Assembly (NCBI RefSeq): GCF_000876015.1
Contig: NZ_BBQM01000014.1
Location: forward strand, 186,001-250,000
Reading direction: 5' to 3'
Origin: Cupriavidus basilensis
GTDB lineage: Bacteria; Pseudomonadota; Gammaproteobacteria; Burkholderiales; Burkholderiaceae
DNA length: 64,000 nucleotides
The position numbers were made by a program, and so were the translations under genes. This document shows positions 1-64,000 of the stretch, piece after piece (within the stretch, counting starts at the first letter, position 1; each line of letters begins with the position of its first letter). Below the pieces are notes generated by a model. That model ran no database searches. It was not told the DNA's origin and worked only from the letters and a program-made list of their open reading frames with translations.

Positions 1-698
1 AAGAGGCCGTGGAGGAAGCGCAGGGCTACGTGGAGCAGGGCTTCGGCGCGATCAAGATGAAGATCGGCCTGGGCTCGATCCACAAGGACCTGGAGCGCGT
101 GGCAGCGGTGCGCGACGCCATCGGCCCCAAGGTGCAGTTGATGGTGGACGCCAACCACTGCTTCACGGTGCCGCAGGCCATCAACATCGGCCGCGAGCTG
201 GAGAAGCTCGACGTGCACTGGTTCGAGGAGCCGATCTCGCCGGAAGACGTGGACGGCTACGTGGAGGTGTCGCGCCGGCTGGACATGGCGATCGCCGGCG
301 GCGAGAACGAGTTCACCAAGTTCAGCTTCCGCCATCTGCTGGAAAAGCGCGCGATGGACATCGTGCAGCCGGATGTGTGCGCGGCCGGCGGCATCACCGA
401 GTGCAAGAAGATCGCCACGCTGGCGCAGGCGCATTCGGTGCAGTGCGTGCCGCACGCATGGGGCACGGCCATCGGGCTGGCGGCCACCATGCATTTCCTG
501 GCCTCGCTGCCCAACTGCCCGCCCTGCCTGGTGCCGGTGCATCCGATGCTGGAGTACGAGCAGACCTTCAACCCGTTCCGCGACGAGCTCAGCACCACGC
601 CGCTCACGCACACGCGCGGCATCGTCGCGGTGCCGACCGGGCCGGGGCTGGGCATCGAGATCGACCGCGAAGTCCTGCGCAAGTATCGTGTCGCCTGA
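1..698 (+). CDS. Mandelate racemase/muconate lactonizing-type enzyme, 5' partial
   Basis: The gene starts upstream of the window; the frame is open from base 3 and about 232 C-terminal residues are visible. They form the catalytic barrel of an enolase-superfamily enzyme of the mandelate racemase subgroup: the K-x-K base motif (IKMKIG), the three metal ligands in MVDANH, WFEEP and GGENE, and a catalytic His in VPHAWG. These enzymes remove the alpha proton of a carboxylate and usually dehydrate or epimerise sugar acids. It is followed 15 bases later by a D-2-hydroxyacid dehydrogenase and then by a second, divergent member of the same superfamily, so a hydroxy-acid or sugar-acid catabolic operon is likely. 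The substrate cannot be read from sequence. Confidence 0.9.
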   Translation, partial: EAVEEAQGYVEQGFGAIKMKIGLGSIHKDLERVAAVRDAIGPKVQLMVDANHCFTVPQAINIGRELEKLDVHWFEEPISPEDVDGYVEVSRRLDMAIAGGENEFTKFSFRHLLEKRAMDIVQPDVCAAGGITECKKIATLAQAHSVQCVPHAWGTAIGLAATMHFLASLPNCPPCLVPVHPMLEYEQTFNPFRDELSTTPLTHTRGIVAVPTGPGLGIEIDREVLRKYRVA

Positions 699-713
699 GG
701 CGGGAGAACGCAC

Positions 714-1709
714 ATGACGCGACCTCTCATTCTCTGCACGCTGCCCATGCACGCATCCGGCGCCGCCCTGCTGGCGCCGGTGGCGGAGCTGGTGGTGGCG
801 CCCGACACCGGCGCCGACACGCTGCGCCGCATGGTGCGCGACGCGGACTACCTGCTGGTGCGCAGCCACCTGCCCGCCGACCTGTTCGACGGCGCGCCCC
901 GGCTCAAGGGCGTGGTGCGCAACGGCACCGGGCTCGACATGATTCCGGTCGATGCCGCCACCGCGCTCGGCATTCCCGTGGCCAACGTGCCCGGTGCCAA
1001 CGCGCAGGCGGTGGCCGAATACTGCATCGGCGCCTTTCTCGCGCTGGCGCGGCGCTTCGGCATGATGGACGCGGCTTTGCGCGGCGCCGGCTGGGCCGAG
1101 GCGCGCGCGCTCAGCGCGCCGACCGTCGAACTGGCGGGCAAGACGGTCGGCATCGTCGGCCTGGGCAATATCGGCGGCAGGCTCGCGCGCATCTGCGCCG
1201 GGGCGTTCGGCATGACCGTGCTGGCCAGCCAGCCCGGCGAGGCCGGCCTGCCGGACTTCGTCACGCGGGTCACGCTGGACGAACTGCTGCGGCGAAGCGA
1301 TTTCGTCTCGTTGAACTGCCCGCTGACGCCGCAGACCCATCACCTGCTCGACGCGGCGCGGCTGCGCGCGATGAAGCCGGGCGCGTTCCTGGTCAACGCC
1401 GCGCGCGGCGAGGTCGTCGACGAGGATGCGCTGGTGCGGGCGCTGGGCGAAGGCTGGATCGCCGGCGCCGCGCTCGACGTGTTCGCGCGGCAGCCGCTGG
1501 CGCCCGCGCATCCGCTGCTGGCGCTCGACAACGTGATGCTCACCCCGCACGCGGCGTCGCTCACGCAAGAGAGTTCGGAGAAGATGAGCACGGGCGCGGC
1601 GCGCCAGCTGCTGCAGCTCATTGCCGGCGAGCGTCCCGAGTTCCTGGTCAACCCGCAGGTCTGGGACGGCCATGCCAGCCGCCGGGCCGTGGAGGTGCAA
1701 CGTGCCTGA
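714..1709 (+). CDS. D-2-hydroxyacid dehydrogenase family protein
   Basis: 331 residues, the usual length for NAD(P)-dependent D-isomer 2-hydroxyacid dehydrogenases, which interconvert 2-oxo acids and D-2-hydroxy acids. The Rossmann motif is VGIVGLGNIGG, at about residues 142-152. Catalytic Arg231 (NAARGEVVDED) and His279 (TPHAAS) are present. The position that normally holds the catalytic Glu (the E of the family's DVFxxEPL motif) is Gln260 here (DVFARQPL, codon CAG). The gene sits between two enolase-superfamily dehydratase genes; its stop overlaps the GTG start of the next gene, indicating translational coupling. It probably reduces a keto acid made by the neighbouring dehydratases. Confidence 0.9.
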   Translation: MTRPLILCTLPMHASGAALLAPVAELVVAPDTGADTLRRMVRDADYLLVRSHLPADLFDGAPRLKGVVRNGTGLDMIPVDAATALGIPVANVPGANAQAVAEYCIGAFLALARRFGMMDAALRGAGWAEARALSAPTVELAGKTVGIVGLGNIGGRLARICAGAFGMTVLASQPGEAGLPDFVTRVTLDELLRRSDFVSLNCPLTPQTHHLLDAARLRAMKPGAFLVNAARGEVVDEDALVRALGEGWIAGAALDVFARQPLAPAHPLLALDNVMLTPHAASLTQESSEKMSTGAARQLLQLIAGERPEFLVNPQVWDGHASRRAVEVQRA

Positions 1710-2856
1710 TACCCAATCGAGCCTGAAGATCGTCAGCGTGGAAGGGTTTGCCACCTCGTTCCCGGTCAGGCAGGGCGTGACGCTCGGCATCGGGCGCGCG
1801 GTCAAGCGCGACGCGCTGATCGTCAAGGTGATCACCGAAGGCGGGCTGGTGGGCTGGGGCGAATCGCACCACGGCCGCTGCCCGGGCGCGATCGCCCAGT
1901 TGATCAACACCACGCTGCGCCAACTGGTGACGGGCATGGAGGCGCACGATGTGGTCGGCGTGTGGGCGCGCATCTACGCGCGCCAGCTTGCCAGCCACGG
2001 CATGGGCACCGCGTGCGCGCTGGCCATGAGCGGCATCGACCAGGCGCTGTGGGACATCCGCGGCAAGGCGGTGGGCTGGCCGCTGTACAAGCTGCTGGGC
2101 GGCAGCCGCAGGCCGGTGCCGGCCTATGCCGGCGGCATCTCGCTCGGCTTCCAGCCGCCGGCGGCGCTGGTGGACGAGGTGGCGGCGCTGCGCGCGCAGG
2201 GCTACCGCGCGGTGAAGCTGCGCTTCGGCGACAGCGTGGCGCGCGACGTGGAGCGGCTGGAGGCGATCCGCCGGGCCTTCGGCGCGGAGCTGAAGATCAT
2301 GGTGGACGCCAACACCGGCTACCGCCTCGACGACGTGCGCCGCGTGATGCCGGCGCTGGTGGCGATGGACGTGGCGTGGCTGGAGGAGCCGTTCCCGCCG
2401 CAGGACTACCGCGACTACCGCCACGCCGCCGCGCTGGGCGGCGTGCCGCTGGCCGCCGGCGAGAACCACTACACGCGCTTCGAGTTCAACCGCCTGATCC
2501 GCGAGGAATCGGTGCAGGTGTTGCAGCCCGACCTGTCCAAGACCGGCGGCATCACCGAAGGCCTGCGCATCGCGGCGATGGCATCGGGCGAGAAGCTCGC
2601 CATCCATCCGCACACGTCCGCCAGTGGGCTGAACATGGCCGCCAGCATCCACCTGCTGTCGGCCATCGAGAACCCCGGTTACTTCGAGGCCGACGTGGCT
2701 CGCGAAAACCTGTTCCGCGACCAGTTGACCACGCGGCCGGACCGGCTCGACGCGGATGGCAACGTCATGCCGGGCGAGGCGCCGGGGCTGGGCATCGAGG
2801 TGGACGAGGATTTCCTGCGCGCGCATCCGGTGATCGAGGGGCCGGCCTATGTGTAG
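1702..2856 (+). CDS. Mandelate racemase/muconate lactonizing-type dehydratase
   Basis: 384 residues from a GTG start at 1702, chosen because GGAGG (1691-1695) sits about six bases before it and the family N-terminus (KIVSVEGFATSFPV) follows directly. The C-terminal barrel has KLRFG in place of the K-x-K motif, metal ligands in MVDANT, WLEEP and AGENH, and a catalytic His in IHPHTS. The lid domain is residues 1 to about 125. It is a complete paralogue, not a close copy, of the partial gene at the window start. It overlaps the dehydrogenase stop by eight bases. Likely role: dehydration of a sugar acid or other alpha-hydroxy acid; the exact substrate is unknown. Confidence 0.9.
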   Translation: MPDTQSSLKIVSVEGFATSFPVRQGVTLGIGRAVKRDALIVKVITEGGLVGWGESHHGRCPGAIAQLINTTLRQLVTGMEAHDVVGVWARIYARQLASHGMGTACALAMSGIDQALWDIRGKAVGWPLYKLLGGSRRPVPAYAGGISLGFQPPAALVDEVAALRAQGYRAVKLRFGDSVARDVERLEAIRRAFGAELKIMVDANTGYRLDDVRRVMPALVAMDVAWLEEPFPPQDYRDYRHAAALGGVPLAAGENHYTRFEFNRLIREESVQVLQPDLSKTGGITEGLRIAAMASGEKLAIHPHTSASGLNMAASIHLLSAIENPGYFEADVARENLFRDQLTTRPDRLDADGNVMPGEAPGLGIEVDEDFLRAHPVIEGPAYV

Positions 2857-2928
2857 GGGAGCGGGCTAGCCGCGCCGGATCGCCGCCGCGGCAATGCAGG
2901 ACAACATAACTACAGACAGGAGACAGAC

Positions 2929-3912
2929 ATGTACATCAAGACGCTACTGGCGGCCGCGGCCGCCATCGCGCTGGCCGCGCCGCCGCTGGCCGCGGCGCAG
3001 GGCACGGCGCAGGATTTCCCGCGCAAGCCGATCCGCATCATCGTGCCCTACGTGGCCGGCGGCAGCACCGACCTGCTGGCGCGCCTGGTCGGGCAGAAGC
3101 TGACCGAGAAATGGGGCCAGCCGGTGGTGGTGGAGAACCGCCCGGGCGCCAACGGCATGGTCGGTACGGAGTTCGTGGCCAAGGCGCCGCCGGACGGCTA
3201 TACGCTCGGCATCGCCTCGCCCGGCACGCACGCGGCCAATGCCAGCCTCTACAAGAACGTGCCGTACGACACCGTGCGCGACTTCACGCCGGTCACGCTG
3301 GCGGTCAACGCGCCGATGCTGCTGGTGGCCAACCCGCAGCTCAAGGTCAAGAGCGTGCGCGAGCTGATCGCGCTGGCCAAGGCGCACCCGGACAGCATCA
3401 GCTACGCCTCGGGCGGCAGCGGCTCGTCCCAGCACCTGGCGATGGAGCAGTTCATGTACATGGCCGGCATCAAGATGGTCCACGTGCCTTACAAGGGCTC
3501 GTCCAATTCCTATACCGACCTGCTCGGCGGGCGCGTCTCGGTCGAGTTCGACGTGCTGCCCACGGCCACGCCGCACACCCGCAGCGGCAAGCTGCTGGCG
3601 CTGGCGACGGCGGCCGACAAGCCGCTGCCGCAGATGCCCGACGTGCCCACGGTGGCGTCGGCCGGCGTGCCGGGCTTCACGGCGTCGTCGTGGTACGGCT
3701 TCGTCGGGCCGGCGGGCATGCCGAAGGACATCCTGGCCAAGCTCAACACCGAGATCGTGGCCGCGCTGCGCCAGCCGTCGTCGGTCGAGACGCTGGAGAA
3801 GGCCGGCCTGCAGGTGGTGGCCGGCACGCCCGAGCAGTTCGCCGCGCATATCAGGTCGGAGATGGACAAGGCCGCCAGGATCATCGCCGAGGCGCATATC
3901 CAGCCGGACTGA
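2929..3912 (+). CDS. Bug-family tripartite tricarboxylate transport substrate-binding protein
   Basis: 327 residues with a typical Sec signal peptide (MYIKTLLAAAAAIALAAPPL, cleavage near AAAQG) and a good ribosome site (AGGAGA at 2918-2923). The mature protein shows the Bug (TctC) pattern: FPRKPIRIIVPYVAGGSTD at the N-terminus, then ENRPGANGMVG, and HVPYKGSS near the middle. Bug proteins are periplasmic receptors for carboxylates. They are hugely expanded in Bordetella, Cupriavidus and relatives and often lack dedicated membrane subunits, as here. Its position 72 bases after two dehydratases and a hydroxyacid dehydrogenase suggests it captures the hydroxy-acid substrate of that pathway. Confidence 0.93.
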   Translation: MYIKTLLAAAAAIALAAPPLAAAQGTAQDFPRKPIRIIVPYVAGGSTDLLARLVGQKLTEKWGQPVVVENRPGANGMVGTEFVAKAPPDGYTLGIASPGTHAANASLYKNVPYDTVRDFTPVTLAVNAPMLLVANPQLKVKSVRELIALAKAHPDSISYASGGSGSSQHLAMEQFMYMAGIKMVHVPYKGSSNSYTDLLGGRVSVEFDVLPTATPHTRSGKLLALATAADKPLPQMPDVPTVASAGVPGFTASSWYGFVGPAGMPKDILAKLNTEIVAALRQPSSVETLEKAGLQVVAGTPEQFAAHIRSEMDKAARIIAEAHIQPD

Positions 3913-4057
3913 GCGCCGTTGGGGGCGGCTGATGATCTGCATCAAGAGCCGCCGGGCGGTGTTTGCGCATAATCAAACTCGCGATTCCCGATTCCCGCCG
4001 GAGTTGCTGCCGGGTTCCCGGGCATCGCGCTACCGCGCAACCCTTCCGATACCCGCT

Positions 4058-5194
4058 ATGGCAGCACACGTACATAACATCGATTCGTCCCCCTCCGGCC
4101 AGCCCGATTCCGCCAACCCGCCAGCCGACGCGCGTCCGGTCGCCAAGGGCGACGTGATTCCGACCCGCACGCCGCGCTCGGCCGAGCGCAACACCGTCAT
4201 CGACGCCGTGGACGCCGCCGCGCAACTGGCGGCCAGCAGCATGCAGGACATCCTCGCTCAGGCCGCCGTCGAGGGCGAGGAAGGCATGCTCGGCGTGGTC
4301 AGGACGCTGATGGACGGCATGTCTCCCGACGAAGCCGCGCAACTGCGCAGCCTCATCCTCGAAGGCGATCCCGGCGCCTGGCAGGTGGGCAAGCGCAGGC
4401 ATCCGGACCACGAGCTGTCGCCGGGCTGGCGCGAGGGCCTGTATCCGTACCAGAACCTGATGTCGCGGCGCAATTACGAGAAACAGAAATACCGGCTCCA
4501 GGTGGAATTCCTGAAGCTGCAGGCCTGGGTCAAGGAAACCGGCCAGCGCGTGGTGATCCTGTTCGAGGGGCGCGACGCGGCCGGCAAGGGCGGCGCCATC
4601 AAACGCTTCATGGAACACCTGAACCCGCGCGGCGCGCGCGTGGTGGCGCTGGAAAAGCCCACCGAATCCGAGCGCGGCCAGTGGTACTTCCAGCGCTACG
4701 TCCAGCACCTGCCCTCGGCCGGCGAGATCGTGCTGTTCGACCGCTCCTGGTACAACCGCGCCGGCGTGGAACACGTGATGGGATTCTGCTCGCCGCAGGA
4801 ATACCAGGATTTCCTGATGCAGGTGCCCGAGTTCGAGCGGCATCTGGTGCGCAGCGGCATCCACCTGTTCAAGTTCTGGTTCTCGGTCAGCCAGAAGGAG
4901 CAGCGCCGGCGCTTCCGCGAGCGCGAGATCCATCCGCTCAAGCAATGGAAGCTCAGCCCGGTCGACGTCGCCTCGCTCGACAAGTGGGATGCCTACACGC
5001 GGGCGAAGGAAACGATGTTCGCGCGCACCGATACCGCCGATTCGCCGTGGACCGTGATCCGCTCCGACTGCAAGAAGCGGGCGCGCCTGAACGCGATGCG
5101 GCACGTGCTGCTGCGCTTTCCCTACGCCAACCGCGACGTCGAGGCGGTCGGCCCGACCGATCCGCTGATCGTCGGGCGGGCGCTGGCGGGCTAG
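4058..5194 (+). CDS. ppk2: Polyphosphate kinase 2 family protein
   Basis: 378 residues from ATG 4058 (MAAHVHNIDSS). The frame is open further upstream, but that part is arginine-rich and unlike the family. A variable N-terminal extension of about 130 residues precedes the PPK2 core. The Walker A loop is GRDAAGKGG at 171-179 (Lys177), and the Walker B/lid region is DRSWYNRAGVE starting at Asp228. PPK2 enzymes transfer phosphate between polyphosphate and nucleoside di- or monophosphates in the cytoplasm. No strong ribosome site precedes the chosen start. The gene stands alone and faces the carbonic anhydrase gene. The subclass (ADP/GDP or AMP preference) cannot be assigned from this. Confidence 0.93.
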   Translation: MAAHVHNIDSSPSGQPDSANPPADARPVAKGDVIPTRTPRSAERNTVIDAVDAAAQLAASSMQDILAQAAVEGEEGMLGVVRTLMDGMSPDEAAQLRSLILEGDPGAWQVGKRRHPDHELSPGWREGLYPYQNLMSRRNYEKQKYRLQVEFLKLQAWVKETGQRVVILFEGRDAAGKGGAIKRFMEHLNPRGARVVALEKPTESERGQWYFQRYVQHLPSAGEIVLFDRSWYNRAGVEHVMGFCSPQEYQDFLMQVPEFERHLVRSGIHLFKFWFSVSQKEQRRRFREREIHPLKQWKLSPVDVASLDKWDAYTRAKETMFARTDTADSPWTVIRSDCKKRARLNAMRHVLLRFPYANRDVEAVGPTDPLIVGRALAG

Positions 5195-5208
5195 CCCGGC
5201 CCGCCCCT

Positions 5209-5243
5209 CGGCGGCGCGGGCTGTCGTTCAGTCCGCGCCGCCG
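5209..5243. terminator. Hairpin between convergent ppk2 and carbonic anhydrase genes
   Basis: Arms CGGCGGCGCGG (5209-5219) and CCGCGCCGCCG (5233-5243) are perfect 11-base complements around a 13-base loop. The hairpin spans the gap between convergent genes, with one arm inside the last codons of the carbonic anhydrase. There is no T-tract on either side, so terminator function is likely but not certain. Confidence 0.5.
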
Positions 5244-5980
5244 GACCGTATCTCGCGTCCGTTGAGCGGCTGCGCGGGGCGCGCGTTCATCGGGTACAGC
5301 GCGCGGAACGCCGCCAGTTGCGCCGCGGAAATCTCCAGCGGCGTCCTGAACACGCGCCAGCGCACGCCTTCGCTGCACGGCGGCGTGGTCAGCGAACCCA
5401 TGTAGGCGTAATAGCCGCGCGCGCCGGGCAGCAGCGCCGCCGGGTCGAGCGCGGCCAGCTTCCGCTTTTCTCCCTTATGGGCGGGCAGGCTGGCGAAGAC
5501 CGGCTTCAGGGCCGCGTTCTCCTCGCCCAGCCTGAACAGCACCGCCACCACCGCAAGCCGGCCCTCGGCATCCCTGTGGACCAGATGCGCGGCCAGCGGA
5601 TAGGCCTTGCCGTCGAACGTGGTTTCGCTGGGCGTATGGAAATGGAACTGTAGCAACTGGTAGGCCGTGCCGTCGATGCGCGCCGTGCCCGCGCCGCGCA
5701 GGTTCGCCTGGATGGTGTGGCCGTTGTTGACCAGTTCCGCCGCGCCGCCGCGGTACGCGAAGGCCATCGCCTCGCCGCCGTCCTCCTTCTCCTGCACGCC
5801 GCCCAGGTCCACCGGCGACTGCGCCGCGCCGCCGCGGCAGCCGGCAAAGCGTTTGTCGAGGTCCGCCCAGTGCTCGGCGCCGGTGCGCCCCGAGTAGCTC
5901 CAGTGCGCCTCGTGTCCGGCGAATGCCGCGGGAGCGGCAAGCAGCGCGCACAGCGCCGCGGCAAGCATCTCTGTCTTCAT
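5228..5980 (-). CDS. Periplasmic alpha-class carbonic anhydrase
   Basis: 250 residues with a signal peptide (cleavage after AFA, residue 21) that exports it to the periplasm. Alpha-class features: HWSYSG near the mature N-terminus, QSPVDL, and the three zinc-binding histidines in QFHFHTPSE (His113, His115) and HLVH (His132). The C-terminal GSLTTPPCSEGVRW block is also present. It reversibly hydrates CO2. Cys48 and the Cys of TPPCSEG could form the disulfide usual in bacterial alpha enzymes. A GGGGAAACAGG stretch lies just before the start. It is convergent with ppk2; no operon partner is seen. Confidence 0.95.
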   Translation of the reverse strand: MKTEMLAAALCALLAAPAAFAGHEAHWSYSGRTGAEHWADLDKRFAGCRGGAAQSPVDLGGVQEKEDGGEAMAFAYRGGAAELVNNGHTIQANLRGAGTARIDGTAYQLLQFHFHTPSETTFDGKAYPLAAHLVHRDAEGRLAVVAVLFRLGEENAALKPVFASLPAHKGEKRKLAALDPAALLPGARGYYAYMGSLTTPPCSEGVRWRVFRTPLEISAAQLAAFRALYPMNARPAQPLNGREIRSGGAD

Positions 5981-6571
5981 CCTGTTTCCCCTGGTTGTCT
6001 TTCCATGTCGGGCAGCGCGCTGGGCCGCGCTGCGAGCCCGAAGTCTGCCAACGCATGATGAATTTGGCGATGCGGCGGATAACTCGGAAGTTTCGATTTT
6101 TCACTGTGAATCTTCTGATCTCGATTTCCATTTTCTGCATATCTGCCTGTCGTCTCCTTTTGGGCGCGAGGACAACTGGCAGCAGTGAGACAGGACGACG
6201 TAAAGGTCGCATCGGCCGCAGGAAAGACAGACGTTTACGAAGCGTGTCTCAGAAGAATCGACACGTTATGTCGTACGCGTCCTATGCATTCATTGGAATT
6301 AGTACCAATCAAAAAATGACGTTTCTCGATATCAAAGAGATGCTTCGTGGAATCTTCATGCGCGCCGGACAGTACATTTTCATTACCGGAGAGTGATGTG
6401 GTTGCCACCGCGGATCTCCCCGGAAATGAAGCGTCGAATGCCGAGATGCCAGACCGGGCATGGCCATTTTCCATGGCCGGCGAAGCGGTTCGGTTGCCAC
6501 CGCGCGGTCATGAGAGCGATGCGGCGAAGACGGTCATAGCTCCACTCACCTCAACCTGAAAAGGTAATCAC
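5981..6571. other. 590-base intergenic region upstream of fimbrial locus A
   Basis: This stretch is visibly richer in A and T than its surroundings and holds the upstream regions of the carbonic anhydrase gene (leftward) and the fimbrial subunit gene (rightward). Short open frames occur on both strands (for example 6235-6474, minus) but lack ribosome sites and protein-like composition, so I call none of them. I could not pick a convincing sigma-70 promoter or operator by eye. A region this long and AT-rich before a fimbrial subunit gene is a plausible binding zone for regulators. Confidence 0.5.
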
Positions 6572-7141
6572 ATGAAGCGCACAATCGTTGCATCCCTCGC
6601 CACCACCTGCGTGGCCCTGGCCGCCCTGACGCCGTCGCTGTCGCAGGCGTTCGACGGCCAGATCGACTTCACCGGCAGCATCACGGACGTGAGCTGCACC
6701 ATCAACGGCCATCAGCCGGGCGGTGGCAATCACACCCTGGTCGATCTGGGTACGATCAATCCGAACGTGTTTACCGGGCTGAATGCGCGCAGCACCGCCG
6801 TGCCGTTCAGCCTGGCGCTGGGCGGCGGCACGAACTGCATCGACGGCCGCAAGGCACTGGTCTCCTTCGATACGGGTTCGTCCAACATCGATCCCAACAC
6901 AGGCAACCTGATCCTGGTGGGCACCGGCGCGGCCAAGGGCGTGCAGGTCGAGGTCAGCGACGCCGGCAACGGCGCGTCCGGCAAGATCCCGCTGAACGTG
7001 GCGCAGACCACGCCGCAGACGGCCACGATCTCGGGCAACACCGCCACGCTGACCTACAGCGCCGTGTACGTGCAGACGGCTGGCTCCATCACGCCGGGCG
7101 CCGCCAACACGTTCATCCGCTACACGATGGTCTACAACTGA
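6572..7141 (+). CDS. Fimbrial major subunit, locus A
   Basis: 189 residues: a signal peptide ending SLSQA, then a mature pilin beginning FDGQIDFTGSITDVSCTING. The G-x-I-x-F-x-G-x-I-x-x-x-x-C start is the type 1 fimbrial pattern, with the first Cys in DVSCTIN and its partner in GGTNCIDG. The C-terminal strand ends IRYTMVYN, with the penultimate Tyr typical of chaperone-usher subunits that donate a strand to the neighbouring subunit. It is the first gene of a same-strand set running to 17783 (chaperone, usher, chaperone, two-partner secretion pair, tip adhesin) and is likely the main shaft protein. Confidence 0.92.
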   Translation: MKRTIVASLATTCVALAALTPSLSQAFDGQIDFTGSITDVSCTINGHQPGGGNHTLVDLGTINPNVFTGLNARSTAVPFSLALGGGTNCIDGRKALVSFDTGSSNIDPNTGNLILVGTGAAKGVQVEVSDAGNGASGKIPLNVAQTTPQTATISGNTATLTYSAVYVQTAGSITPGAANTFIRYTMVYN

Positions 7142-7163
7142 GCCGGGTCAGGATCCTGATCCC

Positions 7164-7934
7164 GTGAACGCCATGACGTCGGTCGCACACCTGTCTTTCC
7201 GCCTCGCCGCAGCCGGCGTCATGGCGCTCTCCGCCCTCGCCGCGCCGGCGCAGGCGGCCATTGTCATCCAGGGGACCCGCGTAGTGTTCCCCGCGGACTC
7301 CCGCGAAGTCACGCTGCGCATCAACAATCCCAGCGCCGCGCCCGTGCTGGTGCAAAGCTGGGTCGACGACGGCCACGCGGACATTCCGCCCGAGCAGGTG
7401 CGGGTGCCGTTCGTGCTCGCGCCGTCGGTTTCCCGCGTGGAGCCGAGCAAGGGCATGGTCTTGCGCATTTCCTACACGGGCGAGGCGCTGCCCGCGGACC
7501 GCGAGTCGCTGTTCTGGCTCAACGTGCTGGAAGTGCCTTCGAAACAGGAGGGCGCGGAGAACGTGCTGCAGTTCGCTTTCCGCAGCCGCATCAAGGTGTT
7601 CTTCCGGCCGGTCCAGCTCAAGGACGTGGACGCCGCCGCCGCCAGGCTCACCTGGAAGCTGGCCAGCGTGGACCGGACCGACGGCAAGTCCGGCAAGCAG
7701 CTTGCGGTGCAAGCGAGCAATCCCACGCCGTATTACGTTTCGTTCGGGTTCGTCGAAGCTACGCTGGACGGCAAGTCCGTGCTGGTGCCCGGCGGCATGG
7801 TCGCGCCGCTTGCCACGCAGACCATTGCCCTGCCCGATACCAAGCCTGGCAATCATGCCAAGGCGTCGGTCCGCTTCGAGGTCATCAACGACTATGGCGG
7901 CCGCTCGATAGAAGAGCGGACCCTGGCGAACTGA
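7164..7934 (+). CDS. Periplasmic fimbrial chaperone, locus A (first)
   Basis: 256 residues from GTG 7164 (AGGA at 7150-7153); ATG 7173 is an alternative start. After a signal peptide ending PAQA the mature protein opens AIVIQGTRVVFPADSREVT. It has the PapD-like chaperone signature (SLFWLNVLEVP), the conserved Arg near the N-terminus (GTRVVFP), and a subunit-binding Lys/Arg strand (FRSRIKVFFRP). Chaperones of this family cap pilin subunits in the periplasm by donor-strand complementation and hand them to the usher. It lies directly between its subunit gene and the usher. Confidence 0.93.
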   Translation: MNAMTSVAHLSFRLAAAGVMALSALAAPAQAAIVIQGTRVVFPADSREVTLRINNPSAAPVLVQSWVDDGHADIPPEQVRVPFVLAPSVSRVEPSKGMVLRISYTGEALPADRESLFWLNVLEVPSKQEGAENVLQFAFRSRIKVFFRPVQLKDVDAAAARLTWKLASVDRTDGKSGKQLAVQASNPTPYYVSFGFVEATLDGKSVLVPGGMVAPLATQTIALPDTKPGNHAKASVRFEVINDYGGRSIEERTLAN

Positions 7935-8013
7935 AGCTATCGCGCCCCGCTCCTTCCGCCGCTTGCGCAACATGGCGGACTCCCAATTCGAATCCAGGAA
8001 AGTCCCGTCGGCC

Positions 8014-10896
8014 ATGTATTCTCCCCGTCCTGCCTACATCGTCCTTCCTCGCCGGCCCCAGCGGCCCCGCGCGGTGGCCGCTCCGCCGCCGTCTCGGCTC
8101 GAGCGTTTCGTGCCACGCCTGGTCAGCGCCGCGGCGGCGATCGCGATGTCGCCGACCGCATGGGCCGCGGCCACGATGGTGGGCCAGGGCGCGGGTCCGC
8201 GCCAGCCCGTGGACACCGCCGCGCAGGTGGGCGAGCGGCTGGCGCGCGAGGAGCGCGCGGAGCGCGGCCAGGACCGCGGCGACGGCGATGCCGCCGCCGT
8301 CACCGATACGGCCGATACCGCGGCGCTTCAGCTTGCCGCCAGGCCGGTGCTGTTCGATTCCTACATGCTGGTGCAGGGCGGCGACGGTTTCGCCATCGAC
8401 ACCAGCCGCTTCGAGCGGCCCGACATCGTGGCGCCCGGCCGCTACCGCACGGAGCTGCTGGTCAACGGCCAATGGCGCGGCACCGAGGACATCGAGTTCA
8501 GACAGGTGCCCGGCAAGGAAAGCGCGCAGCCGTGCTACAGCCGCGAATTGCTGACGCGTGCCGGCGTGGACCTCGCCAAGGCGGCGCGCGGCCAGGATCC
8601 GCAGCACGTGCCGGACCCGGTGCCCGAAGGAGCGGTCTGCGACGAGATCTCGCGCTACATCCCCGGCGCCGAATTGAGCTACGACCAGGCCGAGCAGCGC
8701 GCCTACCTGACCGTGCCGCAATACTTCCTGCGGCTGACCGGGCTCACCAACTACGTCGACCCGCAGCAGTGGGACAGCGGCGTGCCCGCGCTGCTGCTGA
8801 ACTACAACACCAACGTCTTCACCACCGAGAGCCAGGGGCACAACACCACCAACGGCTACGCGGGCGTGAACCTGGGCATGAACCTGGGACCGGTGCGGGT
8901 GCGTCACAACGGCGCCGTGACGTGGTCGCCGCAGACCGGCACGCACTACCAGCGCGGTTTCATCTACGGCCAGACCGACGTGACCGCACTGCGCTCGCAA
9001 CTGCTCGTGGGTGAGAGCGCGACCAGCGGCGAGCTGTTCGATTCGGTGTCGTTCCGCGGCGCGTCGCTGTTCAGCGACGACCGCATGCTGCCCGAGGCGC
9101 AGCGCTATTACGCGCCGGTGGTGCGCGGCACCGCGGCTTCCAACGCCAAGGTTTCGGTCTACCAGCGCGGCTACCTGGTCTACGAGACTACCGTGGCGCC
9201 CGGCCCGTTCGAGATCGACGACCTGCAGGTGGCCAGCTATGGCGGCGACCTCAACGTCACCGTGACCGAGGCCAACGGGCAGGAGCGCACGTTCGTGGTG
9301 CCGTTCGCCACCACCGTGCAACTGCTGCGCCCCGGCTCCACGCGCTACAGCGTGACCGCCGGCCGCGCCAGCGATCTCTCGCTGCAAGGCAGCGGCAAGT
9401 ACATCGTGCAGGGTACGGTGCAGCACGGCATCAACAACATGGTGACCGGCTACGGCGGCATGGCTTTCGCCACCAACTACATGTCCGGGCTGGTGGGCGC
9501 GGCGTTCAACACGCCGCTGGGCGGCTTCGGCGCCGACGTGACCTATGCCAGGACCGGGCTGGCGAACGGAGAAAGCAAGCGCGGCGCCAGCTTCCGGCTG
9601 TCGTACAGCAAGAACATCGCCAACAGCGGCACCAATTTCTCGCTGGCGGCCTACCGCTACTCCACCGGCGGTTATCTCGGCCTGCGCGACGCGCTGAGCC
9701 TGCACGACCTGACCGAGCGCGGCGTGCCGACCGACTCGTTCGCGCGCATGCGCGCGCGCATGGACGCCAACGTCAGCCAGCAGCTCGGCACCAGCGGCGG
9801 CAGTGTCTATCTCAACGGCTCCTCGCTGCAGTACTGGAACCAGCGCGGACAGGCGCTGAGCTTCACGCTCGGCTACAGCAACCAGTGGCGCGGCATCACC
9901 TACTCGGTGTCCGTGCAGCGCGTGCAGAACGTGTCGGCCGGCACCAGCGTGCCCTACACCGGCGGCGGCAGCTTCATGAGTCCCAGCGTCACGCCCAAGA
10001 GCACGCTGGTCAGTGTGAATCTCTCGATTCCGCTCGGCCGCGGCGGCTCCCGCACCACGCCGCTCATGAACACCTTCTTCACGCACGACAGCGACCGCGG
10101 CGCCCAGGTGTCCACCGGCGTGTCGGGCGCGCTCAACGAGCGCGGCACGGCGTCGTATTCGGTGTCCGGCACCTACGACAACAACCGCAACGCGACCTCG
10201 GGCAACGCCAGCATCAGCTACCGCGCCTCGCGTGCCACGGTGGGCGCGAGCATCGCGCAGGGGCAAGGCTACCGCCAGGCGTCGGCCAATGCCATGGGCG
10301 CGCTGGTCCTGCACCCGGGCGGCCTTTCGGCGGCCCAGACGCTGGGCGAGACCATCGGCGTGGTGAAGGCGCCCGATGCCACCGGCGCGACGGTCAATTC
10401 CGGCGGCGCCACCATCGACGGGCGCGGCTACGCGATCGTGCCGAGCCTCACGCCCTATCAGCTCAACAGCGTCGACCTCGATCCGAAGGGCATGGCCGAC
10501 GACGTGGAACTGAAGACCACCTCGCGCAGCGTGGCGCCGCGCGCCGGCGCGGTGGTGATGCTTTCCTACGAGACGCGCCGCGCGCGCGCCGTGCTGATCG
10601 ACAGCCGCACGCCCAGCGGCGAGCCGCTGCCGTTCGCCGCCAGCGTGATCGACACCGAGACCAACGCATCCGTGGGCGCGGTCGGCCAGGGCAGCCGCCT
10701 GGTGATCCGCAGCGAGAAGGACCACGGCACGATCCGCGTCGAATGGGGCAGCAAGCCGGACCAGCGCTGCGCCATCGACTACACGCTGCCGGCGCGCGAA
10801 ACCGGCGGCGGCAAGAGCTACGCAACGCTGGACCTCGAGTGCAGGCCGATTCCGGCCGGCGGCGCCGAGGGCGGCAAGGTCGCGGCACGGCAGTAG
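8014..10896 (+). CDS. Outer-membrane fimbrial usher, locus A
   Basis: 960 residues from ATG 8014, chosen because AGGAAAG (7996-8002) lies upstream; ATG 7972 in the same frame is possible. The N-terminus is unusual: about 120 residues rich in Arg, Pro and Ala, with a signal-like segment ending AWAA, precede the usher N-terminal domain (VLFDSYMLVQGGDGFAIDTS). Then follow the beta barrel with YRYSTGGYLGL, the plug region and C-terminal domains with IDGRGYAIVPSLTPY, and a final Cys pair (RCAIDY, DLECRP). Ushers form the outer-membrane pore that orders chaperone-subunit complexes and extrudes the fibre. Confidence 0.93.
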   Translation: MYSPRPAYIVLPRRPQRPRAVAAPPPSRLERFVPRLVSAAAAIAMSPTAWAAATMVGQGAGPRQPVDTAAQVGERLAREERAERGQDRGDGDAAAVTDTADTAALQLAARPVLFDSYMLVQGGDGFAIDTSRFERPDIVAPGRYRTELLVNGQWRGTEDIEFRQVPGKESAQPCYSRELLTRAGVDLAKAARGQDPQHVPDPVPEGAVCDEISRYIPGAELSYDQAEQRAYLTVPQYFLRLTGLTNYVDPQQWDSGVPALLLNYNTNVFTTESQGHNTTNGYAGVNLGMNLGPVRVRHNGAVTWSPQTGTHYQRGFIYGQTDVTALRSQLLVGESATSGELFDSVSFRGASLFSDDRMLPEAQRYYAPVVRGTAASNAKVSVYQRGYLVYETTVAPGPFEIDDLQVASYGGDLNVTVTEANGQERTFVVPFATTVQLLRPGSTRYSVTAGRASDLSLQGSGKYIVQGTVQHGINNMVTGYGGMAFATNYMSGLVGAAFNTPLGGFGADVTYARTGLANGESKRGASFRLSYSKNIANSGTNFSLAAYRYSTGGYLGLRDALSLHDLTERGVPTDSFARMRARMDANVSQQLGTSGGSVYLNGSSLQYWNQRGQALSFTLGYSNQWRGITYSVSVQRVQNVSAGTSVPYTGGGSFMSPSVTPKSTLVSVNLSIPLGRGGSRTTPLMNTFFTHDSDRGAQVSTGVSGALNERGTASYSVSGTYDNNRNATSGNASISYRASRATVGASIAQGQGYRQASANAMGALVLHPGGLSAAQTLGETIGVVKAPDATGATVNSGGATIDGRGYAIVPSLTPYQLNSVDLDPKGMADDVELKTTSRSVAPRAGAVVMLSYETRRARAVLIDSRTPSGEPLPFAASVIDTETNASVGAVGQGSRLVIRSEKDHGTIRVEWGSKPDQRCAIDYTLPARETGGGKSYATLDLECRPIPAGGAEGGKVAARQ

Positions 10897-10920
10897 GCAG
10901 ACAACGGACCCGGAGGCGCG

Positions 10921-11673
10921 ATGAACACAGGAACGAAGACAGGCATACGGCGGCGGCACGTGCTGGCGGTGCTGGTGGCGCTGTCGCTGCTGGCGCCGGG
11001 CTGGGCCGCGGCGGCGCTGTCGGTGGTGGGCACGCGCTTCATCTATCCCGCCGGCGCGAAGGAGTTGACCGTGCAGGTGGGCAACAAGGGCCGCAGCCCG
11101 ATCCTGGTGCAGGCCTGGCTGGACCGCGGCGATCCCGATGCCGATCCCGCCAGGCTCAGCGTGCCGTTCGTGCTGGCGCCGCCGATGTTCCGGCTGGACC
11201 CCGAGCACAAGTCCGTGCTGCGCCTCAGGCATACCGGCGAGCCGCTGCCGGGGGACCGCGAATCGGTGTTCTGGCTCAACTTCCTCGAAGTGCCGACGCT
11301 GCCCGAGGACAGCCGCAACCTGCTGCGGCTGTCATACCGTTCGCGCATGAAGCTGCTGTACCGGCCCGCCGGCCTGCCCGGCAGCGCCGACGAAGCGGTC
11401 TCGCGCGTGACGTGGCGCCTCGGCGGCGCGCCCGCGCCCGGCGACGCGGTACTGGAGGCGGACAACCCCACGCCGTATTACGTCTCGCTCGCGCAGATGA
11501 CGGTCACGCGCGGCGCTGCCGCGGTGGAACTGGACGGCCAGACGCTGGCGCCGCTCGGCGTCACGCGCATCGCGCTGCCCGGCCTGAAGGGGAGCGGCGA
11601 AGCGCAGGTGCGCTACGAGGTGGCGAAGGACGGTGGGGAATTGGTCGGCGGGAGCGCGAGCGCCAGGCCGTAG
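10921..11673 (+). CDS. Periplasmic fimbrial chaperone, locus A (second)
   Basis: 250 residues with CGGAGG before the ATG. It has a signal peptide ending GWAAA and the mature opening LSVVGTRFIYPAGAKELTV. The PapD-like signature is SVFWLNFLEVP and the subunit-binding strand is LLRLSYRSRMKLLYRP. It is clearly related to, but diverged from, the chaperone at 7164. Fimbrial operons with two chaperones often use one for the shaft subunit and one for a tip adhesin; here the tip adhesin gene lies five kilobases downstream, past the two-partner secretion pair. That division of labour is inference. Confidence 0.92.
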   Translation: MNTGTKTGIRRRHVLAVLVALSLLAPGWAAAALSVVGTRFIYPAGAKELTVQVGNKGRSPILVQAWLDRGDPDADPARLSVPFVLAPPMFRLDPEHKSVLRLRHTGEPLPGDRESVFWLNFLEVPTLPEDSRNLLRLSYRSRMKLLYRPAGLPGSADEAVSRVTWRLGGAPAPGDAVLEADNPTPYYVSLAQMTVTRGAAAVELDGQTLAPLGVTRIALPGLKGSGEAQVRYEVAKDGGELVGGSASARP

Positions 11674-11712
11674 GTCCGCCCGGATGGTCCGCGCGGCGCA
11701 GGTGAATCGACG

Positions 11713-13425
11713 ATGGTCAATGTGAAAGCAAGACAAATGATTGGTATCCCGGGCCTGTGCGCATTCGGCGCGGCGCTGGCGCTGCCGGTGGCCGCGTGGG
11801 CGCAGGCGCCCGGTGTTCCAAACGCACCCAATATTCCCAACGCCGGGCAGACCATGCGCGACCTGGAAACGGTGCGCCCCGGCCTGCCGGCGCCATCGGA
11901 CCTGGAACTGGATATGCCCCAGGCGCCGGCGCGCCCGGCCGCGCCCGCCGAGCCGGGCCTGCGCATGACGGTGCAGGGCTTTCGCATCACCGGCAACCAG
12001 GCGTTCGCGTCGGCGCAACTACTGGCGCTGCTGCGCGACCTGCACGGCAGTGAGCAGGACCTTGCCGGCCTGCGCGCCGCGGCCGACCGCATCACCGCGT
12101 ACTACCACGAACACGGCTACGTGCTGGCGCGCGCGTTCCTGCCGCGCCAGGACATCGAGGACGGCGTGGTCCTGATCGAAGTGATGGAGGGCCGCTACGG
12201 GCAGGTCGAATTGCAGAACCAGTCGCGCGTGCTCGACGGCGTGCTGCGCCAGCCGCTCGCGGCGCTCAGGGGCGGCGACGCCGTGCAGGCCGCCGCGCTG
12301 GAAAGCCGCCTGCTGCTGCTCAACGACCTGCCTGGCGTGCAGGTGCGCGGCACGCTGCGCCCCGGCGCCGAGCGCGGCGCCACCGACCTCGTGGTCGACG
12401 CGGCACCGCTGCCGCTGGTCAGCGGCAGCGTGGAGGCGGACAACTACGGCGGCTACTACACCGGCGAATACCGCCTGGGCGGCAGCCTCTATCTCAACAG
12501 CCCGCTGCGGCTCGGCGACCAGTTGAGCCTGCGCGTGCTGGGCAGCGACAAGCGGCAGCGCTACTACCGCGCCGGCTACCAGGTGCCGTTCGGCCCGTGG
12601 CTCACGCGCGCGGGCGTGGCGTACTCCGAGATGCGCTACCACCTGGCGCGGGATTTCGCGGTGCTGGATGCGCACGGCAAGGCCGGCATCCGCAGCGCCT
12701 TCATCACCCAGCCGCTGCTGCGCGGCCGCGCGTTCAACGTGAACGCGCAACTGCAATACGACGACAAGCGGCTGCGCGACGACATGGACCTGTTCGAGGT
12801 GACCAATCCCAAGCGCGTCGAATCATGGACGCTGGGCGTGAACGCCAACAACCAGGACGGGTTGTTCGGCGGCGGGCAGAGCATGGTGTCGGTGAGCGTC
12901 AGCCGCGGGCGGCTGCGCCTGGACGATCCCTACACGAGTTACGTGGACGGCTTCACCGCCCACGCCGCCGGCCGCTTCAGCAAGCTGAGCCTGAACGCCG
13001 CGCGGCTGCAGCGGCTGAGCCAGCGCTTCCAGCTTTATGGCCAGTTCAATGCGCAATGGGCCTCGGGCAATCTCGACGGCTCCGAGAAATTCGGCATGGG
13101 CGGGCCCTACGGCGTGCGCGGCTACGCGCTCGGCGCCGGCACCGGCGACCAGGGCTGGCAGGCCAGCCTGGAGCTGCGCTACATGCCCTTTGCCGGCTGG
13201 CAGTTCAGCGCCTTCGTCGACCGCAGCGAGGTCGACATCAACCGCCATCCCTGGTCCACCGGGAACAACCAGCGCCGGCTGACCGCCGCTGGAGTCGGTG
13301 CCGGCTGGACCGGCGACGGGCATCAGGTCAGCGTGGCGCTCGCGTGGCCGGTGGGCCAGCGCGACGAAAGCGGCGGGCCGGTGCGCAGCCCGCGGATCTG
13401 GGTGCAGGGCGCGCAGTACTTTTGA
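11713..13425 (+). CDS. Two-partner secretion outer-membrane transporter (FhaC/ShlB-like TpsB)
   Basis: 570 residues. Signal peptide (ending AAWAQ), a Pro-rich linker, then a POTRA domain (VQGFRITGNQAFASAQLLAL) and a second POTRA (EVMEGRYGQVELQN). A 16-strand barrel follows, containing the family's L6-loop motif MGGPYGVRGYALG and the terminal Phe of NQQ-type outer-membrane proteins (WVQGAQYF). It exports a large partner protein with a TPS domain. That partner is encoded immediately downstream (13509). AGGTGA at 11699-11704 is the likely ribosome site. The gene is on the same strand as, and inside, a chaperone-usher gene set. Confidence 0.94.
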   Translation: MVNVKARQMIGIPGLCAFGAALALPVAAWAQAPGVPNAPNIPNAGQTMRDLETVRPGLPAPSDLELDMPQAPARPAAPAEPGLRMTVQGFRITGNQAFASAQLLALLRDLHGSEQDLAGLRAAADRITAYYHEHGYVLARAFLPRQDIEDGVVLIEVMEGRYGQVELQNQSRVLDGVLRQPLAALRGGDAVQAAALESRLLLLNDLPGVQVRGTLRPGAERGATDLVVDAAPLPLVSGSVEADNYGGYYTGEYRLGGSLYLNSPLRLGDQLSLRVLGSDKRQRYYRAGYQVPFGPWLTRAGVAYSEMRYHLARDFAVLDAHGKAGIRSAFITQPLLRGRAFNVNAQLQYDDKRLRDDMDLFEVTNPKRVESWTLGVNANNQDGLFGGGQSMVSVSVSRGRLRLDDPYTSYVDGFTAHAAGRFSKLSLNAARLQRLSQRFQLYGQFNAQWASGNLDGSEKFGMGGPYGVRGYALGAGTGDQGWQASLELRYMPFAGWQFSAFVDRSEVDINRHPWSTGNNQRRLTAAGVGAGWTGDGHQVSVALAWPVGQRDESGGPVRSPRIWVQGAQYF

Positions 13426-13508
13426 GCGGCGGATGTCCGCCGCGCGGCATCGATGTCGTACCCATGCTGCCGGGCAGATGGCAGTGTCTGACAAACAAGG
13501 AAGAAGTC

Positions 13509-16487
13509 ATGAACAAGAACTACGCATTGGTCTGGAACCAATCTCAGGGTTGCTGGAATGTCGCCAGCGAAGGAACGCGCCGCCACGGCAAGCCGGGCAG
13601 CGCGAAGCGGGTCATCGCGGCAGCCGCCGCCGTGCTGGGGCTGGGCGCGCTGGCCACGGCGCATGCGTTGCCGACCGGGCAGTCGATCGTGTCCGGCAGC
13701 GGCGACGTGCAGGTATACAACGGCGGCAGGAACATGACGGTCAATCAGCAGTCCGACAAGCTGATCGTCAACTGGAACGAATTCAACATCGGCGCGGCCG
13801 AACGCGTCGCCTTCAACCAGCCCGCCAATACCTCGGTGGTGTTGAACCGCGTGGTCACGGCGGCTACCAGCAACATCGATGGCGCGCTGGATGCCAATGG
13901 CCGCGTGTTCCTGGTCAATCCCAACGGCATGCTGTTCGGCCGGACCGCCCAGGTCAACGTCGGCGGGCTGGTGGCCTCGGCGCAAGGCATCAGCGACGCC
14001 GACTTCCTCAACGGCAATTACCGCTTCGCGGGCAGCACCGGCGCGCAGGTATGGAACTACGGCACGATCAATGCCGCGCCGGGCGGCAGCGTGGCGCTGC
14101 TGGGCACGAACGTCAACAACACCGGCACGATCCAGGCCCTGCTGGGCCGCGTGGCGCTGGGCGCCGGCAACGACTTCACCGTCAGCTTCGATGGCAGCGG
14201 CCTGCTCAACCTGCAGGTCAACGGCGCCGCGCTGAGCGCGGTGGCGCAGAACGGCGGCGTGCTGCGCGCCAATGGCGGGCAGGTGCTGATGACGGCGCAG
14301 GCGGCCGGCAGCCTGCAGCAGGCGGTGGTCAACAACACGGGCGTCGTCGAGGCCAAGACCCTGGCCGGCTACGCCGGCAGGATCACGCTGGACGGCGGCG
14401 ACGCCGGCACCGTGCGCGTGGCCGGCAGCCTCAACGCCAGCGCGCTGTCCGGCCCGGGCAACGGCGGCGTCGTCGAGACCAAGGGCGCCGACGTGCAGGT
14501 GCTGGTGGGTACGCAGGTCAGCACCCAGGCCAGCTATGGCCAGACCGGCACCTGGCGCATCGGCACGGCCGAGGCCAGCGTCAGGCAGACGGGCAGCGCA
14601 GGCGGCAGCACCGTAACGGCCGACACGCTGGCACGCAGCCTGGGCACCACCAATGTCGAGCTGGTCAGCAACACTGGCAATCTCTCGGTCAACGCGCCCG
14701 TGGCCTGGAGCAGCGGCAACAAGCTGGCGCTGACCGCGGCCGGCGACGTCAACATCAACGGCGTCGCGCTGACGGCCAGCGGCGCGGGCTCCGGCATGGA
14801 GATCAACTATGGCGCGGGCAATGCCCTGAAGCTGAACAACGGCGCCGTGGTGACGCTGTCCGGCACCGGTGCCTCGTTCAAGTCGAACGGCTACTTCTAT
14901 GACGTGATCCAGAATTTCTCCCAGTTGCAGAACGTCAACAACAACCTGGGCGGCTATTACGTGGTCGGCACCGATTTTCGCGGTGCCTACATGACGCCGA
15001 TCGGTTCCAGCCAGGTCTTCTCCGGCATCTTCGAGGGCCTGGGCCATACGCTGAGCGACATCAGGGTGAGCGGCACGGGGCCGTATGTCGGCCTGTTCGG
15101 CATCTCGTCCGGCCGCATCAGCAACCTGAACCTGGCTTCGCTTACGGCCGTCGGCCCCTCCGGCTGGCCCGCGGGCGGGATTGCGCTGGTGGGCGGGCTG
15201 GCGGGCGCGAACTTCGGCCAGATCAACAACGTCAACGTCACCGGCGTGAAGGTGGACGGCAACGTCTACGGCAGCAGCGGCGCCACGACGGGCGGCCTGG
15301 TCGGGATGAATTTCGGCACCATCGACACCGCCAGGGTGGCAGGCACCGTGTCGGGCAACGACTACAGCCAGGCCGTCGGCGGTCTGGTCGGCGAGAACTT
15401 CGGCCGCGTGATCAACAGCCAGACCAACGTCAGCCTGATGAACCGCATGTCGCACAACCTGTCCGGCAGCGTGGGCGGACTGGTCGGGATCAACAACGGC
15501 GACGGCACGGGCGGCAGTGCCGCTGGTTTCATCGCCGACTCCTCGAGCCTGGGCACTATCACCAACTACGCGGGCGGAGCCAATTACGGCGGGCTGGTCG
15601 GCTACAACCGTGGCGGCACCGTCGCGAGCAGCTTCTTCGCCACTGGCTCCGTCAACGCCACCGGCGGTTATCTCGGTGGCCTGGTCGGCCGCAATGAGGG
15701 CGGCTCGATTACCGGCTCCTACGCCAGCGGCAGGGTGACCGGTTCCGGCGCGGCCACGGTGGGTGGCCTGGTGGGCTGGAATCAGGCGGGCAACCTGACC
15801 GATGTCCGGGCCAGCGGCGTCGTCGAGAACCGCAGCGGCGTCAGCGTGGGCGGGCTGGTTGGCACGCATGACGGCGGCACCATCCTGAATGCCGAGGCCG
15901 CCGGCGAGGTCTACGGCGGCAGCGGCGCCCGCGTGGGCGGGCTGGTTGGCAGCAGCAATGGTGGTGCCATCGTCGGCGCGCTGGCGACTGGCAATGTCTG
16001 GTCCGGCAGCAACAGCCACGTCGGTGGCCTGGTCGGCTACAACGCCGGCGACTTGCAGGGGGTGGAAGCCCGCGGCAATGTCTCTAGCGGCAGCAACAGC
16101 TACGTCGGCGGGCTGGTCGGCACCAACAACACGAGCCTCGACCCGACCGCCATGGCGATTTCCGGCGTGGCCAGCGGCAGCGTCACAGGCCAAAACTACA
16201 GCATGGTAGGCGGCCTGGTCGGCCAGAACAACGGCCGCATCCTCGGCGCCTCGGCCTCGGGCTCGGTCAAGGGCGGCAGTTATGCATCGCTGGGCGGGCT
16301 GGTCGGCGTGAACAACGGCGTGGTCGAGTATTCGCAGGCGAGCGGCAAGGTCAACGCCACGGCCTACTACGGCCAGAACGGCGGTGGGCTGGTCGGCGTG
16401 AACTATGGCCGGATGAGCTACAACGCCGTCTCCGGTGACGCCGCGCTGGTGCCGCTGGCGGGCCGCAACTTCGGCACCATCGAGTAA
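13509..16487 (+). CDS. Filamentous-haemagglutinin-type secreted adhesin (TpsA) with GLUG repeats
   Basis: 992 residues from ATG 13509 with AAGGAAG just upstream; the frame is open for 900 bases before it, but that part overlaps the transporter gene. An extended signal peptide (MNKNYALVWNQSQGCWNV) leads into the TPS secretion domain (LPTGQSIVSGSGDVQV onward), with VNPNGMLFG at about 136-144. Residues of about 200-550 are plain beta-helix. From about residue 562 to 965 there are 14 GLUG-type repeats with the core GGLVGxNxG (the first is GGLAGANFG). The protein ends soon after the repeats and carries no large toxin-like C-terminus. It is probably exported by the adjacent transporter and acts as a surface or released adhesin. 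Confidence 0.92.
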   Translation: MNKNYALVWNQSQGCWNVASEGTRRHGKPGSAKRVIAAAAAVLGLGALATAHALPTGQSIVSGSGDVQVYNGGRNMTVNQQSDKLIVNWNEFNIGAAERVAFNQPANTSVVLNRVVTAATSNIDGALDANGRVFLVNPNGMLFGRTAQVNVGGLVASAQGISDADFLNGNYRFAGSTGAQVWNYGTINAAPGGSVALLGTNVNNTGTIQALLGRVALGAGNDFTVSFDGSGLLNLQVNGAALSAVAQNGGVLRANGGQVLMTAQAAGSLQQAVVNNTGVVEAKTLAGYAGRITLDGGDAGTVRVAGSLNASALSGPGNGGVVETKGADVQVLVGTQVSTQASYGQTGTWRIGTAEASVRQTGSAGGSTVTADTLARSLGTTNVELVSNTGNLSVNAPVAWSSGNKLALTAAGDVNINGVALTASGAGSGMEINYGAGNALKLNNGAVVTLSGTGASFKSNGYFYDVIQNFSQLQNVNNNLGGYYVVGTDFRGAYMTPIGSSQVFSGIFEGLGHTLSDIRVSGTGPYVGLFGISSGRISNLNLASLTAVGPSGWPAGGIALVGGLAGANFGQINNVNVTGVKVDGNVYGSSGATTGGLVGMNFGTIDTARVAGTVSGNDYSQAVGGLVGENFGRVINSQTNVSLMNRMSHNLSGSVGGLVGINNGDGTGGSAAGFIADSSSLGTITNYAGGANYGGLVGYNRGGTVASSFFATGSVNATGGYLGGLVGRNEGGSITGSYASGRVTGSGAATVGGLVGWNQAGNLTDVRASGVVENRSGVSVGGLVGTHDGGTILNAEAAGEVYGGSGARVGGLVGSSNGGAIVGALATGNVWSGSNSHVGGLVGYNAGDLQGVEARGNVSSGSNSYVGGLVGTNNTSLDPTAMAISGVASGSVTGQNYSMVGGLVGQNNGRILGASASGSVKGGSYASLGGLVGVNNGVVEYSQASGKVNATAYYGQNGGGLVGVNYGRMSYNAVSGDAALVPLAGRNFGTIE

Positions 16488-16499
16488 GGCGCCGAGGCT

Positions 16500-16547
16500 G
16501 GCCGGCCGCCTGTCCGCCTGGTGCAGGCCGGACGGGCGCGCCGGCCC
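16500..16547 (+). terminator. Imperfect GC-rich hairpin after the TpsA gene
   Basis: A GGCCGGC...GTCCG segment is followed by CGGAC...GCCGGCC, forming an imperfect stem just after the TpsA stop and before the tip-adhesin ribosome site. There is no T-tract. It may damp readthrough into the adhesin gene rather than stop transcription. Confidence 0.3.
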
Positions 16548-16586
16548 CTGAAATTGCCTCGCAGTAAGGAGGCCATGGAGAATGGC

Positions 16587-17783
16587 ATGAACAGGAACGA
16601 ATTGCCGGGCGCCGGGCGCGCCCCGTCACCGCGCTGGCTCGCTGCCGTGCCGCTGCTGGCACTCGGGGTTGCATTGGGCGTGGCCAGCGCGGACGTGCGG
16701 GCGGCATGGGTGGACGCCGTGACAACCGGTTGCCTTACGCGGCTCTCCGACGACATGGTGCAGCCATGGACGATCGTCAATCCGCTGACCAGCAGCACGC
16801 CGGTCGGCACCCCCCTGATGGCGCGGAACTTCAGCTTGCATACCGAATTTGCCTACAAGCCGGCTACCGTACCCCACACGCTCGTCATTGCCGGGCACTG
16901 GTCGGTGGGACCGATCGGATCGGACAGCATTGCGCCGACCAATATCGACGGCATCGGTCTCAAATGGATGACGGTATCGGGGGCTGGCGAGACACCGCTG
17001 CCCTTCAGTTCGTATCCGACGGCGTTGGCCGCCGACAAACTTGCGTTGATGATAAATGACGCGGTGGGCTCTGGAAGCTCCGGGCGTCTCTCCGGCTACA
17101 GGCAATACCTGGTGCTGACCAAGCCCGCGAATCTGCTGCCGCCGGGTGCGCTCCAGGTGACCAGGATCGCGGATAACCGGGAGGTGAAGCTTTATGCCCG
17201 GGATTTCCTGACCGCGGCGGCGCCGGCGCTTGGCACCATCGTCGACCTCAGCCAGGCGACTTCGGGCACCTGCAGTCTGGAGCGTGTCTACGACAGCACG
17301 GGCATCGTCAACCTCGGCGGCGGCCCGCCGCCGCCGATTCCGAACAAGTGCGACGTGGTGGCCAACCAGATCATTCCGGTCAACCTGGGTACCTTTTCGG
17401 TGAGGGATTTCCCGAACGCCAACAGCACCTCGACGCCGGTGCCGTTCGCCATCACGCTGAACAATTGCACGGCAAACGCCAAGCCCACGATCAGCTTCCG
17501 CGACAAGTCCAACAAGCCGACCACCGACAAGACCATCCTGCAACTCTACGCGCCCGGCGGGCAGAGCCTGGCCGAGGGCTTCGGCATCATCATGACGAAC
17601 AGGTCGAGCGGTGCGCGCATCGCCTTCGACAATCCGAACGTGGCCACGAAGTACGTGATGACGCGCTCGGGCGATACGGCGACGATCCAACTGCAGGCGC
17701 AATACCTTCGCACCGGCACGGTTGCCGAGATGAAGGCCGGGTATGCCGGCGGCTCGGCGGAATTCACGTTTACCTTCCCATGA
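16587..17783 (+). CDS. Fimbrial tip adhesin, locus A (FimH/FimD-like)
   Basis: 398 residues from ATG 16587, six bases after GGAG (16577-16580). ATG 16575 is in frame, but AGGAGG sits only two bases from it. A long signal peptide ends DVRA. The protein has two parts: an N-terminal receptor-type domain (about 30-245) with a Cys in TTGCLTRL and a partner in SGTCSLERV, and a C-terminal pilin domain after a Gly/Pro linker (GGGPPPPIPNKCDV) that ends SAEFTFTFP. A two-domain layout is the rule for tip adhesins of chaperone-usher fimbriae. The receptor is unknown. Despite lying after the two-partner secretion pair, it most likely belongs to the fimbria of locus A. Confidence 0.8.
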   Translation: MNRNELPGAGRAPSPRWLAAVPLLALGVALGVASADVRAAWVDAVTTGCLTRLSDDMVQPWTIVNPLTSSTPVGTPLMARNFSLHTEFAYKPATVPHTLVIAGHWSVGPIGSDSIAPTNIDGIGLKWMTVSGAGETPLPFSSYPTALAADKLALMINDAVGSGSSGRLSGYRQYLVLTKPANLLPPGALQVTRIADNREVKLYARDFLTAAAPALGTIVDLSQATSGTCSLERVYDSTGIVNLGGGPPPPIPNKCDVVANQIIPVNLGTFSVRDFPNANSTSTPVPFAITLNNCTANAKPTISFRDKSNKPTTDKTILQLYAPGGQSLAEGFGIIMTNRSSGARIAFDNPNVATKYVMTRSGDTATIQLQAQYLRTGTVAEMKAGYAGGSAEFTFTFP

Positions 17784-17806
17784 GGGCGGTGTTGCGGCGC
17801 GGCCGC

Positions 17807-18469
17807 TTATCCCGCCAGCGAGTTCTCCGACGCGGCGAGGTTGCCGTCGGTGGCGTAGCGGATCAGGTCGGCGTCGCGCTTGATGCCGAGCTTGCGCATG
17901 GCGCTGGATTTCTGCGAGCTGACCGTCTGCTTGCTGCGATGCAACTGGGCGGCGATCTCGTTGATGGTCTGCCCCGAGCCGAAGCGGCGCACGACCTCGG
18001 CTTCGCGCGGGGTCAGCGGGCGCGACTGCGTGGCCGGCTGGTCGTCCTCCAGCATTTCCTTGATGGAGGGCGAGAAATACTTGCCTTCCACATGGGCCGC
18101 ATGGACCGCGGCGAGCAGGTGGGACATGGCGTCGGACTTGCTCAGGATGCAGTTCACGCCCTGCTGCAGGATGGCCCGGATGACGCCGGGGTTGTCGATC
18201 ATGGTGAAGATCACCAGCCGCAGCGCCGGGTAGCGGCGCCGCAGGAAAGACACCAGCGCGAGGCCGTCGCCGTACTTGCCGCCGGGCATGACGTAGTCGG
18301 TCACGAGCACGTCGCACGGATGCGCGTCCAGCGTGGCGATCAGTTCGGTCGAGTTGCTCACGGTTGCCACCAGCTTGGCGGCATCGATCTTCTGCAGTTC
18401 ATAACTGATTCCCAGGGCCACCGCCGGATGGTCGTCCGCGACGATCACTCTGATGGAAAATTCTTGCAT
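17807..18469 (-). CDS. RcsB-like LuxR-family response regulator
   Basis: 220 residues from ATG 18469 with a strong AAGGAGTG ribosome site. The receiver domain has the acidic pair in VADDHPAV, phosphoacceptor Asp58 in VLVTDYVMP, and the GGKYGDG insertion that marks RcsB-type receivers. The Lys is in CILSKSDAM. A LuxR-type helix-turn-helix follows (LTPREAEVVRRFGSGQTINEIAAQL, given here as family motif positions of about 150-200). RcsB-like regulators are fed by hybrid kinases through an HPt protein; both are encoded within 20 kb. It is convergent with the locus A tip adhesin. A perfect GGGAATTTCCC palindrome lies 139 bases upstream. Confidence 0.92.
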   Translation of the reverse strand: MQEFSIRVIVADDHPAVALGISYELQKIDAAKLVATVSNSTELIATLDAHPCDVLVTDYVMPGGKYGDGLALVSFLRRRYPALRLVIFTMIDNPGVIRAILQQGVNCILSKSDAMSHLLAAVHAAHVEGKYFSPSIKEMLEDDQPATQSRPLTPREAEVVRRFGSGQTINEIAAQLHRSKQTVSSQKSSAMRKLGIKRDADLIRYATDGNLAASENSLAG

Positions 18470-18607
18470 GTTTTCACTCCTTGACCCCGGCTGCCACGGC
18501 GCGGAACGTGGCAATGATGGCGGGTTTGACTTCGGGCGCGAGGGCGGACGCATGATGACCGAGGGAGCAGCCGTCTGACAAATCCTAAATGACTGTACGA
18601 GTTTAAC

Positions 18608-18618
18608 GGGAATTTCCC
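18608..18618. promoter_or_regulatory. GGGAATTTCCC palindrome upstream of RcsB-like regulator
   Basis: An 11-base perfect palindrome (GGGAA-T-TTCCC), followed by CTAAA and preceded 23 bases earlier by AATCCTAAA, in the upstream region of the regulator that starts at 18469. Similar palindromes occur at 25612, 30553, 38011 and 38034. Candidate operator; the binding protein is unknown. Confidence 0.4.
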
Positions 18619-18778
18619 CTAAACCGTTGGCAAGCTCCCTCCGGGGGCGGCGGTCATCCCCGTGCGAAGGTTAAAAGGAGAAACAATCAAGGAAGAGTCC
18701 AAGAAATTGTTTCATCGATGGGCGAGACGCGGCTCTGGCGGCGGCTGGCTTAGGAATGTTCTTGTTGCTCTCTTGCTG

Positions 18779-18803
18779 GCCAGGCTGTGCTGCGCAGCCT
18801 GGC
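18779..18803. terminator. Hairpin downstream of the small minus-strand gene
   Basis: Arms GCCAGGCTG (18779-18787) and CAGCCTGGC (18795-18803) with a seven-base loop. It lies about 70 bases beyond the stop of the 65-residue gene on the minus strand. No T-tract follows, so the function is uncertain. Confidence 0.35.
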
Positions 18804-18874
18804 TGCCGGCCGGCTGCTGCTTTGCGTCCCGGATGGCGCGGCTCGCCGCCGCAGCGGGAGACGCCATCCTCAAT

Positions 18875-19072
18875 TCAATTGCTGTGTTCGGTGTCGGCTG
18901 TGGCGTGGCGGTCCAGCGCCACGCGCCATTGCTCGATGAATTCGCGGCGCCGCTGCGGCGAGATCATCAGGAAGTCGTTCATCAGTTCGATGAAGACCTG
19001 CTGATTCACCTTGCTCAGGTCGGAGAATTCGAGCAGCACGCGATACACAGTCAAGGGTTGTTGCGTTTTCAC
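18875..19072 (-). CDS. Small hypothetical protein, 65 residues
   Basis: I do not recognise a family. The start is GTG 19072, with AAGGA six bases before it; an ATG at 19111 in the same frame lacks a ribosome site. The product (opening MKTQQPLTVYRVLLEFSDLS) has no signal peptide and looks like two amphipathic helices (KVNQQVFIELMNDFLMIS and QRRREFIEQWRVALDRH). Its composition is balanced and protein-like, unlike the Arg/Pro/Ala-rich spurious frames around it. It stands between the RcsB-like regulator and fimbrial locus B on the minus strand. A small cytoplasmic accessory or regulatory protein is possible. Confidence 0.6.
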   Translation of the reverse strand: MKTQQPLTVYRVLLEFSDLSKVNQQVFIELMNDFLMISPQRRREFIEQWRVALDRHATADTEHSN

Positions 19073-19795
19073 GGCAGGTCCTTCCGGCGGAAAGCTGGAG
19101 TCTTCACGCATTGCCGGTGTCTCAGTGGTGAGATGGAATGGATGTCCAGCCCGGCATGGCGGCGGCGCATGGCGAGGGCGCGGTTTCCGTGGATGGGCCC
19201 TGCGCCGGCAATGGCGGCGCGGGCAGGCCGGTCAGGGGTGGTGGCTTCATAGGGTTCATCGATCGTTCTTGGTATGAGTGGTCCGGCCGCGCGCGCTGCC
19301 TGCGCGGGCGATGCCGGCGCAAACGCGCGCGGGCAACGGCGGCGACATGCGTTCCAGGCCTGTCCGGAAGCGGGCCAGAGCGCCTGTCGACGGGGAGGGC
19401 TGCCGTGTTGCCAAGGGCAGGCTCAAGCACAGAGTTTCGGTCAATGACGTTTCCCTTTCTATCTGACATGAACGATATTTATGGCGTCCATATAGGGTGA
19501 GTATGAAATCGATGGCTATGCGCGCTTTGCGCAAGAACCGATTTCGGACAAGTTCGATGATGGGGCCGGCTGGTTGACCGGGACCGGCAAACGTGCGCCG
19601 GCGCAAGTCGGGGAGCCGGGGGAGAAGAGGTCCGCCGTGCGAGGGGGCGGGCACCGGAGGAAAAAGATGCCGGGGCGATGCCGAATCCGTGGGGCCGGGA
19701 ACGTGGTCCCGGGGCGCCATGTCCGTCCGGCCGGGCGGCCGGAGCAATCGGATTCGTCTTTCAATACGGCGGCAAATGCCCGTGCCGCATGACCA
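19073..19795. other. 720-base region without a recognisable gene
   Basis: Open frames on both strands here are rich in Arg, Pro and Gly and lack ribosome sites, so I call none. Near 19480 there is a local AT-rich patch (TATTTATGGCGTCCATATAG) that could be a promoter or a protein-binding site. Nothing resembling an RNA gene or a mobile element was seen. Confidence 0.5.
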
Positions 19796-20776
19796 TCATT
19801 GATAGCTCATGGTGATCGTTGCCCGGCCGTTTGCCGTGCCCGCCCCGACCTCGGCCTCGGTCTGTATGTAGCGTGCGGTCAGGGCAATGTCGAACGGGCC
19901 GTTCGCCGCCAGGCCGGCGGGCCACTGGTTCGGATTGGCCGGGTCGCGGGAATCGGCGCCGTACTTGAGCACGGTGCCGTCCTTGCGTATCTGGATGCCC
20001 ACGCCTTTCGCCGTCGATCCCGGCGACAGCTTGAGCGTATCTCCGCGGTTGGCCAGATCGTTCGCGTCGGTCAGCGTCGCATGGATGTTGGTCTCGGTCC
20101 CGGCACTGCCGCCGGCGCAGGATAGCCTGACGTGGAATGGCTGGTCGTCCGAAGCCGAACCGATGCCCTTGAAACGACTGATGTCGACCTTGTCCAGCGA
20201 CACCGGGATATGGTTGTTTTGCAGTGAGCAGGTGGGCACGAGCGGCCTGATGGGGGCATTGTCGATCAGGTATTCGGCTGCCTTCACCGTGCCGTCATGA
20301 ATCCATTTTGCCGCAACCACGCCGTTCAGCGTGCCACCCGCGGTGATCGGGCCGACCTTGACGAGCTCGACGACCAACTGCACGGTGTAGCCTTCACTGA
20401 GGCCGACGGCCGCGCTTGATTCAGAGTACGGCCACCATCTGGGGTCGAAGGCATAGCGCATCCGCAAGCCGATACCCTTGAGCGGTGTGGACAAGGTGTC
20501 GTGGGGTCCCAGGCTTCCCCGGCCGCCGTAATTGACCAGTCGGAGATCGCAGGTCCAACCGGTCGGTCCGCTGTTTTCCGGGATGAAGTCGTGCGTCCCC
20601 GAGTAGAGCAGGGTGCCGTCCGCCACGTTCGGATTGAAGGCCGGCGGGTTGAAGTTGCTCAGCCTGTAGCGGAACGGCTTGTGATCCGTTGACGGAATCA
20701 CATTGCAGTCGGCCATCGCATCGACCGTCGTCAGCGCGGAACTCAGCAACGCCAGCCAGAAGAAGAGTCTTTTCAT
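19796..20776 (-). CDS. Fimbrial tip adhesin, locus B
   Basis: 326 residues from ATG 20776 (AAGGACATC before it) with a signal peptide ending DAMA. The N-terminal domain (DCNVIPSTDHKPFRYRLSNF onward) has Cys in MADCNV and GWTCDL. A shorter pilin-like C-terminal half starts near PTCSLQNNHIPVSL and ends ANGRATITMSYQ, the penultimate-Tyr pattern of strand-donating subunits. This is the last gene of the minus-strand set subunit, chaperone, usher, adhesin and mirrors the two-domain adhesin of locus A, though the sequences differ widely. The receptor is unknown. Confidence 0.82.
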   Translation of the reverse strand: MKRLFFWLALLSSALTTVDAMADCNVIPSTDHKPFRYRLSNFNPPAFNPNVADGTLLYSGTHDFIPENSGPTGWTCDLRLVNYGGRGSLGPHDTLSTPLKGIGLRMRYAFDPRWWPYSESSAAVGLSEGYTVQLVVELVKVGPITAGGTLNGVVAAKWIHDGTVKAAEYLIDNAPIRPLVPTCSLQNNHIPVSLDKVDISRFKGIGSASDDQPFHVRLSCAGGSAGTETNIHATLTDANDLANRGDTLKLSPGSTAKGVGIQIRKDGTVLKYGADSRDPANPNQWPAGLAANGPFDIALTARYIQTEAEVGAGTANGRATITMSYQ

Positions 20777-20836
20777 GATGTCCTTGCCCAGGTTTCGATA
20801 TGGCCAGTCAGGAGGCACGCGCCGCGCACGGCGCGC

Positions 20837-23455
20837 TCATCGGCGTACCACCGGCGCGCCGGTGGTCACGGTGGCCGCCGCCGTGGCGATGGACGCGCAG
20901 CCGGCCTTGATCTGCTGATAGCTGCTGCCCTTGTCCGTCTTCTTGCGCTCCGGCAGCGTGTAGTCGATGCGGCAGGCCGACGCATCGCCGCTGCCCCACG
21001 AGACCTTCAGCACGCCCTTGTCCCGGAGCCCGCGCGCGAAGATCTTGCCGGCCTGGCCGACCACGCCGACTTCCTGGCCGGTCTCGTCGCGCACCGACGC
21101 CCCGAACGGCAGCGGTGCATTGCCGTCGCGCAGCGCCCGGATCAGCGCCGAGCGCCCCGAAATGGTCTCGAACCTGAGCATCGGCACCGCGCCGGCGCGC
21201 GGCGCGACCTGCTGGCTGGTCTCGCGCAGCTCCACGTCGGTGGACAGTCCCTTCGGGTCGAGCGCCACCGTGTTCATGCTGTACGGCGTCAGGTACGGCA
21301 CCACCGCGTAGCCGCGGCTGTCGATGCGCACGCCGGGCGCGTTGGCCACGCGCGCGCCCTCGGCGGCGGGCGCCTCGACGATCGCGAAGGTGTCGGACAG
21401 CGGCTGCGACAGCGTGATGCCGCCGCGGTGCAGGACCGCCGCGCCGCGCACGCCGAGCGAGGCCTGCTGGCGATCGGCGCCGGCGCCCATGCTGCCGCTG
21501 AAATCCGCATACGCGCTGCGGTACAGCACGTTGGCGCTGCCGTCGGTGCTGGATTGCCCGGCGCCCGAGCTGTGGTTCACGCTCAGGCCATACGAGAAGT
21601 TGCTGTCGGCGCCGGCCGAGCCCGACACGGAGGTCTGTGCCTGCGTGCTGCCGCGGCTGTCGTGCGAGACGCTGCCCGTCACGGTCAGCGGGCGCTGCTT
21701 GCCCAGCGGGATCGTGATGTTGGCGTAGTACATCGTGCTCATGCGGCCGTCCACGCTGCGCTGGCGCATGGCCGACACGCCGAAGGCGATGTTCCTGTAG
21801 GTGTTGGCGTAGCCGACCGAATAATTGATGTCCGAGCCGCTGCGGTTCCAGTAGTTGGCGGTCGACGCGGTCAGGTTGAGCCGCCCGCCGCGCTCGCCGA
21901 GCTGCTGGCCGAGCGTGACCGAAGCGCGGTTGCGCTGGCGCCAGACGCTGTCGATGCTCTGGCCGTTCTCCGCGCGCGTGCGCGCGAGCATGGCCTCGTT
22001 GAGGCCGAAGTAGCCGCCCGTGGAGTAGCGGTAGGCGGCGATCGCCACGTCGGTGCGGGTCTTTGGCACCAGCTTGGAATAGCTGATGCGCGTGCTCGTG
22101 CCGCTGAAGCGGCCCTGGCCGGGCAGCGAGGTGAGCGCCTGCGTCACGTCCGCGCCGAGCGCGCCGAACGGCGTGTTGAAGGCCCCGCCCAGCATCGCCG
22201 AGCCGTAGCCCTGCGCCAGCGTCACGCCGCCGTAGCCGGTCAGCAGGTTGCTGATGCCGCGCTGCCAGGTGGCCTGGGCGAACAGCGGGTTGCGCGAGCT
22301 CAACGGGTCGCGCACCGTGCCGGCCACGACACTGTAGCGGTTGACGCCGGGCCGCAGCGACAGCGGCACGGCGGCATACGGCACCGAGAACGAGCGCACC
22401 GAGCCATCCGCCTCGGTGATGGCGACGTTCAGGTCGCCGCCGTAGCCGGTGGCGTAGAGATCGTCGATCTCGAACGCGCCGGGCGCGACCGTGGTCTCGT
22501 AGATCGTCATGCCGTTCTGGCGGATCGTCACCCGGGCATTGCTGTTGGCGACGCCGCGCACCGTCGGCGCGTAGCCGCGCAGCGAATCGGGCAGCATGCG
22601 GTCGTCGGTGGCGATGCGCACGCCGCGGAAAGCGGTCGAGTCGAACAGTTCGCCGCTGGTGTAGGCCTCGCCGATGGTCAGTTGCGAAGCCAGCTTCGTC
22701 AGGTCGCGCTGGGCATAGGTGGCGACGTTCTGGTAGACGCTGCGCCCGTTCGCGTCCCAGTTGTAGGAGCCGTTGTGGCGGAAATGCCAGTTGCCCGCGT
22801 TGAAGCCCGCGTTCAGGCCGAGGTAGCCCTGCGTGTGCATGCTGGCGCCGCGGCTCTTGAAACTGTAGACGTTGAGGTTGTAGCCGAGCATGCCGGTCGT
22901 CACGCCGGAGTCGAGCAGGTCGGGGCTCACATAGCCGCGCGCGCTGCGGCTCAGCGAAACCTGCGGCACGCCGATGTCCAGGCGCTGGTCGCCGAAGTCC
23001 AGGCTCACGCTGGCGTCGGGCACCACCTCGGCAAGCGGCAGGCACGCGCCCGCGATCGCGAGCCTCGACGCCGTTTCGGGGGACAGCTTGCGGAAATCGA
23101 TGCCGATGCCTTGCAGCAGCTTGCCGTCGAAGCAGGCCTGCGCGTCGCGGTCGCCGTCGCCGAGGAGCCTGAACGGCACGTCGGCGCGGCTCACGCGGCT
23201 GCCGTTGACGTAGATGTCGAGGCTGTAGACGCCGGGCAGCACGACGTTGCCGTGCTCGAAGCGCGACAGATCCACGTGCCGGGCGTTGCCTTTCACCAGG
23301 AACCCGCTGTCGAACTCGACCTGCGCGACCTGCCTCGCCGCGGGCGCGCCCGCCTCGGCCAGTGCCTCGGACTGCCATGCGGCCAGGCTCGACAGCACCA
23401 GCGCGCACAATGGCTTGAGGCGGAAATGAAAGGCGCCATCGCGGGCGGGGGTCAT
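20837..23455 (-). CDS. Outer-membrane fimbrial usher, locus B
   Basis: 872 residues from ATG 23455 with AAGGAG upstream. Signal peptide (ending SEALAEA), N-terminal domain (VEFDSGFLVKGNARHVDLS), barrel with AAYRYSTGGYFGL, and the C-terminal block IDSRGYAVVPYLTPYSMN ending with a Cys pair (ASACRIDY, AGCASIA). It has normal usher length and lacks the long N-terminal extension seen in the locus A usher. It assembles the locus B fimbria in the outer membrane. Its stop lies 60 bases before the tip adhesin start. Confidence 0.94.
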   Translation of the reverse strand: MTPARDGAFHFRLKPLCALVLSSLAAWQSEALAEAGAPAARQVAQVEFDSGFLVKGNARHVDLSRFEHGNVVLPGVYSLDIYVNGSRVSRADVPFRLLGDGDRDAQACFDGKLLQGIGIDFRKLSPETASRLAIAGACLPLAEVVPDASVSLDFGDQRLDIGVPQVSLSRSARGYVSPDLLDSGVTTGMLGYNLNVYSFKSRGASMHTQGYLGLNAGFNAGNWHFRHNGSYNWDANGRSVYQNVATYAQRDLTKLASQLTIGEAYTSGELFDSTAFRGVRIATDDRMLPDSLRGYAPTVRGVANSNARVTIRQNGMTIYETTVAPGAFEIDDLYATGYGGDLNVAITEADGSVRSFSVPYAAVPLSLRPGVNRYSVVAGTVRDPLSSRNPLFAQATWQRGISNLLTGYGGVTLAQGYGSAMLGGAFNTPFGALGADVTQALTSLPGQGRFSGTSTRISYSKLVPKTRTDVAIAAYRYSTGGYFGLNEAMLARTRAENGQSIDSVWRQRNRASVTLGQQLGERGGRLNLTASTANYWNRSGSDINYSVGYANTYRNIAFGVSAMRQRSVDGRMSTMYYANITIPLGKQRPLTVTGSVSHDSRGSTQAQTSVSGSAGADSNFSYGLSVNHSSGAGQSSTDGSANVLYRSAYADFSGSMGAGADRQQASLGVRGAAVLHRGGITLSQPLSDTFAIVEAPAAEGARVANAPGVRIDSRGYAVVPYLTPYSMNTVALDPKGLSTDVELRETSQQVAPRAGAVPMLRFETISGRSALIRALRDGNAPLPFGASVRDETGQEVGVVGQAGKIFARGLRDKGVLKVSWGSGDASACRIDYTLPERKKTDKGSSYQQIKAGCASIATAAATVTTGAPVVRR

Positions 23456-23682
23456 GACTACTTGCTCCTTGATAAAAGCCGTTGGCATCCGGCATGACCG
23501 GATGCACGGCCGAGCGGGGCTTGCCAGGGTCCTCCGGGACCTGGCCGCCGCCTGCCGGTGCGGGCTGTTCACGAAAGCCCTGGCTGCACGCGGCGGATAT
23601 GGACTGGATCTGTCTGGAAAGCGGGAACGGTCCGCGCGGTCCCGGCGGGACTGGCATGGTTGCCAGCCCCGCCCGCCCGCGC

Positions 23683-24447
23683 CTACTGCGCCAGCCTGAC
23701 CGCGGACGGCTGCTTGCCCTGCACGGCGCCGCCCCAGTCGTTGATGGCGCTGTAGTTGACGGACACGGCCGAGGCCGGCGGCGCCGCAAGGCCTTCGACC
23801 GCGAACGTCCGCGAGCCGCCGGGCAGGACGTAGCCCTTGCCGGCGTTGAGGTCCCGGCCGTCGGCCAGGAGCGAGATGCTGCCGAGGTTCACCACATACG
23901 GGCTCGGGTTGGTCGCCTTCAGCGCATATCCCTTGCCGCCTTCGCCGCGCACGAGCTCCCATGTGACCTTCGCCGGCGCGTCGTCGGCGCTGCCGGCCAG
24001 CGCGGCCGGGCGGAACATCATCTTGATGCGCGTGCGGAAGGCCAGTTGCAGGCGGTTGGTGTTTTCACCGAGCTCCGGCTTTGGCGGCACTTCGAGCACG
24101 TTGAGCCAGAACAGCGATTCCTTGTCCTGCGGCAGCGGCTCCTTGCTGTAGATCACGCGCAGCGTCTGGCCCTTGCCGGGCTCGAGCCGGAACATCGCCG
24201 GCGTCAGCACGAACGGCACGTCGATCTGGTCGGGCGAGGCGTCGGCGTCGCCCGTGTCGATCCAGCTCTGCACCAGCGCCGGGATTTTGCCGTCGTTGGT
24301 GAGCCTGACCGTGACCTCGCGCTCCTGCGCCGGAAAGATGACGCGGGTGCCGGTGATGACCACGCTCGCCTGCGCCGGGGTGGCCAGCCCGCCCGCCACG
24401 GTGAAGGCCGCCGCCATGAGAGGCCCGAGAAAAATGGAGGGTTTCAT
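23683..24447 (-). CDS. Periplasmic fimbrial chaperone, locus B
   Basis: 254 residues with a signal peptide ending PAQA and the mature opening SVVITGTRVIFPAQEREVTV. The PapD-like signature is SLFWLNVLEVP and the subunit-binding strand is FRTRIKMMFRP. The C-terminal domain carries the Asn-Asp-Trp-Gly motif (SAINDWGGAV) that matches INDYGG in the locus A chaperone. Gene order on the minus strand is subunit, chaperone, usher, adhesin. A strong hairpin separates it from the subunit gene, which probably lowers its expression relative to the subunit. Confidence 0.93.
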   Translation of the reverse strand: MKPSIFLGPLMAAAFTVAGGLATPAQASVVITGTRVIFPAQEREVTVRLTNDGKIPALVQSWIDTGDADASPDQIDVPFVLTPAMFRLEPGKGQTLRVIYSKEPLPQDKESLFWLNVLEVPPKPELGENTNRLQLAFRTRIKMMFRPAALAGSADDAPAKVTWELVRGEGGKGYALKATNPSPYVVNLGSISLLADGRDLNAGKGYVLPGGSRTFAVEGLAAPPASAVSVNYSAINDWGGAVQGKQPSAVRLAQ

Positions 24448-24493
24448 CTTTGCTACCGATTGATTTGCTTACTTGGGCAACACGTTTCCTCAG

Positions 24494-24522
24494 AAGCCGT
24501 CTCGGCATTGCCGAGACGGCTT
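24494..24522 (-). terminator. Hairpin between locus B subunit and chaperone genes
   Basis: Perfect 13-base arms AAGCCGTCTCGGC (24494-24506) and GCCGAGACGGCTT (24510-24522) around a three-base loop. It lies between the subunit stop and the chaperone start on the transcribed (minus) strand. No T-tract follows, so partial termination or mRNA 3'-end protection of the subunit message is the likely role. Confidence 0.6.
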
Positions 24523-24593
24523 GAAAGGCCTCGCCTTGCGGCGGCGGGGTCAGGCGCCGGACCGTCTTCCGCGCAACGCCGGCCGGCTGTCGA

Positions 24594-25142
24594 TCACTCG
24601 TAGACCAGCGAGTACCGGACACGCGAGTTCGCGGCGCCGGACGTGACGGTGCCGGTGCCGGTCGCGAAGTATTCGGCGAAGTAGTTCAGCGTGGCGCCAT
24701 TGCCAACGATGTTCACGGCCGGCGAGTTCTGGCCGGTCAGCGCGGTGCCCGCGTTGATCACGCCCTGGGTGGCATTCAGCAGGCGGATTTCGACGCCGCT
24801 GGCGCCGCCTGCGTCCACGGTCAGGCGGCCGGTGCTGTTGACCGTCGGGCCGGCTTCGAAGCTGGTGGAAACCTTGGTGGCCGAACCCCCCTGGCAGCCG
24901 GAGAGCGTGATCGAGAACGGCGTGCGGCCGGCGGTGGCGCCCTGGGTCGACAGCGCGTTGGCCGATACCGGGGGCAGCGGCACCGTCACGTCGGTGGGGC
25001 CGTTGCTGCCATTGATCTGGCACGTGGTGGCGACGATGTTGCCGGTGATTTCGATCGTGCCGTCGTAGGCGTTGGCGACCGGGGCGAATGCAGCCGCTGC
25101 TGCTGCGGCGGCGATGGCAGAAGCAAGAAGGGTATTTTTCAC
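24594..25142 (-). CDS. Fimbrial major subunit, locus B
   Basis: 182 residues from a GTG start at 25142. The signal peptide ends PVANA; the mature pilin opens YDGTIEITGNIVATTCQING and has the partner Cys in LSGCQGGS. It ends SRVRYSLVYE with the penultimate-residue Tyr pattern near the C-terminus. It is a type 1-family pilin related to the locus A subunit, including the Y/FDG-x-I-x-x-TG start, but well diverged. No strong ribosome site is visible before the GTG. A long AT-rich upstream region with several palindromes precedes it. Confidence 0.92.
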   Translation of the reverse strand: MKNTLLASAIAAAAAAAAFAPVANAYDGTIEITGNIVATTCQINGSNGPTDVTVPLPPVSANALSTQGATAGRTPFSITLSGCQGGSATKVSTSFEAGPTVNSTGRLTVDAGGASGVEIRLLNATQGVINAGTALTGQNSPAVNIVGNGATLNYFAEYFATGTGTVTSGAANSRVRYSLVYE

Positions 25143-25291
25143 GACAAGAAATGGGAAAAGTGGAAGATCCGGAACTACCCGTTAAAGCCCCGCTTGATAC
25201 AGAGGTAGTACTGCTGCGGTGCTCTGAATGAATTTTCGGATAAGTCAATGTTCCGAACTATCTGACCAGAACGAGATTTGGACTTTAAACG

Positions 25292-25305
25292 TAGTACAAG
25301 TACTA
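25292..25305. promoter_or_regulatory. TAGTAC-AA-GTACTA inverted repeat upstream of locus B
   Basis: A six-two-six perfect inverted repeat 150 bases before the locus B subunit start. It has the same geometry as the TAGGAT-TT-ATCCTA element at 25589. The size is typical for a dimeric LuxR-family response regulator site; this is inference. Confidence 0.4.
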
Positions 25306-25588
25306 AATATGGGATGGGTTTGTGTTGGGACAGATCGTTGCCTTCGGGGCGGTGATTTCGGCGGAAGTCGGAACCAAGAGAAAGCGCGTACGGCGCCAGG
25401 AGACAGGATAGGAGGCCATCCATGCGGTCATGGGAAGGACGGAAATCTCAAAAAAATCCGCCCGGGATGGGCGGATGCTGGCGGGGGAAAAGGGGAGAGC
25501 GATTTCAGCTGGCCATTGCAGAAATTTGGCAAGTCGCATGCGCAATGCGTATGAATAAAATATTGCGCTGCGGGAAGCACTAGAAATA

Positions 25589-25602
25589 TAGGATTTATCC
25601 TA
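25589..25602. promoter_or_regulatory. TAGGAT-TT-ATCCTA inverted repeat upstream of locus B
   Basis: A six-two-six perfect inverted repeat about 450 bases upstream of the locus B subunit gene. It resembles RcsB-type boxes (the family consensus centres on GGAT/AATCC-like half-sites ending CTA), and an RcsB-like regulator is encoded 7 kb away. Confidence 0.4.
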
Positions 25603-25611
25603 GTCATTGAG

Positions 25612-25620
25612 GGAAATTCC
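25612..25620. promoter_or_regulatory. GGAA-A-TTCC palindrome upstream of locus B
   Basis: A nine-base palindrome within GAGGGAAATTCCTAAC, ten bases from the preceding inverted repeat. It shares its core with the palindromes at 18608, 30553, 38011 and 38034, all in upstream regions of regulatory genes. Confidence 0.4.
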
Positions 25621-25721
25621 TAACTCAATGATTTCATATTCGTGCCGATAACGAAACAAATGCCGGCGCTGCGTATGCCGGCGCCCTCATGCAAAGGCGC
25701 CACCCGGCAACCGCGCCGCCG

Positions 25722-26510
25722 CTACGCGCGCTGCCCGGCGGAGAACGAGGCGAGGTCCTCGCGGAAGGCCAGCATCACTTCCCGCTGCAGCAGGGCCTGG
25801 TATTCGCGGAACGGCGTGTCGAGGTCGAAGGCGGCCTCGTTGTAGGTGCGCTGGAGGAAGGCCAGCGACTCGGCCAGCGAGCGCGCCTGCTCCGACTGGT
25901 GCAGGCGCAGGCGCCAGTCCACCGCTTCGTGGTGGTCGGCCAGCAGGTTCTGCTGCTCGGGACACGCAATCTCGCCGACCTGCCTGGCCTCGTGGAAGGC
26001 GGCCAGGTAGGCGCAGATGGCCGACATGCGCCGGTTCGCCTCCGAGGCGGATTCGGCCAGCATGACTGCGGAGGCGGCGAGCTCGTCCGGCCGGCTGCGC
26101 GCGCGGCGCCGCTCCGGCGCGGCGTCCAGCAGGGGCCGCACCGCGATCAGCAGTGATGGTGGCAGCACGCGGTTGAATTCCCTGGCCAGCACGGCGTGGA
26201 CCGAGCGCGTCAGGCGCGCGCAGTGGGCGATGTCGTCGTTGACGTAGAAATCGAGCGCGACGGCCCCTTTTCTTACGTCCGAGATCACCGCGCGCACGGG
26301 CACGGCGCCCGCCTCGCGCAACGCGGCCAGGCAGATGCTGGCGCGCGCCAGCCACTCGCCGTTGTGGCGCAGGGCGTCGGCCAGGCTGTCGATGGTCATT
26401 TCCTGGTCGGGGCGCAGCGTCACCACCATGCGCAGGTCGGAGATGCTGCCGCGGGTCGCGCGCAGCGGGTCGCCGTGGTTTCCCGGCCCTGCAGATTTGC
26501 TTTTCTTCAT
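25722..26510 (-). CDS. Hypothetical protein divergent from the BvgA-like regulator
   Basis: 262 residues from ATG 26510, four bases after AAGGAG. No recognised domain. The N-terminus is basic (MKKSKSAGPGNHGD), followed by a mixed alpha/beta stretch (VVTLRPDQEMTIDSL, VPVRAVISDVRKGAVALDFY) and a long, mostly helical C-terminal half from about residue 105 with no membrane segment. It is probably cytoplasmic. It lies between fimbrial locus B and a BvgA-like regulator, in opposite orientation to the latter. This position suggests a role in regulating or serving the adhesion island, but nothing in the sequence shows which. Confidence 0.75.
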   Translation of the reverse strand: MKKSKSAGPGNHGDPLRATRGSISDLRMVVTLRPDQEMTIDSLADALRHNGEWLARASICLAALREAGAVPVRAVISDVRKGAVALDFYVNDDIAHCARLTRSVHAVLAREFNRVLPPSLLIAVRPLLDAAPERRRARSRPDELAASAVMLAESASEANRRMSAICAYLAAFHEARQVGEIACPEQQNLLADHHEAVDWRLRLHQSEQARSLAESLAFLQRTYNEAAFDLDTPFREYQALLQREVMLAFREDLASFSAGQRA

Positions 26511-26946
26511 CTGGCTCCTTGGCGGTCGTTTCGAAAGGCCCGGGGCATGCCGCGCGTGCGCGCGTCCCTGGTGGCCGTCTGGCGTCCGGCGGGACCGCCG
26601 CGATGGGGCCGCCCCGCGGCCGTGAAAAGTCGAGGGATGAAGTATGTCGCAGCGGCCTTGCAGCCGGGCTCGGACATTTCCCGAACAGAGGCGGGAGGAT
26701 TCTGCGGGGCCAGGGCGAAGGTGCCGTGCCGGCATGCGGCGCTTTCCGCCCGCCGCTGCGGCGCAGCGCTGCGCCGTCCGTGCGGACGCGACATGCCGCA
26801 TGCCATATGGCGATCTTTCCGCAGCGAAAGCAGGGGTTTCCCATACTTGCCTCAGGCGCTTTATCGCAGAATCGGAAGACAAGGATCACGCATTCCGCGT
26901 GCTTCCGCGGCAGATAGCGCAAATTTTTCTGAACGGAGACTGCGCA

Positions 26947-27579
26947 ATGACAACGGTGTTGATAGTTGACGATCATCCAGCGATGCGCATGGTCATTCGC
27001 ACGCGGCTTTCGCAGGTGCTGGGCGTGAGCCGGGTGCTGGAGGCCAACAATGGTCAGTCCGCGCTGGACATCGCGAAGGAGTACCCGGCCGACCTGGTGA
27101 TTCTCGACCTCGATATTCCCAAGGTGAACGGCCTGGAGGTCATCCCGCGCCTGCGGGCGATGCATCCGCACGTGCGCATCCTGGTGCTGTCCGGCCAGGA
27201 TTCGCTGACGTTCGCGCCGCGCGCCATGCAGCTCGGCGCCAAGGGGTTCGTCAGCAAGCTGCAGGACGTGGACGAGATCATGCGTTGCGTCGATGCCGTG
27301 ATGGCCGGCTACACGCTGTTCCCGCCGGAAGTGGGCGACGCCGAGGCCGTGCCGCCCGACCTGCGCGACGACAACGACCGGCTCAAGCAGCTGACCGACA
27401 AGGAGATCGTCATCCTGCAACTGCTGGCGCGGGGGCTGTCGAATGCCGCCATCGGCAAGCTGCAGTTCATCAGCAACAAGACCGTGAGCAGCCACAAGAT
27501 CCACATCATGGCCAAGCTGCGTGTCGCGACGCTGGTGGAGTTGGTAGACTTCGCACGGCGCTGTCATGTGGTGCCGTGA
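26947..27579 (+). CDS. BvgA/EvgA-like LuxR-family response regulator
   Basis: 210 residues from ATG 26947 with GGAG upstream, the same length as Bordetella BvgA. The receiver has VDDHPAMRMV at 7-16, phosphoacceptor Asp54 in LVILDLDIPKVNG and Lys in GFVSKLQDVD. The C-terminal LuxR helix-turn-helix begins near LTDKEIVILQLLARGLSN and includes NKTVSSHKIHIMAKL. It is followed 43 bases later by an HPt-domain protein and 3 kb later by a BvgS-like kinase, giving a complete four-step phosphorelay in one neighbourhood. Likely targets are the two fimbrial loci and the secreted adhesin. Confidence 0.92.
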   Translation: MTTVLIVDDHPAMRMVIRTRLSQVLGVSRVLEANNGQSALDIAKEYPADLVILDLDIPKVNGLEVIPRLRAMHPHVRILVLSGQDSLTFAPRAMQLGAKGFVSKLQDVDEIMRCVDAVMAGYTLFPPEVGDAEAVPPDLRDDNDRLKQLTDKEIVILQLLARGLSNAAIGKLQFISNKTVSSHKIHIMAKLRVATLVELVDFARRCHVVP

Positions 27580-27622
27580 CGGTGCCGGAATTTCATCGAC
27601 GCAGCTTCAAGGACTACGGATC

Positions 27623-28294
27623 ATGCATCGCGCATTGCTAATCGGCGACACGACGGACTGGGCGGAAGACAGCGGCCTCGCCACCCTGATGGAGGGCCTG
27701 GGTTTCCAGGCGACCGCGCATGCGCTGTCCTCGCCCGGCCCGCTGGGCGAGGGTTGGCGGCTGGTGGTGGTGCGGCTGCCCGCCGACGGCGCGCTGCCGG
27801 CCGGCGTGGCGCCGGACCCGGACGGCGCCGGGCCGACCCTGTGGCTGGCGGTGTCGGCGGGGCCGGCCGACCCGCGCTTCGGCGGCACGCTGGCGGAACC
27901 CGTGCGCGAGCACGAACTCGTGCGGCAACTGGTGCGGCATCGGCTCATGCCGATCAGCGCCGAGGAGGAGGCCGCATTCTGGCCGGCCATCGAGACGCTG
28001 TCCGATGGCGACCCCGACATGATCGCGGAGCTGGTGAGAAGCCTGGTCGACACCAATCGCGACGACCTCGTGCTGCTGCGCGATGCCTGCGTCGCGTCCC
28101 GCTGGGACGAGGCCGCCTCGCTGGCGCATCGCTTCAAGGGCTCGGCGCGCATCCTCGAGTCCCGCGCGGTGGTGTCGCTCTGCGCGCGCCTGGAAGCGGC
28201 CGCGCGCCGGCGCGACGCCGACGGCGTGCTGGCCCTGCTGGCGCTCTTCGAGCCGGCCATCGAGCACATGAACGACTGCCTGGCGGAGCGATAG
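27623..28294 (+). CDS. HPt-domain phosphotransfer protein
   Basis: 223 residues from ATG 27623 (AAGGA upstream). The C-terminal 110 residues are a helical HPt domain with the phosphorylatable His169 in SLAHRFKGSARIL (family pattern H-x-(L/F)KG). Residues 1 to about 100 form an alpha/beta region resembling an eroded receiver, without an obvious Asp pocket. HPt proteins relay phosphate from the receiver of a hybrid kinase to a response regulator. Both hybrid kinases in this window end in a receiver and carry no HPt of their own, so this protein probably completes their relay to the BvgA-like and/or RcsB-like regulators. Confidence 0.85.
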   Translation: MHRALLIGDTTDWAEDSGLATLMEGLGFQATAHALSSPGPLGEGWRLVVVRLPADGALPAGVAPDPDGAGPTLWLAVSAGPADPRFGGTLAEPVREHELVRQLVRHRLMPISAEEEAAFWPAIETLSDGDPDMIAELVRSLVDTNRDDLVLLRDACVASRWDEAASLAHRFKGSARILESRAVVSLCARLEAAARRRDADGVLALLALFEPAIEHMNDCLAER

Positions 28295-28415
28295 CGGGCG
28301 GGGGGGCGGTGCGACAAGGCGCACATGCCGCGCGCCGCCGCTGTGATGGCTGGCGCATGTTGCGCGCATTGCGCGTGCCGGCGCCGATACCGCCGCCGGA
28401 CCGCCGAAAGCCGCA

Positions 28416-28450
28416 CGCCCCGGTGCATGCCGTGGCATCGCACCGGGGCG
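28416..28450. terminator. Bidirectional hairpin between HPt and porin genes
   Basis: Outer arms CGCCCCGGTGC (28416-28426) and GCACCGGGGCG (28440-28450) enclose inner arms ATGCC and GGCAT, making a 16-pair stem with one bulged C and a two-base loop. It sits between convergent genes and probably ends both transcripts. Confidence 0.65.
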
Positions 28451-28492
28451 TCCGCGGCAACCCGGCCAATCCGTCAGGCCGGGGCCGTGCCG

Positions 28493-29557
28493 TCAGAAGC
28501 GGTGCCGCATGCCGAAGCTGGCGCCGAACTGGTTGTCGCCCGGCGAGACCTGGCCGTTGCCGTTGACGCTGGTGTCCGACATGAAACCGCGCGAGCGGTC
28601 GGTCTTGTTCAGCGCGTAGGCCATGTTCAGGTACAGGTCGGTGCGCTTGGACAAGGCGTAGTTGCCCCCGGCGGAGAGCAGCCACGGGTCCGCGCTGGTG
28701 CCGCGGTTGTCCTGGTAGTACACCGCGCCGCTGAACGAAACCGCGGGCGTGAGCCGGTAGCTGGCCCCGGCCCAGCCCAGGTGAGCCGTGCCGTTGCCCA
28801 GCGCCGAGGTGAAGCCGAGGTGCTGCCAGCGGTAGCCGGCGAAGACCTTGGCCGGGCCGAAGGCATAGCTGGCGGCGATGGTGGCGCGCTGGTCGTGGCG
28901 GTTGCGCGAGGCGATGGTGTCGCCGTTCTTCTGGTCGAAGACCGCGCCCGCGGCCAGCGGGCCCACGGCATAGTTCAGGCCGAAGGCATACTCGCGGCCC
29001 ACCTTCCAGTGGCCGGGGACTTCGCCATTCGTGCCGCCCTGGCCGTCGTAGCCGAAGCTGTAGAGGCCCGACACGGTCAGTCCGCCGGACTGGCCGCGGT
29101 ACTTGATGGCGTTGTCGGCGCGCGCGCCGAAGTCGCTGTCCATGCCGTAGATGGAATAGCTGCTGACGGCGGCCATCGGGTCGTACTGCAGCGCGAAGTC
29201 GTACATCGGTGTCTGCTGGCGGCCCAGCGTGACGGTGCCCTGCGGGGTCTCCAGCCCGACGTAGGCCTGCCGGCCGAACAGGCGGTCGCCGGCCCTGCCG
29301 TCGTCGAGGTCGAAGCCGCTTTCCAGCACGAAGATGCCCTTCAGCCCGCTGCCCAGGTCTTCCGCGCCGCGCAGGCCCCAGCGCGAGCCGGTCAGCGCGC
29401 TGCCGGACTGCAGGCGGTAGACCTTGTCGCCGTTGCCGTTCTGCCGGTTGACGAACTCCAGGCCGGCATCGGCCACCCCGTACAGCGTGACGGCGCTCTG
29501 CGCCCACGCGCCGCTTGCCAGGACCGCGGCCGCCGCCGCAACGATTGTCTTCTTCAT
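28493..29557 (-). CDS. Outer-membrane porin (Burkholderiales trimeric type)
   Basis: 354 residues from ATG 29557; the frame continues upstream, but MKKTIVAAAAAVLASGAWAQ is an obvious signal peptide. The mature protein opens SAVTLYGVADAGLEFVNRQNG and carries SRWGLRGAEDLGSGLKGIF, VGLETPQGTVTLGRQ, and the terminal FGASFGMRHRF with C-terminal Phe for barrel insertion. These are the marks of the 16-stranded general porins of Bordetella, Burkholderia and Cupriavidus. It lies between the HPt gene and a degenerate response regulator. Whether it is under the same control is unknown. Confidence 0.95.
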   Translation of the reverse strand: MKKTIVAAAAAVLASGAWAQSAVTLYGVADAGLEFVNRQNGNGDKVYRLQSGSALTGSRWGLRGAEDLGSGLKGIFVLESGFDLDDGRAGDRLFGRQAYVGLETPQGTVTLGRQQTPMYDFALQYDPMAAVSSYSIYGMDSDFGARADNAIKYRGQSGGLTVSGLYSFGYDGQGGTNGEVPGHWKVGREYAFGLNYAVGPLAAGAVFDQKNGDTIASRNRHDQRATIAASYAFGPAKVFAGYRWQHLGFTSALGNGTAHLGWAGASYRLTPAVSFSGAVYYQDNRGTSADPWLLSAGGNYALSKRTDLYLNMAYALNKTDRSRGFMSDTSVNGNGQVSPGDNQFGASFGMRHRF

Positions 29558-29640
29558 TTCCTGATTTCCTCGCTGATTCCCTTGGTTAAGAAACTCTGTC
29601 CGGCGCGCGCCCGCGCCGGTTGTCGGCGCCGCTGCGCCAG

Positions 29641-30450
29641 CTACCCGGGCGCGCCGAGCCCGGCGGGCAGCGCGTATTCCCCGGGCGCCGGCGTCGGCGG
29701 CGGCATGCGCGCCGGCACGTCGCCGGGCGCGCCGCGCCCGGCCGGATGCCATCCGGCCGGAGCCGCCTCCTGGACGTCGAGGCGATAGCCCAGGGCGTGG
29801 ATCGACGCGATGGTGATGCCGTTGGCGGAACGCAGTTCCAGCACCCGGCGCAGGCGCGCGATCAGCGCCGCCAGCGCGCGCGACATGGCGGGCAGCACGT
29901 GGCCCCACACCATCGTCTCGATGTGGTTGCGCGGCAGCACCTGCGAAGGCGAGGAGAACAGCAGCCACGCCAGGCCGAATTCCTTGGGCGTCAGGCGGAT
30001 GTCCTTGCCGCGCAGCGTGGCGCTGTACCGGTCGATGTTCAGCACGTAGTCGCCGAGGTGGATCAGGCGCTGGCGGGAGGGCTGCGCGCTGTGGTGGCGG
30101 CGGTAGTGCGACACCATGCGGGCCAGCAGTTCGGCCGGGCGCAACGCGCAGCAGTAGTCGTCGGCGCCCGCCGCGAACGTTTCCATGATCTCGTGGTGGC
30201 TGGCGCCGGGCGAGACCACGATCACCGGCGTCTGGAAGGCGAAGGTGCAGCGGATCATCCTGACGACCTCGGTGCCGTTGCCGTCCGGCAGCTCGCCGGC
30301 GACCAGGATCATGTCGAAGACGTGGTCGCGCAGGTCGCGGATCAGCGCGGCCCGTTCTTCATAGCAGTGGCAGGGAAATCCGGCGCCCGTCACCAGCTCG
30401 GCGACCGGCTGCGAGCTTGCCGGGTTGGCATCCAGTAGTGCGACTTTCAT
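29641..30450 (-). CDS. Atypical OmpR-type response regulator with degenerate receiver
   Basis: 269 residues from ATG 30450 (MKVALLDANPASSQ); a TTG at 30459 is in frame. The C-terminal winged-helix DNA-binding domain is intact (RLTPKEFGLAWLLF at about 155-168, then LIARLRR and GYRLDV). The N-terminal domain has the receiver fold but lacks the chemistry. The phosphoacceptor position is Ala51 (FDMILVAGELPDGNG, where D is expected before the GE), the acidic pair is reduced to a single Asp7, and the conserved Lys after GADDY is missing (GADDYCCALRP). It therefore probably acts without phosphorylation. A Pro-rich tail of about 40 residues follows. It is divergent from the BvgS-like kinase gene. Confidence 0.85.
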   Translation of the reverse strand: MKVALLDANPASSQPVAELVTGAGFPCHCYEERAALIRDLRDHVFDMILVAGELPDGNGTEVVRMIRCTFAFQTPVIVVSPGASHHEIMETFAAGADDYCCALRPAELLARMVSHYRRHHSAQPSRQRLIHLGDYVLNIDRYSATLRGKDIRLTPKEFGLAWLLFSSPSQVLPRNHIETMVWGHVLPAMSRALAALIARLRRVLELRSANGITIASIHALGYRLDVQEAAPAGWHPAGRGAPGDVPARMPPPTPAPGEYALPAGLGAPG

Positions 30451-30552
30451 ATAAGACAACCTCTGAGTCTGTCGGCCCGCGCGCGGCGTCGCATGCGCGA
30501 TGACGCCCGGCGGCCGAGGTACAAGGTAGCGTCAATGCCTTCGTACCGAGCC

Positions 30553-30564
30553 CGGAAATTTCCG
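30553..30564. promoter_or_regulatory. CGGAAATTTCCG palindrome between regulator and kinase genes
   Basis: A 12-base perfect palindrome 103 bases upstream of the degenerate regulator and about 250 bases upstream of the divergent BvgS-like kinase. It shares the GGAAATTTCC core with elements at 18608, 25612, 38011 and 38034. Confidence 0.45.
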
Positions 30565-30810
30565 CAAACAAGTCGGAATACTTCGGTTTTCTCCCCGCGC
30601 CTTGCGCAAGATCAGATCGCGGGCGCCGCCGCCGCCGCAAACGGCGTCCGCGCGGCGCGCCGGCGCGGCTTCGTACCGTGCCGGGAAGCCCGGCCATCGG
30701 CGCGGCGGAGGCGCTATCATGCAAAGCCATCGGCCATGCGGCTCCCGGCGCACGGAGCGGGCGGCCACGCGGGAGCGCAACGCGTCGCGGCGACATAGGA
30801 CAACCGACTC

Positions 30811-33800
30811 ATGGAAAAAACCTGGACCTCGGGCGAGGCCTGGCGGCGGTGGCTGGTTCATCTTGTCTTGCTGGCGTGCTGCGCCGGCCCGGCGTTCGGC
30901 GCGGCGGCTGCGGCTGCGGCCGCGGCGCCCGGGCCGGTGCCGGCCGTCATCCGCATCGGCACGGTCAGGCAGGGCCTGCCGCCTTTCCTGTTCGCGCGCG
31001 GCGCGCAGCCGAGCGGATACGGCGTCGACCTGCTGCGCGAGGCGCTCGGCAACCCGGCGCTCGAGCTGGTCGAGCACGCCTATCCCGACATCCCGGCGCT
31101 GATCGCCGCCACCTGCGCCGGCGAGATCGACCTCCTGATCAGCATGGCGAAGACGGATGCGCGCACGCGCTGCCTGCTCTATTCCGCGCCGTATTTCGAG
31201 GGCGACACCGTGGTGGTGGGGCGCACCGCCGACCACGTGGCCGGCGTGCTGTCGCCGGGCTCGAAAGGCGTCCGCTTCGCGGCCGAGCCGGGGTTCTACA
31301 TGGAAAGCGTGGTGCGCGCGCGGTATCCCGGCGCCACGCTGGTGCCGGTGGGCGACGTCACCGACGGCCTGCGCGCGGTGGTGGCGGGCAAGGCGGACTT
31401 CTACTCGGCGGTGCAGCCGGTGGCGGAATACGCGCTGGCCCGCCGCGAGTTCGACGCGCTCTCGGTGGTGAACGCCTATCGCGAACCGGGCAGCGCCGTG
31501 CACTTCGCCTTCCCGCCCGCGGCCACCGCGCTGCGCGACCGGGTGGACGAAGGGCTCGCGCGCGTGCCGCGCGAGCGCCGCCTCATGCTGCTGGCGAAAT
31601 GGATCAACGCGCGCCTGGTGCAGCAGGACGACGCCGACCAGTTCTTCCTCACGCCCGAGGAAAGCGCCTTCCTCAACGCGCTGCCGCCGCTGCGCGTGGG
31701 CTTCGACGTGGGCCTGCCGCCCTACAGCTATCTCGACGACAGCGGCCGCCCGAGCGGCATCGCGCTCGATTACCTGAGCTATCTCGGCGAGGCGCTCGGC
31801 CTGCGCTTCCAGCGCGTGCCGTCCGGCAACTTCGGCAAGACCGTGGACGCCATGCACGACGGCGCGCTCGACCTGATGGCGGTGGCGGCCCCGAACGACC
31901 CCGGCCTGCGGCGGCTGCCGGTCTCGCGGCCCTACGCCGCGTTCCCGGTGGTGATCGTCGGGCGGCAGTCGGCGCCCGCGGTCGGGCATCTGCGGGAACT
32001 CGCCGGCCTGCGCGTGGTTGTCACCGCGGCCGGTGGCGCCGGCGGGGTGGTCAGGCGCGAGGTGCCGGGCGCGCTGCTGTCCACCGCGCCCAGCGTGCAC
32101 GCCGCGCTGCAAAGCGTGGCGGACGGCGACGCCGACGTCTACGTCGACGACCTTGCCTCGGCGGACGTCGAGCTGCAGCGCAGCTTCGCCGGCAAGCTGC
32201 GCGTGATCGGCTCGGGCGAGCGCCTGCTGGACATCGGCTTCGCGGTGTCGCCGGCACTGTCGGAGCGGCTGCTGCCGCTGGTCAACCGCGCGCTGTCGGC
32301 GCTGCAGGACCAGCGCCGGCTCGACATCCAGAAGCGCTACATGGCGGCCAGCTACGTGCTCGAGCCGTCGTGGCGGCAGATCCTGGAGCGCGCCGGGCTG
32401 CCGATCGCGGCGCTGCTGTGCATCGTCGCCGTCCTGCTGCGCTCGCAGTACCTGCTGCGCAAGGAGGCGGCCGGCCGGCGCGCGGTGGAGCGCAAGGTCT
32501 CGGTGCAGCAGCGCTTCCAGTCGACGCTGATCGACGCCGTGCCGCTGCCGATCGCGGTCATGGACAAGGACGGGCGCTACCTGGCGATCAACGCGGCCTT
32601 CCTGTCGCTGCTGGACGTGACGCGCGAGCGCCTCGTCGGCCGCCTGCAGAACGAGGCCGCGGTGTGGGGCGCCGACATCAGCGCCACGCTGGACCAGGCG
32701 ATCCGCGACGCCATGCAGGCCGGCGAGATGCACCATATCGCGCTCGATTTCCAGGCCGCGTCCGGGCACGCGCGGCACTTCCTGTGCTGGCTGCAGCCGT
32801 TCGCCCCGAACGAGTCCGAGGCGGGCGGCGTCATCTTCTCGGCGGTGGAGGTCTCGGAGATCCGCCGCGCCGAGCTCAAGGCGCGCGAGGCCGAGGCGCG
32901 GCTGACCGACGTCACGCGCCATCTGCCGGCCACGGTGTTCCAGATGCGCCAGGCGCGCGACGGGCATTTCGCCTTCGTCTGGGTCAGCGGCAACACGCAG
33001 GAACTGTTCGGGCTCGATGCCGAGGACATGATGGCCGACAGCGCGCGCGTGCGCGCCTGCGTCCATCCGGACGACGCCGAGCCGCTGCGCGCGGCGGTCA
33101 CGCGCGCCGGCGCGGCGCTGCAGGCGGTCAACCACGAGGTCCGCCTGCGCGGCCGCGGCGGCTTCCAGTGGGCCCGGCTGCACGCCGTGCCGCGCCGCGA
33201 GGACGACGGCACCACGCTGTGGAACGGCTACTGGACCGACACCACCGAGGAGCACGAGCGCGCGGCCGCGCTGGCGAGCGCGCGCGACATCGCCGAGGCC
33301 GCCTCGCGCGCCAAGGACAATTTCCTGGCCATGATGAGCCACGAGATCCGCACGCCCATGAGTGGCGTGCTCGGGCTGGTCGAACTGCTCGGCCATACCG
33401 AGCTGAGCCGCGAGCAGGCCTCCACGGTCGGCATGATCGAGGACTCCGCCGGCGCGCTGCTGCAGATCCTCGACGACATCCTCGACTACTCCAAGATCGA
33501 GGCCGGCCGCATCGACATCGAATGGCTGCCGCTGGACCTGCGCGAGCTGTGCGACAACGCCCTCGGCCTGCTCGCCACGCGCGCGCACGACAAGGGCCTG
33601 CTGATGCGGCTGGACGTCAGCGACGACGTGGCGGCGGTGGTGCTGGGCGACAGCGTGCGCCTGCGCCAGATCCTCTTCAACCTGCTCAGCAACGCCATCA
33701 AGTTCACCGAGCACGGCACCGTCACGCTTGCCGTGGAGGCGGCCGGCGAGCGCGACGGCAGGCAGACCGTGGTGTTCCGCATCAGCGACACCGGCGTCGG

Positions 33801-34833
33801 CATCGAGCTGGACAAGCAGGCGCGGCTGTTCGAGCCCTTCATGCAGGCGGACTCGTCGACCACGCGGCGTTTCGGCGGCACCGGCCTGGGCCTGTCGATC
33901 TGCCGCCGGCTGTTGGTGCTGATGCATGGCGAGATCACGCTGGCCAGCGCGCCGGGCGCGGGCACGCAGGCCGAAGTCCGGCTCGCGCTGCCGGTCAGGG
34001 ACATGGCCTACACGGCCCGCCCGCTGGCCGGGCGCCGCGCCGCGATCCGCGTGGCCGATGCGCAGGTCTCGCGCGGCATCGCGCACCTGCTGCGCGCCGC
34101 CGGCGCGCAGACCGTGGAGCAGCGGCAGCCGGCGCGCGCGGACGGCGCCGGCGAGCCGGGCTTCGACCTGCTGTTCCTGGACGACGGCACGGAGGCGCCC
34201 GCGTCTGGCGCCATCCGCATCACCGACAAGCCCAAGCTGGCCGGCTACCGGCTCACGCGCTCGGACGTGCGCCTGAGCGCCAATCCGCTGACGTGGCGCG
34301 CGCTGCGCGCGGCCTCGCTGGCCGCCGTCGGCAGCCAGGCGGCGCGCGGCGCGGAGCCCGCCGCCGCGCCGGCGCAGGTGCCCGCGGTGTCGCGCGAGCT
34401 GGCGCTGGCGCAGGGGCGGCTGATCCTGATCGCCGAGGACCATCCCACCAACCGCATCCTGCTGCAGCGCCAGCTCAAGGTGCTCGGCTACGCCAGCGAC
34501 GCGGTCGGCGACGGCGGCGAGGCGCTGGCCGCGCTCGGCAGGACCAGCTACGCCCTGCTGATCACCGACTGCCACATGCCGGTCATGAACGGCTACGAGC
34601 TGGCGGGGCGGGTGCGCGCGCAGGAAGCGGCCGAAGCGGGCGACGACGCGGAGGGGCGGCGCCACCTGCCCATCGTCGCCATCACCGCCAGCACCGAGGC
34701 GGAGGAAATGCAGCGCTGCCTGGACGCCGGCATGGACGAATGCCTGTTCAAGCCCGCGCAACTGCATGTCCTGCGCGCCTGCCTGGAGCGCTGGATCATG
34801 CCGGCGCGCTTCTCGGGCGCGGTGGCCGAATAG
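30811..34833 (+). CDS. BvgS/EvgS-like unorthodox hybrid sensor kinase
   Basis: 1340 residues. Signal/anchor segment (residues about 12-40), two periplasmic Venus-flytrap domains (about 45-275 and 285-520), a transmembrane helix at about 529-549, two PAS-type domains (about 570-690 and 700-815), HisKA with His844 in MMSHEIRTPMSG, HATPase (N-box LRQILFNLLSNAIKF, G-box GGTGLGLSI), a degenerate receiver-like stretch (about 1070-1180), and an intact receiver with Asp1253 in LLITDCHMP. This is the BvgS plan, except that BvgS has one cytoplasmic PAS and a C-terminal HPt; here the protein stops after the receiver. A separate HPt protein is encoded at 27623. Ligands of the flytrap domains are unknown. 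Confidence 0.93.
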   Translation: MEKTWTSGEAWRRWLVHLVLLACCAGPAFGAAAAAAAAAPGPVPAVIRIGTVRQGLPPFLFARGAQPSGYGVDLLREALGNPALELVEHAYPDIPALIAATCAGEIDLLISMAKTDARTRCLLYSAPYFEGDTVVVGRTADHVAGVLSPGSKGVRFAAEPGFYMESVVRARYPGATLVPVGDVTDGLRAVVAGKADFYSAVQPVAEYALARREFDALSVVNAYREPGSAVHFAFPPAATALRDRVDEGLARVPRERRLMLLAKWINARLVQQDDADQFFLTPEESAFLNALPPLRVGFDVGLPPYSYLDDSGRPSGIALDYLSYLGEALGLRFQRVPSGNFGKTVDAMHDGALDLMAVAAPNDPGLRRLPVSRPYAAFPVVIVGRQSAPAVGHLRELAGLRVVVTAAGGAGGVVRREVPGALLSTAPSVHAALQSVADGDADVYVDDLASADVELQRSFAGKLRVIGSGERLLDIGFAVSPALSERLLPLVNRALSALQDQRRLDIQKRYMAASYVLEPSWRQILERAGLPIAALLCIVAVLLRSQYLLRKEAAGRRAVERKVSVQQRFQSTLIDAVPLPIAVMDKDGRYLAINAAFLSLLDVTRERLVGRLQNEAAVWGADISATLDQAIRDAMQAGEMHHIALDFQAASGHARHFLCWLQPFAPNESEAGGVIFSAVEVSEIRRAELKAREAEARLTDVTRHLPATVFQMRQARDGHFAFVWVSGNTQELFGLDAEDMMADSARVRACVHPDDAEPLRAAVTRAGAALQAVNHEVRLRGRGGFQWARLHAVPRREDDGTTLWNGYWTDTTEEHERAAALASARDIAEAASRAKDNFLAMMSHEIRTPMSGVLGLVELLGHTELSREQASTVGMIEDSAGALLQILDDILDYSKIEAGRIDIEWLPLDLRELCDNALGLLATRAHDKGLLMRLDVSDDVAAVVLGDSVRLRQILFNLLSNAIKFTEHGTVTLAVEAAGERDGRQTVVFRISDTGVGIELDKQARLFEPFMQADSSTTRRFGGTGLGLSICRRLLVLMHGEITLASAPGAGTQAEVRLALPVRDMAYTARPLAGRRAAIRVADAQVSRGIAHLLRAAGAQTVEQRQPARADGAGEPGFDLLFLDDGTEAPASGAIRITDKPKLAGYRLTRSDVRLSANPLTWRALRAASLAAVGSQAARGAEPAAAPAQVPAVSRELALAQGRLILIAEDHPTNRILLQRQLKVLGYASDAVGDGGEALAALGRTSYALLITDCHMPVMNGYELAGRVRAQEAAEAGDDAEGRRHLPIVAITASTEAEEMQRCLDAGMDECLFKPAQLHVLRACLERWIMPARFSGAVAE

Positions 34834-34905
34834 GGAGGGACGGACAGGGCGGCGGGGCAGGCAAGGACGGCGGCGCGATGATGGCGATGACGCGCGCGCG
34901 TCGCC

Positions 34906-37674
34906 TCAGTGCAGCGCGAGCGCGCGCCGGATCGCCTGCTTCAGCTCCTGCATCGAGGCCGGCTTGCCGAGGAAGATGTCGATGCCGGCGGCGCGGCTGC
35001 GGTGTTCCTCCTCGGCCAGCGTGGACGCGGACACCGCGATGATCGGCGTGTGCCTGCCGCCTTCGGTGGCGCGCACCTGCCGGGCGAGGTCGAAGCCGTC
35101 CATGCCGGGCATGTAGAGGTCGGTGATGAGCAGGTCCGCCGGCTCGGCGTGCAGCGCCTTCCAGGCGCCTTCGCCGTCGTCGCAGATCACCACGTTGTCG
35201 TAGCCGAGCTGCCGCAACTGGATCTTGAGCAGCAACTGGTTGACGCGATGGTCCTCGGCCACCACGATGCGCGCGGTCTTCTTGTCCGACGGCGCCGGCC
35301 CGTTGTCCGGTGGCGCCGCGGCGACCGCGTTGCCGCCCTTGCCGCGCAGCAGCGCTTCCTGGCACGCGGCGACGAAGGCGCTCCACGCGATGGGGTTGTC
35401 GTGCAGCACCACCGGGCCGCCGTCCGGCGCGTCGGCCGGCTGGCTGCCCTGGTGGGCCAGCAGGATGTCGCCGGCGCGCGCGCGGGCGCCGCGGGCGGCC
35501 ACGATGCGCAGCGGCGCGTCGTGGCCATCCGGCTTGCCGTGCGCGCCCGCCTCGCCCGTCAGCAGCGGCCGCATGCCGGCCGCGCTGGCATAGTGCTTGA
35601 GCGCCATCACCGCGGCCGCGTCGCTCACGTCGATGGCGATGTCGCGGCCGGCCAGTTGCGGGAACGCATGGCGCCCGCAATCGACCTTCAGGGCGAGCCG
35701 CAGCGTCACCGAGGTGCCGTTGCCCTCGTTGCTGCTGATCTCGAGCTGGCCGCCCATCAGTTCGGCCAGTTGCCGGCAGATCGTCAGCCCGAGGCCGGTG
35801 CCGCTGAAGCGCCGCGTGGAATGGCCGTCGATCTGCTCGAACGGCTCGAACAGCCGGCGCAGCGACTCGGCCGGAATGCCGATGCCGGTGTCGCTCACGG
35901 TGATCTCGATGGTCTCGTGCGCGCCGGCGCTCTCCACCAGCGTGGCGCTCACGCTGATGCTGCCCTGCATGGTGAACTTGATGGCGTTGGAGATCAGGTT
36001 GAGCAGGATCTGGCGGATGCGCGCGGTGTCCGCGAGGTAGCGCGCCGCGATGCCGGAGTCGATGCAGATGTTCATCCGCAGGCCCTTCTCGTAGGCATTG
36101 CCGGACAGCAGGAACACCGCGCCTTCGACCAGTTCGCGCATGTCGGTCTCGGCCTCGACGATCTTCATCTTGCCGGCGCCGATCTTGGCGTAGTCGAGGA
36201 TGTCGTTGAGGATCTGCAGCAGCGCCTCGCCCGAGCTGTTGGCCACCTGCGCGAGGTGGCGCTGGTGCTCGTCCAGCCCGGTGTCGATCAGCATCTCCAG
36301 CAGGCCCAGCATGCCATGCATCGGCGTGCGGATCTCGTGGCTCATCATGGCCAGGAAGCTGTCCTTGGCGTGCAGCGCGGCCTCGGCGGCATCCCTCGCC
36401 TGCATCAGCGCCTCGGCCTGCGCGCGCTCCTGCGCGGCGGCTTCCTGCAACTGCCGGATCAGCAGGTCGCGGTCGGCCTCCAGCTCGTCCTTGGCGATGG
36501 CCGCGCGCCGCAGCACCTGCACCGAATGCAGCAGCGCGCCGATCTGGGTGCTGCGCCGCGCCGACGGCAGCGACACCTTGTAGTCGCCGCCGGCGATGCG
36601 CCGGATGGCGTCGGTCGCGCCCGACAGCGGGCGGATCACGCGGTACGCGAACAGCACGATGATGACGGCCAGCGCCAGCAGCGCGATGCCGATGACGCCG
36701 CACAGCACGCGCAGCCGGCTGCCGGCGATGGCGTCCTGCGCCTGGATGATGTGTTCGGCCGAGGCGAGCTCGGCATTGCGCACGCGGATGATGGCGCTCA
36801 TGGTGGGCACGTAGCGCTCGGCGAAATCCGCGGTGGTCGGGTAGCGCAGGTCGTGCGGCGGCAGCGTGGCGATCTCGTTGAGATAGGCCAGGCCATCGGT
36901 GAAATAGCTCGAGCCCATTTCATGCATGGCCAGCAGCGATTCGCGGCGCGCGGCCTTGTCGTCGCGCGTGCGCATCATCACCAGCTCGCCCAGCGCGCGG
37001 ATCCTGCCGGTCTCCGTCCACAGCGCGCGCTGCTCGTCGACCGACAGCGCCCGGCGCGCGGTGAGCGCCGGGGTGAACACGGAGCCGGCGCGGCCGGCCT
37101 GCTCGCGCAGCTCGGCGGTCAGGCGCGCGATGCCGGCATGCTCGGCGGTCAGCGGCTCGGCGCGGATCAGGTCGAACATGACCTCGTCGGAGATCTGCAT
37201 GATGTCGGTGGTGGCCGTAAACATGGTGCTCAGCACCGTGCACAGCCGGTCGGTGGAGCGCCCCGGGCGCGGCAGTTGCACCAGCCGGTCGACGTGCGCG
37301 CGCGCGGCGCGCAGTTGCGCGTGCGTCTGCCGCATCTGCCTGGCGCTGGCCGAGCAATGGTCGCACTGAGAAGCCTCGAGGCCCGCGATGGCTGCCATCA
37401 TGGCGCTGTCCGTCTCGGCGCGCGCGCGTTCGAGGTCGTGCAGCTTGTTCTCCGGCGCGGGCGTGTCGCTGCCCAGCACGGCGTTGGACGGGCCGCGCTC
37501 CGCCGAGGCCTTCTCGGCCGCGACCAGCACCGCGCGGAACAGGTTCAGCATCGGCCCGGTCTCCTGCGCATCGTTGTAGGTCCGCCATTCCAGCAGCAGC
37601 AGGTAGCCCGCCAGACCCAGCGTGGTCACGAAGATGAAGGCGGCAACCAGCCGGAAGCGTCGGTCAATGCGCAT
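34906..37674 (-). CDS. Hybrid sensor histidine kinase with helical periplasmic domain
   Basis: 922 residues. Transmembrane helix 8-28, a mainly helical periplasmic domain (about 30-318) with a Cys pair in QCDHCSA, a second transmembrane helix at about 320-345, a HAMP linker, HisKA with His446 in MMSHEIRTPMHG, HATPase (RQILLNLISNAIKF; GTGLGLTI), a linker of about 150 residues that may be a vestigial receiver, and a receiver with Asp852 in LLITDLYMPGMDG. No HPt domain is present. It is convergent with the BvgS-like kinase, with which it shares its catalytic core layout, and could feed the same HPt protein. The sensed signal is unknown. No strong ribosome site is visible before ATG 37674. Confidence 0.92.
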   Translation of the reverse strand: MRIDRRFRLVAAFIFVTTLGLAGYLLLLEWRTYNDAQETGPMLNLFRAVLVAAEKASAERGPSNAVLGSDTPAPENKLHDLERARAETDSAMMAAIAGLEASQCDHCSASARQMRQTHAQLRAARAHVDRLVQLPRPGRSTDRLCTVLSTMFTATTDIMQISDEVMFDLIRAEPLTAEHAGIARLTAELREQAGRAGSVFTPALTARRALSVDEQRALWTETGRIRALGELVMMRTRDDKAARRESLLAMHEMGSSYFTDGLAYLNEIATLPPHDLRYPTTADFAERYVPTMSAIIRVRNAELASAEHIIQAQDAIAGSRLRVLCGVIGIALLALAVIIVLFAYRVIRPLSGATDAIRRIAGGDYKVSLPSARRSTQIGALLHSVQVLRRAAIAKDELEADRDLLIRQLQEAAAQERAQAEALMQARDAAEAALHAKDSFLAMMSHEIRTPMHGMLGLLEMLIDTGLDEHQRHLAQVANSSGEALLQILNDILDYAKIGAGKMKIVEAETDMRELVEGAVFLLSGNAYEKGLRMNICIDSGIAARYLADTARIRQILLNLISNAIKFTMQGSISVSATLVESAGAHETIEITVSDTGIGIPAESLRRLFEPFEQIDGHSTRRFSGTGLGLTICRQLAELMGGQLEISSNEGNGTSVTLRLALKVDCGRHAFPQLAGRDIAIDVSDAAAVMALKHYASAAGMRPLLTGEAGAHGKPDGHDAPLRIVAARGARARAGDILLAHQGSQPADAPDGGPVVLHDNPIAWSAFVAACQEALLRGKGGNAVAAAPPDNGPAPSDKKTARIVVAEDHRVNQLLLKIQLRQLGYDNVVICDDGEGAWKALHAEPADLLITDLYMPGMDGFDLARQVRATEGGRHTPIIAVSASTLAEEEHRSRAAGIDIFLGKPASMQELKQAIRRALALH

Positions 37675-38010
37675 GTGCTGTTTCAGGTGCGGTTATGTAC
37701 TTGTGCTGACGGCGCCTCGTGAGCACATGTCATTGCCGATGGCGTGGCCGGGGCAGTGCAATGTGCCGGCCACGTCCGCCGGGCCGTCCGTGGCGCGACG
37801 GCGGCCTGGAGTGGGAGGCCGGCTCGTGCGTTCGCCGGCGAAAGACGGCGGACAGGCACGCCGGAAGCCCACGCAATGCCTGTCGGCTGCGCGGCGCGGT
37901 CAAGGACGGGTGGCTTGTCATGTGGGGTCGCCAGAACGGCGCGCGAGCGGGTCCGGGCGGAACATGCCGATAACACGCAGGACTTTATCCCGCCATTTCC
38001 GACATGATTT

Positions 38011-38024
38011 TGGGAAATTTCCCA
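38011..38024. promoter_or_regulatory. TGGGAAATTTCCCA palindrome
   Basis: A 14-base perfect palindrome in the upstream region of the hybrid kinase at 37674. It is the longest of the GGAAATTTCC-core elements in the window and has a second copy ten bases away. Candidate operator, unknown binding protein. Confidence 0.5.
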
Positions 38025-38033
38025 ATGTAGGAG

Positions 38034-38045
38034 GGGAAAATTCCC
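38034..38045. promoter_or_regulatory. GGGAA-AA-TTCCC inverted repeat
   Basis: Perfect five-base arms with an AA spacer. It is centred 22 bases (about two helical turns) from the centre of the 38011-38024 palindrome, a spacing suited to two dimers binding the same DNA face. Confidence 0.45.
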
Positions 38046-38439
38046 AATCACATTGCTGTGCTGTAGGAATCTCCCGAGATGCTCGCGCAGCGGCGCGGCA
38101 TGTCGGCCAATCGCAATGCGAAGGCCCTGTTTGCAGCCTGTGCGCGCGGCAAGGGACGCTCCGCCAACGGCAGGCAGTTCGCGCATTCCGGCGCGGCGCG
38201 CGCCGCGCCGATGCCATTCGGAATGGCCTGCGCCGGAGCGGGGAGGGCGGGGCCGCGCGCCGGCCGCCCGTCAATGCATGCGCGGCGGGCGGGTGTGGCG
38301 AAGCGGGTGCGCGGCGGGCCGCAGGCGGGCGTTCACGCGCCGGCCCGGGATGTCGGCCGGATTCAGGCCGCCGGCGCGGCCGGAGAGGACAAGCGCATGG
38401 CGCGCCGGCCCAAAGGATAGCAAGGATGCGAGCGACGCA

Positions 38440-39786
38440 TCACGGTGCGCGCGCGCCGGCAAGCGCCACGGCGCGCGGCGCGGCGGTGGTGTCCGCGTGG
38501 CCGGATGGCGGCACGGCCACGCGGCTCGCCAGCTCCACGAAGCTGGCCACGCTCGCCGTGCGCAGCGGATGGTAGGCGACCTGGTGGCGCTCGCACACGC
38601 GCTTGATCATGTTCATCGAATCGTGGTCGATGCAGTCCACCGGGAAGACCACCATGTCGGCGCGCGCCACCGTCGCGGCCAGCAGGCCCTTGCGGTCCTC
38701 GATGCCGCCGTCGTGCAGCACCAGGTGGCCGCCGGTCGATTCGACCAGCGCCTTGAGCGCGTTGTTGGAGCCGGGGCGGCCGCCCACGTACACGATGCGC
38801 TTGCCCTCCAGGTGGCGCAGCCCCGGATGGCGCCCGCGCGGCTCGCCGTCCTGGCCGCCGGCCGCGAGCACGGCCTGTTCCAGCGCGCGCGTCTCGGCGT
38901 GGCTGGCGGCCAGTTGCGCCAGCGCGTCGTCGCGCTGCGCGCGCAGCGCCTGCGCCGCTTCCTGCTCCCGCAGCGCATGCTGCTCCGCGGCCTCGCGGCG
39001 GCTCGCGTGCAGCGCGGCGGCCCGCTCGTGCTCGGCCAGCGCGTCGCGCAGCGCGCGCAGCTCCGCCTGCGCCGGCGTGCCCTCGGCGCCGGCGCGCGCG
39101 CTGGCGTGGGCGAGCCGCTCGCCCAGCGCCGCGAGCTCGCGCGCCTGCGCGTCATGCCGCGCGCTCATTTCCTGCAGGCGTTCCTGTTGCCGCTCGAGCT
39201 TGGCGCGCAGCGCGGCGTTGTCTTCCTCCAGCGCCATCAGCCGCCGGATGTCGGCGCGGTTGGCGGCGCCCACCAGGTGCGACAGCATGTGCACCTCGCC
39301 GAAGGCGGCCTGGCGCACCGGGCTGCTCGCTTCCGGATGGGTCATCACGGCCCAGTAGGCCGGCGGGATGTCGCCGCTGGCCACCGCTTCCTGCCAGAGC
39401 TTGAGCACGGCGTCGGCGTCGCGCGCCGCGTTGAAGTGGCGCAGGGCCTGCGCATAGCGCTCGTCGAGCGCTTTCTGCAGGGCCTTGCAGCCGTCGCCGC
39501 CCGCGCCGGCGAGCTTGACCGCCTCGTGGTGGATTTCCAGGTCGGTGGCGCGCTGCCGGTCCAGCGCCACGAAGCGCGGCACCAGCTTGCGCAGCTCGCC
39601 GGTGGTCATGCACGTGCCGATGATCGAGCAGTGCAGGTGCGAGTCCAGCTCGGCCAGGCGCGCGCGGCGCCGCGCGGGGCGTGCCTGCGGCGCCGCCGGC
39701 GCGCAGCAGGCCAGGGGCGCCGGCTGGTTGCCGAGCGCCGTCTCGATGCCGTTGGCGCGGGCCAGGCGAAACGGTGGAGCGTGCAT
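38440..39786 (-). CDS. DUF2325 domain-containing protein
   Basis: 448 residues from ATG 39786 (GAGG eight bases before). Three parts: an N-terminal region with a possible metal site (HLHCSIIGTC, His50, His52, Cys53, Cys59, and Cys27-Cys28 earlier), a long Ala/Arg/Glu-rich coiled coil at about 165-290, and a C-terminal DUF2325 domain (IVYVGGRPGSNNALKALV, then VVFPVDCIDHDSMNMIKRVC). The biochemical role of DUF2325 is not known to me. It is divergent from a molybdate-binding Mop protein and close to a sulfite-oxidase-fold lipoprotein and a ModE domain, which suggests a link to molybdenum or to a metal cofactor. No membrane segment. Confidence 0.88.
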   Translation of the reverse strand: MHAPPFRLARANGIETALGNQPAPLACCAPAAPQARPARRRARLAELDSHLHCSIIGTCMTTGELRKLVPRFVALDRQRATDLEIHHEAVKLAGAGGDGCKALQKALDERYAQALRHFNAARDADAVLKLWQEAVASGDIPPAYWAVMTHPEASSPVRQAAFGEVHMLSHLVGAANRADIRRLMALEEDNAALRAKLERQQERLQEMSARHDAQARELAALGERLAHASARAGAEGTPAQAELRALRDALAEHERAAALHASRREAAEQHALREQEAAQALRAQRDDALAQLAASHAETRALEQAVLAAGGQDGEPRGRHPGLRHLEGKRIVYVGGRPGSNNALKALVESTGGHLVLHDGGIEDRKGLLAATVARADMVVFPVDCIDHDSMNMIKRVCERHQVAYHPLRTASVASFVELASRVAVPPSGHADTTAAPRAVALAGARAP

Positions 39787-40013
39787 GCGATACCTCGCGT
39801 GGAAAAGGGCAGGCCCGGCACCGCGCCGCGTGGCAGCCAGGCGCGGGGTCCCGCCGTCTCGGCGAAATATACCATTGAATATAACGGATGTGCGGAGCCG
39901 CGCCGGACCGGCGGAAGCCGCGCGCAAAGGCGGTAATATTTGCTGGCTGGGTGCCCGGCTCACCGCCGGCGCGCGCGCCGGCGTCCTTGCGGCCAGAGCG
40001 ATGGCCGCCGAAA

Positions 40014-40040
40014 CGACCAATCGATCAATCGACCAATCGA
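40014..40040. repeat. Direct repeat CGACCAATCGA x2 before the molbindin gene
   Basis: The 11-base sequence CGACCAATCGA occurs at 40014-40024 and again at 40030-40040, separated by TCAAT, immediately before the GAGGGGA ribosome site of the molbindin gene. It may be an operator or simply a short duplication. Confidence 0.4.
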
Positions 40041-40047
40041 GGGGAAG

Positions 40048-40476
40048 ATGAATATCAGCGCAAGAAACAAGCTCGACGGCAAGGTAAGCGCCATCCGCCA
40101 GGGCGCGGTCAACGACGAGATCGACCTGGAGATTGCCGGCGGCGTGCGCATCGTCGCCAGCATCACCGGCGAGAGCACCAGGCGGCTGGGGCTGGCCGTG
40201 GGCAAGGACGCCACCGCCCTGATCAAGGCCTCGTCGGTGATCGTCGGCGTGCCCGATCCGGGCACGCTGCTGTCGGCCCGCAACCAGCTCGTGGGCACGG
40301 TGTCGGGCATCAAGACCGGCGCCGTCAATTCGGAGGTCGCCATCGGCCTGCCGCAGGGCGGCGAGATCGTGGCCATCATCACCAACGAGAGCGTCGGCGG
40401 CCTCGGCCTGAAGCAGGGCGGCGCGGCCGTCGCCATCTTCAAGGCCTCCAGCGTGCTGCTGGCCGTGCGCGCCTGA
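40048..40476 (+). CDS. Di-Mop molbindin (molybdate-binding, TOBE-type)
   Basis: 142 residues from ATG 40048, just after GAGGGGA. Two tandem Mop domains of about 68 residues: the first opens MNISARNKLDGKVSAIRQGA, the second LLSARNQLVGTVSGIKTGA. Each carries the SARN motif, a G-A-V-N turn (GAVNDE, GAVNSE) and a closing KASSV-(I/L)-(V/L). Such molbindins bind molybdate (or tungstate) oxyanions at subunit interfaces and act as cytoplasmic storage or buffering proteins. The gene sits among other molybdenum-related genes. Length matches two-domain molbindins (ModG-like). Confidence 0.92.
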   Translation: MNISARNKLDGKVSAIRQGAVNDEIDLEIAGGVRIVASITGESTRRLGLAVGKDATALIKASSVIVGVPDPGTLLSARNQLVGTVSGIKTGAVNSEVAIGLPQGGEIVAIITNESVGGLGLKQGGAAVAIFKASSVLLAVRA

Positions 40477-40492
40477 GCCCGGCGCGGGCTCA
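40474..40492. terminator. Compact bidirectional hairpin carrying both stop codons
   Basis: TGAGCCCG (40474-40481) and CGGGCTCA (40485-40492) are perfect arms around GCG. The element contains the stop codon of the molbindin gene on one strand and of the convergent lipoprotein gene on the other. It probably terminates or insulates both messages. Confidence 0.5.
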
Positions 40493-41491
40493 GCGGGCGG
40501 GCGGCGCCGCGAACACCTCCAGGCTGACCAGCCTGGAGACGTGGCGGCCGGGCTTGCCGTCGCCCGGAATCACCAGCCGGGCAAAGCCGCCGGCGCCCAG
40601 CGGCGCGCCGTCCATCTCGTAGGCGATCAGGTCCGGCTGGTTGCCGAAGCCGGGCGCGATCTCGCCCAGCGCCACCAGCGCCTTGTAGCCGTCGCTGCCG
40701 GTGGCCACCACGTACATCGCCAGCATGCCGTTCTTCGCGGCGCCGGGCGCCAGGCCGGCCCGGGCATCGAGCAGGTCCCACAAGCTCGCGCCGGTATAGG
40801 TGTGGGCGCCGACCGTGCGCGTCACCGCCGGGAGTGCCTTGAGCGCGGCGAGGTCGAAGCTGCCGGGCTGCCTGACCGCCCCGCTCACCGCGATCCGGGT
40901 CGAGGGGGCGCCGTCCGCCGCGGCCACCGTGGAGCCGGACGCGCGCACTTCCAGCCGCCGCAGGCCGGCCACGTAGCGCCCGCCCTCGCCGTCGCCGGGC
41001 GCGGTCACGCGCAGCGGGCCGCCGGCGGCCAGCGGCGCCGCCGCGCCGTCCACGGCCTCGCCATAGGCCACCAGGCTGGCGCGGTTGCCGAAGTCCGGCT
41101 TCAGTTCCGCGAGGGAAAAGACCACCCGGTAGCCGTCCGCGCCGGTGGCCAGCACATAGCGCGCCAGCGCGTCGTTCCTGGCTGCCGGGTCCGCCTGGAT
41201 GCCCATGCCGTCGAGCAGGTTCCACAGCGGCGTGCCCACGTAGGTATGGGTCTGCGTGCCGCGGCTGCTGGCGAAGCTGACGGTCTGGGTGACGGCGGGC
41301 AGCGCGTGGAGTCGGGGCAGCGTGAGCGTTGCCGGGCGGTCGAGCGCTCCGGCCACCTGCAACTGGCCATCGGCCGGGGCCGGTGGCGCCACCGCGCCGC
41401 CGGGGATGTTGGGGCCGCCGCATGCCGACAGCAGCAGCGGCACGAGGGCGGCGCACAACAATGCGGACAGCGGACCGTTCGGCTTGCGCAT
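40490..41491 (-). CDS. Lipoprotein with two sulfite-oxidase-fold (molybdopterin-type) repeats
   Basis: 333 residues, GGAGGAATCC before ATG 41491. Lipoprotein signal with lipobox LLSAC (Cys24). The mature part has two similar repeats: the first with LQVAGALDRPATLTLPRLHALP and HTYVGTPLWNLLDGMGI, the second with IAVSGAVRQPGSFDLAALKALP and HTYTGASLWDLLDAR. These match the oxidoreductase molybdopterin-binding domain of the sulfite oxidase superfamily. Apart from the lipobox Cys there is no Cys in the mature protein, so the usual Mo-coordinating Cys is absent and catalysis is doubtful. It may bind a pterin or another ligand in the periplasm. Convergent with the molbindin gene. Confidence 0.8.
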   Translation of the reverse strand: MRKPNGPLSALLCAALVPLLLSACGGPNIPGGAVAPPAPADGQLQVAGALDRPATLTLPRLHALPAVTQTVSFASSRGTQTHTYVGTPLWNLLDGMGIQADPAARNDALARYVLATGADGYRVVFSLAELKPDFGNRASLVAYGEAVDGAAAPLAAGGPLRVTAPGDGEGGRYVAGLRRLEVRASGSTVAAADGAPSTRIAVSGAVRQPGSFDLAALKALPAVTRTVGAHTYTGASLWDLLDARAGLAPGAAKNGMLAMYVVATGSDGYKALVALGEIAPGFGNQPDLIAYEMDGAPLGAGGFARLVIPGDGKPGRHVSRLVSLEVFAAPPAR

Positions 41492-41684
41492 CTGGATTCC
41501 TCCCGTGGTTCCGCGGGCGCGCCGCGTGGCGGCGTTCCCGGCTGCCGGCGCGGCGCTCGCGGGGGCGCGGCCGGCGTTATGTCGACTCTAACATAGCGCC
41601 CGGCGCACATATCGGGACGGCGGCGGGCGCGTTCCGGGTGCGCATCGATACCGCCGCGGGGCCGCGCCGAGTTACCATCGCGTC

Positions 41685-42086
41685 ATGGTCAAACTAGCCC
41701 GCTCCCGTACCACCGTCAGCCCGGACGCACCGCAGGCGCTCCTGCGCATGCGCATCATGCTCGGCGACACCATCGCCATCGGCCCCGGCAAGATCGCCCT
41801 GCTCGAAGCCATCCGCGCCTGCGGCTCCATCTCGGCCGCGGCCAAGCGCCTCGACATGTCCTACAAGCGGGCGTGGGACCTGCTCAACGAGATCAACCGC
41901 TCGCTGGCCCTGCCGGCGGTCGATTCCGAGCACGGCGGCTCGCAGGGCGGCGGCACGGTGCTCACGCCCGTCGGCGAGGAAGTGATCCGCCTCTACCGCG
42001 CCGCCGAGGCGCGCGCCGCCAAGGCCTGCGCGGGCGAGATCGACGGGCTGATCCGCCTGCTGGCCCGCCCCGGGCCCACGCCCTGA
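41685..42086 (+). CDS. ModE N-terminal domain-type molybdenum-responsive regulator
   Basis: 133 residues from ATG 41685, no strong ribosome site. It consists only of the winged helix-turn-helix of ModE (GPGKIALLEAIRACGSISAAAKRLDMSYKRAW..., motif at about 33-66), followed by the wing (GGSQGGGTVLTPVGEEVI) and a dimerisation helix. The C-terminal Mop (molybdate-sensing) domains of full ModE are missing. The nearby di-Mop molbindin could in principle supply the sensing part as a separate polypeptide; that is inference. It probably regulates molybdate uptake or molybdoenzyme genes. Confidence 0.88.
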   Translation: MVKLARSRTTVSPDAPQALLRMRIMLGDTIAIGPGKIALLEAIRACGSISAAAKRLDMSYKRAWDLLNEINRSLALPAVDSEHGGSQGGGTVLTPVGEEVIRLYRAAEARAAKACAGEIDGLIRLLARPGPTP

Positions 42087-42242
42087 AACCGCCGCGGAAA
42101 TGCCGGCCGCAGGCCGGCCGCGCACCCGGTTCCGCCTGGAAATAGTCCGCCCCCTTTGTGATGCGCATGAGACGCGCGTCATGGGAGTGTCATGCTCCGG
42201 CAGGAGGATGGCGCTTCATCTTTGCGCAAGGGGGAGCGGAAC

Positions 42243-43862
42243 ATGAGCAACACGATCGAAACGGCGCCCATCGCCGATGCGGGGCGCATGCGCCCCAACC
42301 TGGACCACCGGCCCGGCAAGCTCACCGGCCTGGCTTTCCTGCTGCTGGTCGCCGCGGGCGTGGCCTACACCGGCATGAGCCTGGTCCACGACCTGTCCTC
42401 GGCGGCGTCGATGCCGACCACGTGGCTGCCCTTCCTGCTGCTCGGCGTTGCCCTGCTGATCGCGCTGGGTTTCGAGTTCGTCAACGGCTTTCACGATACC
42501 GCCAACGCCGTGGCCACGGTGATCTACACCAACTCGCTGCCGCCGCAGTTCGCGGTGATGTGGTCGGGCGTGTTCAACTTCCTCGGCGTGCTGGTGTCGA
42601 GCGGCGCGGTGGCGTTCGGCGTGATCTCGCTGCTGCCGGTGGAGCTGATCCTGCAGGTGGGTTCCGCGGCCGGCTTCGCGATGGTGTTCGCGCTGCTGAT
42701 CGCCGCCATCATCTGGAACCTCGGCACGTGGTGGCTCGGGCTGCCGGCGTCGTCGTCGCACACGCTGATCGGCTCGATCATCGGCGTGGGCGTGGCCAAT
42801 GCGCTGATGCACGGGCGCGACGGCACCAGCGGCGTGGACTGGCCGCAGGCGATCAAGGTCGGCTACTCGCTGCTGCTCTCGCCGCTGGTCGGCTTCGGCT
42901 GCGCGGCCATCCTGCTGTTGCTGCTGCGCGCGCTGGTCCGGCGCCCCGAGCTGTATGCCGAGCCGGTCGCCAACAAGGCGCCGCCGCTGTGGATCCGCGG
43001 CCTGCTGGTGCTCACCTGCACCGGCGTGTCGTTCGCGCACGGCTCCAACGACGGGCAGAAGGGCATGGGCCTCATCATGCTGATCCTGGTCGGCACCGTG
43101 CCGCTGTCGTATGCGCTCAACCGCGCCATGCCGGTCGACGAGACGACCCGTTTCGCCGCCGTGGCCCAGGTCACCAGCGAAGCCCTGCGGCACAGTGTGC
43201 CCGCGCCGGCGGCGGCGCCGTCCGATCCGCGCGGCGTGTTGTCCACCTACCTGCGCACCCACGAGTTCAACGCCGGCGTGGTGCCGGCGCTGGCCGTCGT
43301 CGCCGGCGGGATCGGCGACCAGGTGCGCGCGCATGACAGCCTGGCGGGCGTGCCGGCCGCCGCGGTGGCCAACGTGCGCAACGAGATGTATCTCGCCTCC
43401 GAGGCCATCCGCCTGCTGGAGAAGGAAAGCACCGTCAAGTTCGATGCCACCACCAGGGAAAACCTGGCCGCGTTCAAGCAGGAGATCGACGCCGCGACCA
43501 AGTTCATCCCGCTATGGGTCAAGGTGGCCGTCGCCATCGCGCTCGGCCTCGGCACGATGGTTGGCTGGAAACGCATCGTCGTCACCGTGGGCGAGAAGAT
43601 CGGCAAGACTCACCTGACCTACGCGCAGGGCGCGTCCGCCGAACTGGTGGCGATGGCCACCATCGGCGCGGCCGATGCCTTCGGCCTGCCGGTATCCACC
43701 ACCCACGTGCTGTCGTCGGGCGTGGCCGGCACGATGGCGGCCAACCGCTCGGGCCTGCAGATGTCCACCATCCGCAACCTGATGATGGCCTGGGTGCTGA
43801 CGCTGCCGGCGGCGATCCTGCTGTCGGGCTGCCTGTTCTGGCTGTTCTCGAAACTGTTCTGA
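42243..43862 (+). CDS. Inorganic phosphate transporter, PiT family
   Basis: 539 residues from ATG 42243, after GGGGAGCGG. It is an integral inner-membrane protein of about 10-12 helices with the two inverted PiT signature repeats: EFVNGFHDTANAVATVIYT near residue 80 and HGSNDGQKGMGLIM near 268, plus ASSSHTLIGS and STTHVLSSGVAGTM. A large cytoplasmic loop (about 310-410) separates the halves. It imports (metal-)phosphate driven by the proton gradient. It stands alone, followed by a strong hairpin terminator. Confidence 0.94.
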   Translation: MSNTIETAPIADAGRMRPNLDHRPGKLTGLAFLLLVAAGVAYTGMSLVHDLSSAASMPTTWLPFLLLGVALLIALGFEFVNGFHDTANAVATVIYTNSLPPQFAVMWSGVFNFLGVLVSSGAVAFGVISLLPVELILQVGSAAGFAMVFALLIAAIIWNLGTWWLGLPASSSHTLIGSIIGVGVANALMHGRDGTSGVDWPQAIKVGYSLLLSPLVGFGCAAILLLLLRALVRRPELYAEPVANKAPPLWIRGLLVLTCTGVSFAHGSNDGQKGMGLIMLILVGTVPLSYALNRAMPVDETTRFAAVAQVTSEALRHSVPAPAAAPSDPRGVLSTYLRTHEFNAGVVPALAVVAGGIGDQVRAHDSLAGVPAAAVANVRNEMYLASEAIRLLEKESTVKFDATTRENLAAFKQEIDAATKFIPLWVKVAVAIALGLGTMVGWKRIVVTVGEKIGKTHLTYAQGASAELVAMATIGAADAFGLPVSTTHVLSSGVAGTMAANRSGLQMSTIRNLMMAWVLTLPAAILLSGCLFWLFSKLF

Positions 43863-43870
43863 ACGGACAA

Positions 43871-43906
43871 GGGGCCGGGCACCGGTATTGTCCGGTGCCC
43901 GGCCCC
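43871..43906. terminator. Strong hairpin after the phosphate transporter gene
   Basis: Perfect 15-base arms GGGGCCGGGCACCGG (43871-43885) and CCGGTGCCCGGCCCC (43892-43906) with a six-base loop, nine bases after the transporter stop and between convergent genes. There is no T-tract, but the stability makes it the clearest hairpin in the window. Confidence 0.7.
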
Positions 43907-43973
43907 TGCCCTCACCGCCGCCATGCGCGGCGGCGGCGCCCGTGGCGTGCCCGCGGGTGCCCGTGCGTCAGGT

Positions 43974-44594
43974 TCAGGCAGCCTGCTTGACCGCCGCCAG
44001 CGCGCGCCGGCCGACGGCCAGTTGCCGCGCGACTTCCGCCACGCGCGCGCCCAGGTGTTCGGCGGTGCGCAGGTCGGCCAGCGGCGGCACCACGTCCGCG
44101 CTCTCGTCCGCGTTCGACTGCGCCGCGGCGCCGAGGAAGAAGCCGTGGCGGTTCAGCGTGTCCTCGGTCGACTTGGAGTTGTTGTGGCCCGGGGGCAGGC
44201 CCAGGTTGACCCAGTGCATGCCGTGCTGCGCGGCGAAGATGGACAACTGCTGCAGCGTGGCCAGCTTGTCGCCCGAGCGCGAGGCCGAGTTGGTGAAGCC
44301 CGCCGACACCTTGTTGGCCCACTTGCCGCCCTTGGCGAAGACGTTGCGCGAGGTGGCGTCCATGAAGCCCTTGAACTGCGCCGACGCGCTGCCCATGTAG
44401 GTCGGGGCGCCGAAGATGATGCCGTCCACGTTTTCCAGCGTGTCCCAGTGCTGGTCGATGTCGTCGATGCTGATCAGCAGGCTTTCCACGCCGTCCACGC
44501 CGGCGGCGCCGCGGGCGACGGCCTGGGCTTGCCTGGCGGTGTGGCCGTAGCCGCTGTGGTAGACGATGGCGATCTTGGTGGCGATGGCGCTCAT
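43974..44594 (-). CDS. Flavodoxin-type NAD(P)H:quinone reductase (WrbA-like)
   Basis: 206 residues. FMN phosphate loop at the N-terminus (IAIVYHSGYGHTARQA, at about 8-23), FGAPTYMGSASAQFKGFMD at about 61-79, and the flavin-contacting LGLPPGHNN region. This is the flavodoxin-fold family that includes WrbA, which performs two-electron reduction of quinones and so limits redox cycling. GAGG precedes the start by about eight bases. It is convergent with the phosphate transporter and divergent from the DUF2239 gene. Confidence 0.9.
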   Translation of the reverse strand: MSAIATKIAIVYHSGYGHTARQAQAVARGAAGVDGVESLLISIDDIDQHWDTLENVDGIIFGAPTYMGSASAQFKGFMDATSRNVFAKGGKWANKVSAGFTNSASRSGDKLATLQQLSIFAAQHGMHWVNLGLPPGHNNSKSTEDTLNRHGFFLGAAAQSNADESADVVPPLADLRTAEHLGARVAEVARQLAVGRRALAAVKQAA

Positions 44595-44781
44595 GGCGAT
44601 GTCCTCGATGATTGCGAAATTTTGAACTGCGGGATCTGGCTTCGGCTGGCTGTGTTGCCCGCCGGTGAAAGCAAGTTTAGGCAGGTGGCGCGGGCGTGCG
44701 TGACGGAAATATCAACAAGTCATTGAGGTAATTTGAATGTGGCCGCCTGTGCGGCCTGGCGTACCCGTGCCGTCCCTCTAT

Positions 44782-44828
44782 TTTTACCCGGGTAATATTG
44801 ACGATCCAATTTTACCCGGGTAATATTG
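44782..44828 (+). promoter_or_regulatory. Sigma-70 promoter with twin TTACCCGGGTAA operators
   Basis: A 19-base direct repeat (TTTTACCCGGGTAATATTG) occurs at 44782-44800 and 44810-44828, period 28. Each copy holds the perfect palindrome TTACCCGGGTAA (44784-44795, 44812-44823). A -35 box TTGACG (44798-44803) and a -10 box TAATAT (44821-44826) with a 17-base spacer lie so that the second palindrome overlaps the -10 and the first lies just upstream of the -35. A repressor bound here would block RNA polymerase. The gene downstream starts at 44867. Confidence 0.75.
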
Positions 44829-44866
44829 GCGCCATCATCCATCTTCCGCGGCAACGCCAGTCCGTC

Positions 44867-45496
44867 ATGAGTGAGAACCAGCCAGTCCAGTACACCGCCT
44901 TCGAAGGCAGCCGGCGCATCGCCGCGGGCCCGCTCGCGCAAGTGGCGCGGCAGGTCAGGCAACGTTTCGCGGACCAGCCGGTCGCCGGCGTGCTGATCTT
45001 TTGCGACGACGACTGCCAGCAGGCGGAAGTCGATTTCCGCGGCAGCGCCGCCGAGGTGGCCGCGCGCATCGCCGCCGCGGAGCAGGCCGCGTCCGCTGTC
45101 GCCACCACCGTTACTGCCGTCGCGCCGGCGGACGAAGCCGGCGCGCCGCGCGGCCCCGGCCGTCCCCGGCTGGGCGTGGTGGCGCGCGAGGTCACGCTGC
45201 TGCCGCGCCATTGGGAATGGCTCGGCGCGCAGCCGGGCGGCGCTTCGGTGGTGCTGCGCAAGCTGGTGGACGAGGCGCGCCGCGCCGGCGCGGGCAAGGA
45301 CCGCATCCGCCACGCCCAGGAGGCCGGCTATCGCTTCATGGCCGCGGCCGCCGGCGGCGAGGCCAATTTCGAGGAAGTGGCGCGCGCCCTGTTCGCGGGA
45401 GACCGCGCGCGCTTCGACCAGATGCTCGCGCCGTGGCCGGCCGACCTGCGCGGCTATCTCGCGCAGCGTGCCGAGGCCGCCTTCGCCGGGGAGTGA
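44867..45496 (+). CDS. DUF2239 family protein, likely autoregulator
   Basis: 209 residues from ATG 44867. The N-terminal half is an alpha/beta domain (YTAFEGSRRIAAGPLAQVA) followed by an Ala-rich linker. The C-terminal half opens with an AT-hook-like GRPRLGVV and continues REVTLLPRHWEWLGAQPGG and SVVLRKLVDEARRA, a ribbon-helix-helix-like stretch. DUF2239 has no proven function known to me. The DNA-binding look of the C-terminal half and the twin palindromic operator over its own promoter suggest a self-regulating transcription factor. It may also act on the divergent quinone-reductase gene, whose start lies 190 bases from the operator. Confidence 0.85.
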   Translation: MSENQPVQYTAFEGSRRIAAGPLAQVARQVRQRFADQPVAGVLIFCDDDCQQAEVDFRGSAAEVAARIAAAEQAASAVATTVTAVAPADEAGAPRGPGRPRLGVVAREVTLLPRHWEWLGAQPGGASVVLRKLVDEARRAGAGKDRIRHAQEAGYRFMAAAAGGEANFEEVARALFAGDRARFDQMLAPWPADLRGYLAQRAEAAFAGE

Positions 45497-45599
45497 GGCT
45501 GCCGCGGCCGGCCGCGCCCTTGTCCAATCCGCATGGCCGCTGCAGAATACGGCCACAACGAAAAACGCAGAACCAGACCAGACGGGCGGGTATCGGGAC

Positions 45600-46289
45600 A
45601 TGGGTATCAAAGGGGTATTGCTGGCGGCCGGCACGGCTGCATGGCTGGTGTCGGGCTGCGCCTCGGGGCCGTCTTTCCAGGACGTGCAACAGGCCATGCC
45701 GCCCCTGCGCGCGGGCGAAGGCCGGATCTTCTTCCTGCGCTCCGCGTCGATGATGGGCGCCGCCATCCAGCCGGAGTTGCGCATCGACGAAGAGGTCGTG
45801 GGGCGCAGCCGTCCCGGCGGCTTCTTCTTCGTCGACCGCAAGCCCGGCAGCTTCGTCGCTTCGGCCACGACCGAGGTCGAAACCACATTGTCTTTCCGGC
45901 TGGCCGCGGGCGAGACCAAATATCTGCGCACCTCGATCGACTTTGGCCTGTTCGCCGGCCACGTGGTGCTGCGGGAAGAATATCCCGACGGCGCGCGCGC
46001 GGAACTGGCCAGCCTGGCTTACACGGGCGATCTGCCTGTGTCGATGTCAGCCACCGGCTCCGCGCCGGCCGGCACGGCCGGGGCCGGCGTTGCCGCTGCG
46101 GTTCCCGCTGCGCCTGTTCCGGTGCCTGTCTCTGTGCCTGTCTCGGTGCCTATTCCGGCGCCTGTCCGCGCGCCTGTCCCGGCGCCGGTTGCCGCCGCTG
46201 TCGTTCCCGCGCGCTCGGCGCCCTCCGCGCCGGCGGACGCCGGCACGGTGCGCATGGACGACCTGCGCTACCTGATGCCGGCCCGATGA
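45600..46289 (+). CDS. DUF2846-type lipoprotein with Pro-Val tail
   Basis: 229 residues from ATG 45600. Lipobox LVSGC (Cys18) predicts a lipoprotein. Residues of about 25-150 match the DUF2846 pattern (GRIFFLRSASMMGAAIQPEL, GGFFFVDRKPGSFVA, GETKYLRT). From about residue 160 a low-complexity tail of alternating Pro and Val/Ala (VPVPVSVPVSVPIPAPV) about 35 residues long follows, suited to spanning the periplasm or cell wall. The last residues are MDDLRYLMPAR. Its stop overlaps an alternative ATG of the next gene. Function unknown. Confidence 0.85.
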   Translation: MGIKGVLLAAGTAAWLVSGCASGPSFQDVQQAMPPLRAGEGRIFFLRSASMMGAAIQPELRIDEEVVGRSRPGGFFFVDRKPGSFVASATTEVETTLSFRLAAGETKYLRTSIDFGLFAGHVVLREEYPDGARAELASLAYTGDLPVSMSATGSAPAGTAGAGVAAAVPAAPVPVPVSVPVSVPIPAPVRAPVPAPVAAAVVPARSAPSAPADAGTVRMDDLRYLMPAR

Positions 46290-46342
46290 GGCGGCGCTTT
46301 GCTTCTCCCATCCAGGGACCACGGTTTTCTCTTTCCCCGCCC

Positions 46343-47647
46343 ATGACCATCACGACCCGCACCCCGCGCCGCGCCGCGCTGTCCCTCGCGCCCGCGGCGC
46401 TCCTGCTTGCCGCCGCCAGCGCCCACGCGCTCGACAGCGCGCAACTGCTCGTCAGGCTCGCCCCCAGCGTCTACGGGGTGCGCACCACGGGCCAGAACAA
46501 CGCGCCGCTGTCCTCGGGCTCGGCCGTGGTGATCGGGGCCGGGCAGCTCGTCACGTCCTGCCACGTGCTGGCCGGCGCGCGCGGCATCGCCGTGCGCCGC
46601 GACAACGTGAGCTATGACGCCACGCTGGAAGCGCCCGACGTCGAGCGCGATCTGTGCCTGCTGCGCGTGGCCAATTTCAGCGCGCCGGCGGTGGCCGTCT
46701 CCACGGCGGCGGCGCCGTCCTTCGGCCAGAAGGTGGTGGCGGCCGCGAGCCCGGACGCCGCGGGCGTCGCGCTGCAGGAAGGCAGCGTGGCGGGCCTGCA
46801 TGCCGGCGCGGACGGCAAGCTGGACCGCATCGAGGTCACGGCGCAGATGCCGGCCTCGTCCGGCGGCGGCGTGTTCGACGACAGCGGCCGGCTGGTGGGC
46901 GTGATCGCGGGGCGCGCCGATGCGGGCGACAAGCTGCTCAAGGCCGTGCCCGCGGGCTGGATCGCGGCGGCCAGGGAGCGCGGCGTGGCGGCGATGGCCA
47001 GCTACCGGCAGTCGCCTCCGCCCGCCGCTCCCGCCGCTTCGCCGGGACCGGCGGCGGCAGCGGCGGTCGACGAAGCGGGCGCCGTCGTGGCCGGCAAGCA
47101 GTCGCCGGCGGTGGGCGAGGTCTGGCGCTACGACCTGCTCGACAAGCTCACCCGCAAGCGGCGCGAGGTGGTCTACCGCGTCGACAGGATCGACGGCGAG
47201 CGCGTGACCTTCAACCAGGGCGCGCGCATCGAGAGCCGCGATGGCCGCCTGGAGCGGCTCGTCACGCCCAGCGGCGGCGAGTTCGATGCCGCCTCGCCGC
47301 CGCACGGCTGGGTGCCCGACAACGTCAAGCCGGGCCAGCGCTGGAAGTACAGCTACAAGCAGCCCGGCTCCGAGCTGAGCACCGAACTCAGCGGCGAGGC
47401 CACCGGCGAGTCCACCATCACCGTGCCGGCGGGCAGCTTTCGCGTGCTGCGCATCAGCTACAAGGGTTATGTGATGCGGCCCTTCTACGGCTTTTCCTCC
47501 GGCGGCGCGCAGAGTTCCGTGCTCTACACGGCGGTGGCGTGGTACGCGCCCGAGCTGCGGCGCGTGGTGCGCTTCGATGCCACCTATGCCACGCGCTGGG
47601 AAAAGACGGACGAAAGCTTGATGCTGGTGGAGCATCGCTTCGATTAG
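46343..47647 (+). CDS. Periplasmic trypsin-like serine protease
   Basis: 434 residues from ATG 46343, which gives a clean signal peptide ending SAHA; ATG 46286 in the same frame overlaps the preceding stop and could couple translation. The S1-type catalytic triad is His74 (TSCHVLAG), Asp103 (ERDLCLLRV) and Ser173 (ASSGGGVF). After a Pro/Ala linker (about 225-255) the C-terminal 180 residues form a separate domain (VWRYDLLDKLTRKRREVVYR, ending LMLVEHRFD) that I do not recognise. It probably cleaves or binds envelope proteins. It may be cotranscribed with the upstream lipoprotein. Confidence 0.85.
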   Translation: MTITTRTPRRAALSLAPAALLLAAASAHALDSAQLLVRLAPSVYGVRTTGQNNAPLSSGSAVVIGAGQLVTSCHVLAGARGIAVRRDNVSYDATLEAPDVERDLCLLRVANFSAPAVAVSTAAAPSFGQKVVAAASPDAAGVALQEGSVAGLHAGADGKLDRIEVTAQMPASSGGGVFDDSGRLVGVIAGRADAGDKLLKAVPAGWIAAARERGVAAMASYRQSPPPAAPAASPGPAAAAAVDEAGAVVAGKQSPAVGEVWRYDLLDKLTRKRREVVYRVDRIDGERVTFNQGARIESRDGRLERLVTPSGGEFDAASPPHGWVPDNVKPGQRWKYSYKQPGSELSTELSGEATGESTITVPAGSFRVLRISYKGYVMRPFYGFSSGGAQSSVLYTAVAWYAPELRRVVRFDATYATRWEKTDESLMLVEHRFD

Positions 47648-47761
47648 GCGGCGCCGGCGCCACCCCGCTGCGCCGCGGTGCGTTTTTGGTAGGATGCAGG
47701 CCTTTCCATTGACGGCTGGACGGCCGCGCGCCGGGCCGCGCCGCCGTCCGCCGCTCGCTTC

Positions 47762-50206
47762 ATGAATCTGGAACAGATCAAGACCTTCGCCGCCGGCCGC
47801 CTTGCCTTCCTCTCCCGCCTGCGGCGCCCCACGCGCCGCGGCGTGCTCAGGGCGGTGGCCGCCGTGCCGCTGCTGTTCCTGCTGTACGTGGTGGTGCTGG
47901 TGCCGTTCACCCCGGGCATCCGCGACATCCGCAAGGCCAAGTCCGACCAGCCCGCGCAGGTGCTCTCGGCCGACGGCAAGGAACTGGCCGTGTACAAGTG
48001 GGCCAACCGCGAATGGGTCCGGCTGGCGGACATCTCGCCCAACGTCACCGCCGCGCTGATCGCCACCGAGGACCACCGCTTCTACCAGCACTTCGGGCTG
48101 GACTGGCGCCGGCTCGGCTCGGCCGCGCTGCGCACCTTCTCGGGCGACCGCCAGGGCGGCTCCACCATCACGCAGCAGCTCGCGCGCAATCTCTACCCCG
48201 ACGAGATCGGCCGCGCGCCCACGCTCACGCGCAAGCTCAAGGAAGCGATCACCGCGCTGAAGATCGAGGCGCTCTACACCAAGGACGAGATCCTCGAGAC
48301 CTATCTCAACACGGTGCCGTTCCTCTACAACGCCTACGGCATCGAGATGGCGGCGCGCACGTATTTCGACAAGTCCGCCGACCAGCTCGACGTGCTGGAA
48401 AGCGCCACGCTGATCGGCATGCTCAAGGGCAACAGCTACTACAACCCGGTCATCAACCCGGAGCGCGCGCTGCAGCGGCGCAACCTCGTGCTGGCGCAGA
48501 TGGTCAAGTACGAGAAGCTGGCGCCGGCCCGGTTCGAGCAACTGAAGAAGCGGCCGCTGCGCATCGATTTCGAGCGCCAGACCGAGCCGCCCGGCCCGGC
48601 GCCGCACTTCGCGCAGCAGCTGCGCAAGTGGCTGATCAACTGGGCCGACCGCAACGACTACAACATCTACACCGACGGGCTGGTGGTGCGCACCACCATC
48701 GATTCGCGCCTGCAGGCGCTGGCCACGCAGGCCGTGGCGCGCCAGGGCAACCAGCTCCAGGGCATCGCCGACTCGGCGTGGTCGCAGCGTTCGGGCTGGT
48801 CGGCCGGCAGCGACCTGGTGCGGGCCTTCGTGCGCGAGACGCCGGAGTTCCGCGCCGCGCGCGAGGCCGGGCAGGCGCCCGAGGACGCCCTCAGGACGCT
48901 GCTGGCGGACCGCGCCTTCATGCAGGCGCTGCGCCAGTCCAAGACGCGCATCCAGGCCGGTTTCCTCGCGCTCGACCCGCGCAATGGCGAGATCAAGGCC
49001 TGGGTCGGCAGCCGCGATTTCACCCAGGACGCCTTCGACCACGTGCAGCAGGCCCAGCGCCAGCCCGGCTCCACCTTCAAGCCCTTCGTCTACGGCGCGG
49101 CCTTCGAGCAGGGCGCCAGCCCCGACGACACCTTCATCGACCAGCCCGTGGAAATCCCGCTGGCCGGCGGCGAAGTGTGGCGGCCCTCGGACGACGGCCC
49201 GCCCAGCGGGCGCGCCATGAGCCTGCGCGACGGCCTGGTGTATTCCAAGAACACCATCACCGCGCAACTGATGCAGACCGTCGGGCCCGACAAGGTGGCC
49301 CGGCTGGCGCGGGTCATGGGCGTGCGGCAAAGCAAGCTCGAGATCGTGCCGTCGCTGGCGCTCGGCACCAGCCCGGTCACGCTCAAGGAAATGGTCACGG
49401 CCTACGGCACCATCGCCAACCAGGGCGCCTACCTGGAGCCGGTGATGGTCACGCGCATCGAAGACCGCAACGGCGAGGTGCTGGAGACCTTCCGCCACGC
49501 CTCGCCCGAACGGGCGCTGCCGGTGGCCACCGCGCAGACGCTGCTCGACGTCATGCGCGGCGTGGTGGACCGCGGCACCGGCAGCAGCATCCGCAGCCGC
49601 TTCGGCATCCGCGCCGACGTCGCCGGCAAGACCGGCACCACGCAGGACAACGCCGACGGCTGGTTCATCCTGATGCACCCGCAACTGGTGGCCGGCGCCT
49701 GGGTCGGCTTCAACGACAGCCGCATCACGCTGCGCAGCGACTACTGGGGCCAGGGCGCGCACAGCGCGCTGCCGATGGTGGGCGACGTCTTCCAGCGCGC
49801 GCTGCGCACGCGGCTGATCGACGCCAATGTCCGCTTCGCCGAGCAGGAAGACAGCGGCTTCTGGGACACCATCGCCGGCACCGTGCGCGGCTGGTACCAG
49901 CGCCTGTTCGGCAGCGCGCCGAAGCCGGAGGCGCCGCCGCCGCAGCCCCGGCGCGCGCCGCGGCCCGCCGCCACCGAAAGCAGCGCGCCGGCCGCCAGCG
50001 AGGCCAGCGCGGTTGCTCCGGCGCCGCCCGCCAGCGACAGCGGCGCGCCGTACCCTGGTGATGCCCCGGCATCGGCCGCGGTGCCCGCGCCGGCCGGCGC
50101 ATCGCCGCAGGCGGGCGCGCCAGCCTCGGGTTTGCCGCCCGCCGTGCCCGCGCCGGCGCAGAATGACGGCGGCGTCAGCGAGGGCGGCGCGGCGCAGGCG
50201 CAGTAG
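47762..50206 (+). CDS. Class A penicillin-binding protein (transglycosylase/transpeptidase)
   Basis: 814 residues. Short cytoplasmic N-terminus, a membrane anchor at about 28-50 (VAAVPLLFLLYVVVLVPF), a GT51 transglycosylase domain with Glu103 in EDHRFYQHFG and GGSTITQQLARN, and a transpeptidase domain with Ser437 in GSTFKP, Ser495 in the SKN motif and Lys623 in KTGTT. The last 115 residues are a Pro/Ala-rich low-complexity tail. It polymerises and crosslinks peptidoglycan. The domain order and motifs are complete, resembling PBP1A-type enzymes. It stands alone. Confidence 0.95.
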   Translation: MNLEQIKTFAAGRLAFLSRLRRPTRRGVLRAVAAVPLLFLLYVVVLVPFTPGIRDIRKAKSDQPAQVLSADGKELAVYKWANREWVRLADISPNVTAALIATEDHRFYQHFGLDWRRLGSAALRTFSGDRQGGSTITQQLARNLYPDEIGRAPTLTRKLKEAITALKIEALYTKDEILETYLNTVPFLYNAYGIEMAARTYFDKSADQLDVLESATLIGMLKGNSYYNPVINPERALQRRNLVLAQMVKYEKLAPARFEQLKKRPLRIDFERQTEPPGPAPHFAQQLRKWLINWADRNDYNIYTDGLVVRTTIDSRLQALATQAVARQGNQLQGIADSAWSQRSGWSAGSDLVRAFVRETPEFRAAREAGQAPEDALRTLLADRAFMQALRQSKTRIQAGFLALDPRNGEIKAWVGSRDFTQDAFDHVQQAQRQPGSTFKPFVYGAAFEQGASPDDTFIDQPVEIPLAGGEVWRPSDDGPPSGRAMSLRDGLVYSKNTITAQLMQTVGPDKVARLARVMGVRQSKLEIVPSLALGTSPVTLKEMVTAYGTIANQGAYLEPVMVTRIEDRNGEVLETFRHASPERALPVATAQTLLDVMRGVVDRGTGSSIRSRFGIRADVAGKTGTTQDNADGWFILMHPQLVAGAWVGFNDSRITLRSDYWGQGAHSALPMVGDVFQRALRTRLIDANVRFAEQEDSGFWDTIAGTVRGWYQRLFGSAPKPEAPPPQPRRAPRPAATESSAPAASEASAVAPAPPASDSGAPYPGDAPASAAVPAPAGASPQAGAPASGLPPAVPAPAQNDGGVSEGGAAQAQ

Positions 50207-50301
50207 CGGCCGGCGTCTGTGACCCCGGGATCAATCGGACGATCCGCTCTGGAGCAGAGTGCGGGGGCACGACAAGAAGCCCTGCGGGCTTTGCGTGGGT
50301 G

Positions 50302-50436
50302 CTACTTCATGCGCTCCCGGAGCTTGCACACGTCATCGTCGTTGCGCTTGCCGATGACCATCACGTCAGCGAGTGCTTAGCCGGCTACCGCGCAGATGAT
50401 GCGGTACTCGCCGACATCCCGCGGCGGCACCCGCCA
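50302..50436 (-). pseudogene. Relic of a RelE/ParE-type toxin gene
   Basis: Read on the minus strand, this stretch encodes WRVPPRDVGEYRIICAVAG, an in-frame TAA (50377-50379), then ALADVMVIGKRNDDDVCKLRE and RMK before a TAG at 50302. The order (R-V-G-x-Y-R-I-I-C, then V-I-G-K-R-N-D-x-x-V) is that of the C-terminal half of RelE-superfamily mRNA interferases. The N-terminal half is missing, replaced by the end of the hydrolase gene, and a stop interrupts the remainder. It is a decayed fragment with no antitoxin beside it. Confidence 0.6.
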
Positions 50437-50441
50437 TGCGG

Positions 50442-51335
50442 TCAGCCCGGCTGGGCGCAGAAGCGCAGGATGGCGGCGGCCACGGCCTCGGGCGCCTCGC
50501 GCTGCGGGAAGTGGCCCACGCCGTCGAGCACCTGGCGCGCGTAGCGCCCGGAGAAAAAGCCTTCCTTGCCCTCGGAACTGGCCGGCTGGTTGCACGTGTC
50601 GCGCCCGCCGTGCAGGACCAGCGTGGGCGCGGCCAGCACCGGCGCCGGGCACAGCGCGCGCTCGTCGGCGGCGTAGGCGGGATCGCCTTCGGCGAAGCCC
50701 CAGCGGTGCCGGTACGAATGCAGCACCACGGCGGCCCAGTCGGGGTTGTCGAAGGCCGCGGCGGCTTCGTCGAAATCCTGTTCCGCGTACCAGCCCAGCG
50801 GCGACCACGTGTCCCACATCTGGCGCGCGAAGGCGCGCCGGTCTTGCGCCACGGTGCGCTCGCCGCGCGGCGTGGCCATGTACCAGTGATACCAGTAGTT
50901 GCGCGCCTGCTGCAGCGGGATGGCCTGGCGCGGGTCGTTGGTGCCGTAGCCGACCGACAGCATCACCAGGTGCGAGCCGGCGCGCGGCCGCAGCCCGAAG
51001 GCGTTGGCGGCGGCGCGCGCGCCCCAGTCGTGGCCGACCAGCAGCGGGTCGCGCAGCGCCAGCGCGTCGAGGAAGGCGAGCAGGTCGCGCCCGAGCGCCG
51101 CGAGCTGGCCGCTGCGCATGGTGGCGCCGTCGCGGAACCGCGTCGGGCCGAAGCCGCGCAGCGCCGGGCAGAGCACGCGGAAGCCGGCCCCGGCCAGTGG
51201 CGCGGCCACGCCGCGCCAGCTTTCCGGGCTGTCCGGCCAGCCGTGCACGAGCACCGCGGTGCGCGCGCCGCGCGGGTTCCATTCCAGGTAGCCGATGTCC
51301 AGCACGCTGGTACTGGCAAAGTGGTATGCCGTCAT
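50442..51335 (-). CDS. Alpha/beta hydrolase (epoxide hydrolase-like)
   Basis: 297 residues. Oxyanion-hole motif HGWPDSPESW at 31-40, nucleophile Asp103 in VGHDWGA, a cap-domain Tyr region (NYWYHWYMA), and the catalytic His in GVGHFPQREAP near the C-terminus. An Asp nucleophile in a GHDWG elbow is typical of epoxide hydrolases and haloalkane dehalogenases rather than esterases. It is cytoplasmic, without a signal peptide. It is divergent from a LysR-type regulator, which probably controls it. Substrate unknown. Confidence 0.9.
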   Translation of the reverse strand: MTAYHFASTSVLDIGYLEWNPRGARTAVLVHGWPDSPESWRGVAAPLAGAGFRVLCPALRGFGPTRFRDGATMRSGQLAALGRDLLAFLDALALRDPLLVGHDWGARAAANAFGLRPRAGSHLVMLSVGYGTNDPRQAIPLQQARNYWYHWYMATPRGERTVAQDRRAFARQMWDTWSPLGWYAEQDFDEAAAAFDNPDWAAVVLHSYRHRWGFAEGDPAYAADERALCPAPVLAAPTLVLHGGRDTCNQPASSEGKEGFFSGRYARQVLDGVGHFPQREAPEAVAAAILRFCAQPG

Positions 51336-51475
51336 CGCGCGGCGCTCCTCGTGGGTAACAGGTTGAGTGGGGGACCGGCCTGGTCAGCTTGAAACGATAG
51401 CACCCGCGCGATTTCCGATTCGTGATGAATTGGCTATGATTGTGAAGATTACGAAATCAATCTGGAGGGCATGAC
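51336..51475. promoter_or_regulatory. Divergent promoter region of hydrolase and LysR genes
   Basis: 140 bases between divergent starts. It contains TTCGTGATGAA (from 51419) and ATTACGAA (from 51448), an imperfect TTCGT/ACGAA inverted pair typical of LysR-type binding regions. No -35/-10 pair is clear by eye. Confidence 0.4.
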
Positions 51476-52369
51476 ATGGATGCGATGCCGGCCTCGGCGG
51501 CCACGCTCGACATCGGCCTGCTGCGCACGTTCCTCGCCGTGGTGGATTGCGGCGGCTTCGCGCTGGCGGCCGAGTCGCTCAGCCTGACGCCGTCGGCCAT
51601 CAGCGGCCATGTCAAGCGGCTGGAGCAGGGTGCCGGCGCGGTGCTGCTGGAGCGCACCACGCGCAGTTTCACGCTGACGCCGGACGGCGAGCTGCTGTAT
51701 GCGTATGCGCGCAACATCGTCGCGCTGGAGCGCGAGCTGCGCGCGCGGCTGCGCGGCGCGCCCGTGCGCGGGCGCCTGCGCGTCGGCAGCTCGGAGGACT
51801 TCGCCGGCACCTGGCTGCCGCGCATGCTGCAGGCGTTCCGGCGCTGGCATCCGGACGTGTCGGTCGAGCTGAAGGTCGGCGCTTCGGCGGACCTGCTGCG
51901 CCAGCAGGAGCGCGGGCGCTTCGACATCGTGTTCGGCAAGCAGTGCTCCCGCGCGACGGGCGGCGAGCTGCTGTGGGAGGAGGAACTGGTGTGGGTCCAC
52001 GCCGCCGACGCGCCGTTCGATCCCGAGGCCGAGGTCCAGCTGGCGGCGTTTCCCGAGCCGTGCGTGTACCGGGAGTCGGCGGTGGCGGCGCTGGCGCGCG
52101 TCGGGCGGCCCTGGCGGCTGGTGTTCGAGAGCAGCAGCATGGCCGGCTGCCTGTCCGCGGCGCGCGCCGGCTTCGCGGTCACGCCGGTGGCGCGCAGCCA
52201 GGTGCGCGAGGGCCTGCGCGTGCTGGATGGCCGCGACCGCATGCCGGCCCTGCCCAAGGCGCGCTTCTACGCCTTCGTGCGTGAAGGGGCGCCGGCCGCC
52301 CAGGTGCTGACGGACGCGGTGCGCGAAGCCGGCCGCCAGCACCGCTTCGGCGAGACCCGGGCCTGGTGA
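51476..52369 (+). CDS. LysR-family transcriptional regulator
   Basis: 297 residues from ATG 51476, with GGAGGG seven bases upstream. The N-terminal winged helix-turn-helix is in residues of about 12-70 (LLRTFLAVVDCGGFALAAES, LTPSAISGHVKRLEQ, LLERTTRSFTLT); the C-terminal effector domain begins near GRLRVGSSEDFAG. LysR regulators commonly control the divergently transcribed neighbour, here the epoxide hydrolase-like gene, in response to a pathway metabolite. The ligand is unknown. Confidence 0.94.
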   Translation: MDAMPASAATLDIGLLRTFLAVVDCGGFALAAESLSLTPSAISGHVKRLEQGAGAVLLERTTRSFTLTPDGELLYAYARNIVALERELRARLRGAPVRGRLRVGSSEDFAGTWLPRMLQAFRRWHPDVSVELKVGASADLLRQQERGRFDIVFGKQCSRATGGELLWEEELVWVHAADAPFDPEAEVQLAAFPEPCVYRESAVAALARVGRPWRLVFESSSMAGCLSAARAGFAVTPVARSQVREGLRVLDGRDRMPALPKARFYAFVREGAPAAQVLTDAVREAGRQHRFGETRAW

Positions 52370-52710
52370 GCGGCGCCGGGCCGGCGGCGGCCGCACTCCG
52401 CGGGGCGTTGCTTCGGGGTCATGCCCCCGGCACGCACTATTGTGGTGCTCGCCTCTCCCGGGCGCCCGTCCGGCCTTCCGCCGGCGGGGCGATTGTGCCG
52501 ATGCGGGTCACATCGCTTACCATATCGGTTTGGCCGGCGGCATCCGCATCGACCTGACGTGGCTGCGCCGCCCCACCGGGTTGCGTTCCCGCAATGCAGG
52601 GCGCGCGGACTGGCGCTAGTATGCGGGCCTTGCGGCTGCGCCGCGGCAGCCGTCCCGGGGTCCCGCCGCCGCCCGTAGCTGCCCTGTAGCTTGCCCTGTA
52701 TCTATTTCAG
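52370..52710. other. 340-base upstream region of the phosphonate operon
   Basis: No gene seen. The segment is GC-rich; a possible -10 box TAGTAT (52617-52622) lies about 90 bases before the first gene, without a convincing -35. No operator-like repeat was found by eye. Confidence 0.4.
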
Positions 52711-53385
52711 ATGAACGACATTCCAACGAAATCCCACGGCGAGCCGCCCCCGCCACGCACCTGGGATGCCCGCCTCGCGCGTGCGCTGGTGCGCCCGCTG
52801 AAGGACTCGTGGGTCACTCCCAACCATCTCACCACCGTGCGGCTGCTGATCGGCCTGGCCGGCGTCGCCTGCCTGATGCAGGGCGGCTACGGCTGGACCA
52901 ACTACGGCGCGTTCCTGATCGTGCTGTCCAACTTCGTCGACCATACCGACGGCGAACTGGCGCGGATCAGCGGCAAGACCAGCAAGATCGGCCATTTCTA
53001 CGATCTTGCCAGCGATGCGCTCATCACCGTGCTGCTGTTCGTCGGCATGGGCGTGGCGATCGCGGGCCAGGCCGCGGCCGGCAGCTTTTCGCCGGTGCTG
53101 CAGGGCACGCTGGCCGGGCTGGCGGTGGCGCTGATCTTCTTTTTGCGCATGCGCATCGAATCGGCGGTGGGCAAGAGCGGCACCAGACAGGCCGCCGCCG
53201 CCGGCTTCGAGACCGAGGACGTGCTGTACCTGCTGCCGATCGTCACGCTGAGCAACGGCATCGCGCCGTTCCTGACCGCCGCCGCGATCGGCGCGCCGCT
53301 GTTCGCGGTGCTGGTGGCGATCGACTACTGGCGCGTGATGCGCAAGGTGCGCACGGCCCGCGCCAATATCCAAGGAACACGATGA
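52711..53385 (+). CDS. CDP-alcohol phosphatidyltransferase family protein
   Basis: 224 residues, integral membrane with about six helices. The complete catalytic signature D77-x-x-D80-G81-x-x-A84-R85-(x8)-G94-(x3)-D98-(x3)-D102 is present (DHTDGELAR, then GHFYDLASD). These enzymes displace CMP from a CDP-alcohol and transfer the phospho group to another alcohol in the inner membrane. As first gene of an operon that makes 2-aminoethylphosphonate and contains nucleotidyltransferases, its likely donor is a CMP-phosphonate such as CMP-AEP and its acceptor a lipid alcohol. This assignment is inference from context. Its stop overlaps the next start (ATGA). Confidence 0.9.
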   Translation: MNDIPTKSHGEPPPPRTWDARLARALVRPLKDSWVTPNHLTTVRLLIGLAGVACLMQGGYGWTNYGAFLIVLSNFVDHTDGELARISGKTSKIGHFYDLASDALITVLLFVGMGVAIAGQAAAGSFSPVLQGTLAGLAVALIFFLRMRIESAVGKSGTRQAAAAGFETEDVLYLLPIVTLSNGIAPFLTAAAIGAPLFAVLVAIDYWRVMRKVRTARANIQGTR

Positions 53386-54212
53386 GCGAACCAGCCAACG
53401 ACATCACCCTGGACGCGCCGCCGCAGGCGGCGCCCGCTTCCGCGCCGCGCCAGGGCCAGCCCGCGCGGCCCGACCCGGACGCCAGCGTCGCCGGGCGCAT
53501 CGCCGGGCTCGACAGCGCGAAGCTGCGCGCCGACTTCGAGCGCCAGGACGCCTTCCTGAACCTGCAGGAATTCCTCGCGCCGGAAGTCACCGCGCAACTG
53601 ATCGCCGCGGCCCGCGCGCTGGTGCCGGACATCAACCGCAACTACCTGCCCGGCCACAAGGCCGGCGGCAGCGTCAGCCGCCACACCATCGACGAGAAGG
53701 CGCCGTTCATCGCCGAGCTGTACCGCTCGCGCGCGCTGATCTCGTGGCTGGAGCGCATCAGCGGCGACAAGCTGCTGCTGTCGCCGCAAAGCGATCCGCA
53801 CGCCTACGCGCTGTACTACTACACGCGCCCGGGCGACCACATCGGCTGGCACTACGACACCTCCTACTACGACGGCCGCCGCTACACGCTGCTGCTCGGC
53901 GTGATCGACGAGTCGACCTGCCTGCTCGACTACGAGCTGCACACGCGCAACCCCGACGTGCCCGACGAGGCGGGCTCGGTGCGGATCGGGCCGGGCGGGC
54001 TGGTGTTCTTCGACGGCGACAAGCTGCGCCATCGCGTCACGCCCGCCGGCGAGGACGAGTTCCGCGTGTCGCTGACGTTCGAGTACGTCACCGATCCGGG
54101 CATGCGCCCGTGGCTGCGCTTCATCTCCAACATGAAGGACGCGGTGGCCTATTTCGGTTTCCGCCAGGTGTTCAAGAACCTGACGTCCGGCAAGAAGAAG
54201 CCTCGCGCATGA
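53382..54212 (+). CDS. 2-oxoglutarate/Fe(II)-dependent oxygenase
   Basis: 276 residues from ATG 53382, overlapping the preceding stop by four bases, with AAGGA upstream. A 70-residue Pro/Ala-rich N-terminus precedes a double-stranded beta-helix core with the Fe(II) facial triad His157-x-Asp159 (GWHYDTS) and His217 (LRHRVTP), and the 2-oxoglutarate-binding Arg228 (FRVSL). It probably hydroxylates a substrate in the cytoplasm or at the membrane. In this operon candidates are the phosphonate headgroup or the lipid chain. It is not of the PhnY type by obvious motif, so the substrate remains open. Confidence 0.9.
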   Translation: MSEPANDITLDAPPQAAPASAPRQGQPARPDPDASVAGRIAGLDSAKLRADFERQDAFLNLQEFLAPEVTAQLIAAARALVPDINRNYLPGHKAGGSVSRHTIDEKAPFIAELYRSRALISWLERISGDKLLLSPQSDPHAYALYYYTRPGDHIGWHYDTSYYDGRRYTLLLGVIDESTCLLDYELHTRNPDVPDEAGSVRIGPGGLVFFDGDKLRHRVTPAGEDEFRVSLTFEYVTDPGMRPWLRFISNMKDAVAYFGFRQVFKNLTSGKKKPRA

Positions 54213-55234
54213 CCCGTGCCGCCATGATCCTGCTGTCGGTCGGCGTGGCGCTGTTCGTCGCGCTGCTGGCATGGCAGGGCTTCGGCTCGGTCGCGTCGAC
54301 GTTCATGTCGGCGGGCTGGGGCCTGGTGGCGGTGGCCGCGTTCCACCTGCTGCCGCTGGCGGTGGACGCGGCCGCGATCCGCGTGCTGTTCGGCCGCGAC
54401 GGCCATTGCTCGCTGCGCGACACGCTGCTGGCGCGCTGGGCCGGCGAGTCCGTCAACAGCCTGCTGCCGGCGGGCCAGATCGGCGGGCCGGTGCTGATGG
54501 TGCGCTTCCTGTCGCAGCGCGGCGTGCGCATGCGCGACGCCGCGGCCGCCATCACCGTGTGCACCACCATGCAGGCGCTGGCGCAGATGGTGTTCGCCTT
54601 CGCCGGCCTGGCGCTGTTCGGCCTGTATGGCGGACACGAGGCGCTGTCCGACCTGCGCGCGCCCACGCTGATCGTCACCGCGGTGCTGGGGCTGTGCATC
54701 GTGGGGTTCTATTACGTGCAGAAGCGCGGCCTGTTCGGGCGCGTGCTGCGCGTGCTGTCGAAGCTGTTCGGCAAGCGCGACTGGAGCGGCCTGACCACGC
54801 GTGCCGACGCCGTGGACGCCGCCGTGCACGAGCTGTACCGCGACCGCGCCAGGGTCGCCAGGACCTTCGCGCTGAGCCTGGCCGGCTGGGTGGTCGGCAC
54901 CGGCGAAGTCTGGCTGGCGCTGCATTTCCTCGGCCACCCGGTGAGCTGGCTCGATGCCCTGCTGCTGGAAAGCGTGGGGCAGGCCATCCGCGGCGCGGCC
55001 TTCGCGATTCCCGGCTCGCTGGGCGCGCAGGAAGGCGGCTACCTGCTGCTGGCGCCCATCGTGGGACTGCCGCCGGACGCGGCGCTGGCGCTTTCGCTGG
55101 CCAAGCGCGCGCGCGAGATCGGCCTCGGCGCGCCGGGGCTGCTGTACCTGCATTTGAGTGAAAGACGTTTCCAGCGACGGCGTGCCACGGCCAGCACCAC
55201 CAGTGCGGCCAGTGTGCGGGCCACTACCGATTGA
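54209..55234 (+). CDS. Flippase-like membrane protein (LPG synthase TM/YbhN family)
   Basis: 341 residues from ATG 54209, overlapping the oxygenase stop (ATGA). About eight hydrophobic helices, with the family's conserved points: AGESVNSLLPAGQIGGPV at about 87-104 and GAAFAIPGSLGAQEGGYL at about 268-285. This UPF0104/AglD-like family is linked to lipid flipping or lipid-linked glycan and hopanoid export in other systems. Here it would suit movement of the phosphonolipid product across the inner membrane. That function is inferred from context only. Confidence 0.88.
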   Translation: MTRAAMILLSVGVALFVALLAWQGFGSVASTFMSAGWGLVAVAAFHLLPLAVDAAAIRVLFGRDGHCSLRDTLLARWAGESVNSLLPAGQIGGPVLMVRFLSQRGVRMRDAAAAITVCTTMQALAQMVFAFAGLALFGLYGGHEALSDLRAPTLIVTAVLGLCIVGFYYVQKRGLFGRVLRVLSKLFGKRDWSGLTTRADAVDAAVHELYRDRARVARTFALSLAGWVVGTGEVWLALHFLGHPVSWLDALLLESVGQAIRGAAFAIPGSLGAQEGGYLLLAPIVGLPPDAALALSLAKRAREIGLGAPGLLYLHLSERRFQRRRATASTTSAASVRATTD

Positions 55235-55265
55235 TCGAACCTATTTGGATGAGCGCGGAGAAAGA

Positions 55266-56030
55266 ATGCGAGCAATCATTCTTGCTGCGGGCCTAGGCCT
55301 GCGACTGCAGCAACAGCCCGGGGAGCAATACCCGAAGTGCCTGTTGCGTTTTGAGGGGATGACCCTGCTGGAGCGCCACCTGCGCATGCTGGATGCGGCG
55401 GGTGTCGACGAGATCGTGCTGGCGCTCGGCTTCCAGCCCGAGCAGGTGGAGGCCGAACTGCGGCGCCTGGGCCGCGATCCGTATCCGGAGATCGTGCTGA
55501 ACCCGCGCTACGACCTGGGCAGCGTGCTGACCGTGCATACCGTGGCCGACGCGCTCACCCGCGGCGGCGACGTGCTGCTGATGGACGCCGACGTGCTCTA
55601 CGACGAGCGCATCCTGCGCGCGCTGGTGGCCGGCGAGACCACCAACCGCCTGCTGATCGACCGCGATTTCGAAGCCGGCGACGAGCCCGTCAAGCTGTGC
55701 CTGAAGGACGGCGTGCCGGTCGAGCTGCGCAAGCAGCTCGCGGTGGGCCTGGAGTACGACACCATCGGCGAGTCCGTCGGCTTCTTCCGCTTCCAGGAGC
55801 AGACCGCGCGCCGCCTGGCCGAGATCGTCAAGGGCTACGTGGACGGCGGCCGCGCCAACATGCCGCACGAAGAAGCGGTGCGCGACCTGCTGCTCGAAGG
55901 CGGCCACGTCTTCGACACCGCCGACGTGAGCGGCGCGCCCTGGATCGAAATCGATTTTCCTGGCGACGTCGCGCGCGCGCGCGACGAAGTCCTGCCCGAA
56001 CTACAGCGCCTCGTGGGAGCAGCACAATGA
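55266..56030 (+). CDS. NTP transferase (sugar/alcohol-phosphate or phosphonate nucleotidyltransferase)
   Basis: 254 residues from ATG 55266 (GGAG six bases before). Nucleotidyltransferase fold: the N-terminal loop [20 protein letters not shown] with Lys in [10 protein letters not shown], the metal-binding MDADVLYD near residue 105, and the second metal site near EIDFPGD. Related enzymes activate phosphocholine or 2-aminoethylphosphonate with CTP. In this operon CTP:AEP or CTP:phosphonate cytidylyl transfer is the likely reaction, but a second nucleotidyltransferase domain is fused to the next gene, so one of them may have a different substrate. Stop overlaps the next start (ATGA). Confidence 0.88.
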
Positions 56031-57733
56031 ACGCAATCGACCCGATTTTCCCGCGCGCCACGCGCGCCGCCCGCCTGCGCCAGATGCTGGTCGGCAAAGA
56101 GCTCGAATTCATCATGGAAGCCCACAACGGCCTGTCCGCGCGCATCGTGCGCGAGGCCGGCTTCAAGGGCATCTGGGCCTCGGGCCTGGCGATCTCCGCG
56201 CAGTTCGGCGTGCGCGACAACAACGAGGCGAGCTGGACCCAGGTGGTCGACAACCTCGAGTTCATGGCCGACGCCAGCGACCTGCCGATCCTGCTCGACG
56301 GCGACACCGGCTACGGCAACTTCAACAACATGCGCCGCCTGGTGCGCAAGCTCGAGCAGCGCGGCATCGCCGGCGTGTGCATCGAGGACAAGCAGTTCCC
56401 CAAGACCAACAGCTTCATCGACGGCGAGCGTCAGCCGCTGGCCGAGATCGACGAGTTCTGCGGCAAGATCAAGGCCGGCAAGGACTCGCAGGCCGACGAC
56501 GACTTCTCCATCGTGGCCCGCGTCGAAGCGCTGATCGCCGGCTGGGGCATGGATGAAGCGCTGCGCCGCGCCGAGGCCTACCGCCAGGCCGGCGCCGACG
56601 CCATCCTGATCCACAGCAAGCTGTCCAGGCCCGACGAGATCCTCACGTTCGCGCGCGAGTGGGCCGGCCGCGGCCCGCTGGTGATCGTGCCGACCAAGTA
56701 CTACAGCACGCCGACCGAAGCGTATCGCAAGGCCGGCATCAGCCTGGTGATCTGGGCCAACCACCTGATCCGCGTGGCGGCCTCGTCGATGCAGGCCGTG
56801 GCAAAGGAAATCCACGACAGCGAGACGCTGGTCAACGTGGAAGACCGCATCGCCACCGTCAACGAGATCTTCCGCCTGCAGGACGCCGACGAATACTCGG
56901 CCGCCGAGAAGATCTACCTGTCCGGCGCGCAGGTGCCGGGCGCGGCGGTGGTGCTGGCCGCCGGCCGCGGCAAGGGCCTGGAAGCGCTGACCGAGGACAA
57001 GCCCAAGATCATGCTGCCGGTGGCCGGCAAGCCGCTGCTGCGCTGGCTGGTGGACGCGTTCAAGAAGCAGTCGATCAACGACATCACCGTGGTCGGCGGC
57101 TACCAGGCCGGCGCCATCGACACCGCCGGCATCAAGCTGGTGGTCAACGAGCGCCACGCCCAGACCGGCGAGCTGGCCTCGCTGGCGTGCGCGGTGGACG
57201 GCCTGCAGACCGACACCGTGATCGCCTACGGCGACCTGCTGTTCCGCAGCTACATCCTGCGCGACCTGCTGGAAAGCGACGCGCCGTTCAGCGTGGTGGT
57301 GGACTCCTCGCAGAACGCGCCGGCCAACCAGAGCGTGCACGACTTCGCCTGGTGCTCGGCGCCCGACGACCGCGACCTGTTCGGCCAGAAGATTCTGCTG
57401 CGCCATGTGTCGAGCAAGGCCGAGCAGGCCGGCGCTGCGCCCGCGCAGCCGGCCAACGGCCGCTGGATCGGCCTGCTCAACGTGCGCGGCGAAGGGCGCG
57501 CGCGCCTGCAGAAGCTGATCGGCGAGCTGCGCGCGCGCGACGACTTCGACACGCTGGACCTGCCCGCGCTGCTCAACGCGCTGGTGGCCGCCGGCGAGGA
57601 AATCGAGGTCAAGTACGTGCACGGCCACTGGCGCGGCGTGAACGACCTGGAAGACTTCCGCCGCGCGGGCGATTTCGCCCACACGCAGACGCAGTTCGCG
57701 GCCGGCACCACGGACGGCGAGGAAGCCCGATGA
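56027..57733 (+). CDS. pepM: Phosphoenolpyruvate mutase fused to a nucleotidyltransferase
   Basis: 568 residues from ATG 56027 (GGGAG upstream, ATGA overlap with the preceding gene). Residues 1 to about 295 are PEP mutase: the catalytic signature [10 protein letters not shown] is at 120-129, preceded by [10 protein letters not shown]. It converts PEP to phosphonopyruvate, the step that forms the C-P bond. Residues from about 305 are a nucleotidyltransferase ([20 protein letters not shown], then YGDLLF and [13 protein letters not shown]). Such fusions are known where phosphonates are activated with CTP (PntC-type). Its stop overlaps the natural start of the decarboxylase. Confidence 0.95.
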
Positions 57734-58930
57734 TCGAGGCGGCACAGTTCGTCGAGGCCGCGCGCGCGCGGTTTCGACTGGTATGCCGGCGTGCCGTGTT
57801 CCTACCTGACGCCGTTCATCAACTACGTGCTGCAGGACCCCACGCTGCACTACGTCTCGGCCGCCAACGAAGGCGACGCGGTGGCGCTGATCGCGGGCGT
57901 CACGCTGGGCGCGCGCGGCGGCCGCCGCGGCATCACCATGATGCAGAACTCGGGCCTGGGCAACGCGGTCAGCCCGCTGACCTCGCTGACCTGGACCTTC
58001 CGCCTGCCGCAGTTGCTGATCGTCACCTGGCGCGGCCAGCCGGGCGTGGCCGACGAGCCGCAGCACGCGCTGATGGGCCCGGTCACGCCGGCCATGCTGG
58101 AGACGATGGAGATCCCCTGGGAGACCTTCCCGACCGACCCGGCCGAGATCGGCCCGGCGCTGGACCGCGCGGTGGCCCACATGGACGCCACCGGCCGGCC
58201 CTACGCGCTGGTGATGCAGAAGGGCAGCGTGGCGCCCTACGCGCTCAAGGAACAGGCGCGCCCCGCGCCGCGCCCGAAGGCCGTGCCGCGCGCCGCGCTG
58301 GCCGGCGCGCCGACGCTGCCCACGCGCCGCGAGGCGCTGCAGCGCGTGATCGCGCATTCGCCGCCGGGCAAGACCGTGGTGCTGGCCTCCACCGGCTTCT
58401 GCGGGCGCGAGCTGTACGCGCTCGATGACCGCGCCAACCAGCTCTACATGGTCGGCTCGATGGGCTGCCTGACGCCGTTCGCGCTCGGCCTGGCGCTGGC
58501 GCGCCCGGACCTGGACGTGATCGCCGTGGACGGCGACGGCGCGGCGCTGATGCGCATGGGCGTGTTCGCCACGCTCGGCGCCTACGGCCCGCCCAACCTG
58601 ACCCACGTGCTGCTGGACAACGGCGCGCACGACTCCACCGGCGGCCAGGCGACCGTCTCGCACAACGTCTCGTTCGCCGGCGTGGCCGCCGCGTGCGGTT
58701 ATGCCGAGGCCGTCGAAGGCGACGACCTCGCCGTGCTGGAAGACGTGCTGGCGCGGCCGGCCGCCGGCGCCGGCCCGCGCCTGGTGGCGCTGTCGATCAG
58801 CGCCGGCACGCCGGACGGCCTGCCGCGCCCGACCGTGACCCCGGTCGAGGTCAGGACCCGCCTGGCGCGCCATATCGGCGCGGACATCGGCGCCGATCTC
58901 GACACCGCCGCCGCACAAGGAGCCAAGTAA
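57730..58930 (+). CDS. Phosphonopyruvate decarboxylase, frameshifted at the N-terminus
   Basis: The natural start is ATG 57730 (ATGA overlap with pepM): it reads [14 protein letters not shown], then leaves the family frame inside GCGCGCGCGCG (57760-57770). The remaining protein, in another frame, reads [17 protein letters not shown] and continues intact to 58930. Restoring one missing GC unit joins the two parts exactly. The TPP-dependent enzyme has [22 protein letters not shown] (TPP/Mg motif) and [13 protein letters not shown], and converts phosphonopyruvate to phosphonoacetaldehyde. GTG 57791 is the only start in the intact frame and would drop the first 21 residues. The next gene starts at once after its stop. 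Confidence 0.85.
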
Positions 58931-59995
58931 ATGCTGCTACTCAACCCCGGCCCCGTCACGCTGAGCGAGCGCGTGCGCCGCAGCCTGCTGCAGCCCGACC
59001 TGTGCCACCGCGAAAGCGAGTTCTTCGACCTGCAGGACGAAGCGCGCGCGCGGCTGCCCGACGTGTACGGGCTCGACCCCGCCGCCTGGACCGCGGTGCT
59101 GATGACCGGCTCCGGCACCGCCGCGATGGAAAGCATGACCGCCGCGCTGGTGCCCGCGAACGGCAAGCTGCTGGTGGTGCAGAACGGCGTCTACGGCGAG
59201 CGCATCGCGCAGATCGCCGCGCAATACCGCATCGCCCATGAGGTGGTGGCGCACGACTGGAAGCAGGCGCCCGACCTGGACCGCGTCGCCGCCGCGCTCG
59301 AGGCCGATCCCGCCATCACGCACGTGGCCGTGATCCACCACGAGACCACCACCGGCCGCCTCAACGACCTGCCGGCGCTCGACGCGCTGTGCCGCGCGCG
59401 CGGCGTGCGGCTGCTGGTGGACGGCGTCAGCAGCTTCGGCGCCGAGGCCATCGACTTCGGCGGCAACGTCGACGCCGTGGCCGCCACCGCCAACAAGTGC
59501 CTGCACGGCGTGCCCGGCGTGTCGTTCGTCATGGTGCGGCGCAGCGCGCTGGCGCAGGCCGCGAGCCGCACCTACTACCTCGACCTGGGCCGCCTGGCGC
59601 GCCTGCAGGACCAGCGCAACACGCCGTTTACGCCCGCCGTGCACGTGTACTACGCGCTGGTGGAAGCGCTGCGCGAACTGGCCGACGAAGGCGGCTGGCG
59701 CGCGCGCCACGCCCGCTACGCCGGGCTGGCCGAACGCGCCCGCGCCGGGCTCGAGGCGCTGGGCATACCGGCGCTGTGGCCGGCCGCGCAATCGTCGGTG
59801 GTGCTGCGCGCCTACCACCTGCCCGCCGGGCTTTCGTACGCGCAGCTGCACGACGGCCTGAAGGCGCGCGGCTTCGTCATCTACGCCGGCCAGGGCGGCT
59901 TGTCCGCGGAACTGTTCCGCATCTCCACGATGGGGAACATCGGGCCGGACGACATCGACCGCCTGCTGCAGGGCTTCCGGGAACTGACGCGGTAA
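58931..59995 (+). CDS. phnW: 2-aminoethylphosphonate-pyruvate transaminase
   Basis: 354 residues from ATG 58931, abutting the decarboxylase stop. Class V aminotransferase fold: LLLNPGPVTLSERVRRSLL at the N-terminus, GSGTAAMES at about 59-67, PLP-contact VDGVSSFGAE, and Schiff-base Lys189 in TANKCLHGVPG, then SFVMVRR. In a biosynthetic operon it runs from phosphonoacetaldehyde to 2-aminoethylphosphonate. It is a normal length for the family. It is the last gene before an intrinsic terminator. Confidence 0.93.
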   Translation: MLLLNPGPVTLSERVRRSLLQPDLCHRESEFFDLQDEARARLPDVYGLDPAAWTAVLMTGSGTAAMESMTAALVPANGKLLVVQNGVYGERIAQIAAQYRIAHEVVAHDWKQAPDLDRVAAALEADPAITHVAVIHHETTTGRLNDLPALDALCRARGVRLLVDGVSSFGAEAIDFGGNVDAVAATANKCLHGVPGVSFVMVRRSALAQAASRTYYLDLGRLARLQDQRNTPFTPAVHVYYALVEALRELADEGGWRARHARYAGLAERARAGLEALGIPALWPAAQSSVVLRAYHLPAGLSYAQLHDGLKARGFVIYAGQGGLSAELFRISTMGNIGPDDIDRLLQGFRELTR

Positions 59996-60002
59996 GAGTG
60001 AC

Positions 60003-60044
60003 AATGGCGCCGCCGGACCGCGCGGCCGGCGCCATTTGGTTTTT
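60003..60044 (+). terminator. Intrinsic terminator of the phosphonate operon
   Basis: Arms AATGGCGCCG (60003-60012) and CGGCGCCATT (60027-60036) are perfect, followed by TTGGTTTTT. It lies eight bases after the transaminase stop. This is the best classical intrinsic terminator in the window. Confidence 0.85.
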
Positions 60045-60141
60045 GTGCCCGAGGCACTAGCATTAGATATCGGTCGCGGCCCGTCTCCGGGAGACGGGCG
60101 CGGCCGCTCCGTTCATGGTCGTACATCGGGAGGTACTCGCG

Positions 60142-60813
60142 ATGCATCGCCGTCTTCGCCGCCGCGGTCTTGCCGCCGCCGGCCTCCCCGCCGCCGCCCT
60201 CGCGGCCTGCGTCGCGCTTGCGCTGGCCGCGGGGCTGCCGCCGGCCGCCACCGCCGCCGACATCGTCGCGCCGGCCGTCGACCGCTCCGCGCCGGACCGC
60301 ATGGTGCGCGCCGCCGTGGAAGGCGTGCTGGCCACCATCCAGGCCAATCCCGACACCCGCAACGGCGATCTCGACAAGATCACCGCCGTCGTGCGGCGCC
60401 AGTTCCTGCCCTACACGGACTTCGAGCACACCACGCGCCTGGCCGTCGGCGCGGCCTGGCGCACCGCGACGCCGGAACAGCAGAAACAGTTGTACGAGCA
60501 GTTCCAGACCCTGCTGGTGCGCAGCTACGCGCTGTCGCTGTCGCAGGTGCGCGACCAGGCCCTGAAGTTCCGCTACAAGCCGCCGCGCACCAGCGGCAAC
60601 GATGCCGTGATCGAGACCAGCGTCATCAACAAGGGCGACGAGGTGCAGATCGACTACCGCCTCCAGCGCGGGCCGGCCGGCTGGGCCATCTACGACATCA
60701 ACATGAGCGGTGCCTGGCTGATCGAGGTGTACCGGCGCCAGTTCGCCGACATCGTGGCCAAGGGCGGCATCGACGGGCTGGTGAAATACCTGACCACCCA
60801 CAACGCGGTCTAG
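60142..60813 (+). CDS. MlaC/Ttg2D-like phospholipid-binding periplasmic protein
   Basis: 223 residues from ATG 60142, eight bases after GGGAGG. An Arg-rich N-region and a long signal peptide ending TAADI, then the MlaC pattern: DRMVRAAVEGVLATIQANP, FLPYTDFEHTTRLAVGAAWR, QLYEQFQTLLVRSYALSL, and WAIYDINMSGAWLIEVYRRQF. MlaC proteins ferry phospholipids between the outer and inner membranes. The gene stands alone here, after the phosphonate operon terminator, without the MlaFEDB partners. It could serve transport of the predicted phosphonolipid; that is only a positional suggestion. Confidence 0.92.
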   Translation: MHRRLRRRGLAAAGLPAAALAACVALALAAGLPPAATAADIVAPAVDRSAPDRMVRAAVEGVLATIQANPDTRNGDLDKITAVVRRQFLPYTDFEHTTRLAVGAAWRTATPEQQKQLYEQFQTLLVRSYALSLSQVRDQALKFRYKPPRTSGNDAVIETSVINKGDEVQIDYRLQRGPAGWAIYDINMSGAWLIEVYRRQFADIVAKGGIDGLVKYLTTHNAV

Positions 60814-60912
60814 CCGCTTGCCGCGAGTTGCCGCGGGCTGCCGCAGGTTCATGACAGGCGCCTGCCTTGCCCCGTCGCGGGCGGGCCGTCGTCGGGTATG
60901 CGGCACATGCCA

Positions 60913-60937
60913 AAACTTGATAGCCCCGAAGGGGTAT
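60913..60937. promoter_or_regulatory. Conserved upstream box of the first Ig-like lipoprotein
   Basis: A 25-base block (starting AAACTTGATAGCCCCG and ending AAGGGGTAT) is identical to 63230-63254 upstream of the second copy. It contains CCCC-GAA-GGGG, a small inverted repeat flanked by ATA and TAT. A TACAGT hexamer at 60961 (TAGAGT at 63278 in the other copy) could be the -10. Probable operator or promoter element, inherited with the gene duplication. Confidence 0.5.
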
Positions 60938-61070
60938 TGAACAGGGCAAAAATCCGCTGTTACAGTCGCCCGCGCATACCCTTCGCGCCCGGGCCGCATC
61001 CGCAATCCGAACCAGACCCTGGCATGCCGGCGGCGTGCGCTTGCCAACAAATAAAAACGGGTCAGGTCAC

Positions 61071-63080
61071 ATGTTCCACGGTCTTCATGCCGGCGCGCGG
61101 TCTCGCGCGGCCGGTCTGCTCTCGCTTGTCCTCGCCGCGGGCTTGCTGTCCGCCTGCGGCAGCGACGACGCCCCCTCTTCTCCCGCCACCACGCAGGCGC
61201 CCAGCAGCCGCCTCATCGTCGACACCGGCACGGCCGCGCCCGCGCAGGGTAGCACGCTGACGCTGAAGGCGACTTTGCTCGGCGCCGACGGTCTCGAGGT
61301 CAAGGGCGCAAAGTTCGCGTGGTCGTCGTCGAACGAAGCAGTCGCGGTGGTGGCGTCGGCTTCCGACCAGGCGCCGGCGGCGGCCAGCGTGATGCAGCCG
61401 GTGGGCACCTATGCGTCGGTGCGCATGCTGGCGCCGGGCGAGGTCGACATCGTCGCCACGGCGACGCTGCCCGACGGTACTCAGGCCACCAGCACCACGC
61501 ACCTGACGGTGCAGGCCGCGCCCGCGAAGACTTATGCGCTGACGTTGTCGCCCTCCACGCTGACGGTCAACTACGGTGCGACGCCACAAGTTGTCACCGC
61601 GGTGGTGCGGCGCTCGGACGGCGTGGATGGCGCGGCCGATCTCACGGACTGGTCGTGGGCGGTCGACAACGCCACGTTCGCCGCCGCGCCGGCGGCGGAC
61701 AGCCATTCGGCGCAGGTTTCCACCACGGGCACGCTGGCGGGCACGGGGCAGCTCACCGCATGCGCGAGCACGCCGGCGGGCGACCGCCTGTGCGCCAACG
61801 CGGCGCTGGCGCGGCCGCTGGTGGCACTGCCGTCGATCGCGTTCTCGGTGCCGTCGCTGTACGTGAAGCCGGGCCGCACCGGCACCGTGACGGCGACGCT
61901 GACCGACGCGCCGGGCGCGGACCTCGCCGGCCGGGCGACGCTGGCGTGGTCGATCCAGCAAAGCGGCACGGCCGCCTCCATCGTCAGCATGCCCACCAGC
62001 ACCAGCGTGACGATCGGCCTCGATGCCGCGCAGACCGGCACCTATGCCGCGACGCTGACGCTGACCGCGACCTACCCGGATGGCCGCACCAACAGCAGCA
62101 CGCTGCCGCTGACGTTCCCGGGCATGTGGAGCCGCCTGCCGGACGCGCCCATCGCCAGCCCGTCGATCGTCAGCCTGGCCATCGACGGCACGCGCGTGTG
62201 GCGGCTGAGCGCCAACGGCAGCCAGCCGGCGCGGCTGGAGCGCTTCGGTGCTGCCGGCGAAGGGCCGGTCGAGCCCGCCACGGCGCTGCCGGCGGTGACG
62301 CAAGGCATGTGGCTGGCGGCGGATACGAGTGCGGTGAACCCGGCCGATCCGGCGGTGGTGGTGCAACTGGGCACCGATGGCGCGAGCGTGCCGTTCGGCA
62401 GCTTCGACGCGGCCTTCGCCAATCCGCGCGCGGACTTCTCGCTGGCCGGTTGCGCGCAGTATGCGGCGAGCACGACAGCGGGACGCGCCTTCGTGAAGGC
62501 AAGCGGCGGCACCGGCATCGTATCGACGGGCTGGTGTGTCACTTCCGGAACGTGGTGGTGGCAGCCGGTGGGAGGCGGTGCCACCGCCGGGAGAGGTTTC
62601 TCGGGAGCGCCAGTCCTTGACGCGCATCCGTTTCCTGGCGGTGGCGGCTTGGCGATCGCAGCAGATGGATCACGCGACGCAATGCAGCTGAATAGCGAGA
62701 TCTGGTCTGGTGTCGCCCTGGCACCCCTTGCCCAAGGCGCTGTCTCTCCTGACGCCACTGATGAACATGCGCCGATCTATGGCTACGTGGGCGGCAATGG
62801 CATCGTTGTCAGTTCCGACACGTTCCTGCCTTATGTCACGCGGGTGCCCTCGGTGCCGCCCTTGATCAAGCTGAGCGCCATCCCGCATTTCGTGCTGGGC
62901 CTGCCGGCGCCCTGGTCCGTCATCTACGTCGTCAATACGGACGGCAGCGCGCCGACGACGGTCGCGCTGCCCGGCAATGCACTCGGGCTGGATTTCGCGG
63001 GCGCCGTCGACGCCAACGGCAAGCTGCGCATCGCCGTGCGCCTCGCGGACGGCTCGGTGTGGGTCTACGACCAGCCTTGA
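61071..63080 (+). CDS. Ig-like repeat lipoprotein, first tandem copy
   Basis: 669 residues from ATG 61071. Arg-rich N-region and lipobox LLSAC (Cys28), so an outer- or inner-membrane lipoprotein. Residues of about 48-160 and 160-250 look like bacterial Ig-like folds (GSTLTLKATLLGADGLEVKG, YALTLSPSTLTVNYGATPQV), with a third at about 260-350. The C-terminal half (from about FPGMWSRLPDAPI) is a different domain, possibly a beta propeller (IDGTRVWRLSANGSQ, LRIAVRLADGSVWVYDQP). No enzyme motif. A surface-exposed binding role is plausible. A near-identical copy starts at 63340. Confidence 0.85.
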   Translation: MFHGLHAGARSRAAGLLSLVLAAGLLSACGSDDAPSSPATTQAPSSRLIVDTGTAAPAQGSTLTLKATLLGADGLEVKGAKFAWSSSNEAVAVVASASDQAPAAASVMQPVGTYASVRMLAPGEVDIVATATLPDGTQATSTTHLTVQAAPAKTYALTLSPSTLTVNYGATPQVVTAVVRRSDGVDGAADLTDWSWAVDNATFAAAPAADSHSAQVSTTGTLAGTGQLTACASTPAGDRLCANAALARPLVALPSIAFSVPSLYVKPGRTGTVTATLTDAPGADLAGRATLAWSIQQSGTAASIVSMPTSTSVTIGLDAAQTGTYAATLTLTATYPDGRTNSSTLPLTFPGMWSRLPDAPIASPSIVSLAIDGTRVWRLSANGSQPARLERFGAAGEGPVEPATALPAVTQGMWLAADTSAVNPADPAVVVQLGTDGASVPFGSFDAAFANPRADFSLAGCAQYAASTTAGRAFVKASGGTGIVSTGWCVTSGTWWWQPVGGGATAGRGFSGAPVLDAHPFPGGGGLAIAADGSRDAMQLNSEIWSGVALAPLAQGAVSPDATDEHAPIYGYVGGNGIVVSSDTFLPYVTRVPSVPPLIKLSAIPHFVLGLPAPWSVIYVVNTDGSAPTTVALPGNALGLDFAGAVDANGKLRIAVRLADGSVWVYDQP

Positions 63081-63229
63081 ATCCGCCAGAGGCCGCCAGC
63101 CGTTCGCAAGACGGCTCGGCCGATGGCATCGGGCGGTGTCCGGGCGCGGGTCTGTTCTGGCGCGGTGAAAGGGAGCCCGGCCTGCCCATCGGATTCTGGT
63201 CTGCGTTGTGATTAGTAGCGCATGCCGTC

Positions 63230-63254
63230 AAACTTGATAGCCCCGAAGGGGTAT
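63230..63254. promoter_or_regulatory. Conserved upstream box of the second Ig-like lipoprotein
   Basis: The same 25-base block as at 60913-60937, here 110 bases before the start instead of 158. The region between the box and the gene has partly diverged, but GCACTTGCCAACAAATAAAA and the ribosome-site region are conserved. Confidence 0.5.
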
Positions 63255-63339
63255 GGAGGCGGGGGGAAGCCTGCTGCTAGAGTCGCCCGGGCACGCCGGT
63301 GGCGCGCACTTGCCAACAAATAAAAACGGGTCAGGTCAC

Positions 63340-64000
63340 ATGTTCCACGGTCTTCATGCCGGCGCGCGGTCTCGCGCGGCCGGTCTGCTCTCGCTTGTCC
63401 TCGCCGCGGGCTTGCTGTCCGCCTGCGGCAGCGACGACGCGCCATCTTCTTCCCCCGCCACGCAGGCGCCCGCCAGCCGGCTCGTCGTCGACACCGGCAC
63501 GGCCGCGCCCGCGCAGGGCGGCACGCTGACGCTGAAGGCGACTTTGCTCGGCGCCGATGGCCTCGAGGTCAAGGGCGCAAAGTTCGCGTGGTCGTCTTCC
63601 AACGAAGCGGTCGCGGTGGTCGTGTCGGCTTCCGACCAGGCGCCGGCGGCTGCCAGCATGATGCAGCCGGTGGGCACCTATGCGTCGGTGCGCATGCTGG
63701 CGCCCGGTCAGGTCGACATCGTCGCCACGGCGACGCTGCCCGACGGCAGCCAGGCCACCAGCGCTACGCACCTGACGGTGCAGGCCGCGCCCGCGAAGAC
63801 TTATGCGCTGACGCTGTCGCCGTCCACGCTGACGGTCAACTACGGCGCGGCGCCACAAGTCGTCACCGCGGTGGTGCGGCGCTCGGACGGCGTCGATGGC
63901 GTGGCCGATCTCACGAACTGGTCGTGGGCGGTCGACAACGCCACGTTCGCCGCCGCGCCGGCGGCGGACAGCCATTCGGCGCAGGTTTCCACCACGGGCA
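63340..64000 (+). CDS. Ig-like repeat lipoprotein, second tandem copy, 3' partial
   Basis: 220 residues are visible before the window ends. The first 30 residues are identical to the first copy (MFHGLHAGARSRAAGLLSLV, lipobox LLSAC). The rest shows only scattered substitutions, for example ATQAPASRLVVDTG for TTQAPSSRLIVDTG, PGQVDIV for PGEVDIV and VADLTNW for AADLTDW. The start lies 2,269 bases after that of the first copy. A recent tandem duplication with its control region is the simplest reading; whether more copies follow cannot be seen. Confidence 0.9.
   Translation, partial: MFHGLHAGARSRAAGLLSLVLAAGLLSACGSDDAPSSSPATQAPASRLVVDTGTAAPAQGGTLTLKATLLGADGLEVKGAKFAWSSSNEAVAVVVSASDQAPAAASMMQPVGTYASVRMLAPGQVDIVATATLPDGSQATSATHLTVQAAPAKTYALTLSPSTLTVNYGAAPQVVTAVVRRSDGVDGVADLTNWSWAVDNATFAAAPAADSHSAQVSTTG

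Follow-up and report, generated by a model that had tools for sequence, protein, structure and literature searches.

A conserved phosphonate operon of Cupriavidus and its proposed role as an alternative route to hopanoid head groups

The seven genes at 52711–59995 of the window (the whole 64,000-nucleotide stretch of Cupriavidus basilensis contig NZ_BBQM01000014.1 analysed here) very probably build a carbon–phosphorus head group and join it to a lipid of the membrane. Hopanoids, the bacterial sterol analogues (counterparts of cholesterol) to which a major molecular-fossil record is owed, are the recipient suggested by comparison with relatives. We propose that the operon provides hopanoid biosynthesis with an alternative branch for making head groups, and to this mechanism as a whole we assign a probability of roughly 0.64.

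Results

Organization and conservation of the operon

The following features were assigned in and just downstream of the operon:

52711–53385, + strand: gene 1, CDP-alcohol phosphotransferase (PF01066, 50.7 bits)
53382–54212, + strand: gene 2, HalD/BesD-like 2OG-Fe(II) oxygenase with a hydroxylase-type facial triad (PF23169 HalD, 46.1 bits)
54209–55234, + strand: gene 3, HpnL, hopanoid-associated membrane protein and proposed flippase (LPG_synthase_TM; TIGR03476, PF03706)
55266–56030, + strand: gene 4, stand-alone nucleotidyltransferase, probable CTP:AEP cytidylyltransferase (PntC-like; PF12804)
56027–57733, + strand: gene 5, PEP mutase fused to a nucleotidyltransferase domain without the catalytic Arg (TIGR02320, 397 bits)
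~57730–58930, + strand: gene 6, phosphonopyruvate decarboxylase (ppd), frameshifted (TIGR03297, 443.6 bits over 57791–58927)
58931–59995, + strand: gene 7, 2-aminoethylphosphonate (AEP) aminotransferase (TIGR03301, 404 bits, cut-off 360.8)
~60003–60045, + strand: terminator-like hairpin followed by a T run, 3' of gene 7
60115–60813, + strand: HpnM/MlaC-like gene (PF05494, 157 bits)

The initial annotation had described a seven-gene operon here, most of its genes coupled by ATGA overlaps or abutment, and we found all seven, on the + strand, with ATGA overlaps joining genes 1/2, 2/3, 4/5 and 5/6, genes 6 and 7 abutting, and a 31-base gap between genes 3 and 4. The genome-neighbourhood comparison it had suggested recovered the identical order in 27/27 Cupriavidus relatives read, as well as the same genes and order in nine further Burkholderiaceae genera; since the flanks in the Cupriavidus relatives are mostly different, the order reflects more than chance. 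Moreover, across 398 genomes the oxygenase and the PEP-mutase fusion occur together in 237, singly in 6 and 6, and are both lacking from 149, and they co-occur even where genus g20 has the operon split. For the terminator that was said to close the set, folding of 59996–60045 gave the hairpin (−24 kcal/mol, z −2.0, with 6 of 200 shuffles equally good) and a T run follows, but a simple terminator consensus scan did not list it.

AEP synthesis and its activation by CTP

The predicted C–P bond formation, decarboxylation and transamination to AEP fit the family assignments, with TIGR02320, TIGR03297 and TIGR03301 all scoring over their cut-offs, the intact motifs (including EDKxxxxxNS of the PEP mutase) and the conserved synteny, although ppd is frameshifted in the window. 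Its frame is broken near 57760 in this assembly, where a GC-dinucleotide run is two bases shorter than in near relatives (e.g. L037), and is open from GTG 57791 only; ppd reads through this point in 26/27 relatives, the 27th (L041) being an incomplete draft copy. Unless this is an assembly error, the frameshift may impair the pathway in this particular genome.

Both of the nucleotidyltransferase domains noted earlier are present, but only the stand-alone one retains the catalytic motif. The best PDB match of gene 4 is Tde-PntC (6pd1, E 1.1e-8), followed by LicC, and Arg15/Lys25/Lys153 of Tde-PntC align with its R13/K24/K156, so that gene 4 has the Lys153 equivalent besides the GxGxR...PK motif. 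This motif is found in 61/63 stand-alone copies of the family and 49/52 other stand-alone copies, as against 0/59 and 0/81 fused domains (0/140 in total), that of gene 5 reading LAAGRGKGL in place of GxGxR. The domain fused to PEP mutase looks inactive, and absence of the catalytic Arg motif from it suggests that the stand-alone enzyme is probably the one that activates AEP. As a prediction from sequence, AEP synthesis and CTP activation by the operon are well supported.

This logic has a published precedent in the Pnt (phosphonyl tailoring) pathway, which, in the passages of Rice et al. (2019; PMC6697681) that bear on it, likewise reaches AEP via PEP mutase, Ppd and an aminotransferase, employs a LicC/PntC-like enzyme with conserved Arg/Lys/Lys for the CMP-AEP predicted here, and has PEP mutase fused to a PF12804 domain. 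The operon differs from the Pnt pathway, as portrayed there, in that its transferase is a CDP-alcohol phosphotransferase, an oxygenase and HpnL are added, there is a linkage to hopanoids, and its type of fused domain lacks GxGxR...PK in all copies checked.

Genus g20 bears on whether the operon is a single unit. A four-gene core (CDP-alcohol enzyme, oxygenase, HpnL and stand-alone nucleotidyltransferase) might use another phospho-alcohol, with AEP as an add-on, and this genus has the core without PEP mutase–Ppd–aminotransferase: 7/8 loci are core-only and the eighth is damaged. Four of its genomes (G121, G254, G273, G332) have the oxygenase at E <= 5.2e-116 and no fusion at E <= 1e-40 among the three first-look candidates scored per genome; all four core genes are present in the two that were read, which means that the core may persist in the absence of AEP or draw on a different donor. 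Against two separable modules, which we regard as improbable, the fusion is present in 237/243 oxygenase genomes, the stand-alone enzyme has an AEP cytidylyltransferase as its top PDB hit, and gene 4 (L175) or its tail (L173) lies directly before gene 5 in 2/9 g20 PEP-mutase loci read, as expected of a split seven-gene operon.

The transferase and the oxygenase

The perfect CDP-alcohol phosphotransferase signature reported for gene 1 is indeed intact (D-x2-DG-x2-AR-x8-G-x3-D-x3-D; DHTDGELARISGKTSKIGHFYDLASD at residue 77) and lies in a protein with three hydrophobic segments in a simple hydropathy scan; a signature within a membrane protein is as in the phosphonolipid-synthase type. Its sole PDB match is AF2299, and the nearest NCBIfam, archaetidylinositol-phosphate synthase, scores 55.8 bits, below the cut-off of 180. 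PEP mutase clusters are mostly predicted, in the introduction of PMC6697681, to serve cell-wall phosphonoglycans and phosphonolipids, and CMP-AEP might accordingly serve to modify LPS or a glycan on a lipid carrier, in which case that carrier would be what the UPF0104/LPG_synthase_TM protein acts on. We consider this quite unlikely, given that a Pfam scan found no glycosyltransferase or LicD-type domain in the seven conserved genes, and that the CDP-alcohol phosphotransferase is the only head-group transferase retained in 27/27 relatives.

Gene 2 shares its family (PF23169) and fold with the HalD/BesD 2OG-dependent lysine/ornithine halogenases/hydroxylases, its predicted structure (pLDDT 83) having HalB/HalD/BesD as top fold matches. 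Halogenases of this type have an H-x-G metal site in which the Asp is replaced. Assignment of gene 2 as such a halogenase was rejected, for it has H157-Y-D159 instead, and H157 and D159, together with H217 and R228, are invariant across 21 aligned sequences. From this H-x-D site, hydroxylase rather than halogenase chemistry is expected. Gene 2 differs from the HalD/BesD family in its metal site and also in its phosphonate/hopanoid operon context.

HpnL and the physical link to hopanoid genes

The "flippase-like" product of gene 3 is a membrane protein as described and, more exactly, HpnL, a family missed earlier: it scores 361.6 bits against TIGR03476 (cut-off 195.65) and shares 33% identity with the genome's second HpnL, which is linked to hpnIJK. 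HpnL is present in 55/60 Cupriavidus genomes, all of them SHC+ (55/56 SHC+, 0/4 SHC−), and that of the operon is the only HpnL in 15/28 operon-bearing Cupriavidus genomes. The function of hpnL is stated as not established in the relevant part of PMC12583986.

An HpnM-like transporter gene 3' of the operon had also escaped the initial annotation. Its product scores 86.7 bits against TIGR03481 HpnM, under the cut-off of 160.1, yet shares 71% identity over 186 aa with an HpnM encoded in a Cupriavidus hopanoid locus and 76% over 182 aa with the hpnM product at this genome's own hopanoid locus, hence the label HpnM-like. By eye, ATG 60142 is a likelier start than 60115.

Outside the window, hpnM and/or hpnN lie within ~5 kb of the operon in 11/61 loci, representing 6 genera. 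In Mycetohabitans, the operon is ~4 kb from hpnN, in a stretch with hpnD-shc-hpnG and hpnA-hpnH-ispH-hpnM-hpnN. Related phosphonate gene sets also occur beside hopanoid genes in Roseomonas and Rhodospirillales: the corresponding genes of Roseomonas marmotae, with no HalD-like oxygenase annotated, adjoin ispH-hpnH-hpnG-shc-hpnE-hpnD, and one stretch of a Rhodospirillaceae MAG (L220) carries hpnD, shc, hpnG, hpnH, ispH, hpnA, hpnN and an HpnL-like gene (167.7 bits, under the HpnL cut-off) with genes for a nucleotidyltransferase, a PhnY-like oxygenase, PEP mutase, Ppd, PhnW and three CDP-alcohol enzymes. SHC/HpnH/HpnG/HpnE are carried by 15/80 PEP-mutase loci; the HalD-like oxygenase had no match in any of the 80, Roseomonas included. 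A 2021 genome survey had observed squalene-hopene cyclase adjoining PEP mutase in Roseomonas and guessed at an undiscovered terpene-phosphonate (PMC8776678). Next to shc/hpnH/hpnG, that cluster shares with the operon its AEP genes, a CDP-alcohol enzyme and an HpnL-type (LPG_synthase_TM) protein; it differs in giving no match to the HalD-like oxygenase, and its authors, in the section concerned, name only an unknown terpene-phosphonate.

Co-occurrence gave a similar link with shc/hpnH: in Burkholderiaceae, SHC is present in 242/243 oxygenase-bearing genomes, an association that is one-way and partly taxonomic because SHC is also in 48 genomes without the oxygenase, and all 28 operon-bearing Cupriavidus genomes have an HpnH match. 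In five genera (g9, g11, g17, g20, g25), by contrast, a hopanoid gene was near the operon in 0/24 loci, with flanks of ~5 kb, some ended by contig edges.

Operon and hpnIJKL in Cupriavidus

The HpnI-J-K(-L) branch, in which HpnI is a glycosyltransferase and HpnJ a radical-SAM enzyme, makes bacteriohopanetetrol cyclitol ether. Among 56 SHC+ Cupriavidus genomes, 27 carry hpnJ without the operon, 17 the operon without hpnJ, 11 both and 1 neither (G035 has SHC and HpnH with neither branch). Whereas 27/28 operon-free genomes have hpnJ no more than 5 kb from hpnH, this holds for only 2/28 operon-bearing ones (G039 and G005, with the operon plus hpnJ adjoining hpnH). Moreover, hpnIJKL is absent from its slot in 19/20 operon genomes in which the slot was read; in five operon carriers, what lies between hpnH and hpnM is just a piece of hpnL (G043), of hpnJ (G032) or of hpnK (G009, G025), or nothing recognisable (G024). 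Uncorrected for kinship, Fisher tests gave 5.8e-6 for operon versus hpnJ and 2.9e-12 for operon versus hpnJ next to hpnH, a trait picked after data inspection. On an rpoB tree, the first opposition reduces to 6 independent pairs, 3–4 opposite and 0–1 same (sign test p 0.125–0.625), and the second to 4–5 opposite and 0–1 same (p 0.0625–0.375), neither being significant.

Like the proposed role of the operon, the hpnI-hpnJ-hpnK-hpnL branch with hpnM/hpnN is a head-group pathway with its own HpnL, and in Cupriavidus the operon tends to occur in genomes whose hopanoid locus has no hpnIJKL. The two differ in that the operon would use a CMP-activated phosphonate and a CDP-alcohol enzyme rather than a glycosyltransferase and radical-SAM HpnJ.

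Kennedy-type CDP-alcohol enzymes act on diacylglycerol, and MlaC-fold proteins bind phospholipids. Gene 1 might on this basis put AEP on diacylglycerol, giving a phosphonate analogue of phosphatidylethanolamine, or on ceramide, HpnL and HpnM being general lipid movers whose hopanoid links are indirect; the five genera without an adjacent hopanoid gene and the non-significant tree-corrected opposition would agree with this. We nonetheless judge such a generic phosphonolipid doubtful, though the most credible of the alternatives, since HpnL tracks SHC in Cupriavidus, phosphonate genes lie in or beside the hopanoid loci of Mycetohabitans, Roseomonas and Rhodospirillales, and hpnIJKL is gone from nearly every slot read in operon genomes. 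Transfer from CMP-AEP to a lipid alcohol, combined with an oxygenase and a membrane protein, is as first predicted consistent with families, motifs and synteny; the acceptor, left unspecified then, is most probably a hopanoid polyol.

Discussion

From the gene families, synteny, co-occurrence and missing or degraded hpnIJKL, we infer the following hopanoid pathway. PEP mutase, Ppd and the aminotransferase would make AEP, which the stand-alone PntC-like enzyme would convert to CMP-AEP, and the gene 1 enzyme would move AEP from CMP-AEP onto one of the hydroxyls of a C35 polyol hopanoid, either bacteriohopanetetrol or ribosylhopane, supplied by SHC, HpnH and HpnG. The HalD-like oxygenase would add a hydroxyl to the head group, C1 of AEP being the simplest position; flipping of the zwitterionic hopanoid would fall to the HpnL encoded in the operon, and its transport to the outer membrane to HpnM and HpnN. 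The operon would thereby replace, or work alongside, the HpnI-J-K(-L) branch.

The combination had been thought not to be a described pathway, which is true in part. A full-text literature search returned, among the matches listed, no recognised description of the operon, its oxygenase or a phosphonohopanoid, but the PntC logic (in the relevant passages of PMC6697681) and the Roseomonas terpene-phosphonate guess (in those of PMC8776678) precede it. We think it fairly probable that phosphonohopanoids, bearing a (hydroxylated) AEP attached to a C35 hopanoid via a CDP-alcohol phosphotransferase, are a lipid class widespread in Burkholderiaceae and Rhodospirillales and able to replace the cyclitol-ether branch, with the orphan protein HpnL as the flippase for head-group-bearing hopanoids. 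If so, hopanoids capped with a phosphonate would be polar and zwitterionic, and could escape workups not seeking C–P bonds. They would also suggest a purpose for a large part of the PEP mutase found in Burkholderiaceae and in some Rhodospirillales, give hpnL a testable role, and tie membrane lipids to the phosphonate cycle.

Gene content and conservation of the operon

All reading frames described in the initial annotation are present in the window sequence, and family scans of the seven-gene unit (window positions 52711–59995, plus strand) gave the following assignments.

Gene 1, plus strand: CDP-alcohol phosphotransferase (PF01066)
Gene 2, plus strand: HalD-type oxygenase (PF23169)
Gene 3, plus strand: HpnL (PF03706; NCBIfam HpnL, 361.6 bits against a cut-off of 195.65)
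Gene 4, plus strand: stand-alone nucleotidyltransferase (PF12804)
Gene 5, plus strand: PEP mutase (TIGR02320, 397 bits) with a PF12804 domain at its C-terminal end
Gene 6, plus strand: phosphonopyruvate decarboxylase, Ppd (TIGR03297)
Gene 7, plus strand: 2-aminoethylphosphonate (AEP) aminotransferase (TIGR03301)

The product first described as flippase-like is indeed a membrane protein and can be named more specifically as HpnL, since its score lies above the family cut-off. The overlaps and abutments proposed to couple the genes were found, except that a 31-base gap precedes gene 4, and the closing terminator corresponds to a hairpin with a T run 3′ of gene 7; a scan for consensus promoters and terminators was uninformative. 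As the family scan found no glycosyltransferase domain, a glycan pathway was dropped. The window copy of ppd has its frame disrupted near position 57760 (57751–57780), within a run of GC dinucleotides that lacks two bases compared with close relatives, for example the Cupriavidus locus L037. The frame is open at this point in 26 of 27 relatives, the remaining one (L041) being an incomplete draft copy, and the break in the window may be a true mutation, slippage or an assembly error.

A gene lying 3′ of the operon (61035–63080) shows, by eye, Ig-like repeats and a lipoprotein-type start; a tandem near-copy (63081–64000; 95% over 695 bases) follows it and continues past the window edge. Judged by eye from the first part of their translations, the reading frames at 6572–25142 include two chaperone-usher-like pilus gene sets.

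Among 60 Cupriavidus genomes, the oxygenase and the PEP-mutase fusion occur in the same 28. The seven-gene order, for which the initial annotation had proposed a neighbourhood search, is kept in all 27 Cupriavidus relatives read, mostly with different flanks and including L041, which has only incomplete copies of genes 5 and 6. A wider set of 398 Burkholderiaceae genomes contains the oxygenase in 243, spread over 11 of 25 genera: oxygenase and fusion were found together in 237, the oxygenase only in six, the fusion only in six (matches of any strength to E 1e-40) and neither in 149. In 34 further loci (32 from Burkholderiaceae and two from other families of the same order), all seven genes are in order in 22 and six genes lie at a contig end in one, the rest having genes 1–4 only (seven), a degraded (two) or rearranged (one) unit, or the oxygenase alone (one). 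The full order thereby extends to nine other genus groups (g6, g7, g9, g10, g11, g15, g16, g17 and g25).

Hopanoid genes adjoin phosphonate genes in several lineages

In the window, an HpnM-like gene starts about 120 bases 3′ of gene 7. Its HpnM score (86.7 bits) is below the cut-off of 160.1, and it has 71% identity to HpnM of a Cupriavidus hopanoid locus and 76% to hpnM at the hopanoid locus of its own genome; since that locus has an hpnM too, the gene beside the operon is a second copy. Four of the 27 Cupriavidus relatives share this arrangement, and g6, g7, g10, g15 and g16 likewise have hpnM and/or hpnN beside the operon, for a total of 11 of 61 loci. In Mycetohabitans, hpnD-shc-hpnG and hpnA-hpnH-ispH-hpnM-hpnN stop about 4 kb before the aminotransferase gene of the operon, which in M. 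rhizoxinica is adjoined by dxs. No hpnM or hpnN was found beside the operon in any of 24 loci from g9, g11, g17, g20 and g25. Overall, we favour an AEP head group placed on a hopanoid over its main rival, a generic phosphonolipid, which we regard as unlikely. A simple rule that genomes with squalene-hopene cyclase (SHC) have the operon was dropped, given SHC in 290 of 398 genomes versus the oxygenase in 243.

Linkage of the two pathways is also seen outside Burkholderiaceae. On a Roseomonas marmotae plasmid, ispH-hpnH-hpnG-shc-hpnE-hpnD adjoin a phosphonate gene set encoding a nucleotidyltransferase, PEP mutase, Ppd, an HpnL-type protein, an aminotransferase and a CDP-alcohol enzyme. The 80 PEP-mutase loci that best match the Roseomonas protein, many of them from MAGs or on short contigs, show gene arrangements of several kinds; SHC, HpnH, HpnG or HpnE occur in 15, or in 22 once HpnA and HpnD are counted. 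A HalD-like oxygenase had no match in these 80 loci. The Rhodospirillaceae locus L220 has HpnD, HpnA and HpnN above cut-off, an HpnL-like protein under it (167.7 bits; cut-off 195.65) and an oxygenase of the PhyH family. Among NCBIfam models this oxygenase comes closest to the methylphosphonate hydroxylase PhnY, at 167.7 bits far under the cut-off of 500. Similar PhyH proteins occur in 31 of the 80 loci, in 26 within about 1.1 kb of the PEP mutase, so that the pathway is paired there with a 2OG oxygenase from a different family, in keeping with phosphonate hydroxylation. L220, L211, L215, L231 and related Rhodospirillales clusters have two to three CDP-alcohol phosphotransferase genes each.

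The operon and the hpnIJKL branch in Cupriavidus

The 60 Cupriavidus genomes were compared for the operon and for hpnI-J-K-L, the known hopanoid head-group branch. SHC is found in 56, HpnL in 55, HpnJ in 39 and HpnH in 58, among them every one of the 28 operon carriers; more than one SHC match, not all of them necessarily full copies, was seen in 15 of 28 operon-bearing versus one of 32 operon-free genomes. Among the 56 with SHC, 27 have hpnJ only, 17 the operon only, 11 both and one neither (Fisher p 5.8e-6, not corrected for the tree). All 11 genomes with operon and hpnJ have a second HpnL, and 15 of the 17 with only the operon have no other HpnL. Of the genomes with SHC, 27 of the 28 without the operon have hpnJ no more than 5 kb from hpnH, versus two of the 28 with it (G005, G039); in the remaining nine with both branches hpnJ is located elsewhere.

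The hpnH–hpnM interval of the hopanoid locus was read as the slot for this branch. In four operon-free species (L270, L271, L275 and L276) the locus order is hpnA-ispH-hpnH-...-hpnL-hpnM-hpnN, and hpnI, hpnJ and hpnK lie between hpnH and hpnL in L275 and in operon-bearing G039 (L272). In operon carriers the slot holds an hpnL piece (G043), an hpnJ piece (G032), hpnK pieces (G009, G025) or nothing recognisable (G024). Ten of the other 12 operon-only genomes, G029 with its 5 kb gap among them, have hpnH then hpnM with no hpnIJKL match between; in G044 the contig stops after hpnH, and in G026 the HpnH match is divergent and has no hopanoid neighbours. The slot is also empty of hpnIJKL in G000, G003, G016 and G040, which have both branches. 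Thus, hpnIJKL is absent from the slot in 19 of the 20 operon genomes read, a set that leaves out G004, G005, G006, G028, G036 and G046.

On an rpoB tree of 57 of the 60 genomes (G045, G047 and G051 had no rpoB row), the operon changes state at least seven times and hpnJ at least ten. Six independent pairs gave 3–4 opposite and 0–1 same changes for operon versus hpnJ (p 0.125–0.625), and 4–5 opposite and 0–1 same when adjacency of hpnJ and hpnH, picked as a trait after the fact, was used instead (p 0.0625–0.375). The opposition is suggestive, not significant on the tree; repeated loss is indicated more strongly by the remnants of different hpn genes.

Candidate CMP-AEP-forming enzyme and predicted oxygenase chemistry

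The best PDB match of gene 4 is Tde-PntC, with LicC behind. Tde-PntC is a proven AEP cytidylyltransferase in which alanine mutants of three residues kept less than 10% activity (PMC6697681); R13, K24 and K156 of gene 4 align with these. In 73 Burkholderiaceae-set and 82 other loci (one of the latter, L182, being Mycetohabitans), the GxGxR...PK motif is present in 61 of 63 and 49 of 52 stand-alone copies respectively. It is absent from all 59 and all 81 fused domains, for which a copy was counted if its alignment covered more than 450 residues of the query. Of the two family-set stand-alone copies lacking the motif, one has an insertion and the other is truncated. Of the two nucleotidyltransferase domains initially annotated, both exist, but only the stand-alone one has the catalytic motif. 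With the motif confined in this way and the match to PntC, gene 4 is the probable source of CMP-AEP, although sequence cannot tell AEP from phosphocholine or phosphoethanolamine specificity. The fused domain of gene 5 is probably not an active nucleotidyltransferase, and a role for it as the AEP-activating enzyme was dropped given the motif count (0 of 140).

Both its sequence and a structural model (pLDDT 83) assign gene 2 to the HalD/BesD fold, with HalB, HalD and BesD as the closest structures. Halogenases of this type carry H-x-G. In gene 2, by contrast, H-x-D is intact, and a halogenase role was dropped; an alignment of 21 sequences shows no variation at H157, D159, H217 or R228; hydroxylation is accordingly what these residues lead us to expect. 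Its simplest target would be C1 of AEP, because 1-hydroxy-2-AEP lipids are known in other organisms and a PhnY-like enzyme occupies the same place in Rhodospirillales.

A split operon and the proposed product

All seven loci with only the core genes 1–4 (L134, L138, L140, L160, L162, L163 and L167) belong to genus group g20. In nine g20 genomes, nine PEP-mutase loci lie elsewhere, with PEP mutase, Ppd and aminotransferase in order in eight; the ninth, L171, has ppd in part only and no aminotransferase match. Directly 5′ of gene 5 there is a gene 4 copy in L175 and a gene 4 tail in L173. That the two halves co-occur though unlinked is evidence that they function jointly. Counting against this, four g20 genomes (G121, G254, G273 and G332) have strong oxygenase matches and no PEP-mutase fusion at E ≤ 1e-40 among the three candidates scored per genome, and two of them (loci L178 and L179) have all four core genes.

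We recognised no description of the operon or of a phosphonohopanoid among the literature matches listed, from a search with most subscription journals outside it. One paper reports that shc and PEP mutase are linked in some Roseomonas, and suggests an undiscovered terpene-phosphonate (PMC8776678); another states that hpnA, hpnB and hpnL have no established function (PMC12583986). Taken together, the operon is real and widespread and would serve to make a membrane lipid capped with AEP; that this lipid is a hopanoid is the most probable reading, at about 0.64.
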